Below, piece after piece: positions 1 through 45,926 of a stretch of DNA of 45,926 bases; the stretch's first letter is position 1; each line of letters opens with the position of its first letter. The DNA is from Deltaproteobacteria bacterium (GTDB lineage: Bacteria; Myxococcota; XYA12-FULL-58-9; JABJBS01): positions 1 through 45,926 of the forward strand of contig JABJBS010000302.1 of NCBI GenBank assembly GCA_018668695.1, written 5' to 3'. The translations under genes were made by a program, and so were the position numbers. The notes below the pieces were generated by a model that worked only from the letters and a program-made list of their open reading frames with translations, was not told where the DNA came from and ran no database searches.

Positions 1-1209
1 ATCCCGTAGAACCTTCTTAACGAAAGTCTCAGTTTCGCGGCCACCGGTTCCGTTACCAACTGCAATGGCACGAGGCTTATGCTTTTCGATAAGGCCCGCC
101 AAGATAGTTTCAGCTTCCAGCGCATCCCGTTGTCCACGTGAGATAAAGAGCGTGGTTGTTTCTATAAAACGTCCCGTGCCATCTAAGGCGACACACTTGC
201 TTCCTGTTCGAAGGCCAGGGTCAATCCCGATCACGCCCCGTGCACCAAAGGGTGCTGCCAAAAGCAGGTCACGCATATTCGAAGCAAAGATTTCTACCGC
301 AGCACGGTCAGACTTCATTTTAACTTCGGCTCGGATGTCTGTTTCGAGCGTAGGCGCTAGGAGACGGTTATAGGCATCGTCTACGGCCTGAATCAGCTGG
401 GCTGAAAATGTGGAACCTTTGGCCCACTCCATTATTCCCAAAAGACGGCTCTTGAGAGGCTCTGAGTCAAGTTCAACTGTAACGCGCAGTGCGCCCTCTC
501 GCTCTCCACGACGAATCGCCAAAAAGCGGTGAGATGGAATATCGGACACAGGCTCACTGAAAGTATAGTACTGCTCGAATCGACTTCGCTTTTCCTTGAA
601 TTCACTCGTAACGACCGAAGTTAAAACACCTTGATTCATCAAGGCATCACGAACCAGTTGCCGAGACTCCGAACGTTCGGAAACAGCTTCAGCCACAATA
701 TCCCGGGCCCCTTTAAGGGCAGCTTCGATATCCGCAACTTCCTTCTCCAGGTTGATAAAAAGTGCCGCCGCCTGCTCTGGCGTGCCTTCTATCGGTTGCT
801 GAAGAATGAGATCAGCCAATGGTTCCAACCCTCGCTCACGAGCAATGGTGGCTCTTGTTCGACGCTTTGGCTTAAACGGCAAGTAGATGTCTTCAAGCTT
901 GCTCTTGGTATCACAAGCTAAGATACGTTTTTCCAAGGCATCTGACAGCTTACCCTGCTCCTTGATGGAAGCTAAAACGGTTGAACGCCGGTCTTCCAAG
1001 TCTACAATGTACTGATTGCGCTCTTGGATAGCTTCTACAGCAACCTCGTCCAGGCCACCCGTAACCTCTTTACGGTATCGCGCGATAAACGGAATGGTAT
1101 TGCCATCCGCCAAGAGCTTAAGTACCGCTGAAACACCTGGTAACGGCAAATTCAGTTCGGAAGCAATAATGGGTCCTGTTTGAACGCGAACAGTAGCTTT
1201 TTGAGACAT
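1..1209 (-). CDS. tex: Tex-family S1 RNA-binding transcription accessory protein (N-terminal 403 residues, cut by window edge)
   Basis: The reading frame opens at the ATG at 1207-1209 (MSQKATVRVQTGP) and is still open at base 1, so only the N-terminal 403 residues are visible. The Tex N-terminal helical domain is recognisable from PGVSAVLKLLADGNTIPFIARYRKEVTGGLD and from LPFKPKRRTRATIA. The start of the YqgF/RuvX-like nuclease-fold domain is marked by GVIGIDPGLRTGSK near residues 338-351. The HhH and C-terminal S1 domains expected of a protein of about 770 residues lie beyond the window. Tex proteins bind nucleic acid and act in transcription and RNA metabolism; the exact role here is inferred from the family. 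The gene follows the sigma-54 regulator gene on the same strand with a 56-bp gap that contains a perfect palindrome. Confidence 0.93.
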   Translation of the reverse strand, partial: MSQKATVRVQTGPIIASELNLPLPGVSAVLKLLADGNTIPFIARYRKEVTGGLDEVAVEAIQERNQYIVDLEDRRSTVLASIKEQGKLSDALEKRILACDTKSKLEDIYLPFKPKRRTRATIARERGLEPLADLILQQPIEGTPEQAAALFINLEKEVADIEAALKGARDIVAEAVSERSESRQLVRDALMNQGVLTSVVTSEFKEKRSRFEQYYTFSEPVSDIPSHRFLAIRRGEREGALRVTVELDSEPLKSRLLGIMEWAKGSTFSAQLIQAVDDAYNRLLAPTLETDIRAEVKMKSDRAAVEIFASNMRDLLLAAPFGARGVIGIDPGLRTGSKCVALDGTGRFIETTTLFISRGQRDALEAETILAGLIEKHKPRAIAVGNGTGGRETETFVKKVLRD

Positions 1210-1222
1210 AGGCACCTTCAAA

Positions 1223-1239
1223 GACGACTCAGAGTCGTC
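1223..1239. repeat. 17-bp perfect palindrome just upstream of tex
   Basis: GACGACTC-A-GAGTCGTC: two 8-base arms around one central base, between the end of the regulator gene and the tex start codon at 1209. As RNA it gives a 7-bp stem with a 3-base loop. It is followed on the minus strand by only three U and then by the GAAGG-like ribosome binding region of tex. It could be an operator dyad, a weak attenuator or a processing hairpin. Confidence 0.55.
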
Positions 1240-1265
1240 CGCTGTAAGAATTTATGGTTCGATTT

Positions 1266-2624
1266 TTACTCGTCGAGCTTTCGATAGATGGTCCGGCTGG
1301 CAATGCCCAATAACCTGGCTGCCAACTTTTTGTCACCGCCCGTTCGCTCAAGTGTGCCGCGTATAATACGACGCTCGACTTCATCCAAGGGGGTTCCGTA
1401 TGGAATCAAGAATCCTTCACTTTCGGACGTGCTTTGAGCCGTGCTCGACTCCCGAATACTTGCGGGTAAGTCATCAATACCGATGACATCTGCCCTACTC
1501 AGAACGACCGCCCGCTCGATGGAATTCTCAAGTTCTCGCACGTTACCCGGCCAAGGATAAGCATCCAGCGCTCGCATGGCAGCTTCGGCGAACCCACGCA
1601 TCGGTTTATCATTTTTCACCGAAAATTTCGTGAGAAAATATTGTGCCAAAACGGGTACATCACCCTGCCGTAATCTTAGCGCTGGGACCTCAATTTCGAT
1701 TACGTTTAAACGGTAAAAGAGGTCTTCTCGAAAATCCCCGATTTCAACCGCCTCTTTAAGCTGGCGATTGGTTGCCGCAACGACCCGAACATCAACGGGA
1801 ATCACAGACTGACCACCCAGACGCTCAATCTCGCCCTCTTGAAGGGCCCGTAAAAGTCGAACTTGAACAGCAGATGACGTTTCACCAATCTCGTCCAAAA
1901 AGAGCGTACCGCCATTGGCTCGTTCGAAACGACCTTCGCGACGTTCCGTGGCCCCCGTAAATGCCCCTTTTTCATGTCCGAACAGTTCACTCTCGAGTAA
2001 AGCCTCAGGCAAAGCAGCACAATTGACTGCAACAAATGGCTTATCGGCGCGATCACTCACCTGATGAATATGGCGCGCTAGCAATTCTTTACCCGTGCCG
2101 CTCTCACCCGTAACCAAGATAGTGGCCCGAGAAGGAGCAGCTTGACCAGCCATATCAAGGGTCGCTTGAATAGCATTGGATTGACCAACTACCGGGCCCA
2201 GCGACGCGACATCTATCGAATCTCTCAGAACTTTGTTCTCAGCCACCAAGGCGCGCCTCTCCAGCGCTCTTTGAACAGATTTTACTACAATGGCTCGCTT
2301 AAGAGGCTTACTGATGAAGTCGTAAGCTCCTTCACGCATACATTCTACCGCGTTATCGACGGTTCCAAAGGCCGTCATCATAACCATCTCAGTAGAAGGA
2401 CTGATCGCTTTGATAGCTCGGAGCAGCTCTATACCACTCATTTTGGGCATCATAATGTCCGACAAGACAAGGTCGACCCGCTTCGTTGAACGAACGTGTT
2501 CCAATGCCTCTACACCGCTATCTGTCGTGGTCACACGGTAGTTTTCGCGCTCAAATATCTTCTGGAGTGAATCCAGAATTCCTCGCTCGTCGTCCACAAC
2601 CAGGATATGGGCTTGTTCTTGCAT
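1266..2624 (-). CDS. NtrC-type sigma-54-dependent response regulator
   Basis: This 452-residue protein starts at the ATG at 2622-2624 ([13 protein letters not shown]). The frame is open further upstream, but those 56 residues do not look like receiver sequence and would overlap the divergent polymerase gene. Domains in order: a receiver with acidic pocket D11/D12, phospho-acceptor D56 (LVLSDIMMP) and K107-region SKPL; a sigma-54 AAA+ domain with Walker A GESGTGKE (173-180), the sigma-54 contact loop GAFTGA (220-225) and Walker B GGTLFLDE (238-245); and a Fis-type helix-turn-helix at about 415-452 ([21 protein letters not shown]). All hallmark residues are present, so it should be an active enhancer-binding activator that responds to a histidine kinase. 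No kinase gene is adjacent, so it is an orphan within this window. Its targets cannot be read from the sequence. Confidence 0.95.
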
Positions 2625-2679
2625 CGTTGGGCATCTAACGTCACCTTGCGGTACACTGCAACCATAATTGGAAGGGTTC

Positions 2680-4353
2680 ATGTCACTACTTCGCGGACAA
2701 CCGGCAATGGACGCCGCAAAGCGTATACTCGATTCAGCGGATCCCTTCGCCTGCATCGAGGTCGATCCCGATGCACTGGCCGGTAAACCCATTACAATAT
2801 TATGTATCGGTCACAGCCAAGATACAGCGTTGATCGATGCCCGCCAGACACCAGAACTTGGAGAATTGCTGGCCAGCCAACCACTCTTTGGTGCCTATCA
2901 GGCCAAGCTAACTCACCGTGCCCTCCTACGTACCTTCAAAACCGGGCCTGAACGTTGGGCCTGCGCCATGCTTGTGGAGCAACTCATTGCTGGCGGGAGA
3001 CGCGAACCCCTTGAATTGGACGCAATCGCTCAAAAATACCTTACGAAATCGATGCCCGAAGCGGATGAAGGATTTGATGCCATTCGGCTACGCACTCAAG
3101 GGATAGCACAGCTGCTTCAATGCCAAATCGAGAGCATCAACGAAGAAAAGCTACGAACGGTCTCGAAGATTGAAGCTCAGGCAGTCGCCCCCATCGCTGA
3201 GATGGAAGAAATGGGCATGCCATTAGACACCGCTAAATGGCGCTCACTAACGCAAGATGCTCAGGCTAAATTAGACGAAATCAGCCGTCACCTGCAAAAT
3301 TTCATGACCAAAAATGCGCCCAAAGACCTTTTTGGGAAGGCATCCATTAATCTAGAAAGTCATGCCGAGCTTAAGCAAGCCCTCAATGCCATGGGTATTC
3401 AGGTCCCCAACACACGACGCGACACATTGAGACAGCTGCCACCACCCCTGGGCCCTTGGCTCACACGCCACAGTGAGCTGAGCAAAGTGGTCTCGACCTA
3501 TGGAAATTCGTTTCTCAAATACGCCACGGAGCACAACCGAATCCATCCAAGTTTTGCCCAAATCGGTGCAAGCACCGGCCGAATGGCCTGCCACTCTCCA
3601 AACCTACAAGCCATTCCAAAGGATTCTGAACACCGAGATTGCTTCCACAGCGATACCGGCCGGATGATGGTGGTTGCAGATTATGCCACGTGCGAGCTTC
3701 GAATCCTGGCCGAAATGAGCGGAGACCCCGTCTTTCGAGAGGCTTTTGCTCGAGGCGATGATCTTCACTCAACGGTTGCGACCAGCCTGTTTAATAAGCC
3801 AGTCAGCAAAACCCAAAACTCAGACTTAAGGCACCGCGCAAAGGCCGTAAACTTTGGGCTCGTCTACGGCATGGGAGCCGGTGGACTTGCGAAAACGCTT
3901 CAGGTGAACCCGCAACAGTCTCGAGAATTACTCAATCAATACTTCCGTACCTTCCCAAAAATAAAGGACTTCTTGGAAAACCAAGCTTACCTGTCTTTGG
4001 AGCGAGGTTATTCGGAAACACTAAGCGGCCGGCGACTTTACTTAGACTTCGATCCTACAGATTCAAGCGCCAGAGCGCAGGCGGAGCGGATTGCCAAGAA
4101 TATGCCTATTCAAGGGACCAGTGCCGATATAACAAAGTTAGCGCTCGCCTTAGTATGGAAGAAAACTCGTTTAATTCCAGATGCTTATATCGTTAATGCG
4201 GTCCATGATGAAATCGTGGTGGAATGCAACGAGGGCGATACGGAAGAGGTGGCGCGAGTGGTTCAACAAGAAATGCTTCACGCTGGCCAGACCCTGCTTA
4301 AAGAGGTGCCTATGGAGGTAGATATCGAAATCGGTAAGATCTGGTCTAAATAG
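2680..4353 (+). CDS. Family A DNA polymerase lacking the 5' nuclease domain, proofreading residues degenerate
   Basis: I start this gene at ATG 2680, which has a GGAAGGG run just upstream; an in-frame TTG at 2668 is the alternative. The product has 557 residues, against about 930 for full-length Pol I, and resembles a Klenow fragment. Polymerase motifs are intact. Motif A is DYATCELR (Asp 334; usually DYSQIELR). Motif B is R384-x3-K388-x3-F392-x3-Y396 (RHRAKAVNFGLVYG). Motif C is VHDE (508-511). The N-terminal 150 residues align by eye with the 3'-5' exonuclease fold, but the acidic set is altered: the E. coli D355/E357 positions look like Glu/Asp, D424 is Thr, and no matching D501 is seen. 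No 5' nuclease domain is encoded. It is divergent from the sigma-54 regulator gene. Possible roles are gap filling or lesion bypass; a second, full-length polA elsewhere would fit. Confidence 0.9.
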   Translation: MSLLRGQPAMDAAKRILDSADPFACIEVDPDALAGKPITILCIGHSQDTALIDARQTPELGELLASQPLFGAYQAKLTHRALLRTFKTGPERWACAMLVEQLIAGGRREPLELDAIAQKYLTKSMPEADEGFDAIRLRTQGIAQLLQCQIESINEEKLRTVSKIEAQAVAPIAEMEEMGMPLDTAKWRSLTQDAQAKLDEISRHLQNFMTKNAPKDLFGKASINLESHAELKQALNAMGIQVPNTRRDTLRQLPPPLGPWLTRHSELSKVVSTYGNSFLKYATEHNRIHPSFAQIGASTGRMACHSPNLQAIPKDSEHRDCFHSDTGRMMVVADYATCELRILAEMSGDPVFREAFARGDDLHSTVATSLFNKPVSKTQNSDLRHRAKAVNFGLVYGMGAGGLAKTLQVNPQQSRELLNQYFRTFPKIKDFLENQAYLSLERGYSETLSGRRLYLDFDPTDSSARAQAERIAKNMPIQGTSADITKLALALVWKKTRLIPDAYIVNAVHDEIVVECNEGDTEEVARVVQQEMLHAGQTLLKEVPMEVDIEIGKIWSK

Positions 4354-4435
4354 GCGGCTCAACAATGAAATATCTGGGTTGACGTCGCCAATTAGGCTAT
4401 GTTAATCGCTGCGTTCGCTTTGAGGAGATTTTAAG

Positions 4436-4663
4436 ATGGCACGTGTTACGGTAGAAGACTGTTTAGATCATATTGATAATCGATTTGCATTGGTGATTCT
4501 TGCAGCTCAGCGCTCTCGCCAGTTGCTCAAGGGCGCCAAGCCAACAGTCGAGCATACAAAAAATAAAGCAGCGGTTCTTTCGTTACGCGAAATTGCTGCA
4601 GGTCACGTCTACTCTGACTCCGACCTCATCGATGTGCTTAGCCAAGACATGAAAAACGTCTAA
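4436..4663 (+). CDS. rpoZ: RNA polymerase omega subunit
   Basis: A 75-residue protein beginning [20 protein letters not shown], with the conserved omega core [19 protein letters not shown] near residues 15-33 and a [13 protein letters not shown] helix. The length is typical. Omega binds the beta' subunit and helps assemble RNA polymerase; in many bacteria it also forms part of a ppGpp site. A ribosome binding site (GAGGAG, about 4421-4426) precedes the ATG. The gene lies 82 bp after the polymerase gene. Its stop codon overlaps that of the convergent gene at 4660-4663. The common rpoZ neighbours (gmk, spoT) are not here. Confidence 0.93.
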
Positions 4664-5313
4664 GCAGCTCTCATCTTTTCCGACAGTCCCAGTCTATAAA
4701 AGTCACGTACGCGGTGTCTCATTGCGTCTAAATTGTGGCGTCTACTAAAGTCCCGACCGAGTTGCGTACAAAACCGTTCAGCCGCCTTTGAAGCACGGTG
4801 ATAAGTATCCGCCTGTTCTTCAGGAACGTCATCACGCAAAGCATAACGTCGAAACAATGCCCTATTCAGTGCGGCCGCCGATTCATCCATTGCAGCACCC
4901 TGCTCGACTAAGAGTGTCCATCCACGAACAAATTTGTCCACTTCAGCCTGGAGTTCTAATTCCAAATGACTCACTGGCCGGCCTCGTTGGGCCCGCCAAA
5001 TCAGGAAAATGAAGTGGCTTACACCCTCGGCCGCAATCCAAAAGTTTTCGAGATTTCCAATGTGAAGAGATTGACGGGGGTCATCGTGGGCAAGTGAATC
5101 GATGATACTCGGCTCGATATAAAGCGCCAATTCCATTCCCTCATCATTTTGAGAAATGAAGAACTGCTCGGGCAAGCCTTTTACATGCCCCGGAATCTCG
5201 TCGCGTATCTCCTCGTCCACAAGAAAATCGCGAACGTCTGGGCATGTATCGAGTGCATACAGATCTTCGAAGGAAGCCTGTAGATAGGAAAGTATATGGA
5301 TTTTATTGCTCAT
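4660..5313 (-). CDS. Conserved-looking protein of unknown function, second of an overlapping pair
   Basis: I do not recognise this 217-residue protein (start [22 protein letters not shown] at 5311-5313). It has no signal peptide or membrane segment and looks soluble and cytoplasmic. Visible features are an acidic N-terminal half and an Arg/His-rich C-terminal helical region ([21 protein letters not shown]). Its start codon lies inside the end of the upstream gene (11-bp overlap, 5303-5313), which indicates translational coupling and suggests that the two products act together. Its stop codon overlaps the rpoZ stop on the other strand. An in-frame ATG at 5331 would add six residues (MIRQVS) and is less likely. 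Confidence 0.75.
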
Positions 5314-5914
5314 ACTCACCTGTCGTATCAAAAGCAGTTAATAAGCCTTTTTCGAGGAGTTGCTGGTAAAGCCTTGGATCTTTGGTAACAACCCAACGTT
5401 CATACAGCTTAAGAAGCTCTGCATCCTCACTCTTCGACTCCCGTGAGCCTTCAGACACGACGTTCAAGATATTGACCAAGGCAGGAAATGCTTGCGCCAA
5501 CTCGCGATAGATTTCACTGAATGTGTTGCCACGCGCGTAACCCGAGACCAAGTTGCCAAGGCTTGAATACGCGTGTCCTCCCATAGTGATGTAATAATCG
5601 ACGTCGACCACTGAACTCTCAATGGATTCGACGAAGAAACCCGCCGTATAGAGAGCACCATCACCAAGTTCTTTTAAAATCGAGATGCGTTCAACGGCGC
5701 CCGCCTCCAAAGCGCGCTTGTAGGTTAGCGCGAGGGGCTCACCACCGAGACCTTGTTGTTCTGTCGGATTTGAGTAATCGCAGAGTAAATTAACGAGATA
5801 AAACTCAACGACTTCCTCCATCTGGATTCCGAGTTCGTTGCGGGCGTCGGTCACCTGCTCCCGGAAGAATCCTTCCAGGTCACTACTTACAATTAAGCTC
5901 CCTGCATCGCTCAT
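5303..5914 (-). CDS. Conserved-looking protein of unknown function, first of an overlapping pair
   Basis: This 203-residue protein starts at ATG 5912-5914 (MSDAGSLIVSSDLEGFFREQV), preceded on its strand by a G-rich ribosome binding region (GGGGGGGA). A longer frame to 5980 is open, but its first 22 residues look like untranslated leader. It is mostly helical and acidic, with no signal peptide. One segment, MEEVVEFYLVNLLCDYSNP, looks like a folded helical core, and a GGHAYSSLGNLVSGYARG stretch could form a loop. I cannot assign a family. It overlaps the next gene by 11 bp and is probably co-translated with it. Confidence 0.75.
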   Translation of the reverse strand: MSDAGSLIVSSDLEGFFREQVTDARNELGIQMEEVVEFYLVNLLCDYSNPTEQQGLGGEPLALTYKRALEAGAVERISILKELGDGALYTAGFFVESIESSVVDVDYYITMGGHAYSSLGNLVSGYARGNTFSEIYRELAQAFPALVNILNVVSEGSRESKSEDAELLKLYERWVVTKDPRLYQQLLEKGLLTAFDTTGEYEQ

Positions 5915-6097
5915 ACAAAGTCCCCCCCCACCAAAGACTCCACGCCAGTCTTTGCTCCAGTTCAGGTTTCGGTTCGGCAAACATAGACCGTCGGTCCGTA
6001 GACCAGTCTTACTATAAGTCTAACCGACATCGTCGGATCGGCAAAGAATCTGAACTAAAACAAACCACATAAAGCTCTAAAGGTAGGGAGAGGTAGG

Positions 6098-6595
6098 TTA
6101 GTCGACCACGTATAAAAAGGAGGCTGTGCCCTGAAACCAAGATGGTAACCCCAGATTTAGCTCACCACCCATAGCGACCGACCAACTGGGGTCGAGATGG
6201 TACCTTAGGGCCAACGCAGTTCGTAGACCGCCACCGATACCTTGCCCACCATCACCCATAACGGCAAAGCCACCTACAGTGAACTCAGGTACGATTGTCC
6301 AGACGTCGATGGCACCGGTGAAGCCTAATGAGATATTCGGGTTGAAAGAGATATCAGAAATAAATGTACCAAGGGCGATATCTAAATGAAGCCAGTCTAA
6401 TAACCCGAGCCTAAACGCAAACTGCGGGTTCGCAAAGATCCAAGTATCGATCCCCTCGGGAGGCGGACCACTTCCGTTGTCAACTTCAGTATACCCAACT
6501 CCAAGGTTTCCACCGACCGCGATATCACCGAAATCGGCAAAAGCAGGTGCCGTGAAACAAAAACATGTGAGACAAAAAGCAATGAAGGTCTTCAT
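6098..6595 (-). CDS. Small exported beta-rich protein, possible outer-membrane barrel
   Basis: The 165-residue product begins with a clear Sec signal peptide, MKTFIAFCLTCFCFTAPAFA, with cleavage after AFA at about residue 20. I start it at 6593-6595; the frame continues to 6643, but those residues would bury the signal peptide. The mature part is rich in Gly and alternating hydrophobic strands (GDIAVGGNLGVGY, FAFRLGLLDWLHLDIALG, LRTALALRYHLDPSWSVAMG), as in small beta-barrel proteins of Gram-negative envelopes. The last residues are LYVVD, not the classic terminal Phe, so insertion into the outer membrane is inferred. A (GA)8 dinucleotide tract lies 62 bp upstream of the start. Confidence 0.72.
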   Translation of the reverse strand: MKTFIAFCLTCFCFTAPAFADFGDIAVGGNLGVGYTEVDNGSGPPPEGIDTWIFANPQFAFRLGLLDWLHLDIALGTFISDISFNPNISLGFTGAIDVWTIVPEFTVGGFAVMGDGGQGIGGGLRTALALRYHLDPSWSVAMGGELNLGLPSWFQGTASFLYVVD

Positions 6596-6656
6596 GCTAG
6601 ATGCTACCGTGAGTAATCGTTTGAAGCCAAGCAGGCCAAGCAATTTAGGGTAAACC

Positions 6657-6673
6657 GAGAGAGAGAGAGAGAG
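6657..6673. repeat. (GA)8 dinucleotide tract between two genes
   Basis: An uninterrupted run of 8.5 GA units (CT on the coding strand of both neighbours) between the stop of the 233-aa gene at 6675 and the start of the exported protein at 6595. Such tracts can change length by slippage and shift promoter spacing or mRNA structure. Whether this one varies cannot be told from one sequence. Confidence 0.9.
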
Positions 6674-6674
6674 C

Positions 6675-7376
6675 TTAAGCGCTTACTGCAACCGGCTCTA
6701 ATTCCGACGCTTCTTCCTCGGCCTTTTTAGTGGCCTCAAAAGCTTGGCGAACTTCATCGACAACCTGGCTCAAAACCTTTTTGGCGTTATCCGACAAAGC
6801 CGGATGCTGCGTGACCAAGGTTTCAAAGCGCTCGCCGAGAAGCAGCGCTTTACGTAAATCTTCGCTTCCACCTACCTCTTTCGGAGCACGTGGCTTTCCG
6901 CGAAACGCATCAGGATCAATCTCACGAAAACGTTTCACAACAGCGTGCCGAGTTGGGTTAGCGCCGTCCTCAAACACTTCTTCGCGAATCGCCTGGACAT
7001 CCTCGTCCGATACTTTCGCTCGGTCTCTTGCTCGCGTCAGTAGATCGACCACATCCAATGGAGGTAAATCTTTCTGCTGTCGGGTCTGCAATGCTTCCGG
7101 CTCGTGCTCCTTTAGAAAGGAGTAGCTTCGTGTAAGCTTGCTGGCCGTATCGGACCGTAATCGTAACTCTCGGCGAGCATACGCTTCGAAGTTTACGTAG
7201 CCCCACTCCTTGTATGCGTTTGAATCACGAACTGTTGTGAGAATCTCACCCAAGATTACCCAGGAAGCTTTAAAATCACGAGCCGCAGCGAGCACACGAA
7301 AACGCTCTGAGGACGGCTCAAGCGTCCCCAGTAGGTTTTCCATCTCAACTTCGGCCTTGGAACGACGCCGCGTCAT
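6675..7376 (-). CDS. Unknown 233-aa helical protein, possible DNA-associated factor
   Basis: No family is firmly recognised. The protein is highly charged, cytoplasmic and helical. The segment YVNFEAYARRELRLRSDTASKL (about residues 60-81) resembles the helical region near helix-turn-helix motifs in which a short helix is followed by an LxLxxxTAxxL pattern, so nucleic-acid binding is possible but unproven. The C-terminus is Ala/Glu-rich (ATKKAEEEASELEPVAVSA). It starts at ATG 7374-7376 with a good ribosome binding site (AAGGAG, 8 bases upstream). It lies 28 bp downstream of the DEAD-box helicase gene on the same strand, so the two are probably one transcript. Confidence 0.7.
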   Translation of the reverse strand: MTRRRSKAEVEMENLLGTLEPSSERFRVLAAARDFKASWVILGEILTTVRDSNAYKEWGYVNFEAYARRELRLRSDTASKLTRSYSFLKEHEPEALQTRQQKDLPPLDVVDLLTRARDRAKVSDEDVQAIREEVFEDGANPTRHAVVKRFREIDPDAFRGKPRAPKEVGGSEDLRKALLLGERFETLVTQHPALSDNAKKVLSQVVDEVRQAFEATKKAEEEASELEPVAVSA

Positions 7377-7404
7377 ACGGGTGTCTCCTTAGCGTTAAGT
7401 TAGA

Positions 7405-9453
7405 TTAAGCAATAGATACAGAAAGAATCTTTTTACCAATTTGAGCACCGTCAACACGCTCTACCAAGAGATCTGCAACCTCAGGTGTCGTTTTGAGAAC
7501 GGCGTGATTGCGCTTAGATTCAATCTCGCTAACGATTCCATCGTTGAGTCCTGCGAGTGAAGTAATCTTCTTCGCAATGGCACCACGACCCTTAAAGCCG
7601 TCGTCAAAACCGATGTTCACTTTGAGGTGGCGCATACCATCCTCTGCGGGTGCAGTAGCAGTTTCACCACCACCGGATGCTGCTTGCTCGTTACGCTCGC
7701 CACGTGGCTTACGATCTCGGCCGCCGCGACCACCACGGTCGTTGCGGTCATTACGGTCGTTACGCTCACCACCATCTTCACGGCCACCGCGACGACGACG
7801 GCGACGACGGCTTCTGCCATCATCGTCATCTCCACCATTTTCGCCACGTGCTTCCCGATTCTCATCAGGATTGCGGTCACGCTTTTGCGGACGCGGCCCA
7901 TTGCCACTCTTCGTTGCATCAGCGGCTTGCTGGCCGAAGTATGACTTGAGTAGGAATGCTACAATTTCAGCGGAATCCTCATTCTTGATGATATCTTCAG
8001 CTGCTGGACGGTGCTGGCTAGTCTCTGCGACTGATGCCTTATCGAGTAAATCTTTCATAATTCTCTCACTCCTCTTCCGGAGGACAATTTCTTCGTTTGG
8101 AAGTTCAATTTCGGTAAATTTAACATTAAATTTTCGCTCTAATACCGTGTAGGTACCCAAGCCTTTACCATCAACAAGGCTAACGGCCTTGCCACTGCGA
8201 CCTGCGCGACCAGTACGGCCTACGCGATGCAAGTAAACTTCCGAGAATTCCGGTAGTGAATAGTTGTAAACATGCGATAGGTGCTCAATATCAATGCCGC
8301 GAGCAGCAATATCGGTAGCGACCATGTAGCGAAGTGCTCCGCTCTTGATCCGTCCCATAACACGTTCACGTTCACGCTGACGAAAACTTCCGCTCAACGC
8401 TTCTGCTACAAACCCATTTTGACATAGGTACTTTGCAATAACCTCTGTCTCATTTCGGGTGTTACAGAAAACAATTGCACTGCTTGGTCGTTCTTCTTCC
8501 AGCAGATAAAGCAATTGACGTGGCTTCGGGAGGTCGGGCAACACGTGGAAGATGGTATTATCGATACCGTCTACTGTGAGCACGTCTCCGGAAACATCGA
8601 CTCGCACAGGGTCTTTTAGATAATGTGCAGCCGCTTTCGCAATTTGGTACGGCAGAGTCGCTGAAAATAGCATGACTTGGCGTCCTTCAGGGCACTGCTC
8701 TAGGAGTGACGTTACATCATCCCAAAAGCCCATCGAGAGCATCTCATCAGCTTCATCCAAAACAGCCGTCTGAATACCTTCTAGCGAAACATTCTTACGC
8801 CGAATATGATCAAGCAGACGACCCGGTGTAGCAATCAGGATATCAATTCCTGATTTCAACGCACCAACTTGTCTCGATAACGGAACGCCACCGTAAACCG
8901 CAAAAATCTTATTGCCGTTCGCCTCGCCGACCCGTCGAAATTCCTGAGCTACTTGGTGAGCAAGCTCACGCGTAGGTGTCAGAACCAAGACCTTTGGCTT
9001 ACAAGGCTCACCACAACCTGGCTCGAATCGCTCTAAGATCGGTAAACCAAACCCGAGAGTCTTTCCGCTACCGGTCTTAGCTTGTACAACGAGGTCGCTT
9101 CCCTTCAACGCAGCATCGATGACTTCTTCTTGAACATCCGTTGGATATTCGTATTTCATCTCTGCGAGCGCTTCTTTTAGCTTGTCCCCGATCGGAAAGT
9201 CACTGAAAGGACGTTCCGAGAAGATCAAGCCATTGCGAGCCACCGGCGCCTCTTCGTCTGTTGTTTGAGCTTCGGAGTCCTCAGTAGCTGCTTGAGCCTC
9301 AGGAGCAGAGTCATCATCAGTCGTCACAGCTTCAGCCGCTTCAACTTCAGTAACCTCCGAATTTTCTTTAACTTCTTCGATCGCCTCTGCTTGGGCAACC
9401 ACCTCTTCTTTGGGCAGATCTTGTGCGTCTGCCTCCGTAACTGTCTCTGGCAT
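7405..9453 (-). CDS. DEAD-box ATP-dependent RNA helicase, DeaD/CsdA-like, with acidic N-terminal extension and DbpA-type RNA-binding domain
   Basis: The 682-residue product starts at 9451-9453. Residues 1-70 are an unusual low-complexity acidic segment (Glu/Asp/Ala/Thr). The helicase core follows: a Q-motif region (about 83-110), Walker A AKTGSGKT (125-132), PTRELA (160-165), TPGR (209-212), DEAD (233-236), SAT (264-266) and the second RecA domain with ATDIAARGID and HRVGRTGRAG. A basic Arg/Gly/Asp linker (RSRRRRRRRGGRED, then RNDRNDRND) comes next. The C-terminal 75 residues (LKVNIGFDDGFKGRGAIAKKI) look like the DbpA RNA-binding domain. DeaD-type helicases remodel rRNA and mRNA in the cold. 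The 364-bp upstream gap could hold a long cold-shock-type leader. The downstream 233-aa gene is probably co-transcribed. Confidence 0.93.
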   Translation of the reverse strand: MPETVTEADAQDLPKEEVVAQAEAIEEVKENSEVTEVEAAEAVTTDDDSAPEAQAATEDSEAQTTDEEAPVARNGLIFSERPFSDFPIGDKLKEALAEMKYEYPTDVQEEVIDAALKGSDLVVQAKTGSGKTLGFGLPILERFEPGCGEPCKPKVLVLTPTRELAHQVAQEFRRVGEANGNKIFAVYGGVPLSRQVGALKSGIDILIATPGRLLDHIRRKNVSLEGIQTAVLDEADEMLSMGFWDDVTSLLEQCPEGRQVMLFSATLPYQIAKAAAHYLKDPVRVDVSGDVLTVDGIDNTIFHVLPDLPKPRQLLYLLEEERPSSAIVFCNTRNETEVIAKYLCQNGFVAEALSGSFRQRERERVMGRIKSGALRYMVATDIAARGIDIEHLSHVYNYSLPEFSEVYLHRVGRTGRAGRSGKAVSLVDGKGLGTYTVLERKFNVKFTEIELPNEEIVLRKRSERIMKDLLDKASVAETSQHRPAAEDIIKNEDSAEIVAFLLKSYFGQQAADATKSGNGPRPQKRDRNPDENREARGENGGDDDDGRSRRRRRRRGGREDGGERNDRNDRNDRGGRGGRDRKPRGERNEQAASGGGETATAPAEDGMRHLKVNIGFDDGFKGRGAIAKKITSLAGLNDGIVSEIESKRNHAVLKTTPEVADLLVERVDGAQIGKKILSVSIA
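7738..7772. repeat. 9-bp tandem repeat encoding RND units in the helicase linker
   Basis: Near-identical 9-base units (CGTTGCGGT, CATTACGGT, CGTTACGCT on the plus strand) encode RNDRNDRND on the minus strand within the basic linker of the helicase. The array stays in frame if units are gained or lost, so linker length could vary between strains. Confidence 0.6.
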
Positions 9454-9817
9454 TTAAAACCTTACCATGCGCCGTGTTTGCGGTGTTTTAGCGCTTTCCC
9501 CAATAAAAACTTAAGTTTAGCTTTCAAATGGCACCATGTGCCTTACCTCAACCGATCCGTTTCATGGACCCGCAGTGTCCCAGCTCGTCGGGAGGTCTTT
9601 GTGTGACTATGCACCACATGCGGGACTACGTCAAACCGATTCATCTCAACACTCAAAACAGCTAACGCGCTGCATCATGCTTGATCATCAAAAGTTGGTA
9701 TAAGGGCATGGAATACAAGCTGTTTCAAAAAGCTGGCTGGACACAGAAACCTACGCTGGTAAGCTTCAATGACGAATCGATGCGGCGATGACCGCGATAA
9801 ATAAATGATGTGAGGCA
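9454..9817. promoter_or_regulatory. 364-bp divergent intergenic region upstream of the helicase and a Cys-rich lipoprotein
   Basis: This must carry promoters for both flanking genes. It contains a perfect 12-bp palindrome AAACTTAAGTTT (9507-9518), 54 bp upstream of the helicase start, and a short stem GGCAC-CAT-GTGCC (9530-9542). A 27-codon frame (9708-9791) with a weak AGGG upstream is present, but nothing shows that it is translated. No clear -35/-10 pair stands out. Confidence 0.4.
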
Positions 9818-12040
9818 ATGAATTCAATGCAAATGACACTTATTAGACAGACCATGCTCATCACCCTCAGTGGTATCATCCTAGCTTGGGTCCTTGGTTC
9901 TGGCTGCTCTAAAGAAGATGTCCTGGCGCCAAAACCCGACTGGTCCTGCATGGAGTCTGGTACACGTCCGGCCCTTGGAGATTCTCCTTGTTCAGATGGC
10001 CAGCGTTTCGTCAAAGGGATGTGCGTTGAGGCTCGTTGTGACGCCGGAGAGTTGGCTCCAAATTGTTGCCCCGGCCAGTTCTGCGATCCCGGTGGTTCTT
10101 GTCAAACAGCAGCCTCGCGTATCACAGAATGTGGTTCCGATGCCGATTGCGAAGGTGGGCAACGCTGCCTAGACCGCCCTTACATCCAACACTCCGCCAG
10201 TGAGACAACATTCTCTTGCGGGTGGCCGTCCGTTGATTCAACAGGTGCCTGTCCAAGTGGTGGCGTGGCATTTAACGAGCGCTGCGTTAACGCTGCTCCC
10301 TGCGAAGGTGGCTGTTCCGATGGCCAGGTCTGCAACATCGACACCAACCGTTGTGAAAGTACCCCTACCCTTAGCGCGACCGAGACCAGCTGCTCTCAAG
10401 ACTGCGGAAGCTCCGCCATTCTTGTTTATGCAGATCCAGATAGCATGCTCTTCGACCAGTGCTGTGAAGTTTCCTGCCGATGCGAAACGTTACCACCACT
10501 CAATCCGGGTGCCTGGGGGCGCTTCGCGGATATCTCAGCTTCAGAATCAGGAGCAGTCGTATCAGCTTACGACACAACCTACGGCGACCTTATTTTTGCA
10601 ACACACGGCAATTTGTCAGGTGCCCTTGAGTCTATCGAATACATCGACGGCGTACCGACCAGCGGCACCGTTGTCGCCGACCCCGCAGGTCCACGAGATG
10701 GTATCGCAGACCCAGGTGAAGACGTAGGTCAGCACACGGCAATCGCAACCGTCAATGGAGTCAGCTATATCTCTTACTACGACGTTGCCAATCAAAGCTT
10801 AAAGCTTGCTCATGGCTCTTCTGGAGCTTTTGAAACATTTACCGTCGATGATTCTATGGGCGATGTTGGGCGCTATACTTCTATCGTCGTTGATGGCAGC
10901 GGCATGATTCACATTAGCTATTATGCACACCGCCGGTCGGTAACGGCTGCAGACGGATCCACCGTTGAAGTTACGGGACCGATGTATGCTCGTTCTACAA
11001 CCGCCACGCCAAGCTCAGGTGACGATTTTGAGATTCATCCGGTTGAAGAAGTTACCTCATGCAATGGAATGTGCTTAGAAAACGAAGTCTGTGTATCTCA
11101 AAATGGTTTAGCAACCTGCAACCTTGTGTCTGAAGCGTGCGAGGCATGCGAGTGCGGTGAAAGCTGCGTTGATGCGGGCGGCGCCATGGAACCAGCATGC
11201 GCGCAAGTTCTTCCTGCTGGTTTCTCAGCACCTTGTGGCGGCAACTGCCCAGAGGGTGACGCTTGCGTCCGTGATGACTCGAACACCAGTGTTTGCCTTG
11301 AAGCGAGTACAGCATGTGAAACCAGCTGTGAGACAGGATTCACTTGCGTAGTGCTTGCCGATGAAACGTCCGCATGCCTATTCGCAACTCCCTACTCCGG
11401 CATATCCGGCGTGCTAGAAGGTGTTGGTCTCTTCACCTCAATCGCTATCCAAGACGACAAACCGGTCATCACTTATTACGACAGCATCCGAAAACACCTA
11501 CGAGGTGCTCAAGGCGAATTTACAACGGGCAGCTCTGCTGACGCCGGCTTTACAACGGGTCCTGTAGCGTGTGTTGAAGGAGACGACGTGGGCCTTCACT
11601 CGAGCCTTGGTGTAAGCAACGATGGCGCCAGCGTAGGCATCGCCTATCAAGCCCTCGGCGGCGAAACACTGTGGGCAATGAGCGGCACATCCCTCTTCGA
11701 CCCCGAGGCGACCCACGCTCAAGTTGATGACGGATTCCGAACGAGTAGCTTGCATCTTGTAGGTATGGGTGCCGATGTATCATTTGATGACACCGGAGCA
11801 TTTTACATAGCCTACGGCGACCAAACTGCCAACGACCTCGTTTTGGCATTCCAAACAGCAGATGGCTGGTCGTACACCACGCTACTGAGCAACGGAGCAT
11901 TTGGAAGCTTCCCGGCCATCGACATCAGCGGCCGAACCGCTTGGGTGGCCACTTACAAGCGTGAGCGTGACTCAAGCGACGACGATATCAGCTCTTTGTT
12001 GGTCCATGTGGCTGATCTTGATGCGCTGACGGCCGATTAA
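9818..12040 (+). CDS. Cys-rich surface lipoprotein with SYYD-type repeats
   Basis: The 740-residue protein has an N-terminal signal ending in the lipobox LGSGC (Cys 30), so it should be lipid-anchored outside the inner membrane. The first 200 residues, and a block near 410-520, are Cys-rich modules (CEGGCSDGQVCNIDTNRC, CNGMCLENEVCV, CETSCETGFTCV) of the short EGF-like kind common in Myxococcota surface proteins. Between and after them run about six degenerate repeats of the form DxGxxTSIxxxxxxxxISYYDxxxxxLKxA (GQHTAIATVNGVSYISYYD, GRYTSIVVDGSGMIHISYY, GLFTSIAIQDDKPVITYYD), which suggest a beta-propeller built from about six blades. The Cys block is inserted inside the repeat region. No catalytic motif is seen. 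Start ATG 9818 has GAGG upstream; ATGs at 9827 and 9833 are alternatives. Binding or adhesion is an inference. Confidence 0.8.
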   Translation: MNSMQMTLIRQTMLITLSGIILAWVLGSGCSKEDVLAPKPDWSCMESGTRPALGDSPCSDGQRFVKGMCVEARCDAGELAPNCCPGQFCDPGGSCQTAASRITECGSDADCEGGQRCLDRPYIQHSASETTFSCGWPSVDSTGACPSGGVAFNERCVNAAPCEGGCSDGQVCNIDTNRCESTPTLSATETSCSQDCGSSAILVYADPDSMLFDQCCEVSCRCETLPPLNPGAWGRFADISASESGAVVSAYDTTYGDLIFATHGNLSGALESIEYIDGVPTSGTVVADPAGPRDGIADPGEDVGQHTAIATVNGVSYISYYDVANQSLKLAHGSSGAFETFTVDDSMGDVGRYTSIVVDGSGMIHISYYAHRRSVTAADGSTVEVTGPMYARSTTATPSSGDDFEIHPVEEVTSCNGMCLENEVCVSQNGLATCNLVSEACEACECGESCVDAGGAMEPACAQVLPAGFSAPCGGNCPEGDACVRDDSNTSVCLEASTACETSCETGFTCVVLADETSACLFATPYSGISGVLEGVGLFTSIAIQDDKPVITYYDSIRKHLRGAQGEFTTGSSADAGFTTGPVACVEGDDVGLHSSLGVSNDGASVGIAYQALGGETLWAMSGTSLFDPEATHAQVDDGFRTSSLHLVGMGADVSFDDTGAFYIAYGDQTANDLVLAFQTADGWSYTTLLSNGAFGSFPAIDISGRTAWVATYKRERDSSDDDISSLLVHVADLDALTAD

Positions 12041-12112
12041 TACGGAAGAATTTCGTTTTACCCTGTTTTCTGGTTGCTTTTTCAGGTCAACCGCGACTAA
12101 GCGGTTCTGGAC

Positions 12113-12646
12113 ATGTTTAGAATATATAAAAGCATTGACGTCGACTTTGCCCACCATATCCGTGGGCACAAGGGACACTGTATCAATATCCACGGACACA
12201 CTTGGAAGTTTGAGGTTGGCCTTCATGCGGCTGAGCTCGACAAAGAGGGGTTTGTCGTCGATTTCGCGGTATTGAAGCGTGAAATCCTCAAGCCTTGTCA
12301 CGATCTGCTCGACCATAGCCTCGCCATAGGCGAAGAGACTTGGAACGACATCGGTGGTTCACTGGAGCCAGTGGGTAAATTATTGCTGCAAAGTCGGATT
12401 CCCCTTCACAATACCGCAGACACCTGCGAGCGCGTGGTTACACGGCTTGGCGGTGCGGAGAATCGGTTCCCCGGTGGCATGAAAGTCACCGTGTTTCCGT
12501 TTAGTCCCACCAGCGAACGTATCGCTCAATGGCTATACAATGCAGCAGTTGACTCGATTGAAGATGAGCGCGTGAAAGTTACATTCGCTAGAATTTACGA
12601 AACGCTCCACCCAGTTGAAGCCGTTGCGGAATACCACCGCCCTTAG
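12113..12646 (+). CDS. QueD/6-pyruvoyl-tetrahydropterin synthase family protein with an insertion
   Basis: A 177-residue member of the QueD/PTPS family, which makes 6-carboxy-tetrahydropterin for queuosine or tetrahydrobiopterin-type pterins. Visible residues are the zinc ligand region FAHH (12-15), catalytic Cys 23 in the CxxxHGH motif (C23, H27, H29), Asp 67-His 68 (LLDHS), PTSE (132-135) and Glu 163 (YETLH). All the catalytic positions I know from E. coli QueD have counterparts. The usual length is about 120 residues; the excess is an insertion of about 50 residues between the DH pair and PTSE (roughly 72-128). No queC, queE or queF lies next door. Function as a QueD or a PTPS paralogue cannot be settled from sequence alone. 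Confidence 0.88.
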   Translation: MFRIYKSIDVDFAHHIRGHKGHCINIHGHTWKFEVGLHAAELDKEGFVVDFAVLKREILKPCHDLLDHSLAIGEETWNDIGGSLEPVGKLLLQSRIPLHNTADTCERVVTRLGGAENRFPGGMKVTVFPFSPTSERIAQWLYNAAVDSIEDERVKVTFARIYETLHPVEAVAEYHRP

Positions 12647-12708
12647 AGCTTGTTGGCCGACCGACCGTATGAAGCGCACCGATACATTGATAAACGCGTG
12701 AGTCACCC

Positions 12709-13335
12709 ATGGGTACCCGTTCTAAACGCAGCGACCGCTGCCCTGCTTGCCGTATGCACGTTGCCGACTGCCTCTGTGCTCTCATTCCAAAGCTCGACTT
12801 AGAGACCCGTGTTATCGTCGTAATGCATCACCGCGAATGGAGTAAACCAACCGCGACTGCGCCCCTTTTTTCCCTCGCTGCGCCGAATTCAGAAATTAGG
12901 TTACGTGGCCGGCAGGACCAGCCATTTTCCTCCGAAGGAATAGTGACTCACGAGCGCCGCACCCTTTTACTTTACCCAAGTGATGACGCAGAAATCTTAA
13001 CACCTGAACTGGTTAAACAAGATCCAAGACCCGTGACCCTGGTGGTTCCAGACGGCAGTTGGCGCCAAGCCGCAAAGTCTACGCAGCGCGAGCCCGTCCT
13101 AAAAGGTCTCAGCCGGGTAACCCTCCCCGATATGGGACCCACCCGGTATCGCTTGCGAAATGAGCCTAAGCCAGGTGGCCTTGGAACGTTCGAGGCCATT
13201 TCGCGAGCCCTCCGCATCCTTGAAGGCGAAGAAACATACTTGGCTCTCGATGCTTTGTTCAACACAATGGTTGAGCGTACCCTCACCACGCGTGGCCAAC
13301 CTACTACCGACAAAGGCACTATCGGTTCGGCCTAA
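12709..13335 (+). CDS. DTW-domain protein, probable tRNA-uridine aminocarboxypropyltransferase
   Basis: The 208-residue protein opens with a Cys cluster, CPAC and CLC (Cys 11, 14, 21, 23), that probably binds zinc. The family signature DxTW appears as DGSW (115-118) within LVVPDGSWRQA, and the downstream block YRLRNEPKPGGLGTFEAISRAL matches the conserved R-x-EP...LxTxEA region. Known DTW/TapT enzymes transfer the aminocarboxypropyl group of S-adenosylmethionine to uridine in the tRNA variable or D loop. The start ATG at 12709 has only a weak ribosome binding site (GTGAG). It sits among other RNA-modifying genes (the QueD-like gene upstream, the RluA-type gene downstream). Confidence 0.88.
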   Translation: MGTRSKRSDRCPACRMHVADCLCALIPKLDLETRVIVVMHHREWSKPTATAPLFSLAAPNSEIRLRGRQDQPFSSEGIVTHERRTLLLYPSDDAEILTPELVKQDPRPVTLVVPDGSWRQAAKSTQREPVLKGLSRVTLPDMGPTRYRLRNEPKPGGLGTFEAISRALRILEGEETYLALDALFNTMVERTLTTRGQPTTDKGTIGSA

Positions 13336-13633
13336 TTCGATAAAAACGCATTCATAACAGACGATTAAGTAGAGTTATCGCAACCCAAAAACGACCAGCC
13401 AAACCCGAAACCATGTAAATAAATCAAAAAACCATCTTGTCAGACGGTTTCCCATCCACTAGTAGGGGCACACTCGGGCCCGCTTATCGAAAGCCTGCCC
13501 CGACGCACAGCAGGACCTCCATCATGTGAGGCGCGCGTCGAAACACCAAATTTATCTTTCCTATCGCTGTTGTATGGGTTTGGACGTCAAAGGGCTTAAC
13601 AAGGCCCTACGGCGCTATAACCGGAGCCTTCCT
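13336..13633. promoter_or_regulatory. 298-bp leader region of the RhlE-like helicase gene
   Basis: A non-coding stretch with an imperfect hairpin (AAACCATC, 6-base loop, GACGGTTT) near 13430-13451 and a GGGCTT..AAGGCCC-type stem at about 13589-13606, ahead of the GGAG ribosome binding site at 13623-13626. It could be a structured 5' leader, as is common for cold-shock helicases. No promoter motif is convincing. Confidence 0.3.
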
Positions 13634-15196
13634 ATGTCTCAATCTCAAGAGCAGCCCGTCAACGGGTTCGCAAAATTCGACCTTCATCCTAACATCATGC
13701 GCGGAATTCAAAATGCTGGGTTTACTGAACCACGCCCAATCCAAGCAAAAACGCTGCCCGCGGCACTTGCTGGCGACGATATCCTCGGTCTTGCCCAAAC
13801 CGGCACAGGGAAAACAGCCGGCTTTGCTATTCCAATTCTCGAGCGGATTGCTCGAGACCCATGCGAAGGCCCAACAGCCCTGATTCTTGCGCCAACACGG
13901 GAACTTGCAGCGCAAATCGCTGACGAAATCCGAACACTCGCATCGTGTACACGTATCAAGGGGATCACTATCTACGGCGGCGTTGGACAACGCCCACAAG
14001 TAGCCGGTCTGCGTCAGCGACCCGACATCATTGTCGCTTGCCCTGGTCGCTTGCTGGATCTCATCGGCCAAGGCTTCGTAAAGCTCGGCCATGTCCAAAC
14101 ACTCGTCCTCGATGAAGCCGACCATATGTTCGACATGGGCTTCTTGGTCTCCATTCGAAAAATATTGAAACATCTTCCGCGAAAGCGCCAGAACCTGCTT
14201 TTCTCGGCCACCATGCCTAAGGAAATTCGTCACCTCGCAGATGAAATGCTTGACGACCCAACAGTTGTAGAACTTGAAAATAAGAAGCCAATCGATCTCA
14301 TCGAACAAGTTGTCTACCCCGTGCACCACCGGCGCAAAGTTCGCCTCACTGAGCATATCCTACGGACGGACGATGTAAGCCGAGCGATCATTTTCACTCG
14401 AACTAAAAGAGGTGCCAAGGCGCTTGCAGACAAACTGGACCGCGCCAACTTCAATGCCGCAGCACTCCAAGGAAACATGTCGCAAAATGCGAGAGAAAGG
14501 GTCATGCGCGGATTTAAATCAGGCAAGCTTGATATCCTCGTTGCGACCGATATCGCCGCCAGAGGTATCGATGTCTCGAAAGTGTCTCACGTAATCAACT
14601 ACGATGTGCCAGACACGCCAGAAGCCTACACGCATAGAATCGGTAGAACCGGGCGAGCAGAATGCACAGGCAAAGCCTGCACCTTCATCACATCAGAAGA
14701 CCGTTCGATGCTTCGCGCCATCGAGCGTCGTATCGACCAGGACATACCTCAAAACATTCTTGAAGAGTTCATTCATTGCGACGACCCCGATCCACGTAAT
14801 CGAGCCACCAAGCCGAGCAATTCAGGCAGACGAAGCCACAACCGCGGTAATTCGCGAGACCAGCGTAGTAATGCATCAGGTCGTGGGCAATCTTCAAAGC
14901 CAGCACGAAAGAGAAAGCCCGACGAAAACAATTCGGACCGGCCACGCTCGAACACAAACGGCAAACCTGCACGGGCAAACTCTGAAACATCAGCTGATGC
15001 GCCGAAGCGCCTTAAGCCAAAAGCAAAGGCACCTGCCAACCGAGATGGTGAACCACGGGCTCAAAAGGCAAAGCCGGCCAGAAATCCTAGACCGGGCAAC
15101 AAGCCGGCTGCAGGTGGCAACCGTCCTCCGAAAAAACGCAACAAACCAGGGCAATCAGCTTCGGTTGGCAACAGAAGAACTAGACCAAGCAGCTGA
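13634..15196 (+). CDS. RhlE-like DEAD-box RNA helicase with long basic tail
   Basis: I start at ATG 13634 (MSQSQEQPVNGFAKFDLHP), which has GGAG seven bases upstream; the frame is open 108 bases earlier, but that stretch has no helicase features. The product has 520 residues. Motifs: Q-motif FTEPRPIQ (30-37), Walker A AQTGTGKT (54-61), PTREL (87-91), GG and CPGR (137-140), DEAD (160-163), SAT, ATDIAARGID and HRIGRTGRA. After about residue 385 the protein becomes a disordered, very basic tail rich in Arg, Lys, Pro, Asn and Ser, ending NRRTRPSS. RhlE helicases act on ribosome assembly intermediates and mRNA decay. The ABC-F gene follows after 57 bp, suggesting co-transcription. Confidence 0.93.
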   Translation: MSQSQEQPVNGFAKFDLHPNIMRGIQNAGFTEPRPIQAKTLPAALAGDDILGLAQTGTGKTAGFAIPILERIARDPCEGPTALILAPTRELAAQIADEIRTLASCTRIKGITIYGGVGQRPQVAGLRQRPDIIVACPGRLLDLIGQGFVKLGHVQTLVLDEADHMFDMGFLVSIRKILKHLPRKRQNLLFSATMPKEIRHLADEMLDDPTVVELENKKPIDLIEQVVYPVHHRRKVRLTEHILRTDDVSRAIIFTRTKRGAKALADKLDRANFNAAALQGNMSQNARERVMRGFKSGKLDILVATDIAARGIDVSKVSHVINYDVPDTPEAYTHRIGRTGRAECTGKACTFITSEDRSMLRAIERRIDQDIPQNILEEFIHCDDPDPRNRATKPSNSGRRSHNRGNSRDQRSNASGRGQSSKPARKRKPDENNSDRPRSNTNGKPARANSETSADAPKRLKPKAKAPANRDGEPRAQKAKPARNPRPGNKPAAGGNRPPKKRNKPGQSASVGNRRTRPSS

Positions 15197-15253
15197 GACC
15201 AGCGCTTTGGTTCATGAAACTTAATAAGTTCTAAACAGGACGAGGATAGACAA

Positions 15254-16864
15254 ATGATTCAGACCGATGGCTTAACACTTTCGTTCGCCGGTAGAACCCT
15301 CTTTGAAAACGTAAATATCAAGTTCACGCCTGGTAACTCATATGGGCTTATCGGTGCCAACGGTGCCGGTAAATCGACCTTTTTAAGATGTCTATCTGGC
15401 GAGCAAGAATCAAGCGGCGGAAGTGTTTCCATTCCCAAAGGTCTACGTTTGAGCATGCTCAGGCAGAACCATTTTGAGTACAATGAAGTCAAAGTTCTGG
15501 ATACCGTGATCCAAGGCCACAGCCGCTTATGGAACGTGATGCAAGAAAAGGACGCGATTTACGCGAAGCCTGACTTCAATGATGACGACGGCATGAAGGC
15601 AGCCGAACTCGAGTCTGAGTTTGCTGACATGAACGGGTGGGAAGCAGAAGCGATGGCTGGGCAGCTCCTAGCAAACCTAGGAATCACAACTGCGCAGCAA
15701 GAGTTACTTGTTCAAGACCTGGAAGACAGCGAAAAAGTTCGTGTTTTGTTGGCACAGGCTTTATTCGGTGACCCTGACGTACTGCTACTCGATGAGCCTA
15801 CAAACCACCTCGACGTGGACTCCATCCTGTGGCTTGAAGACTTCCTACTAAATTTCAAGAACACGGTGGTTGTGGTTTCTCACGACAGACACTTTCTTGA
15901 TAAAGTTTGTACGCACATTGCCGATATCGATTTTCAGAAAGTCACACTTTTCACCGGAAACTATGCATTCTGGTATCAGACAAGTCAGATGGCCCTTACT
16001 CAGCGCCAAGACTCAAACAAGAAAAAAGAAGACAAGATGAAGGAACTAAAATCTTTCATCGCGCGCTTTAGCGCCAACGCCTCGAAGTCCAAACAAGCTA
16101 CAAGCAGAAAAGCGTTGCTGGATAAAATCTCACTCGACGACATCAAACCGTCATCAAGGAAGTACCCCTACATCGTATTCAAACCTGAACGCGATCTTGG
16201 CAAAGAGGTTCTCTTTGTAGAGCATCTTACCAAGACCGTAGATGGTGAAGTGTTATTCAAAGACCTTCATTTGAATATCGGCAAGGGTGAGCGAGTCGCA
16301 TTTGTTGGACCAGATCATGCAGTCACCGCCTTGATGGATATCTTGGCGGGCGAAGCGCAAGCTGACTCCGGTGAACTTCGATGGGGCCATTCTACGAACC
16401 GCGGTTACCTGCCGAAAGACCATGACACCTTCTTTAATACCGACGACAACTTGGTAAATTGGATTCGCCAATTTTCAGAGCAAAAGGAAGAAAACTTTGT
16501 TCGAAGCTTTCTTGGCCGAATGCTCTTTAGCGGTGAAGACGTTCTCAAGTGTGCAAATGTATTATCGGGCGGAGAAAAGATGCGCTGCATGTTAGCGCGA
16601 ATCATGCTCCGTGACCCTAACGTTGTGCTGCTTGACAGCCCCACCAACCACCTCGACCTTGAATCAATCACGGCACTCAACAATGCCCTGACACAATTTC
16701 AGGGCACCCTACTCTTTACATCCCATGATGTGGAATTCGTAAACACGCTGGCAACCCGAGTGGTTGAACTCGACGGCACACACTTCCATGATCTGCACAA
16801 AGGGTTTGAAGAGTACCTGGCTGATGAAGCTCGCCAAGAGCGCGCTGGTATCCAGGCAAGATAA
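15254..16864 (+). CDS. ABC-F family ATPase, YbiT-like, with a degenerate second ATP site
   Basis: The 536-residue protein has two ABC domains joined by a basic linker (about 250-305; SARFSANASKSKQATSRK-type region), the layout of ribosome-associated ABC-F factors. The fold order and linker resemble E. coli YbiT. NBD1 has a good Walker A, GANGAGKST (34-42), and Walker B with catalytic Glu, LLLDEPTNHLD (177-187), but its signature is lost (VQDLEDSEK at 153-161 where LSGGE is expected). NBD2 keeps the signature LSGGE (437-441), but its Walker A is GPDHAVTA (352-359), lacking the Gly-Lys-Ser/Thr core. Its Walker B is DSPTNHLD, with Ser 462 in place of the catalytic Glu. The switch region is SHDVEF, not SHDREF. 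ABC-F proteins act on the ribosomal E site. The RluA-type gene overlaps its stop by one base. Confidence 0.92.
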   Translation: MIQTDGLTLSFAGRTLFENVNIKFTPGNSYGLIGANGAGKSTFLRCLSGEQESSGGSVSIPKGLRLSMLRQNHFEYNEVKVLDTVIQGHSRLWNVMQEKDAIYAKPDFNDDDGMKAAELESEFADMNGWEAEAMAGQLLANLGITTAQQELLVQDLEDSEKVRVLLAQALFGDPDVLLLDEPTNHLDVDSILWLEDFLLNFKNTVVVVSHDRHFLDKVCTHIADIDFQKVTLFTGNYAFWYQTSQMALTQRQDSNKKKEDKMKELKSFIARFSANASKSKQATSRKALLDKISLDDIKPSSRKYPYIVFKPERDLGKEVLFVEHLTKTVDGEVLFKDLHLNIGKGERVAFVGPDHAVTALMDILAGEAQADSGELRWGHSTNRGYLPKDHDTFFNTDDNLVNWIRQFSEQKEENFVRSFLGRMLFSGEDVLKCANVLSGGEKMRCMLARIMLRDPNVVLLDSPTNHLDLESITALNNALTQFQGTLLFTSHDVEFVNTLATRVVELDGTHFHDLHKGFEEYLADEARQERAGIQAR

Positions 16865-17847
16865 TGGAAGACGCCATTCAAAGTGAGCCGGATCCTCAAG
16901 TTGTTTTGCGACAAGTCCTCAAGGATTTAGGTCTTAGCAATGCTGAAATCAAGCAGGCTGGAGCCACCGGCAAAGTGTTGGTTCGTGGCGTTCCTACCGC
17001 CGACGCTGGACGAATGGTTTATCCTGACGAAGTTCAATATATTCCTGATGCACGCAAATTAACGCCCGGCCGTGACATCGTCATACTGCATCGTGATTAC
17101 AATATAGCGGTGGTCAACAAACCCAGTGGCTGGCTAAGCGTGAAAGCCAACAATCAGAAGAACAAAACAGATGTGGTTAGCTTTATCGGCAAAGTCTGTG
17201 ACGACTCCTATGCGGTGCACCGACTTGACCAAGAAACATCTGGTGTGATGATGGTTGCACTGGACGAAGACAGCCAGTACCGCATCAAAGAGCTTTTTGA
17301 AGTTCATGATATTGAAAGACGTTATCTTGCCATTGTGCAAGGCCGCCCAGGAAGAAACAGCTGGACTGTTGAAAGCAATCTGGTCCGAAACCGCGGCGAC
17401 GGTAAACGAGGAACCGGTGATAGCGAAGACGGAAAACGTGCAGTCACCCACTTCAAGATTATTCAGCGCCTGCGAGGAGCAACCCTCGTGGAAGCCACAC
17501 TGGAAACAGGGCGTACCCACCAGGTTAGAATTCATTTAGCAGAAGCAGGGCACCCAGTCCTCGGTGATAAGCTCTACGGTAATGCCGGATCTTCAAGAAG
17601 ACTACCCAGAGTTGCTCTTCATGCTGCTGTCCTCGGGTTCGACCATCCAAGCACCCAGTTAAAAATGCGATTCGATGTGCCTCTGGCCGACGACATGGAG
17701 AAGCTTCGTAGAGAACTCACTCGCCCTGAGTCGAACGGTCCTCGATTTCAAGCGGGAGCAGATGGCGCGGAAGGCCCAACAAGAGCTGGACCGACTCGCC
17801 CACCCAAGAATAAGAAGAAGACCAAAAAAGCGAGAAAAAAGCGCTAG
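16864..17847 (+). CDS. RluA-family RNA pseudouridine synthase
   Basis: A 327-residue enzyme that converts uridine to pseudouridine in rRNA or tRNA. Residues 10-60 look like a small S4-type RNA-binding domain. The catalytic motif is VHRLDQETSGVMM (118-130), with the nucleophile Asp 122. Further family marks are VVNKPSGWLSV (83-93) and TGRTHQVRIHL with GHPVLGDKLYG. The last 20 residues are a Lys/Arg tail (KNKKKTKKARKKR) that should add RNA affinity. The ATG at 16864 shares one base with the TAA of the ABC-F gene, so the two are translationally coupled. The stop codon overlaps the stop of the convergent protease gene by four bases. The RNA target is not predictable. Confidence 0.93.
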   Translation: MEDAIQSEPDPQVVLRQVLKDLGLSNAEIKQAGATGKVLVRGVPTADAGRMVYPDEVQYIPDARKLTPGRDIVILHRDYNIAVVNKPSGWLSVKANNQKNKTDVVSFIGKVCDDSYAVHRLDQETSGVMMVALDEDSQYRIKELFEVHDIERRYLAIVQGRPGRNSWTVESNLVRNRGDGKRGTGDSEDGKRAVTHFKIIQRLRGATLVEATLETGRTHQVRIHLAEAGHPVLGDKLYGNAGSSRRLPRVALHAAVLGFDHPSTQLKMRFDVPLADDMEKLRRELTRPESNGPRFQAGADGAEGPTRAGPTRPPKNKKKTKKARKKR

Positions 17848-20354
17848 TGCCGAACTGGCGCCAGACCCATTTTCGGCATTCGTCTTCTTAACCAGAGCCC
17901 AGACAATAGCAGTAACATCCAAGGCTGAGACTGAGTAGAAGAGCACCCTTCACCTTCAGCCGCCATACCTTCATCTCCTGTGCCGATTACTCCATCATCA
18001 CCCATTTCTGAGCTGGCCTCACCGTCGTTGCCAGCCGACTGAGTATCATCAATTTCGCCGCTCTCATTATCAGACGGATTAGACTGGTTAGGATCGCTCT
18101 CGGAGCTATTCTCATCTACCGGGGGCTCACCTACAATGGGTGGTTGCTGTTCTCCACAGAGCCCATACTCATTGCAGCTCTCCCCTTCCGGGCAGCCCGC
18201 ATACTCACAAGACTGCCAACAGACTCCATCATTTTCATCGATGGGATAACAGGAATAGCCCTCGCGGCAATCAGCGTTGTAAAGACAATCATCTAAGCAC
18301 AGATTGACGCTGCCCATATCAATGCAGCTGTCGTTCTCGCCGCATGGGTCCGAGTCACAAACATCACCGCAAAATCCGCCATGTAGGTCGTATGTATTTT
18401 CGTCGTAACAGGAATTACCATCGGCGCAATCTGAATTATTTAAACAAGCCGCTCCGGCCGGTCCAGCATTACCATTCACGCAATCGCCCGAATATTCGTC
18501 GCAGACATATCCTTCTGCACACCCAGAAACCGTGCAAGACGGCACGCATCCAGTTTGTCCTGCTTCCAAATCAAGGCAGTCGTAGCCGTCACGACAATCA
18601 CTGGTTTGCGAACATCCATCATAACAAATGGATGTGTCACCACCAACGTCGACACAGATATCTCCCGAAGGGCAGGATGCGCTGCAGTAAGTTGTGCAAT
18701 ACCCGCCAGGGTAATCATATTGAGACTGTGTGATACAAAAACCATTACTTGGACATTCATTATCGGCCAAACAAGGTGCTCCAACTAGGCCGGCATCCGG
18801 CGCGCAGTCGGAGTCGTTTTCATCAACCTGTCCGTCGCAATCATCATCGGTACCATTCCCGCAATCTTCAGGGGATGGAACGCAAGGGTTGGTTCCCGCT
18901 GCTAACTGGATAGCGGTGTACGCATTGATTCGGCCATTCCCATAGTAAGGGCTGAAGCCGTCCGAATATGACACATTACCAACTTTATCTGCTGACCCAT
19001 TCATAATCTGAAACACGTCGGCACGGCTAAGACCTGGGTTTAAGCCAAGCACAAGGCCAACGACGCCAGCGGCAACCGGGCACGCTGCACTTGTACCGCC
19101 AAAACTATAGCTATAATCATTGTTGCTGTATCCGTTGTATCCACCAATATCCGTCGTTACCGAACCGGCTGGCGCGACGAAGTCGAGTTCCCAACCGAAA
19201 TTTGAATAATCTTCTTTGCTACCATTGCTACCCGTTGCTCCTACTCCCAGCACCAACGGATGGCTGGCCAGTTCATAACTGTAGTTCTCCCGGTACTCAT
19301 TACCGGCAGCAAACATAACAATCGCACCCAAACCACCACGTCCATTTTGAGCAGCATATTGGATTGCCTCTTCCATATTGGGTTGAACTTCAGTGGCCTG
19401 CCCTGCGCCCCAGCTATTTGAAAGAACATGAGCGCCTTTATCAACTGCCCATACAAATGCATCAACATCGGCGCCATAACGGCCCCAACCTTGCTCGCCC
19501 ATAATACGAATGGGAATGATGGAGCAGTTGGGACAAACGCCTGCTATACCCTCACCATTGTCGGTCTGAGCCGCTGCCAAGCCCGCACACGCTGTACCAT
19601 GCGCATCGTTGCCATCGGGATTTGGGTTATAATCTTGGTCCAATGCATCGTAGGGTTCTACGAGCTTTCCGTAGAGATCCGGATGGTCGAGATCCACACC
19701 GGAATCAATAATTGCGATTCGAATACCAGCGTTACCCTGCTCCGAGTTCCAGGCGCCTTGCACCGAGATCTGGTCAAGGTGCCACTGGTATCCTTCAAGT
19801 TCATCGTTCGGATTAAACATGCGCGATTTTTTGTAGATAAAATCAGGATGCGCAAAACGCACCTGCCCTGACTCCACCAAACGGTTCGCCACTTCAAGCA
19901 CTTGGGCCGGGTCTTTAACTTGCACATCGTACCAACCCAAGGTTGGGTGAGTTGCCTTAACTGAAGCGCCTCCGAGGGCCTGGACAGTCGTTTCTATGGT
20001 CGCGAGAGGACGTTGAGGATCAAAACCGGCATTCACCCTGCCATCCGATACGTAAATATCGTCGAACCCGGGTCTCCGAAATACGGTGAGCTGAGCCATC
20101 TTGTGCAGTGTTGTCATTTTAACGAGCCACTGTGCATCCGCGATAGCTTCGCGCTTGATGAGGTAATCGTTCCGATAGATGCGCTCGGCGTTTACGTTTC
20201 GAAGCATGCGTAGGACCGCGCCCTCGGGCTCTCCGTCAAGACTGCGCAAGACGACGGTATCCCGGACAGAGACGAGTTCAACCTCACCGACCGTGCTGTG
20301 ATAATAATTTGGCGAGGACGCGAGAAAGAGCGTTAAAACCAAAGAACTGAGCAT
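17844..20354 (-). CDS. Secreted subtilisin-like (S8) serine protease with Cys-rich repeats and MYXO-CTERM-like tail
   Basis: The 836-residue protein starts at 20352-20354 with AGAGG upstream and has a short signal peptide (MLSSLVLTLFLASS). Residues 115-175 look like an inhibitor-type propeptide. The S8 domain (about 185-485) has the full triad: Asp 217 (IAIIDSGVDLDHPD), His 252 (DAHGTACAG) and Ser 422 (SFGGTSAACPVAAG), plus oxyanion Asn 352. Next comes a CGNGTDDDCDGQVDENDSDC motif (498-517), of the MopE-like putative metal-binding kind. Five or so Cys-rich modules follow (CxxDSDCxxGxxCxD pattern), then a Ser/Asp/Glu-rich linker and a C-terminal GC-hydrophobic-RRR tail (about 803-826). In Myxococcota that tail directs processing and surface anchoring. 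An extra 11 residues follow the Arg cluster, which is longer than usual. Confidence 0.92.
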   Translation of the reverse strand: MLSSLVLTLFLASSPNYYHSTVGEVELVSVRDTVVLRSLDGEPEGAVLRMLRNVNAERIYRNDYLIKREAIADAQWLVKMTTLHKMAQLTVFRRPGFDDIYVSDGRVNAGFDPQRPLATIETTVQALGGASVKATHPTLGWYDVQVKDPAQVLEVANRLVESGQVRFAHPDFIYKKSRMFNPNDELEGYQWHLDQISVQGAWNSEQGNAGIRIAIIDSGVDLDHPDLYGKLVEPYDALDQDYNPNPDGNDAHGTACAGLAAAQTDNGEGIAGVCPNCSIIPIRIMGEQGWGRYGADVDAFVWAVDKGAHVLSNSWGAGQATEVQPNMEEAIQYAAQNGRGGLGAIVMFAAGNEYRENYSYELASHPLVLGVGATGSNGSKEDYSNFGWELDFVAPAGSVTTDIGGYNGYSNNDYSYSFGGTSAACPVAAGVVGLVLGLNPGLSRADVFQIMNGSADKVGNVSYSDGFSPYYGNGRINAYTAIQLAAGTNPCVPSPEDCGNGTDDDCDGQVDENDSDCAPDAGLVGAPCLADNECPSNGFCITQSQYDYPGGYCTTYCSASCPSGDICVDVGGDTSICYDGCSQTSDCRDGYDCLDLEAGQTGCVPSCTVSGCAEGYVCDEYSGDCVNGNAGPAGAACLNNSDCADGNSCYDENTYDLHGGFCGDVCDSDPCGENDSCIDMGSVNLCLDDCLYNADCREGYSCYPIDENDGVCWQSCEYAGCPEGESCNEYGLCGEQQPPIVGEPPVDENSSESDPNQSNPSDNESGEIDDTQSAGNDGEASSEMGDDGVIGTGDEGMAAEGEGCSSTQSQPWMLLLLSGLWLRRRMPKMGLAPVRH

Positions 20355-20757
20355 CGTTACCTCTTATGAATCCACCTGTGCCTGAGGAGCATGGCACTAT
20401 GTAGATTCAGCGTTTGTTGCCTCAAATACTGCTTTGTTTGGGCAAATTCAGCAGTATTCAGACAGGTAAGACGCGTACCCTGACCCATACGCTAATACAT
20501 AAGAACACATCCATCAATCAAAAAAGGCGTCTAATAACAGATACTTAGTGTGCTCAAAGGTGCGCATATGTGTGCATCTGAGAATTATTATGTATGTTGG
20601 TTTATAATTCGAACCTTCTTAGGTGCTCAGGCAATTTTTCCGAAATATGCACAGCCCTGACACGTTTACTTCCTTTGTGACCCGAGCATTATTCCCCGCG
20701 TACTATCGAAGTGAAGTAACGCCCTCAAAGAGTTGACCTACACCGTGACCACGCGGG
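20355..20757. promoter_or_regulatory. 403-bp divergent intergenic region upstream of the S8 protease and DUF3624-like gene
   Basis: The region carries a 9-bp perfect inverted repeat, AATACTGCT (20425-20433) and AGCAGTATT (20450-20458), with an inner TTTG/CAAA pair, 71 bp upstream of the protease start. A weak minus-strand sigma-70 candidate lies upstream of it (TTGATT at 20516-20521 read on the minus strand, 18-bp spacer, TATTAG at 20492-20497). No gene is seen. Confidence 0.4.
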
Positions 20758-21024
20758 ATGGTGCCCAAGATGTCATGTAAAAGCTGCAATAAGAATTTGA
20801 TAAGAGCCAAGCTCGGAAGGTGTCAATCGTGCATGGTCACGACCTTGGTCTGCTCCATTCTCGGCTGGACTGGGCACCTGCTCACCGCCGACACGGCCAC
20901 ACTTTCAACAGCCATCATCGCTCTTCGACTCTTCACCACCACCTTCACGGGTCTATTCATGCTCCATGCTATTTTTGCTCTGTATTATAGGATTACTGGC
21001 AATATCCCTGACGACAATCATTGA
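20758..21024 (+). CDS. Small DUF3624-like membrane protein with CxxC pairs
   Basis: An 88-residue protein (MVPKMSCKSCNKNLIRAKLGRCQSCM) with two Cys pairs, Cys 7/Cys 10 and Cys 22/Cys 25, and two hydrophobic segments (about 27-45 and 50-78), probably spanning the membrane. The Cys pairs plus KLGRC resemble DUF3624, known mainly from Vibrio and relatives; I recall this family from memory and have not checked it. The Cys set may bind zinc or iron. Start is ATG 20758; ATG 20770 (MSCKSC) is an alternative. Confidence 0.6.
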   Translation: MVPKMSCKSCNKNLIRAKLGRCQSCMVTTLVCSILGWTGHLLTADTATLSTAIIALRLFTTTFTGLFMLHAIFALYYRITGNIPDDNH

Positions 21025-21109
21025 GAGCCCACGCGGAGCCTCTTGCAGAGCTTATTCAACCCGGATATGACTCTGCGCGTTAACGACTTTGTTCAAAAGG
21101 GAGCCGACC

Positions 21110-21961
21110 ATGCCCGAAGCCAAAACCAACTCTTCCGCTCAACGTTACATCCTGCGTTCCACACTCAATGGAGTAACGACACTTACTATGAACCGCCCCA
21201 AACGACTGAATGGGTGGAGCATGGATATGATGGATGAGCTCAAGGCGGCTTTTAAAGAAGCAGCAGCAGATGACAACACGAAAGCACTCGTGCTCACGGG
21301 GACAGATCCCTACTACTGCGCTGGTGTGAACTTGGGCGGCTCCATGAAGCTGGGCCACCCTCAAGCCCTCCACGACAGTATCGTTGAACATAATCAGGCG
21401 CTGTTTGAAGCGTTCTTAGATTTCCCAAAACCCTTCCTCGTCGCAGCCAACGGTCCTGCTATTGGAGCTGCTGTTACCTCGGCAACTTTGGCCGACGGAA
21501 TCATCGCCTCCAACAAAGCTACGTTCTCAACGCCTTTCGCGGCGCTCGGTGTAAGCCCCGAAGGCTGCTCAAGCGTCCACTTTGAAACACTGATGGGTGC
21601 TCGTAACGCGGACCGAATGCTTGGCGAAGACGGCTGGAAACCAACCGCTGCCGAGGCTAAAGCTGCCGGCTTGGTGCAGTATACAGCTGACCATGAAAAT
21701 CTCATGAGCGAAGCCCAGCGCATCGCTGAAGAATGGATAGCGAACGGCGCCACTAGAAAATTCAGAGGCCCAGGTGAATTAGACGCACTCAAGACGGTAA
21801 ACGCCAAGGAATCGATCGGCGTCGCCGATTCATTTCTAAGCGCGCCCTTCATGCAGGCTCAGTTTAAGTTCTTGTGGAGTAAGAATAAGCGGGGACCCGC
21901 AGTGATGTTTTTCACGATGTGGGCCTCCCGCCCGCTCTGGTCCCAACTGCTTAGTAAGTAG
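21110..21961 (+). CDS. Enoyl-CoA hydratase/isomerase family protein, delta3-delta2-enoyl-CoA isomerase-like
   Basis: The 283-residue crotonase-fold protein starts at ATG 21110 (MPEAKTNSS), preceded by GGGAG. The CoA-binding/oxyanion region is TGTDPYYCAGVNLGG (63-77) and ANGPAIGAAVT (113-123). The stretch LGVSPEGCSSVHFETLMG (147-164) closely resembles the active-site loop of eukaryotic ECI2-type isomerases, with Glu 151 as the probable catalytic base; only one of the two Glu residues of true hydratases is apparent. That fits a role in shifting double bonds during oxidation of unsaturated fatty acids. No other fatty acid gene is adjacent, so it appears to be a lone unit. Confidence 0.88.
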   Translation: MPEAKTNSSAQRYILRSTLNGVTTLTMNRPKRLNGWSMDMMDELKAAFKEAAADDNTKALVLTGTDPYYCAGVNLGGSMKLGHPQALHDSIVEHNQALFEAFLDFPKPFLVAANGPAIGAAVTSATLADGIIASNKATFSTPFAALGVSPEGCSSVHFETLMGARNADRMLGEDGWKPTAAEAKAAGLVQYTADHENLMSEAQRIAEEWIANGATRKFRGPGELDALKTVNAKESIGVADSFLSAPFMQAQFKFLWSKNKRGPAVMFFTMWASRPLWSQLLSK

Positions 21962-22071
21962 ACCAGGCTGCACGCTCGTCCGGGAACCTTGACGACTAGA
22001 TTAACCTACGATTGACGACACGTCTTTGCCTGGTGTAATGCCAGAGACGGTCCCCAACGAAAGAGTCTTCT

Positions 22072-22779
22072 ATGTTTCTTCAGGCAACCAGCCTCGTTAA
22101 AAATTACGGCGACCACCCTGCTCTCCGCGGGCTCGATCTAGCCGTCGACAAAGGTGAAGTCTTTTGCCTTCTCGGAGCAAACGGGGCCGGTAAAACGACC
22201 ACGATACAGCTTTTTCTAGGATTCATTGAACCCACTTCTGGCAGTGCAAAAATCAAAGGCCTTGAAGTCTCACAGTATCCCTTAGAGACTAAGAAGTTTT
22301 TGGCTTATATTCCTGAAAACGTCATGCTCTACAAAAACTTGAGCGGCATCGAAAACCTTGAATATTTCACAACACTCGCCGGCGCCTCCGACACAAACGA
22401 GGAATACCTTCGGGCTACTCTCAAACGAGCAGGGCTACCAACAGACTTCGTGGACCGCCCCGTAGGCACCTATTCCAAGGGGATGCGCCAAAAGGTTGGT
22501 ATCGCCATGGCCATTGCCCGTAAAGCCGAATTGCTTCTGCTCGACGAACCTACCTCAGGGCTCGACCCCAAAGCCTCGAATGAATTCTCCGAGCTGGTTT
22601 GTTCATTACGAGACGACGGCGTCGCAGTACTCATGGCCACTCACGATTTATTTCGTTCACGAGAGATAGCCACCCGTATTGGCATTATGAAACAAGGCGA
22701 ACTCGTTTCACAATTTGCGGCACAGGATGTATCTCATAATGACCTCGAGCGTATTTACCTTGAGCACATGCATGACTAG
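22072..22779 (+). CDS. ABC transporter ATP-binding protein (ABC-2 exporter)
   Basis: A 235-residue ATPase with Walker A GANGAGKTT (35-43), the Q-loop region, a signature YSKGM (134-138; a common variant of LSGGQ in this subfamily), Walker B LLLLDEP (154-160) and the switch His in ATHD. It resembles NosF- and CcmA-like importer-independent exporters. It is the first of three closely spaced genes (12-bp gap to the next), so it powers the two permeases that follow. The substrate is not evident. Confidence 0.93.
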   Translation: MFLQATSLVKNYGDHPALRGLDLAVDKGEVFCLLGANGAGKTTTIQLFLGFIEPTSGSAKIKGLEVSQYPLETKKFLAYIPENVMLYKNLSGIENLEYFTTLAGASDTNEEYLRATLKRAGLPTDFVDRPVGTYSKGMRQKVGIAMAIARKAELLLLDEPTSGLDPKASNEFSELVCSLRDDGVAVLMATHDLFRSREIATRIGIMKQGELVSQFAAQDVSHNDLERIYLEHMHD

Positions 22780-22791
22780 GAGACGAGCCTG

Positions 22792-24219
22792 ATGTCTTTG
22801 GTTCGCTGGGTTGCCCACAAAGAAATTAAAGAAATCATTCGCGACGGACGGCTTCGCCTTCTAGGAGGTCTTGTCATTATTTTGGCCATGGCTGCCTTAG
22901 CGTTTGGTGCCCAACAAACGATTAAAGCGCAGGAAGCACGCGAGCATGCGCGGGAACGAGCGGCGAAGCAATGGGAAGACCAAGGGGATAAAAACCCTCA
23001 CGTCGCGGCGCATTATGGTACGCACGTCTTCGCGCCCACCAGCGTCGTCACCGCTATGGATCCCGGGGTTTCTGCTTACCTCGGGCGTTCAGTCAAAATC
23101 GAAGCGCATAAACGAAACCTCGCAGCACACTCAGCGGCACAAGACAGCGCAAGCCTTCAGCGCATGGGCAATTTCTCTGTTGCTACCGTACTTCTGCAAC
23201 TTGTTCCTTTGCTGATCATTGCACTGGGTCACGGGCTTTGGAGTCGCGAGCGTGAGAGTGGAACACTTCGGCAGCTCCTCAGCACGGGTGTAAATCGCAA
23301 GACTTTATTCTGGGGCAAATCCATTGCCTTAGGCACGGTCATTTCCGCATTACTCATTCCCGCGGGAGCTATCCTAGTGGGGTGTTTATGGATGCTTGGA
23401 GCCGGAGATGGGTCTACCGTGTTACGGTTAGGTCTCCTTGCCCTAGGCTACGGAACCTATTTCTCAATTTTCGGAGGCCTCACACTTTATGCCTCAGCCG
23501 CTGCGCCTTCCTCACGAGCCGCCTTGGTGGCCATGATTGGCATCTGGGGGTTGTTTTGCCTTGTCATGCCGAGAGCTGCTACCGAATTTGCTGGCGCGGT
23601 CCAGCCATTACCAAGCCAAGCCGAGCTTGCTCGCAACGTTTCCGAAAGCCTTGAAAAAGGGGTTGATGGAAAGATGGAACGTGAGACCGCCATCGAAGCC
23701 ATCATTTCCGACTTGATGGCAGAACAAAAACTTTCCAACACCGGTATGCTGGTGATGGGTTCTCAAATCAGTGGGCTTGAGCTTCAAGCCGAAGCGCGCT
23801 GGGAAGACATGATCTACGACCATCACATGGAATCCTTGGATGATAATATTAACGCCCAAGAACAAGCTGTAGGGCTGGCCGGAATGCTCTCTCCATTTGT
23901 TGCTATGAGAACGCTCTCTGCAGGGCTGGCGGGCACCGACTTCGCCCACCACCGTCACTTTACGGACCATGCCGAAACCTGGCGAAAAAAGTTGGTTGCA
24001 CAGCTAAACAAAGACTTCGCCGAGAATGCAGGCGATGAAGGCTGGGAATATCGAGCAGGACCAGACCTTTGGAAAAAAGTTCCGCCTTTTACCTACGAGA
24101 CGCCATCGATGCTCTTTGCTCTTCGCACCCATGCAACAAGCGTCTTCATTTTGCTAGCATGGCTTACCGGTGCCCTCGTTCTGGCACTTCGCTCCGCACA
24201 GCGTGTGAGGGTCGTATGA
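22792..24219 (+). CDS. ABC-2 type transporter permease, DUF3526-like, first subunit
   Basis: The 475-residue protein has an N-terminal transmembrane helix (about 23-42), a long extracytoplasmic or cytoplasmic insert (45-125) and a five-helix ABC-2 core (about 125-265) containing the typical RERESGTLRQLLSTGVNRKTLFWGK segment. A second large soluble segment rich in Glu (270-445) and a final helix (about 450-470) follow. The double insert is typical of the DUF3526 permeases that occur in pairs. A GGAG ribosome binding site precedes ATG 22792. The stop overlaps the next start as ATGA (24216-24219). Confidence 0.9.
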   Translation: MSLVRWVAHKEIKEIIRDGRLRLLGGLVIILAMAALAFGAQQTIKAQEAREHARERAAKQWEDQGDKNPHVAAHYGTHVFAPTSVVTAMDPGVSAYLGRSVKIEAHKRNLAAHSAAQDSASLQRMGNFSVATVLLQLVPLLIIALGHGLWSRERESGTLRQLLSTGVNRKTLFWGKSIALGTVISALLIPAGAILVGCLWMLGAGDGSTVLRLGLLALGYGTYFSIFGGLTLYASAAAPSSRAALVAMIGIWGLFCLVMPRAATEFAGAVQPLPSQAELARNVSESLEKGVDGKMERETAIEAIISDLMAEQKLSNTGMLVMGSQISGLELQAEARWEDMIYDHHMESLDDNINAQEQAVGLAGMLSPFVAMRTLSAGLAGTDFAHHRHFTDHAETWRKKLVAQLNKDFAENAGDEGWEYRAGPDLWKKVPPFTYETPSMLFALRTHATSVFILLAWLTGALVLALRSAQRVRVV

Positions 24220-25637
24220 ATACCTGGAAAACAGTTCTGAATTTGGAATGGAAAATCTTGAAACGAGACCGTTCCGCCTTAGCCGTATTACTTATCTTTG
24301 CGGCATTCCTCACGCTTGCAGCACTGGCCGGTGGCCATCATGCAAGTAACCTAGCTACCGGACTGGAGCGTTCAGAGGCCGAGGAAACAACCCGGCTAAA
24401 GAATCATCAAGAAGAACTTGCACGCTTGGCAGCGAGCAATAAACGGCTTAGCTCCAAAGATCCCCGCAACACGGTCTGGATGGGACAAGAAGGCGCGGCA
24501 CGCCTTGCGCTTCTGCCTCCCTCTCCGCTGGCCCCCATCGCACTCGGGCAACGTGACCTCCACCCTCAAGCTGTTCGCGTAACCAGTGGCATGAACCTTA
24601 TTCGGGAACGTGAAACAGAAACACCGATGGCCGGTCCTACCCGCCTCCAAACCGGCGCTTTCGACCCTGCATTTCTCTTTGTCGTTCTCTTCCCGCTCGT
24701 GGTGATCGCACTCTCCTACGAGTTATTAAGCGGCGAGCGAGAACGCGGCACGTTAGCCATGCTTTTGTCACAGCCTGTCTCTCAAAGTGCATTAATTCTC
24801 GGCAAGGCCTCGGCTCGGCTCATTGCACTATGTGGCATTACCCTTCTCTTTGCATTGATAGGCCTTATCGTTGGAGGCGCTGAACTAACGGGCGTTGACG
24901 CAGGGCTTCACATTCTCTTCTACGCAGGACTCTTGGTCTCTTGGGCTGCTTTTTGGTTTGCAGCAGCGATTGCAGTGAATTCTAGAGGCGGCGGTTCAGC
25001 GAAAAATGCGCTGGTTCTCGTTGGCCTCTGGTTGATTCTCGTGGTGGTTGTTCCGGGCCTCATCAATGTCGGCGTCAATAGTTTTTATCCGCCACCATCT
25101 CGAATTGAATTACTCCACGAAGCCCGCGAAGCGGCTCAGGATGTAGAGAAAGAGCTAAATACCATCGAAGGTCGCCACGACGTTGACCCAAAGGCTGGCG
25201 AAGCTGCAAAGAAAGTCATCAGTGTTCAGGAAGAGCTCGCAAAACGGTCTGAACCCGTTCTTAAAGAACTCAATGAAGAGCTTCGTGCGCGTCAGGAAAT
25301 CCTTGATGCTTTGCGGTTTTTATCGCCAGCTATTCTCATTCAGATGTCACTGGAAGATATTGCCGGGGCTGGCTCAGTACGCCACGACCGGTTCGAATCG
25401 CAGGCAGACCAATTTCATAAGGAATTTCGAGATTTCTTCACAACTCGGATTCAAGCAGACAGCAACCTCGAACTCAAAGATCTCAAGGTTCTACCCAAAT
25501 TCATTTATGAGGAAGAACCCGTAGCCGATTTGGCATCCCGGGTACTCAGCAGCATATTGGCATTGCTTATGGTCTCGGCGCTTCTCGTCATCGCAGCTCG
25601 GCCGGGCCTTAATAAGATAGGCCGGCTCGCACGCTAA
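24216..25637 (+). CDS. ABC-2 type transporter permease, DUF3526-like, second subunit
   Basis: I start at ATG 24216 (MNTWKTVLNLEWKILKRDR), which overlaps the stop of the preceding gene by four bases (ATGA); the frame opens 147 bases earlier inside the neighbour. The 473-residue product mirrors the first permease: an N-terminal helix (about 25-45), a soluble insert, a multi-helix core with GERERGTLAMLLSQPVSQSALILGK, a Glu/Lys-rich coiled-coil-like soluble segment (about 295-450) and a last helix near 440-465. The two permeases probably form a heterodimer with the ATPase. The FKBP gene converges on it with only four bases between the stops. Confidence 0.9.
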   Translation: MNTWKTVLNLEWKILKRDRSALAVLLIFAAFLTLAALAGGHHASNLATGLERSEAEETTRLKNHQEELARLAASNKRLSSKDPRNTVWMGQEGAARLALLPPSPLAPIALGQRDLHPQAVRVTSGMNLIRERETETPMAGPTRLQTGAFDPAFLFVVLFPLVVIALSYELLSGERERGTLAMLLSQPVSQSALILGKASARLIALCGITLLFALIGLIVGGAELTGVDAGLHILFYAGLLVSWAAFWFAAAIAVNSRGGGSAKNALVLVGLWLILVVVVPGLINVGVNSFYPPPSRIELLHEAREAAQDVEKELNTIEGRHDVDPKAGEAAKKVISVQEELAKRSEPVLKELNEELRARQEILDALRFLSPAILIQMSLEDIAGAGSVRHDRFESQADQFHKEFRDFFTTRIQADSNLELKDLKVLPKFIYEEEPVADLASRVLSSILALLMVSALLVIAARPGLNKIGRLAR

Positions 25638-25641
25638 AGAC

Positions 25642-26313
25642 CTAGTCGATGGACAAAAGCTCGACGTCGAACACGAGCATTCCAGATGGTGCTCCTGGGC
25701 GACCTTTATAGGCGAGTTCTTCAGGTATCCAGAAACGTCGTTCTTCTCCAACGGTCATAAGCTGCACACCTTCAGTCCAACCTGGGATAACCCGATTGAC
25801 CGGAAACTTTGCCGGCTGTCCCCGAGCGACACTGCTATCAAAAGCTTTACCGTTAGTAAGCCAGCCGGTGTAATGCACTGTGACTACGCTTTCAGCAGTG
25901 GGTTTCGCTTTCCCGTCTCCAGCCTTGATGACCTTCGTCACTAATCCTGAAGCCGTCTTTTGGCTGTCTGCTGGTGGTGCGGCAACGTCGGCGGGCGCTG
26001 AGGGCATCGGCGCCTGCTTGGGTACACCAACGATTTTAGTAGCACCAATCTCATCCATAACCTGCTGGTACGATGAAACACCGCCACCCACTCGGTGACA
26101 ATGATTACGGTGGCAGTTTACATAACCTGGAGGTGGGTTTCTCGGATCAAAAACCACTTCAACGGATTGGCCGCCTGAACTCTGCGCTTCTGCAGCCTTA
26201 GCCGCCACCGGGCTTTGTTCCGCTGACTTCGTTGCGTCCTGCTTCGAGTTGCAACCATAAGCAACTGTTAACATTACTAAAAAAGCAATAGAAGTTACGA
26301 TTCTTTTCAACAC
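25642..26313 (-). CDS. FKBP-type peptidyl-prolyl isomerase lipoprotein with a CHxxHCH motif
   Basis: I place the start at the GTG at 26311-26313 (fMet-LKRIVTSIAFLVM), with AGGAG six bases upstream; the frame stays open to 26658, but that part has no signal peptide logic. The product has 223 residues: a signal peptide ending YGC (Cys 21, a somewhat atypical lipobox), an Ala/Ser/Gln linker, a conserved-looking segment PPPGYVNCHRNHCHRVGGGVSSYQQ (split here only for reading; residues 61-84) and an FKBP domain (about 118-222) with VTVHYTGWL, FDSS, VIPGW and FDVELL. The FKBP domain catalyses cis-trans prolyl isomerisation in the periplasm. Cys 67, His 68, His 71, Cys 72 and His 73 could bind a metal. 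It is divergent from the CsgG/PEGA gene. Confidence 0.9.
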   Translation of the reverse strand: MLKRIVTSIAFLVMLTVAYGCNSKQDATKSAEQSPVAAKAAEAQSSGGQSVEVVFDPRNPPPGYVNCHRNHCHRVGGGVSSYQQVMDEIGATKIVGVPKQAPMPSAPADVAAPPADSQKTASGLVTKVIKAGDGKAKPTAESVVTVHYTGWLTNGKAFDSSVARGQPAKFPVNRVIPGWTEGVQLMTVGEERRFWIPEELAYKGRPGAPSGMLVFDVELLSID

Positions 26314-26393
26314 CTTACACTCCTGTACGTTCCGGTTCGGAAGTTCTGTGTTGGAATAACATGCGTTTTCACCGTTCTCAACCAAGTGGAACA

Positions 26394-26455
26394 TCAAACG
26401 AATCGGGTTGGTTTGAAAACCGTTTGAAAAATTCTTAAAATCCGCGTTCAAACGG
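26394..26455. promoter_or_regulatory. Cluster of TTTGAA/TTCAAA half-sites in the divergent promoter region
   Basis: Four related boxes: TCAAACG (26394-26400), GTTTGAAAA (26411-26419), GTTTGAAAA again (26422-26430, offset by 11 bp) and TTCAAACGG (26447-26455). The second GTTTGAAAA is part of CCGTTTGAA (26420-26428), a perfect 9-bp inverted repeat of TTCAAACGG with an 18-bp spacer. The arrangement looks like a regulator binding site between the FKBP and CsgG/PEGA genes. Confidence 0.5.
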
Positions 26456-26557
26456 CCGGTTGTAAGTTTGAGTGATCCAATAATTAGCCCTGTACAGAGC
26501 GCTGCCGGGACTGTTAATGCCCTATATCTTGTTAGATGTTTGATAAGCGGGGGCGCT

Positions 26558-28327
26558 ATGAATATTGTATTTTCCTTATGTTTAGCCGTGATCACGGCTT
26601 CTCCCATGATGACTGTGGAAAGCGCGAAGAGCATTCCAGGCGGGACTGCGGGAACCACAGCGCACCTTACTCAGAAGACCGCCCCTGTATCGTTCACGGT
26701 CACCGGCCCCACGTACATCATCGCTAAAATACGCGCCTCAAAAGAGACACCAAAATCCAAACCACAACGCGTGGTCATTCTGCGCGACAACCAATTCCAG
26801 TCAGCTTATTCACTGGCGATGGTTGGCCGCCGGGTAGCGCCCAAGGGCTTCAGCTACGGCGGTGAGATAGGTCTAGAAATTCCAGCTGGCTCCCACACCT
26901 ACTCCATACAGTCAGAGGGTGTTAGCGTGGCGGTCATTCTATCGACAGCCAAGAAGTTGCCCCGTCGCCTTGTAAACAAAGTCCAAGAGAAAGACCTCGG
27001 TATCGCCCAACCCGCTAGCAGCGTTCCGGTAGCCAAGCCTACGCCGCCCGCTCCTAAAGCCGCCACGGCCCCAACTCCTCCAACTCCTTTATTGAGCAAG
27101 AAAGCAGAACCTACCGAGCAGAAAAGAATTCTCATTATGGATGTGGCCGCGGTGGGTATAGACCCATCACTGGCAAAGCAGGTCACCACAGCCATCGCTG
27201 AAACCATGTCGGGCCGAGCTGGAATTGAAGCCGTCACCACAGATGAACTCACCAACATCGCCGACACAGAAGCCATCAAACAAAGCACGGGCTGTGACGC
27301 CGATACGGCCTGCATGGCCGAGATCTCTTCCTGGGCCAATACAGAACTCGTCGTAAACGGCACAATCGGACAGGTTGGCGATGCGGTTACTCTTACGCTT
27401 ACCCTTGTCGATAGCAAAAAGGCTTCCGTCGAGAACCGAGTAAGCCGAGCTGTCATTGTGGAAGCAGACGACATCCTCGCCGTTACCAAGCAACTTGTTG
27501 AAGAACTCTTTGGTTGGGAAGGCGCTGGCAATAAAATCACTTACCGAATCGCTGAAGGCAAAGCCGTTAGCTTTGCAGTATTTGACCTAAGCACCGCTGG
27601 TCTCTCTGAAGATGCTGCACGCAACCTCACGCAAGTTCTATCGGTGGAACTGAAACGCATTCAGGGCGCGAGCGTGATCGGAAAAGAAGACATCGCGGCC
27701 ATGCTTAATCTAGAAGGCCAAAAACAAGTGTTGGGCTGTGAAAGCGACACCTCCTGCTTAGCCGAAATTGGTGGTGCACTGGGCGTTGATAAACTCGTTG
27801 TTGGCCAAGTGGGCAAGCTTGCCGACAATTTCATCATCTCTCTGCGTTTAATATCTCCCACAACAGCAAAGGTAGACAATCGTATCAGCGAAAATTTTGT
27901 CGGGACTGAAGCCACACTCATCCCCGCCATTCGGACCGCCGGACGCAAGCTGTTGGGTATCGAATCGAAAGAGCCTGGAAGCCTTGGTGTGAGTTCCTCC
28001 GAACCTGCTGCTGCGGTATTCTTAGACGGCAAGGACCAAGGCATCCTACCCATGCCGCCCATTACCGACCTAGAGCCAGGGCGTTACAACCTAAGAGTTC
28101 TCAAAGAGGGTTACTTTGCTTGGAACGGTGATGTTTACGTCAACCCAATGGACAACACGGCGATGTGGATAGAACTGAAAGCCAAACCAGAGAAGTGGTA
28201 CAAGCAATGGTGGGTATGGACGAGCGTTGGTGCCGTCGCCGCCGGTGTAGCCACCACGCTGGCTATCACCATGAAGGCTACCCCTACTGTGGGCTCAGGA
28301 TCTGCAACCATCAAAGCGGGTCAGTGA
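26558..28327 (+). CDS. Envelope protein with two CsgG/TolB-like domains, PEGA domain and C-terminal membrane helix
   Basis: I start at ATG 26558 (MNIVFSLCLAVITASPMMTV), which gives a signal peptide; the open frame 90 bases upstream has none. The protein has 589 residues. A beta-rich N-terminal segment (about 42-150) leads to a Pro-rich linker. Two homologous alpha/beta domains follow, about 189-330 and 335-468, each with a GC-x3-DT-x-CxAEI block followed by LVVxGxxGxxxD, as in CsgG-like/FlgO-like proteins of Myxococcota. A PEGA-type domain (about 474-540; VFLDGKDQG...GRYNLRVLKEGY) and one C-terminal helix (551-571) end the protein. Such proteins sense or assemble envelope structures; the exact role is unknown. 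Its TGA overlaps an ATG of the giant lipoprotein gene (28325-28329). Confidence 0.85.
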   Translation: MNIVFSLCLAVITASPMMTVESAKSIPGGTAGTTAHLTQKTAPVSFTVTGPTYIIAKIRASKETPKSKPQRVVILRDNQFQSAYSLAMVGRRVAPKGFSYGGEIGLEIPAGSHTYSIQSEGVSVAVILSTAKKLPRRLVNKVQEKDLGIAQPASSVPVAKPTPPAPKAATAPTPPTPLLSKKAEPTEQKRILIMDVAAVGIDPSLAKQVTTAIAETMSGRAGIEAVTTDELTNIADTEAIKQSTGCDADTACMAEISSWANTELVVNGTIGQVGDAVTLTLTLVDSKKASVENRVSRAVIVEADDILAVTKQLVEELFGWEGAGNKITYRIAEGKAVSFAVFDLSTAGLSEDAARNLTQVLSVELKRIQGASVIGKEDIAAMLNLEGQKQVLGCESDTSCLAEIGGALGVDKLVVGQVGKLADNFIISLRLISPTTAKVDNRISENFVGTEATLIPAIRTAGRKLLGIESKEPGSLGVSSSEPAAAVFLDGKDQGILPMPPITDLEPGRYNLRVLKEGYFAWNGDVYVNPMDNTAMWIELKAKPEKWYKQWWVWTSVGAVAAGVATTLAITMKATPTVGSGSATIKAGQ

Positions 28328-28362
28328 TGATGAATCGATTTCAAAATGACGGAGATGAATCT

Positions 28363-31300
28363 ATGCATTCTTGCATCTTCAAATACACTATTCTGATACT
28401 CACCCTTGCGTCAGTCGTTTTTCTAAGTGGCTGTGAAGCACAAAATGCGGGCAGTTCATTCGCCATTCAGTTCACCTTCCCGGATGACCAGTGGCCCGAG
28501 GGAACTCTGTGGCTCTCCGGACGCGTTGAGGAGCGAACAGACATTCAAGAAAGCGGCGCAGTCCTATCTGTTGCCTCGCCAGTTTTACTGGAGCCTGGCG
28601 CGACACTCGCGTTCTCCTCCATCGAATTTGGCCGTAACCGCGTCGTTGTAGCAGAAATCAGGTCCACGGAATCGAGCAGTGGTCGTACGTTATACTACGG
28701 TGTTTCAGACCAATTCGATTTCAATGCTGGTGACAGCATTGTGGTCGAAGTCCCATTTGGGTTGAATGCAACTCCTGACGCAGAAACCACCAATACCACC
28801 GGCGACCCGACCGGAACACCTTCAAACAATTCAGCCTCATCGATGACTATTGGAGACAACAACGAAGTTAATCCCGAGGCAGTGGGTACGACCGACGTGA
28901 TGCTTTACGTGACCACCACGAAGGCGAGCAAATTGATTGTCTCAAACGACCCAGCTTTTTCTACTAACAATACATCTCAAATTGATTTTGAAAGCGACGA
29001 GCCAAGCTCTGAAGCTCAGACCACTCGTTCTTACCAGTTACCTTGGAGCCTCCAAGGTTGCGCCAGCGCCAACAGCGTCTGCTCCCAAACCGTCTATGTG
29101 ATGTTCGAGGATAGCTTCGGCTATTCCTCCGCAGCTATTTCAGACAGCGTCCTGCTCGACACGGAGGCGCCAAAAGTGATTCCGTCCGGCACCGAAGTTG
29201 ATCCGAGTTCCATCAAAGCAAACGTCCGGGGCCTGTTTCGATTATCGGTCGATGAACCACTGACGGGCCTAACAAAGAGCGACGACTCAACAAACGACAC
29301 CAGCAGCCTAGAGTTTATCGTTAGGCGTGATGGCGTGCTTATCGAAGAGCCTCTTTTCCAACTTATAGATGTATCCAACGGAGAAGACGGCGGTATCTGG
29401 GAGACCATCACACCCGGCGGACAGGGCTCCCTTACCAGCGGCGACTATGTCATTCACGCCAACCTCGTCGATAAAGTTGGCAATATTCTATCAACCGAGG
29501 CCATTGGCGAGCCTCTGGCGGAGTTCAGTGTTGATGCCCAAGATCCTGAGATAAGCAGCCCAAGCCTTCTCGTCAACGGAAGCGAAGATAAGAGAAATGT
29601 TAAACTTGGCGACACCATCGAGCTGAGCTTCACCGCTTCGGAAACAATCGTTGGTGAGCCCGAAGTCTATATTGGTACAGTCCCGATGATACAGGAACCC
29701 ACCGAAGACCTCTCCTATCTTTATCGGTATACGCCGGAGTTTGGTGCAGAAGACTCGGGCACCGATACTCTCGTTGATGGTATTTATATTGTATCAGTTC
29801 GACTCGTCGATGAGGCTAGCAACGTTGGTATTACAAACCTAACCGACAACGCGCTCACGTTCGACGTTGTGCCGCCCAACGTTATCGAGAGCAGCGCCTA
29901 CCCACCGGCAGCCAACCAAGCCTCATCTCTCACCTACCAAGTGTTTCTAACCGAAGCCGTTAGCAGCATCACGCTTACCGCCACCCATGCCTCAGCTGGC
30001 GAAAACGCTGTCATCGAGTTCAACACACCGACCAGCACGGGCAATGTCTACACATTTGAGCCACAGCAAGCACTGAGCACTGAACTTGAAGGTGTGTACT
30101 ACCCGACACTCATGCTTGAGGATTTGGCAGGAAACACCAATACATTTGTTTATGACCCAAGTATCGACTCAAACAGCCTTGCCTCCTTCACTCTTGATAG
30201 CACCAACCCAACTGTCTCAAATTGGTCACTGACTTCCACCAACGAAGCCGTGAATACCCGATGCGGCGTCGACGAAACAGGTACCCGTGTTGGGGCGGCA
30301 CAAGGTGATGAAATTTCACTTTCCTTCGAAGCGACCGACACTGTGCAGGGCGGCATTGCGGAAGTTGTCGTAAAACTAGGTAACGAAACCATCAACTGCA
30401 ATGCCTCTGGCAGCGTTTACACATGCGATGCAACCATCACAAGCGAGACCTTCCCCGACGGACTGAGTGATTTTAATATCGTGGTTTCAGACACCGCAGG
30501 CAACGTAGTCTCGCAAGACTATGGAAGCGTATGTGTCGACACCACCGCGGCTAATATTGTTACGAGCAACGTCTACCCCGAAAAGGCAAATAGAGAATCA
30601 GAGTTACGCTACCAGGTTTTCCTGACCGAAGAAGTTTTAGACGTCACATTAACCGCCGCACATGAATCTGATGGGTCATCACTTCTCTTTTTAGTCGAAG
30701 AACAAACATCCAGCAGTGTCCACACTTTTATTCTCAACAGCGAAGATGAAAGCGCAGGCAATCTAACCCCTCTTCAATTGGCTACTGAAGGCGTTTATCA
30801 CCCCAGCCTTACCATCATCGATCTCGCTGGCAATAGTGTCGTCCATGCCTTCAACCCAGATAGCCTCGACAACACTCTTGTTCCGATTGAACTAGACAGC
30901 ACTGCGCCCGTGATTTCGGATGTAGCTGTCGAGACCACAAATTCAGGTTTGGGATCCACATGTGGCGAAGACCTCTCAGGGTTGAGAGTCGGTGCTGCCT
31001 CAGGAGACCAAGTAACTCTTACATTTACCGGTACAGATCTCGAAAGCGGCGGAATCGCTGAGAGCCCAGTGGTCACCCTCGGAAACCAAATCATCGGTTG
31101 TACTCTATTAGGTCACGACTATACCTGCCCGAGCACTCTAACAAGTGACTTTTTATCCGATGGTTTAAACACCTTTGAGATAATCCTGACCGACAGCGCG
31201 GGTAATATTGCCTCAGACACGTCGGCATCTGTTTGCGTAGATACGACATCTCCTGCTCTAACCGCTGCTACGGTTTACCCTGAATATGCCAACCAAACCT

Positions 31301-34300
31301 CGACCATCACATACCAAGTATTCGTTACTGAACCGGCAGCGGAGATTAGCCTTTCAGCCAATCATGAATTGAGTGGCGATTCACTTATTTTTCCGACCCC
31401 GACACAAACGGGTAACGTATACACTTTCACACTCGACGGAACCGAGGCAGCCGGCGAAGCCAGTCTGCTCTTCAACGCTCTCGAAGGCACGTATCAACCC
31501 AGCCTCACCATGACAGATCAGGCGGGAAACCAAACGGTACTCGTCTATGACTCCAATGGTTCAGAGAATACCTTGGTGTCTTTTCAACTTGATAGTACGA
31601 GACCAATCATCAGCAACCTTGAGCTGAATTCAAACAACGACCCTGGGGATGTAAGTGACTGCGGCAGCACTAACTCCGCAACAGCCGCAGTTGCAGCCGA
31701 CGGTGATACCGTTACGCTTGAATTCGACGCCACTGATACGGATAGCAGTGGAATCTTCGACACACCCAAAGTGACCATCGGAGACCAGTCGATGGAGTGC
31801 TCTGCAAACGGCGACCGGTACACATGTTCGTTAACAGTGAGCGCCGAAAAGTTTACAGATGGCTCGAAAACCTTCGACATCACCGTCACCGATGCCGCCG
31901 GCAACTCTGTATTTCAGGAGTTCGGCACAGTCTGCATCGATACGACGAGCCCTATTGTGATTAGTAGTTCGTCATCCCCTTCCCCTGCACCCCTGGGAAG
32001 GACCGTTTATTACACGCTGCGTTTGGCCGAGACCAACCTGGGTATCCCCACCCTAACGACCTCACCATTGTTGGACCTGGGTCAACCAAGCCAGGACAGC
32101 AATCTCTTCACCTGGACCTATCAAACTCCGACTACGGATTCAGGACTAACCGACGAACAACTTCGCGACCTCGAACAGTCTTATACCGTGACCGCGTCGC
32201 TTTCGGATCTATCAGGTAACACGGCCACCGTGACCACGAGCGCCATTGAGCTGGACACCAAGATGCCAGCCTTCAGTAACATTCAGGTAGAAAGCAATAA
32301 CACGCTTCGACCCGGCCCAATTACCAGCGAGGAGGAACAAGCCGTCCTTGCCAAAAATGGAGACCTCGTCACCGTAACTTTCGACGCAACAGATACAGAC
32401 AGCTCCGGTGTTGCTGAAGTCACCGCTTCGCTCGCAGGCATTTCGATGACACTGGTCAGCTCAAACGACGACACTTTTGTGTTTAGTCATACGGTATCGA
32501 ACGGTGAATTACCTGACGGAGAAGCACTGCTTCAGTTTACAGCCACCGACGTCGCCGGTAACCGAAAGTACTGGACCAATAATAACTGGGTCATGATTGA
32601 CTCTACCTTGCCAACCGCTCAGACGAGTGTTCAACCGGCACCGGCCAAGATAGGCAGCAACATCGTATACCAAGCTGTGTTTAGTGAAGCAGTTACGGGC
32701 ACAACTATCACCGCCACACACAGCAATGGCATCGACACACTTGAACTGATTCAAGACGTAGCCGCATCATCTGGAAACCTATACGTTTGGAAGCACACCG
32801 TAGAAACAAGCACCGCCCTGCCGGACGGCTCCACATCTGGTTCTATAGAGGGAACCTACAGTGTGCTGCTCCAAGCTACCGACCAAGCCGGTAATGCCAG
32901 CAGCACAATCGTAGGTGAGTCTATTCAGATTGATAGCAGCTACCCTTCTGCAGAACTCGTGGGTGATATTACGACGACCCAAGTGGCCGGCGCCTCAATC
33001 ACTGCTCCCGACAAAGTAACCATCAACGGACAACCGTATGACCATGTTATCTATCAACATTCAATCACGGCAATCATTGAATTAAGCGACCAGACTGCCG
33101 ACACCTTACCCAAGCCCGAGGTCACCATTGGCGGCGTCCCAATCGTCTCCTTAGTGCTCGACGGGAATAATAGATGGGAGGCGACATATGATGTAACCGC
33201 TGACCTTGGAGATGGCCTAGCCGATATACAGGCTACTGTTCGCGACTTAGCCGGAAACGAAAAAGTTTACACCATTGCTACCGTGTTCGTCGACCAGACG
33301 GCTCCTTCCCTGGCTTTCCTAACGACAAGCCCCGAGATAGTCAGAAATGGAGGGACGGCCACCGTCATTCTTAACTTTGATGAGTTGGTCCGAGAAAACA
33401 TCAATCTATTCTATCAAAGCGACGACGGAACAACAGATTTGCTGAACGGCTCGACCGAGTCATGCGAAATAAATTCTTCTACATCGGCAACTGCGCTGGG
33501 TGCGACCAACCTAGCCGATTTAGTTCTAGGAAGTTCCTTTGTTTGTACCATTACCACCCCATTCGTTGACGGTACCCCTGACAGCCTTTACGCCTCCAGC
33601 TACGCGCTCGAAGTCTATGCTGAGGATTTCGCGGGTAACGCACGAACTTTCTCTACAACTGAGGTTGACGTGGCGCTTCGCTTTGACCAAACCGCTGCTC
33701 AGCTTGAAATAAGTGAACTCAGTACCGGCAGAATGACAAGCCATACAAACGAGTTCGAAAGATTCAAAACAGTCAATCGAGGAGACCGTGACGCGGTTTC
33801 TGGTGTAGCATCCGAAGTCACGTTTAAGATTAACTCTACAGAGCCGCTTAATACGCTCTCAGCGTTTATCGGGGACTACGAGCTAAGCCAAGCCGACTGC
33901 GGTAACACAGAAACTTCACCAGACGGTGGAACCATCATCACCTGTACATATACGCTCACCGGGCTAGAAGAAGACGGTTATCAGCGCCTCAAAGTCAACG
34001 CCACAGATCCGGCAGGTAACATCACCACAATCACCGGCGATATAGACAACCCGGAAAGCTGTGTACTCTTTGACTTCACACCACCAACAATATCTTACAG
34101 CAGTGTGTCACCCGAGCTTATCCCAGGAAACGGTACCGGGATGCTGACGGCGATATTCTCGGAACCGATACAAGACCTAGCCTACGAACTCCAGATCAAA
34201 ACCGGAGAGGAGTGGGCAGCGTCCACTGAAGCGTCCATCACGACCAACCTAACCCCAACAGATGACGGCTTGATGGCTCGATATAGAATCATCGTAGGCG

Positions 34301-37300
34301 GCGGCACCCTGGCGAATCGGCGACACCAAGCACAGGCCACAGGCCATGACTTAAGCGGAAACGAATTTAGCCAAACCATTAATGACATCTTCACCATTGA
34401 TCAAGTTGCGCCCGACCTCTGCGCACATACCGACACATGCTCACCCAAGTACCAAGTTGGCACATGGGAAGACGACGCGATCACACGTTACTTTGTAAAT
34501 TTGAACGATAAGCAAACTGGAGCTTCGATTGCCGTTGTCTTCGGGGTCACCGAATCGCTTGGTTCTAATCCAACCGTCACCATAGGCTCACGCCCATTCG
34601 GCAGTAACTGCGAAATCGTCCCCAACCCGAGCACTGTAGTCTACCGTTGCCTTTACCAGATGAGTGGAAACGAAACTTCCGGTCACAAAGAAATCGTTGT
34701 TAAGGCGGTAGACGATGCCGGCAATACAACCTACAGATCCCTCGGAGATTTCCTTTTCGACTTCGACAGTCCCACTTTCATCGCTCCCATCATATCATAC
34801 GAGCCGCCAACCAATGCTCCCGTTAGCCGAGTCACGGCCTTATCGAATGGCTCAAAGGCCAACCTTACGTTTAGCACGGACCAGTTGACGAGGCTCTCGA
34901 ACATCCAGCTAACTTGTGGTGCCAACACCTACTCATTGGGAGAGAGTACAGAAGACGGTAACTCGTTTCAGTATGAGGTCGCCTTCAATCATTTAGCTCC
35001 AAGCCCTGCAGATGGAGTCTGCCAAGCCCAAGCATCACTCAGCGACCTCATGTGGATTAAACCACCAGCGAACGGCGACGGCCCGGACTACATGATGAGT
35101 CTCCCCGCCGATGCGGCTGCATATACCCTCACTCAAATTGGGAATACTGGTGAATCGTTGTCGGAAGAGATTCTCATAGACAATACCGCCCCAACACTTA
35201 GTACGATTATTAGCACCTCAAACCTTAAGCACCTACGCATGCCGAATGGCGCATTGCAGGCGAGTCTGAGAGATGGTGATGGCTATGTGAGTTCGCAATA
35301 CATCGTGGATAGTAGCTTAGATGACCTTTCCGCCGCTCCTGCGAGCACGCTACCCATTGCCTACTTTGATATGGGGGAAGGCAATGGCACCGGCCCGGCT
35401 GATGGCACAGCTTCATGTTCCGAGAATGATGACTGCGGCGGAACGTCGATGTGTAACTATCAAAGCGGCCTATGCATCACCGCACGACTCTTGCGATTTT
35501 ATAACCAGGACTCAACGGGTACTGGTGCCAATCAAGGCACACTCCTAGGCAGTATCGACTTCCTGGCCTACGACGACAGCGGATCAGTATCTTCAGTGAA
35601 TCTGTCGACAGACAGTCCGGAGGTTTGGGTTGAAGCTGTTGATACCGCGGGGAATATCTCGAGCCGTCAAGCCCTAACGACCGAGTGGGTCGTTTCGCTT
35701 AGTGGGCGCACGAGCCTTAATGGCTCAGTACACCCAGCAACGGGCCAGCAGGTGTCAGCAGGCTTAGCATCTCGGGCACAGGGCTACGCAGACGACATCG
35801 ACGAAAGCCACGGCCTTGGCACAGTAGGTGATGACACCCTTCAAACCGCGGGGTATCAAACGTGGCAAGACCTAACGCTTAGACCCGGGACCGAGCTCCC
35901 GAGTAACCTCATGGCACCGGGCCTGGTTTACGACCAAGGGCGTCACAAGGTGATTTTGTTTTCAGGTGAAAACTCAAATCTCCAGGATAATCAGTTCTGG
36001 GAATACGACGTCGATACGAAGAGGTGGTCCAGTCAGCAGAGCCCTCTAGCTCCCACTGGGCGATCCGGTGCCATGCTTGTTTACGATAGTATTCGAGAAG
36101 TCTTGGTCTTTTTTGGAGGAACTACAAACTCGAATGTGAATGACGTAGAAGCCTTCTACGCGGACACTTGGGAGTACACCCTCTCTAAGTCGACCTGGAC
36201 CAAGATTATACCTACAACGGCACCCTCCGCACGGGCATTGAGCTTCGCAGAATTTGATGAGTCCTCGGGCAGAGTCATTCTCTTTGGCGGCGTTACGACA
36301 AAAGAGGACCAGAGCGACAACATCTCGCTCAATGACACCTGGGCATACGACACATCGACGCAAGACTGGACACAGCTAACGACCGACACCGCTCCTTCGC
36401 CTCGCCATGCGGGTACCATGCGCATCAATCCTAGTACGAAAAAAATGTTTCTTTTTGGAGGTGAGACAAAGGCCGGCGACGGTACTACAACTATCACCTT
36501 CCAAGATGACTTGTGGATTTTTGACCCCCAAACCACAAACCGGGAAGAAGTTTCTCAAACAAATACTCCCGGGGCGGTCGGCAGTTTCGGTATGGTTTAT
36601 AACTCTGAGCGCGAACGGTTGGTTCTATTTGGTGGTCGCACAGGTTTTGGATCGATGACCGCCACGGGCCCAAGCTCGATTGTGAGGGATCAGCAATGGG
36701 AGTTCAATCCAGCGTCTAATACTTGGCAACAGGTCGCAGCCGAGGGCAGTCCCACTGGTAAATGTTCATTCGGGATGGTCTACGTTCCCTCCTCCAAAGA
36801 AATTATCACTTATGGTGGTCAGTCTCTAGCTACGGTACTTGGTGAAACCACCGACTATAAAGCAGCCACGAATCGCTGGGTCCAACGGGCCACGACCGCC
36901 AATGTTCCACCATCCGATAGACGTGGAAACGCGATGGTTGAAATAACCAACACCAATGATTTGTTTCTCTTCGGCGGCTACACTTGGGATATTCCTCTTG
37001 TAGACGGCGTGCCAGATCCGGATTCACCTGAACTTGTCATGCTTAATGAAACATGGACATTCGCTGGGGAAAACCTGCGATGGACAGAGGTTGATTTGCC
37101 TTCGGGAGGCCCCGGCCCAATTGCAGATCATCAAATGGTCTACACACAAAGGGCCGACCCTCTCGACAATCGCGTTATCCTTTTCGGTGGACGTACCACT
37201 GTACCTCCAGAGGCAGGCTCAGAAAATGGCGGGCCTTTTGGTCAAGGCTACCAGGGAAGCACCTGGGCTTATAACCCAGCTGAAATCGCGTCCGAAAGAT

Positions 37301-38379
37301 GGAAAGAAGTACTGGAGGATGGTCAAGGCCCAACGGCTAGAATAGGTCATGCTATGGCCTATTCAACCGCACAAAACAAGGTGGTCCTCTATGGTGGCCA
37401 AATCGGCGACCGTTACCTAGCTGACGATTACCCCAACGACACATGGTTTTACGATGTAGCTGAAGCGCAATGGACCGACATAACCGGCAGTGTCGGTGCA
37501 CCTCCAAGCGCAAGGTCGTTTGCCAAAATGGTTTATATGCCTGACCTTGATAAATTCCTCCTCGTCGGCGGTGTATATGTCGATCCTTCCGGTGGCGACG
37601 GACCTCCTGGCGGGGGTGGAGATGGTGAGGGAGAATCAGCGAGCTACTCAGTCAATGCTGAGACCTGGACTTTTGACCTTCAAACGCAAACATGGACCCA
37701 GCTGACGCCGGCCAACAGCCCCACTGCGGTGTTTGCTCAATACATGGCCTATAATCCCAAAAGAGGACGTGTCTTAATGTATGGTGGAAACATTGAAGAA
37801 AACGAAGTCATCAATCAAACTTGGGAATATGACCCTATTGGAAACGATTGGGAGCGGGTTAAGCCCCTTAAATCGGGAGGCCCACGTGGCAACGGTGCTA
37901 TGGCATGGGATTCACACAACAATACGATGAATGTCTTTGGCGGCGCACAGTTCGAAGCATCATTTGACGATCACTGGGTCCTGGTTCCCGGAGAAGCCAC
38001 ACATACTTTAGCCGTTTCCACGGAGCAGATTCTCTTACCCGACGACACAGCCATTCAGGGCATTAAGGCTATATGGCGCGCAGGCGCTACCTCTACCGGC
38101 TGGTTGCCAGCTTCAGAAACGACAAACGGCGCAAGTTTGTTCGCCTGGGATACCACGCTTGGTTGGCGACTCGTGGCCACGAACTCAGAACCCTCCACGA
38201 TCCCGGGCTATGTGCAATGGTCATCTAATGACGCCAACGATGTACGGCGACTTTCGGCAGAGACCAACACCACCCTTAACTTTATGGTCCGGCCCACGTC
38301 TGGCAAAGAGTCAAAGGAAAGTTACCTTGTTAGTGATTACGCAGAAATCCGGGTTACCTATACACCGGGCCAAGATTAG
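28363..38379 (+). CDS. Giant surface lipoprotein, Ig-like repeats followed by twelve Kelch repeats
   Basis: I start at ATG 28363, with GGAG eight bases upstream and an immediate lipoprotein signal (MHSCIFKYTILILTLASVVF then LSGC); ATG 28327, which overlaps the previous stop, is the alternative. The product is about 3338 residues. Roughly residues 260-2450 are Ig-like modules with the recurring D(S/T)xxP...DxxGN pattern. A two-module superrepeat of about 225-235 residues begins near 503, 727, 961 and 1194. A short Cys motif (CSENDDCGGTSMCNYQSGLC) lies near 2350. Residues about 2520-3210 hold twelve Kelch blades (LFGG...TWxYD...W pattern), then a beta-rich end. It is lipid-anchored, probably on the outer surface. 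Adhesion or carbohydrate binding is inferred, not shown. It is coupled to the CsgG/PEGA gene. Confidence 0.9.
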   Translation: MHSCIFKYTILILTLASVVFLSGCEAQNAGSSFAIQFTFPDDQWPEGTLWLSGRVEERTDIQESGAVLSVASPVLLEPGATLAFSSIEFGRNRVVVAEIRSTESSSGRTLYYGVSDQFDFNAGDSIVVEVPFGLNATPDAETTNTTGDPTGTPSNNSASSMTIGDNNEVNPEAVGTTDVMLYVTTTKASKLIVSNDPAFSTNNTSQIDFESDEPSSEAQTTRSYQLPWSLQGCASANSVCSQTVYVMFEDSFGYSSAAISDSVLLDTEAPKVIPSGTEVDPSSIKANVRGLFRLSVDEPLTGLTKSDDSTNDTSSLEFIVRRDGVLIEEPLFQLIDVSNGEDGGIWETITPGGQGSLTSGDYVIHANLVDKVGNILSTEAIGEPLAEFSVDAQDPEISSPSLLVNGSEDKRNVKLGDTIELSFTASETIVGEPEVYIGTVPMIQEPTEDLSYLYRYTPEFGAEDSGTDTLVDGIYIVSVRLVDEASNVGITNLTDNALTFDVVPPNVIESSAYPPAANQASSLTYQVFLTEAVSSITLTATHASAGENAVIEFNTPTSTGNVYTFEPQQALSTELEGVYYPTLMLEDLAGNTNTFVYDPSIDSNSLASFTLDSTNPTVSNWSLTSTNEAVNTRCGVDETGTRVGAAQGDEISLSFEATDTVQGGIAEVVVKLGNETINCNASGSVYTCDATITSETFPDGLSDFNIVVSDTAGNVVSQDYGSVCVDTTAANIVTSNVYPEKANRESELRYQVFLTEEVLDVTLTAAHESDGSSLLFLVEEQTSSSVHTFILNSEDESAGNLTPLQLATEGVYHPSLTIIDLAGNSVVHAFNPDSLDNTLVPIELDSTAPVISDVAVETTNSGLGSTCGEDLSGLRVGAASGDQVTLTFTGTDLESGGIAESPVVTLGNQIIGCTLLGHDYTCPSTLTSDFLSDGLNTFEIILTDSAGNIASDTSASVCVDTTSPALTAATVYPEYANQTSTITYQVFVTEPAAEISLSANHELSGDSLIFPTPTQTGNVYTFTLDGTEAAGEASLLFNALEGTYQPSLTMTDQAGNQTVLVYDSNGSENTLVSFQLDSTRPIISNLELNSNNDPGDVSDCGSTNSATAAVAADGDTVTLEFDATDTDSSGIFDTPKVTIGDQSMECSANGDRYTCSLTVSAEKFTDGSKTFDITVTDAAGNSVFQEFGTVCIDTTSPIVISSSSSPSPAPLGRTVYYTLRLAETNLGIPTLTTSPLLDLGQPSQDSNLFTWTYQTPTTDSGLTDEQLRDLEQSYTVTASLSDLSGNTATVTTSAIELDTKMPAFSNIQVESNNTLRPGPITSEEEQAVLAKNGDLVTVTFDATDTDSSGVAEVTASLAGISMTLVSSNDDTFVFSHTVSNGELPDGEALLQFTATDVAGNRKYWTNNNWVMIDSTLPTAQTSVQPAPAKIGSNIVYQAVFSEAVTGTTITATHSNGIDTLELIQDVAASSGNLYVWKHTVETSTALPDGSTSGSIEGTYSVLLQATDQAGNASSTIVGESIQIDSSYPSAELVGDITTTQVAGASITAPDKVTINGQPYDHVIYQHSITAIIELSDQTADTLPKPEVTIGGVPIVSLVLDGNNRWEATYDVTADLGDGLADIQATVRDLAGNEKVYTIATVFVDQTAPSLAFLTTSPEIVRNGGTATVILNFDELVRENINLFYQSDDGTTDLLNGSTESCEINSSTSATALGATNLADLVLGSSFVCTITTPFVDGTPDSLYASSYALEVYAEDFAGNARTFSTTEVDVALRFDQTAAQLEISELSTGRMTSHTNEFERFKTVNRGDRDAVSGVASEVTFKINSTEPLNTLSAFIGDYELSQADCGNTETSPDGGTIITCTYTLTGLEEDGYQRLKVNATDPAGNITTITGDIDNPESCVLFDFTPPTISYSSVSPELIPGNGTGMLTAIFSEPIQDLAYELQIKTGEEWAASTEASITTNLTPTDDGLMARYRIIVGGGTLANRRHQAQATGHDLSGNEFSQTINDIFTIDQVAPDLCAHTDTCSPKYQVGTWEDDAITRYFVNLNDKQTGASIAVVFGVTESLGSNPTVTIGSRPFGSNCEIVPNPSTVVYRCLYQMSGNETSGHKEIVVKAVDDAGNTTYRSLGDFLFDFDSPTFIAPIISYEPPTNAPVSRVTALSNGSKANLTFSTDQLTRLSNIQLTCGANTYSLGESTEDGNSFQYEVAFNHLAPSPADGVCQAQASLSDLMWIKPPANGDGPDYMMSLPADAAAYTLTQIGNTGESLSEEILIDNTAPTLSTIISTSNLKHLRMPNGALQASLRDGDGYVSSQYIVDSSLDDLSAAPASTLPIAYFDMGEGNGTGPADGTASCSENDDCGGTSMCNYQSGLCITARLLRFYNQDSTGTGANQGTLLGSIDFLAYDDSGSVSSVNLSTDSPEVWVEAVDTAGNISSRQALTTEWVVSLSGRTSLNGSVHPATGQQVSAGLASRAQGYADDIDESHGLGTVGDDTLQTAGYQTWQDLTLRPGTELPSNLMAPGLVYDQGRHKVILFSGENSNLQDNQFWEYDVDTKRWSSQQSPLAPTGRSGAMLVYDSIREVLVFFGGTTNSNVNDVEAFYADTWEYTLSKSTWTKIIPTTAPSARALSFAEFDESSGRVILFGGVTTKEDQSDNISLNDTWAYDTSTQDWTQLTTDTAPSPRHAGTMRINPSTKKMFLFGGETKAGDGTTTITFQDDLWIFDPQTTNREEVSQTNTPGAVGSFGMVYNSERERLVLFGGRTGFGSMTATGPSSIVRDQQWEFNPASNTWQQVAAEGSPTGKCSFGMVYVPSSKEIITYGGQSLATVLGETTDYKAATNRWVQRATTANVPPSDRRGNAMVEITNTNDLFLFGGYTWDIPLVDGVPDPDSPELVMLNETWTFAGENLRWTEVDLPSGGPGPIADHQMVYTQRADPLDNRVILFGGRTTVPPEAGSENGGPFGQGYQGSTWAYNPAEIASERWKEVLEDGQGPTARIGHAMAYSTAQNKVVLYGGQIGDRYLADDYPNDTWFYDVAEAQWTDITGSVGAPPSARSFAKMVYMPDLDKFLLVGGVYVDPSGGDGPPGGGGDGEGESASYSVNAETWTFDLQTQTWTQLTPANSPTAVFAQYMAYNPKRGRVLMYGGNIEENEVINQTWEYDPIGNDWERVKPLKSGGPRGNGAMAWDSHNNTMNVFGGAQFEASFDDHWVLVPGEATHTLAVSTEQILLPDDTAIQGIKAIWRAGATSTGWLPASETTNGASLFAWDTTLGWRLVATNSEPSTIPGYVQWSSNDANDVRRLSAETNTTLNFMVRPTSGKESKESYLVSDYAEIRVTYTPGQD
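29870..32270. repeat. Protein-level superrepeat of about 700 bp inside the giant lipoprotein gene
   Basis: Matching segments (xYPxxANxxSxxxYQVFLTE, then ATDxxxGGIAExxVxLGNxxIxC, then DTAGNxxSxDxxxVCVDTT) begin near 29870, 30542 and 31243, with a more diverged copy near 31942: steps of 672, 701 and 699 bases. The similarity is clear in protein and mostly lost in DNA, so the duplications are old. Confidence 0.75.
35900..37990. repeat. Twelve Kelch-repeat coding units
   Basis: I count twelve blades by the recurring hydrophobic-FGG, then TWxYD and W-x-x-x-P pattern, of about 50-70 residues each. Twelve would give two six-bladed propellers, or one larger one. Confidence 0.75.
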
Positions 38380-38401
38380 CCTTTATTTAAATAACGGTTC
38401 C

Positions 38402-38815
38402 TCAAAGTTCCCGGACAACGCACAGACCTTCTTCGCAAAGAATTTGCGTCAAACCAAACGAAGGATGGCAATCATAATCGCATTGAGGTCCACTGAACCC
38501 ATCACAATTTAGAGCCTCTTCATAGGCTGTCTCAAATTGACTATTCACTCCTTCGCAACCGCCCTCGCAGTTAGTACAGTCAATATAGACCGCACGGCAA
38601 TCCGCCGCCTCAGCACACATTCGATGGGAGTCATCGACGACAAGGTTGCTTGATACTGCTATCGCCGATGCGTCACTCTCCTCAGAGCTTGACCCTTGGG
38701 CATTTTCAGTTCCTGAATCTTGCGAGTTGGTTTCAGCCGCACACCCGAACCATGAACCTGCCGTCCCCAAGACACATAAAAGCACCACAGCATTCCTAAA
38801 CAATGGACAATTCAC
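38402..38815 (-). CDS. Small Cys-rich lipoprotein of unknown function
   Basis: The 137-residue protein starts with GTG at 38813-38815 and has GGAGG six bases upstream. The signal peptide ends in the lipobox WFGC (about Cys 25). A low-complexity Ser/Glu/Asp linker follows, and the C-terminal half carries about ten Cys (MCAEAADCRAVYIDCTNCEGGCEG ... CDYDCHPSFGLTQILCEEGLC), consistent with several disulfides. I do not recognise a family. It converges with the giant lipoprotein gene, leaving 22 bases between the stops. Confidence 0.75.
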   Translation of the reverse strand: MNCPLFRNAVVLLCVLGTAGSWFGCAAETNSQDSGTENAQGSSSEESDASAIAVSSNLVVDDSHRMCAEAADCRAVYIDCTNCEGGCEGVNSQFETAYEEALNCDGFSGPQCDYDCHPSFGLTQILCEEGLCVVREL

Positions 38816-39068
38816 ACTTTACCTCCGCCTATTTCCGTTTGGGCTATGAATCAAGAAAAGCAAACTGTATGCCAATCGCGAAGCAGTTCATGCCTATGAA
38901 ATCAAACACTTTTATGCGGCTCAAAGCGAACATGCAGCCACAGGTATGTATACAAAGGTGGACAGAACGAAAACAAACGTTGAAGAAAGTGACATACGAA
39001 AATTAGGATGCTTGAGTGGCGAGACGCAAACACACTATTCTTAGATTACACTTTGATGAGGAATCAAG

Positions 39069-40175
39069 ATGACGCCCACAATGCTTCGGCTTTCCGCCCT
39101 TCTTATTGGTATGGTCCTTTGTTCGTGTGGGCGTGTTGGTGGACTAACCCCTCCTCCCGGCTCTGTGCCGCTTGTGCTTGCCGATGAATCTCCGAACTTT
39201 GGTGTTTGGACGGGTCAAATAGGTGCAACCGACCCACGCGATTATGACCAAGGTATATTTCTCAACGCGATTCAGGGCATTCGTGAGAAGAGCTGGCAAT
39301 ACATTGGTATCTATACCGAGAAAACTATTATCGGTCTCGCGATTGTTGATGTTGGATATATAGGAACGATGTTCGCATACGTATACGACTGTGACACGCA
39401 GGAACTTTGGCAAACAGAAGTAGAACCGCCACTGGCGGCCGGGATTCGCGTAGACCGGAACGTCGACCTTGGCTACTCCACGTTTGAGAGCGGCGACCAG
39501 CAATTAAGAATCGTAAATGACATCTACGCGGGGTATCGTCATGTCTATCTCGAGCTTGAGAAAGACGGAAAACCCTTTAAGTTGTCGGTGCGTATTCAAG
39601 ACGACTTTGAAGAGGTCGTACCACTCCAGGTTGTACGACCCACTCCCTCCGAAACCTTCAGTTTCACCCATAAAGCGGCCGGCCTCCCTGTGTCGGGCAT
39701 GGCTCAGGTGGGCGACCGAAAGTTTACCTTCAATCCATCAACTGACTTTGCGGCAGTCGACTATACGTTTGGATTCCCCGCGTACCACACGATTTGGAAC
39801 TGGGCCTCTATGGCTGGCAAAGCCTCCGACGGTACAATGGTAGGTCTCAACCTCGTAGATCCCATCCATGACAATACCATCAACGAGAACGGTTTATGGA
39901 TTAACGGAGAACTTATTCAGCTTGGCAATGCCCGTTTCGTATTCGACAAAAACGACCCGATGAAACCATGGACGATAAAAACCGATAAGGGTCACGTTGA
40001 TCTTGTTTTCACTCCACTCGGCAAACGAGCGAAGGAAATAGACCTGGGCCTTTTATTATCCACCTTCCAGCAACCATTTGGACACTTCTCCGGCACAGTT
40101 AAAGACGCAAACGGTAAAGCCTACACGATTCACAAGATGCCCGGAGTTGTTGAGGACCACGAAGCCCGGTGGTAG
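39069..40175 (+). CDS. DUF2804-like lipoprotein
   Basis: The 368-residue protein has a lipoprotein signal ending VLCSC (Cys 20) and a GAGGA ribosome binding site before ATG 39069. Marks that recall DUF2804 are the HTIWNWASMAGKASDGTMVGLNL block in the middle and the C-terminal GVVEDHEARW, which matches the (G)VxEDHxARW end I remember for this family. The fold is predicted to be a beta-rich lipocalin-like barrel. Its biochemical function is unknown. Most DUF2804 proteins I know of are cytosolic, so the lipid anchor here is noteworthy. Confidence 0.75.
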   Translation: MTPTMLRLSALLIGMVLCSCGRVGGLTPPPGSVPLVLADESPNFGVWTGQIGATDPRDYDQGIFLNAIQGIREKSWQYIGIYTEKTIIGLAIVDVGYIGTMFAYVYDCDTQELWQTEVEPPLAAGIRVDRNVDLGYSTFESGDQQLRIVNDIYAGYRHVYLELEKDGKPFKLSVRIQDDFEEVVPLQVVRPTPSETFSFTHKAAGLPVSGMAQVGDRKFTFNPSTDFAAVDYTFGFPAYHTIWNWASMAGKASDGTMVGLNLVDPIHDNTINENGLWINGELIQLGNARFVFDKNDPMKPWTIKTDKGHVDLVFTPLGKRAKEIDLGLLLSTFQQPFGHFSGTVKDANGKAYTIHKMPGVVEDHEARW

Positions 40176-40298
40176 CGCCTCACATAACTCCTGATACCTG
40201 CGGCGGCGCCTCATCCTGGTAAATATAATGTTCCTCTTAAGGCAATTTATGGGGTTGCTTCTGGCGCACCGGGTACCCTTCGTAGAGATGGGGTTATC

Positions 40299-41036
40299 AT
40301 GGTTATTCGACTGTTTTTATTCATCTTCGCTTTTGGGCTAAGCGCAACTTCAAACGCCCACAAACCTTTTTTCAGTGACGGCCAATTCAGTGGTCCAGAA
40401 AGCGCTTACCAAATCGAAGATATTGATGTGTCTATCGTTCTCTACCACGAAGTCACATGCGACTCGCAAGCCGTCTGGCTACGTTTTGATAATAAGGCCG
40501 GCGACCTCCTCTACCATCAAGTAGGCGTCCCTTATCTCGAACGCATGTCCGATTATCGACCCGTCCTTGCAGTGGTGGCTCCAGGGCTAGAAATGGAAGA
40601 CGTCCCATTCGAAGTTCCAGAAGGTATGGGAGCAAAAATTCTCGAAACGAGCTGGGTCCAGGAACCAGAGGAATTCCTTGAACCATTTACGAGCACCCGT
40701 TCGTGGATCCTCAACGACAATTTGCTAGAGCTACCTGCCGAGGGCGAAGGCTACGTCGTAGCGTGGCACCCAGAAGGCTTAACAGGCAAGCTTTGGGTTG
40801 CTGTTGGCACAGTGGAAGACTTCACCCCCGACGACATTGCGAGAGTTACCGGACTTGGCCGAAGACTCCAGGACTTCCATGAGCAACGCAATCACTCGCC
40901 TCGCCCCGAAATGATGATCTGTGACTCACCCCTGTCGGCTCAAGGGGGCTGCGCCGCATCACCACCCTCATGGCCGTTCCTGTGCTTGTTCCTTTGGTGC
41001 ATTGCGCGGCGGAAGACTGGGCATAAGCGGACCTGA
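40299..41036 (+). CDS. Exported protein with MYXO-CTERM-like tail
   Basis: The 245-residue protein begins with a signal peptide (MVIRLFLFIFAFGLSATSNA, cut before HKPFF). The body (HKPFFSDGQFSGPESAYQIEDIDVSIVLYHEVTC) contains conserved-looking blocks RFDNKAGDLLYHQVGVPYLERM and GYVVAWHPEGLTGKLWVAVG. The C-terminus is GGC, Pro/Ser, a hydrophobic stretch PFLCLFLWCIA, then RRK, the MYXO-CTERM layout with Cys near 218 (the protein continues TGHKRT). This predicts processing and surface anchoring by the Myxococcota sorting system. No enzymatic motif is seen. Confidence 0.78.
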   Translation: MVIRLFLFIFAFGLSATSNAHKPFFSDGQFSGPESAYQIEDIDVSIVLYHEVTCDSQAVWLRFDNKAGDLLYHQVGVPYLERMSDYRPVLAVVAPGLEMEDVPFEVPEGMGAKILETSWVQEPEEFLEPFTSTRSWILNDNLLELPAEGEGYVVAWHPEGLTGKLWVAVGTVEDFTPDDIARVTGLGRRLQDFHEQRNHSPRPEMMICDSPLSAQGGCAASPPSWPFLCLFLWCIARRKTGHKRT

Positions 41037-41157
41037 CATCGTTAAGCTATCGGATTGTGGCCGAAAACCTTTCTCACGTCACGTAAGAGCTAGACAGCGC
41101 ATAACGACACCGTTAGCATTTTAATTAAATGTTCCCCGCGCACATAAGGATCTCACG

Positions 41158-41727
41158 ATGACACGTTCTCAGTTTCGACACCAAGGGCTACATGCCTCCC
41201 TTGCTTTAGCCGCATGCTTTACACTCACACTGATTTCATGCGCCGATAAGGAAGACGTCGGCACCAGTACAACAGGCAATGACTCAACCAGCTCAGCCGT
41301 CGAAGCCACTGATGCATGCTTTACTGCATGTATAGAACGAGGTGGAGACGAGGCCACGTGTGCCGAGGCCTGCGCGCGCATCGGCGGTGATTCCTGTTAT
41401 GAGGGCTGCATCGAACGAGGCGGAGACGAAACAGACTGCCGTGAAGTATGCAGCGGAGACTCAGCGGATTCCTGCTACGACGGTTGTATAGCGAGAGGCG
41501 GAGATGATGTGACCTGCCGAGAAGCCTGTGCCGAGCGAGGCGAGCGTGACTGTTTTACAGGTTGTGTCGAGGCCAGCGGAAGTGAGGAAGACTGCCGGGC
41601 AAGATGCGCCGAGGCCGATAGTGAAACAGCGCCTTCGGGAACTGAGAACCGCTGCGAAGAAGGTGATACCGTTGACCGAGGTGACGAAACCTATATCTGT
41701 GTTGATGGTGAATGGGTTTTAGCCTAG
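41158..41727 (+). CDS. Lipoprotein with four exact 26-residue twin-CX3C repeats
   Basis: The 189-residue protein starts at ATG 41158 (AAGGA eight bases upstream) and has a lipobox LISC (Cys 28). After a Thr/Ser/Asp linker come four units of CX3C-X9-CX3C: Cys 54/58/68/72, 80/84/94/98, 106/110/120/124 and 132/136/146/150. The start Cys repeats every 26 residues exactly, and all sixteen Cys fit the pattern. Each unit carries an acidic/Gly turn (ERGGDE, ERGGDE, ARGGDD, EASGSE), as expected for helical hairpins closed by two disulfides. The C-terminus has a separate two-Cys motif (CEEGDTVDRGDETYICVDGEW). The function is unknown. Confidence 0.8.
   Translation: MTRSQFRHQGLHASLALAACFTLTLISCADKEDVGTSTTGNDSTSSAVEATDACFTACIERGGDEATCAEACARIGGDSCYEGCIERGGDETDCREVCSGDSADSCYDGCIARGGDDVTCREACAERGERDCFTGCVEASGSEEDCRARCAEADSETAPSGTENRCEEGDTVDRGDETYICVDGEWVLA
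41317..41607 (+). repeat. Four tandem 78-bp units encoding twin-CX3C repeats
   Basis: The units start at 41317, 41395, 41473 and 41551. The Cys codons are in register in all four copies; the remaining bases have diverged, so the array is old. Confidence 0.8.
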
Positions 41728-41748
41728 CGTTTCATTCGTTCGGGGCAG

Positions 41749-44700
41749 CTACTTCCCAGAACGATACTCTCGAACATTCCCGTAACGCGACCGTAGACCG
41801 GCCATGCCGCCCAGCGCAGCTCTAAGAGCACCCTCGCCGGCCCAAGAGCCTCGCGCCAGACCATGCACATCGCTTATAGATAGCGTCGCGTCATCCAACG
41901 ACCCACCAGGCCCTTTGGGAATACGAACATCACAGTACTCCTTGCCGCAGCGCTCTACCCAGCGGTAACGATTACCCCCAACAACAAGCTTGACCTCTAC
42001 CTTGTTCGGAAGGCCATGCTTTGAACCGGGCAAAAGCCGAAGCACGTTCCCAATTCTTGTAATCGATATTTGTTGATAGCCAAGAGCCTTCTGCGTGCAA
42101 TCGGTTTCCTCAGTTGACCAAGGGTAGACGCGTTCTTGAGCGAGACTCATTAACGCATCATTTGACTCAGGCGCAAAGCATGCGAGCGCATTCATCCAAT
42201 CAGCGAGGTCAACACCTTCGTATCCAATGTCGGCGACATTTGGGTCCCGCATCCAATCGCCCAATAGGGCCATCACGCCAGATTCTCCAATCTCGAGAGT
42301 GTCATGTGGCTCCTCCAGGCTCTCACTGTCGAAGCTATCCCAGAGAAGCGCCGCGACTAAGTATTCGCTAACGTCACCATCCAGCGCCTGCGCCTCGGTC
42401 CCGTAGTACTCCTCAACGTCCTCATTTGCTGTTTCGATGTTCTTGTATTTATGACTGTCATCGTAGTTGTCGATGTAAGTAGGCTCTTGCTTCACCATGG
42501 AGCTAAAAAATGTGGCGAAACCCTCACCGTAGGCTAAAGTCGGTTCGGTTTTATCACCATTGTGACTACCGCCCGGCGACGAATCCCTGCTAAATCTATC
42601 GCTAAAGTAGTGCCCGAATTCATGAAGAATAATGTCATCGTCATACTCGTCCGGGTCAGATGCCTGCCCGCCAAGCGAGATAACGTTCCCGGAATAACAA
42701 GAACCGCAATCAAATTGCCTAAGAGGCTGCCACCGATAAACGAGCTGAGGAGCCAGTTCGTCGGTGTGGCGACGAATGAGGTCAAAGGCTCGCATGGCTG
42801 AGTGGAGAATATTAAATGCACCACCGGCTGCGGTGCCTGAGCTAGCAATCAAGTCAACGTTAATAGTCGACATGCTATCGGGTATAAAATCTTCGCCTCT
42901 AACGCTGTACACGACCCTCTCGGCGCTTCTATCACGAACAACCACTGCTCGGCTGGCCGCTGGACTAACCGCAAGGGCTCTTAAATAATGTGCTCCTGCT
43001 GGTCTCTCTAAATCTATTGAGTAGAATCCTAAAGAATCCACAACCCCCGAAGCGATGACCGTATCGTCCGTGGTTCGGACCAGCTCAATCGCGAGGTGCG
43101 ATGCCGCAACAATCTCAACTTCACCAGTAAAGCCGCCCGGTCCGTATGGCATATCCTCATAGGAGACAGTTCCTCTTATATTAAGCTTCACACACAGATC
43201 ACCAAAGCCATCACCATCCTCGTCAAGCTGTGCTGGATTGGGAGTACTCGGACAGTTGTCTTCATCATCGCTCCATTGGTCGCCATCTCGGTCAAATGCA
43301 TCGTTACATGCATCCCCCACACCATCGCCATCGGTATCAACTTGGTCCGAGTTCATGACCTGAGGGCAGTTATCGGCCAGATTTAAATTATCATCACCAT
43401 CGATGTCGTCGTCACAAACATCCCCGACCCCATCATTATCTAAGTCAGCTTGAGGGCCCGGCAAAAAACGGACGGCATCTTCTAGCAACACCAAGCTCGT
43501 CATATTCCGGTCCGCCCCAACTACACCCGCTAGACCACCCGGGCCTTCGATGCCTTGCGACACTTTGTCATCGTCCTCATGCACAACACATCGCTCACAT
43601 AAAACATCAATGGCCCCCGTAGCTTCATGTAACACCACTGAGAACGATACTTTCCCGTAGTCTCCCACTCCGTGATAATGCTCTTGCTGACTGAATTGGA
43701 CGGTGAAGGTTTGCTCTCCGGCTTCACCTTGAGTTCCTGATCTTAAGGTACTCTCGTCTCCCGGGTTCAGATCGGTCCAGTAACCAGCAATGAAATTGTC
43801 GATACTGCCGGCAGTCGGAATAAGTTGAGCTCGATTGTGACCATTGCCCGGAGATTCTCCGAAAAAAAGCAATCCATTCGCGTTGACGTAAACCTCATCG
43901 TAGGTTGCACCAAAAAAACGGAACTCAAAGCCAAGTGGAATTGCATCCGAGGTTTCATCCTCGCCAGAAATCGGCAGGTCGGAGAGCTCAGAGTTCACGG
44001 TCTCGTAGATGAGCGGAACAACTTGATAGCCGGAATTCACCTCGTAAGGGCATGAATCCTCTGTGTTCACAAATCCATCACCGTCGGTATCCACAATATT
44101 TCGGCACGCATCACCGATTCCGTCGCCCACTGTATCAACTTGCTCAGGATTATTTGTTTCAGGGCAATTATCCTCAGTTGAACAAATCCCATCCGAGTCA
44201 GAGTCATTAAGTGGATCACCGAGACAATCGTCGCAAGCATCACCTATATCGTCATTATCCTCATCTTCTTGAAACGGGTTTGGGGTATCGAGGCAGTTAT
44301 CTTGCAGCCTTCCCCCACAGTCTAGGCAGTCGGTTCCAAAATCACACGGAGAGCCTTCAGAGCCCGGGCCACCATCATCACAAACACCGTCATCGGACCA
44401 GTCGCATGACTCGCCACATAAGAAATCGACCACGTCATCCCAGTCCCTATCAAGGTCACAGAGATCGCCCTGCCCATCGCCATCAATGTCACTTTGGTCC
44501 GAATTTGAGATTTCACTACAATTGTCATCGCCAGAGCAATAACCGTCACCATCTATGTCGTTGTTGGGATCAAGTGCACAGTCGTCGCAGGCGTCACCAA
44601 CTCCATCGCCGTCACGGTCTTCCTGGCCGGGGTTTGCGTAGTCGGGGCAATTATCTGCCGATAAGCACACACCGTCAAAATCCGAATCTGCATCGGCTTC

Positions 44701-44922
44701 GAATGGGCATGTATCGCAGCGGTCGCCTAGGCCATCGCCATCCGAATCGTCCTGAGCCGGATTGGGGTAATCTGGGCAGCTATCGATGGCATCGGGAATA
44801 CCATCGTCGTCGCGATCGGTCTCTGCCGCGTTTCCAGAGCAACCAACCGCTGATAAAATCATAATAAAAATAAACCAGATTTTGGAATATCGGTTCAGAC
44901 AACGAAACAATGTATCCACCAC
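41749..44922 (-). CDS. Lipoprotein with thrombospondin type 3 repeats, nidogen-like domain and a gluzincin-type metalloprotease motif
   Basis: The 1057-residue protein starts at a GTG at 44920-44922 (next codon also GTG), with GGGAG upstream. The lipobox is SAVGC (Cys 28). Residues about 35-300 are Ca-binding thrombospondin type 3 repeats (DxDxDGxGDxC pattern), with a Cys-rich insert (LCGESCDWSDDGVCDDGG). About 305-480 looks like a nidogen (NIDO) domain (LGFEFRFFGATYDEVYVNANGLLFF). TSP3 repeats follow (about 490-575), then a carboxypeptidase-regulatory-like beta domain (580-670) and a protease domain. The protease motif is HEFGH (767-771) with Glu 800 in GEGFATFF, 28 residues on, a plausible third zinc ligand. 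This would be a surface-tethered, Ca-stabilised protease. Catalytic activity is inferred. Confidence 0.88.
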   Translation of the reverse strand: MVDTLFRCLNRYSKIWFIFIMILSAVGCSGNAAETDRDDDGIPDAIDSCPDYPNPAQDDSDGDGLGDRCDTCPFEADADSDFDGVCLSADNCPDYANPGQEDRDGDGVGDACDDCALDPNNDIDGDGYCSGDDNCSEISNSDQSDIDGDGQGDLCDLDRDWDDVVDFLCGESCDWSDDGVCDDGGPGSEGSPCDFGTDCLDCGGRLQDNCLDTPNPFQEDEDNDDIGDACDDCLGDPLNDSDSDGICSTEDNCPETNNPEQVDTVGDGIGDACRNIVDTDGDGFVNTEDSCPYEVNSGYQVVPLIYETVNSELSDLPISGEDETSDAIPLGFEFRFFGATYDEVYVNANGLLFFGESPGNGHNRAQLIPTAGSIDNFIAGYWTDLNPGDESTLRSGTQGEAGEQTFTVQFSQQEHYHGVGDYGKVSFSVVLHEATGAIDVLCERCVVHEDDDKVSQGIEGPGGLAGVVGADRNMTSLVLLEDAVRFLPGPQADLDNDGVGDVCDDDIDGDDNLNLADNCPQVMNSDQVDTDGDGVGDACNDAFDRDGDQWSDDEDNCPSTPNPAQLDEDGDGFGDLCVKLNIRGTVSYEDMPYGPGGFTGEVEIVAASHLAIELVRTTDDTVIASGVVDSLGFYSIDLERPAGAHYLRALAVSPAASRAVVVRDRSAERVVYSVRGEDFIPDSMSTINVDLIASSGTAAGGAFNILHSAMRAFDLIRRHTDELAPQLVYRWQPLRQFDCGSCYSGNVISLGGQASDPDEYDDDIILHEFGHYFSDRFSRDSSPGGSHNGDKTEPTLAYGEGFATFFSSMVKQEPTYIDNYDDSHKYKNIETANEDVEEYYGTEAQALDGDVSEYLVAALLWDSFDSESLEEPHDTLEIGESGVMALLGDWMRDPNVADIGYEGVDLADWMNALACFAPESNDALMSLAQERVYPWSTEETDCTQKALGYQQISITRIGNVLRLLPGSKHGLPNKVEVKLVVGGNRYRWVERCGKEYCDVRIPKGPGGSLDDATLSISDVHGLARGSWAGEGALRAALGGMAGLRSRYGNVREYRSGK

Positions 44923-45365
44923 GTTGGTATCTCTCCCGTAACTATCACGCTACTAAGCACTGACCCCTCACTTGGATTTCGATTCAGAATTACAGTGAGA
45001 GATTGAAACTCAAGTTTAGGAAATCACAACCTGCTACCGAAACAAAGGAAGAAGCTGATGCCTTTTGACCCAACCAAAGTCGGCATAAGATTGTTTGTCC
45101 TCACGGTTGAATCACCCTGTAGGCGGCCATCCGCTCCAGCTATCCAACGAGACTTAAAGCTTACAATTACAGCAAGATAGAGAAGCCCCAGAAACTAGAA
45201 ACAAGGCTAAGTTCTAAGTATGGCACGATTCGTTTAGAAGTCTTTACGATTATTAAAGCGCCCGTTCTGGTATTGGCAAACCAGCCTCTCTAGGATAACT
45301 CTTGGCTACTTAAGAGCCATTGGCCGAGGCCTTTCACATGGTTTGGCAATACCAACGGAGCAAGC
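44923..45365. promoter_or_regulatory. 443-bp region upstream of the START-domain and metalloprotease genes
   Basis: No open frame of note. The strongest signal is the 16-bp inverted repeat listed separately at 45268-45354. A stem TGGCT-ACTTAAG-AGCCA and GGCC-GA-GGCC lie inside the loop. No clear promoter hexamers are recognised. Confidence 0.4.
45268..45354. repeat. 16-bp near-perfect inverted repeat, each arm itself palindrome-like, next to the START gene
   Basis: Arm 1 is TGGTATTGGCAAACCA (45268-45283) and arm 2 is TGGTTTGGCAATACCA (45339-45354). They are reverse complements at 15 of 16 positions with a 55-base spacer. Each also has TGGT...ACCA ends, so each may be a separate operator. As RNA, arm 2 would end two bases before the GGAG ribosome binding site. 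Confidence 0.7.
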
Positions 45366-45926
45366 GTGAACATTCGTAAAACTACCTACCTACCTCTGGC
45401 ACTCATCTCCATCGCCTTCTTTCTCATGGGCGCCCAATGGGAAGTCATTACTGAAGAAGACGGTATCAAGGTCATGATGAAGGAGGTCAAAGGTCGCTCC
45501 CTTCCTGTCTTTAAAGGTGAGGGCAACGTTAACGAAAACCTCTACGAGATATTAGGTGTGCTTCGAGACATCAACAAAGGCAAAGAGTGGATGCACTCGT
45601 GTAAAGACTCTAAACTCATCAAGGCCATCGGCGACCGAAAATTCATCGTCTACAATGTGACGAATGCCCCTTGGCCGGTCAGCGACCGAGACGTCGTTGT
45701 TGAAAGTGAAGCCAGCTTTGATAAAGCAACCAAAACCGTAACCATCGATATGAAGTCAATCGAGCATCCGGATATGCCAAAAGTTAGCGGCCTTGTGCGT
45801 ATGCCGCGACTCATCGGTAAATTCACCCTGCAAGCCGTTTCCGAAAAGGTGACCTTTGTGACCTATGAGATTGATGCTGATCCAGGCGGCATGCTTCCTC
45901 ACTGGATTGTACGGATGGCAAGCCGA
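45366..45926 (+). CDS. START-domain protein, exported (N-terminal 187 residues, cut by window edge)
   Basis: The frame starts with GTG 45366, six bases after GGAG, and is open to the last base. A signal peptide or N-terminal helix (NIRKTTYLPLALISIAFFLMGA, read from residue 2) is followed by WEVITEEDGIKVMMKEVKGRS and the START-type core (VTNAPWPVSDRDVVVESEASF). START domains bind lipids or sterols. The bacterial versions of this kind resemble Pseudomonas exported START proteins. The lipid is unknown. Confidence 0.85.
   Translation, partial: MNIRKTTYLPLALISIAFFLMGAQWEVITEEDGIKVMMKEVKGRSLPVFKGEGNVNENLYEILGVLRDINKGKEWMHSCKDSKLIKAIGDRKFIVYNVTNAPWPVSDRDVVVESEASFDKATKTVTIDMKSIEHPDMPKVSGLVRMPRLIGKFTLQAVSEKVTFVTYEIDADPGGMLPHWIVRMASR

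Follow-up and report, generated by a model that had tools for sequence, protein, structure and literature searches.

An ABC-F gene in the window, by which we mean the whole stretch of 45,926 nucleotides analyzed here, probably encodes a one-ATP protein of the YkpA branch in which the second ATP site serves as a nucleotide-free scaffold. The domain make-up of the protein and its place in the tree make it an ABC-F, but it is without the two-site pattern, and its motifs indicate that it probably runs on a single ATP. According to the alignment and the tree, the P-loop of the second ABC domain was lost once and stayed lost in a large bacterial branch that includes the YkpA of the B. subtilis group.

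The gene is an open reading frame on the plus strand (15254-16864) that codes for 536 amino acids, ends in a TAA stop and is of the YbiT/YkpA type. A Pfam search found tandem ABC domains (PF00005, two stretches; here NBD1 and NBD2) and the ABC_tran_Xtn linker PF12848 at residues 224-307, with 68.5 bits over a cut-off of 25.9. The Pfam matches consist of ABC_tran, ABC_tran_Xtn and generic P-loop families only, and no transmembrane family is among them. The best curated model is NF011646/PRK15064 at 665.1 bits, which does not reach the YbiT-subfamily cut-off of that model (762 bits), a cut-off that was passed in 0 of the 58 genomes of the phylum sample. The closest solved structure is E. coli YbiT (9njf), the AlphaFold fold matches ABC-F chains in a Foldseek search, and in the tree the protein groups with E. 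coli YbiT in a clade of 71 rows (SH-aLRT 98) apart from the other ABC-Fs. From what is reported for YkpA and YbiT we infer that it binds the ribosomal E site and has a role in translation. The same genome also carries a canonical YbiT-like paralogue (G000:C298, 41 % identity) in which both Walker A motifs are strict, so the job of the one-site copy may differ from that of YkpA.

Reading the motifs in place assigns every lost element to one composite ATP site and leaves the other complete. The intact site is made of the NBD1 Walker A GANGAGKST (residues 34-42, 15353-15379), the Q-loop Gln71 (15464-15466), the Walker B LLLDE with the catalytic Glu181 (15782-15796) and the H-loop His210 of SHDRHF (15881-15883), and it is completed as an active site by the NBD2 signature LSGGE (residues 437-441, 16562-16576). 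It is the equivalent of NBS-I of mycobacterial EttA (MtbEttA). The lost site, made of the NBD2 Walker motifs and the NBD1 signature, corresponds to NBS-II, which in MtbEttA is the site whose Q-loop lies in NBD2 (PMC8782954). Its NBD1 signature is degenerate and reads LEDSEK (residues 156-161, 15719-15736). On the NBD2 side the A-loop (residues 327-331, 16232-16246) has no aromatic residue, the former Walker A reads GPDHAVTA (residues 352-359, 16307-16330) in a region, VGPDHAVTAL, that is one residue short of the canonical motif, Lys388 replaces the Q-loop Gln (16415-16417), and Ser462 replaces the catalytic Glu in the Walker B VLLDS (16625-16639). The NBD2 H-loop reads SHDVEF, with His491 (16724-16726) kept and the Arg after it changed to Val. 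Between the two domains lies the interdomain linker, or P-site tRNA interaction motif (PF12848; residues 236-318, 15959-16207), with the segment RFSANASKSKQATSR, to which RFSANASKSRQATSR corresponds in the alignment with E. coli YbiT. A preliminary description of this DNA had reported an NBD1 with intact Walker A and B but no LSGGE, and an NBD2 with GPDHAVTA, Ser462, SHDV and an intact LSGGE, and had placed all losses in one composite site with the other complete. The residues bear this out one by one (GANGAGKST, LLLDE and LEDSE in NBD1), the counts given below show one site complete and the strict NBD2 Walker A absent in 153 of 153 proteins, and the missing NBD2 A-loop aromatic and Lys388 add two losses to the same site.

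The extent to which relatives share this pattern was read from an alignment of 250 distinct sequences, identical ones counted once, with 158 members of the clade of the window protein, 50 other YbiT-like proteins and 42 other ABC-Fs. Clade membership was decided by bit score against the window protein (P0001; above 595) before any motif was counted, and the counts refer to 153 members because five partial rows (L253, L256, L275, L277 and L280) were omitted, though they are in the clade. All 153 have the complete first site, that is the NBD1 Walker A, Q-loop Gln, Walker B Asp-Glu and His together with the NBD2 SGGE. The NBD1 A-loop aromatic is missing in 14 of 154 clade rows (the window protein being entered twice) and in 6 of the 42 other ABC-Fs. 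By comparison, the strict motif GxxGxGK[ST] was found in the NBD2 of none of the 153 and the general form GxxxxGK[ST] in that of one (L181). The NBD2 A-loop aromatic is lost in 141 members, compared with 0 of 50 other YbiT-like proteins and 3 of 42 other ABC-Fs, and the NBD2 Q-loop Gln, which all 50 other YbiT-like proteins have, is lost in 146; across the 153 members this position has Lys in 95, Asn in 18, Leu in 13 and Gln in 7. In NBD1 the [ST]GG of the signature is missing from 150 members, compared with 17 of the 50 other YbiT-like proteins.

Other elements of the lost site persist in part of the clade. Of the 153 members, 151 keep the Asp of the NBD2 Walker B and 110 the Glu, which is absent in 43; the H-loop His is absent in 34. 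The Walker A Lys position still holds Lys in 70 members and is followed by Thr in 131, and just before it Gly has become Ala in 125. A Gly-to-Ala change just before the P-loop Lys is a classic nucleotide-free mutation in small GTPases. In the comparison groups, the other YbiT-like proteins have GxxxxGK[ST] in NBD2 in 50 of 50 cases (40 strict, 10 with the middle Gly changed to Ala), and not one has lost the NBD2 A-loop aromatic, Gln, Glu or His, while the 42 other ABC-Fs all have a strict NBD2 Walker A and have lost the Gln, Glu, His or signature in no case. The single exception within the clade, L181 (G100), is the only complete member with GxxxxGK[ST] in NBD2 (GPNSIGKTML); in the tree it sits inside the clade beside L105, and it is thus either a partial return or a late survivor.

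Searches of other kinds gave the same picture. The nearest homologues have 62 % identity (same order) and 55 and 54 % (same phylum), and all three are without the NBD2 P-loop and the NBD2 Glu. A genome scan with an alignment of four sequences, the window protein and these three, returned 532 loci, and the best 80, from Bacillota, Bacteroidota, Spirochaetota, Desulfobacterota, Chloroflexota and others, all combine a normal Walker A in NBD1 with a degenerate one in NBD2. The two peptide patterns used in the scan both fall within NBD1, one of them being its Walker A, so that the intact NBD1 Walker A of the 80 loci is partly there by construction, whereas NBD2 was unselected. Among 73 clade members from pattern-free searches, the strict NBD2 motif occurs in 0 and the first site is complete in 73. 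A sample of PF12848 matches from eight genomes, drawn independently of the window protein, comprised 30 loci with sequence and 13 further matches without a locus; 22 non-clade loci have two canonical Walker A motifs and 8 clade loci have one, a sample that is silent on frequency since all eight genomes were already known to hold one clade member each. According to the preliminary description, an intact NBD2 Walker A in close homologues would speak against it; neither the nearest three nor any of the 153 has a strict P-loop. It had further named conservation of GPDHAVTA-type motifs and the Ser across species as support. The absence of the P-loop is conserved, the strict motif lacking in 153 of 153, but the exact letters and the Ser are not. 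Conservation of the pattern across phyla rules out chance or error.

With the columns of the second-site motifs masked, the one-site proteins are monophyletic with support of 100/100 (40 of 56 rows, careful search). A 90-row tree agrees on the one-site clade (SH-aLRT 100, branch length 0.71), which there adjoins E. coli YbiT and the canonical L273 and L274 from the Spirochaetota sample; the outgroup of this tree consists of six other ABC-Fs with long branches, for which the tool issued a warning. The NBD2 Walker A state changes once on the tree, compared with at least nine changes of state for the NBD2 Glu on the 90-row tree (six on the 56-row tree) and at least ten for the NBD2 Walker A Lys on the 90-row tree. 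The likely order of events, as these counts suggest, is a weakening of the NBD1 signature in YbiT ancestors, followed by the loss of the P-loop, A-loop and Q-loop Gln and then by scattered losses of the Glu and His. The window protein itself stands with its same-order relative L002, apart from the five other members from its own phylum, and the phylum may have received the gene more than once.

Sequence comparison within the clade indicates that purifying selection acts on NBD2. Of 39 clade pairs, 24 had unsaturated dS, though some of their dS values are high; in these pairs omega for NBD2 ranges from 0.017 to 0.202, with similar values for NBD1. None of the pairs includes the window protein, which is without a close relative among the sequences compared. 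AlphaFold models were compared for the window protein (mean pLDDT 87.3) and for L035 from Bacillus marasmi (88.8). In both, the NBD1 Walker A region is a loop followed by a helix from residue 39-40, whereas in NBD2 the helix starts at residue 354 or 355 and a helical turn replaces the P-loop, in a block with a pLDDT of 90-91. Even in L035, which keeps the Lys and the Thr, the NBD2 helix begins three residues before the Lys position. The models are apo, with no ligand, and in them the helical turn is predicted to occupy the place where phosphate would bind.

A studied protein that appears to share this arrangement is YkpA. The YkpA of B. velezensis (WP_104843312.1, locus L318) is 60 % identical to the window protein over 533 residues and was identified by its neighbours ykpC and mreBH, a locus order that we take to be that of B. 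subtilis ykpA. Like the window protein it has an intact NBD1 and an intact NBD2 signature LSGGE, together with a degenerate NBD2 Walker A (GRNELAVTT), a degenerate NBD1 signature (LGGSE) and YFPKDN in the Q-loop region. It differs in keeping the NBD2 Glu (LDEPTN), which is Ser in the window protein, in reading SHDHQF instead of SHDVEF, and in that its former P-loop is without the one-residue deletion of the window protein. Based on the B. velezensis sequence, YkpA of the B. subtilis group appears to be of the one-site kind, with the NBD2 Glu retained. In a 2019 study, Murina et al. (PMC6723617) equated B. subtilis YkpA with YbiT, and deletion of ykpA in B. subtilis has been reported to cause mild stalling on charged motifs, namely on Lys and Glu stretches and, for Arg, the strongest among the strains (PMC11381351). 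The B. velezensis motifs and this deletion phenotype together suggest that a one-site ABC-F is functional in cells.

YbiT, by contrast, retains its second P-loop. E. coli YbiT (9njf; b0820) is 46 % identical to the window protein over 524 residues, with the same domain order and linker, and shares a weak NBD1 signature, VAPGW, but unlike the window protein it has a normal NBD2 with GTNGVGKST, the Q-loop Gln and the catalytic Glu (MDE). The preliminary description, which had attributed a weak NBD1 signature and normal NBD2 Walker motifs to YbiT, was thus correct for the K-12 protein. EttA, Uup, YheS and the antibiotic-resistance ABC-Fs have the same ABC-F architecture (matches from Foldseek and VIA-align) but two consensus sites, as the strict NBD2 Walker A in 42 of 42 sampled proteins illustrates.

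By our preferred reading, the one-ATP protein with a scaffold at its second site, ATP at the intact site (NBS-I) alone would close both domains, and the closed protein would occupy the ribosomal E site, its linker lying at the end of the P-site tRNA. Hydrolysis by Glu181 would then release it from the ribosome, while the lost site (NBS-II) would hold no nucleotide and serve as a fixed scaffold or hinge. In MtbEttA a bend in PtIM alpha1 moves the H-switch of NBS-I (PMC8782954). The H-loop of the retained site directly precedes the tRNA-contacting linker in the window protein, and the coupling to tRNA would therefore be kept. By analogy with Bacillus YkpA, the role may be to help ribosomes through difficult, charged stretches. 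Two observations temper this picture. First, the Lys in 70 and the Thr in 131 of the 153 members, together with the GxxxxGK[ST] of L181, mean that some members might bind nucleotide weakly at NBD2. Second, the retention of the NBD2 Glu in 110 and the Asp in 151 counts against a wholly dead site, since such a site would not need them for catalysis. It is possible, though less likely than not, that the branch runs on one ATP per cycle with its second pocket rebuilt into a nucleotide-free lock, in which the motif Y-x-P-K-[DE] faces the Walker B Asp.

A different way to account for the retained residues is that the NBD2 site still binds ATP without hydrolyzing it, as a permanent glue of the kind proposed for many ABC exporters, a proposal for which there is indirect evidence in the degenerate exporter sites (PMC7756269). 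These exporters do resemble the window protein in having one composite site complete and the losses of two domains confined to the other (PMC7756269), and the Walker B Asp (151 of 153), the Thr after the Walker A Lys position (131) and the Lys itself (70) are in keeping with a bound ATP. However, the order of losses in the clade is the reverse of that in exporters. The listed changes in human degenerate sites are in the signature and the Walker B Glu, with the only Walker A change being Lys to Arg in ABCG5/G8 (PMC7756269), whereas the clade has lost the strict Walker A, the A-loop aromatic and the Q-loop Gln in 153, 141 and 146 of 153 members and keeps the NBD2 Glu in 110, and the window protein has lost its P-loop altogether. 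The degenerate site of full-length human exporters is moreover the opposite one, NBS1, where the NBD2 signature is affected (PMC7756269), and exporters are membrane transporters, while the window protein has no transmembrane domain in Pfam. With the NBD2 P-loop filled by a helix in the AlphaFold models and the Walker A Lys missing from both the window protein and the B. velezensis YkpA, we regard a permanently bound ATP as improbable.

We judge it similarly improbable that the lost site is a re-purposed pocket in which the Q-loop, turned into Y-x-P-K-[DE], either forms a salt bridge that locks the Walker B Asp or serves to bind some other ligand. This would be a variant of the one-ATP reading and is compatible with it, with NBD2 sensing something other than ATP. 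Conservation of at least 90 % for Tyr385 and Pro387 in a 41-sequence alignment is in keeping with such a pocket, as are the Lys at position 388 in 95 and the Walker B Asp in 151 of the 153 members, but Lys388 is not universal, its place being taken by Asn (18), Leu (13) or Gln (7). Finally, a decaying or mis-sequenced gene copy, which the canonical paralogue could have made dispensable, is rejected on conservation, tree and selection within the clade as having virtually no chance of being correct, since all 153 complete relatives, drawn from several phyla, have lost the same site, with one origin at 100/100, NBD2 omega being at most 0.202 (in pairs without the window protein), and the open reading frame being intact with all motifs of the first site present.

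The two-site scheme is the rule against which the one-ATP reading has to be set. According to a 2024 paper, both ABC domains of an ABC-F have consensus Walker motifs and the protein binds two ATPs; in EQ2, the standard trap, the two catalytic glutamates are mutated (PMC11282234). The window protein, with GPDHAVTA and Ser462 in NBD2, departs from this rule in its motifs. In the literature searched, which left preprints and most subscription papers outside, we found no mention of a lost Walker A in YkpA or any ABC-F, and the available portions of PMC11381351, PMC6723617, PMC8782954, PMC6389857, PMC7756269, PMC8196190 and PMC11282234 hold no such statement. Nor did the papers searched yield any experiment on ATP binding, ATPase activity or ribosome structure for a member of the clade. 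A one-site ABC-F, which the preliminary description had called unusual, is indeed so among characterised ABC-Fs, but within a large natural branch of single origin it is the norm. If the one-ATP reading is right, the two-ATP scheme is not required for ABC-F binding to and release from the ribosome, and a natural branch with one dead site can tell which ATP serves binding and leaving. A single NBD1 Glu-to-Gln change is predicted to suffice to trap YkpA-type proteins, and because B. subtilis YkpA appears to be one-site and its deletion has a reported phenotype, the two-site question can be put to the test in a laboratory strain.

The one-site branch spans at least six phyla by our sequence searches. 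Full or nearly full-length clade members were found in at least 7 of 195 genomes of the window's phylum, 24 of 101 in Bacillota, 22 of 80 in Bacteroidota, 7 of 79 in Desulfobacterota (plus 2 partial), 17 of 60 in Spirochaetota (plus 2 genomes with partial ones) and 1 of 61 in Chloroflexota; each sample includes a centre genome chosen for having the gene, and these figures are rough. Fourteen genomes searched by locus have one clade member each, with no second full-length match above 34 % identity among the matches listed. A tblastn search also found relatives in plasmid records (50 at E 1e-120) and in phage records (28 at E 1e-60). Two phage-labelled records, a human faecal 'Bacteriophage sp.' and Enterococcus phage Efs 1-1-1, have relatives at 55-58 % identity that may be host DNA.

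In the window the ABC-F gene is the fourth of five same-strand genes in a row (12113-17847, plus strand), mostly linked to RNA, which encode in order a 6-pyruvoyl tetrahydropterin synthase-like protein (PF01242), a DTW protein (PF03942), a DEAD-box RNA helicase, the ABC-F and an RluA-type RNA pseudouridine synthase. The helicase gene (13526-15196, plus strand; PF00270 and PF00271) lies 57 bases before the ABC-F start. Of the 153 clade loci, 5 have a DEAD-box helicase gene upstream in the same orientation (the window, L052, L067, L103 and L188, among which are Desulfobulbaceae, Ardenticatenaceae and Treponema), and 3 have one in another orientation; the 50 other YbiT-like loci have it upstream in none and downstream in one. 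The ATG of the RluA-type gene (16864-17847, plus strand; PF00849) overlaps the ABC-F stop in TAATG (16862-16866). An RluA neighbour was found at 1 of 153 clade loci, the window itself, with flanks of 1.5 to 4 kb. Among six own-phylum relatives (L281-L286) for which longer stretches were read, an RluA-type gene occurs in two, at distances of 1.6 and 3.7 kb. The neighbourhood was considered as a clue to function and set aside. Further along, the minus strand encodes a subtilisin-family protease (17844-20354; PF00082) whose C-terminal half is rich in Cys and whose C-terminus, hydrophobic and rich in Arg, by eye resembles a sorting tail, and the plus strand has an open reading frame of 3404 amino acids (28165-38379).
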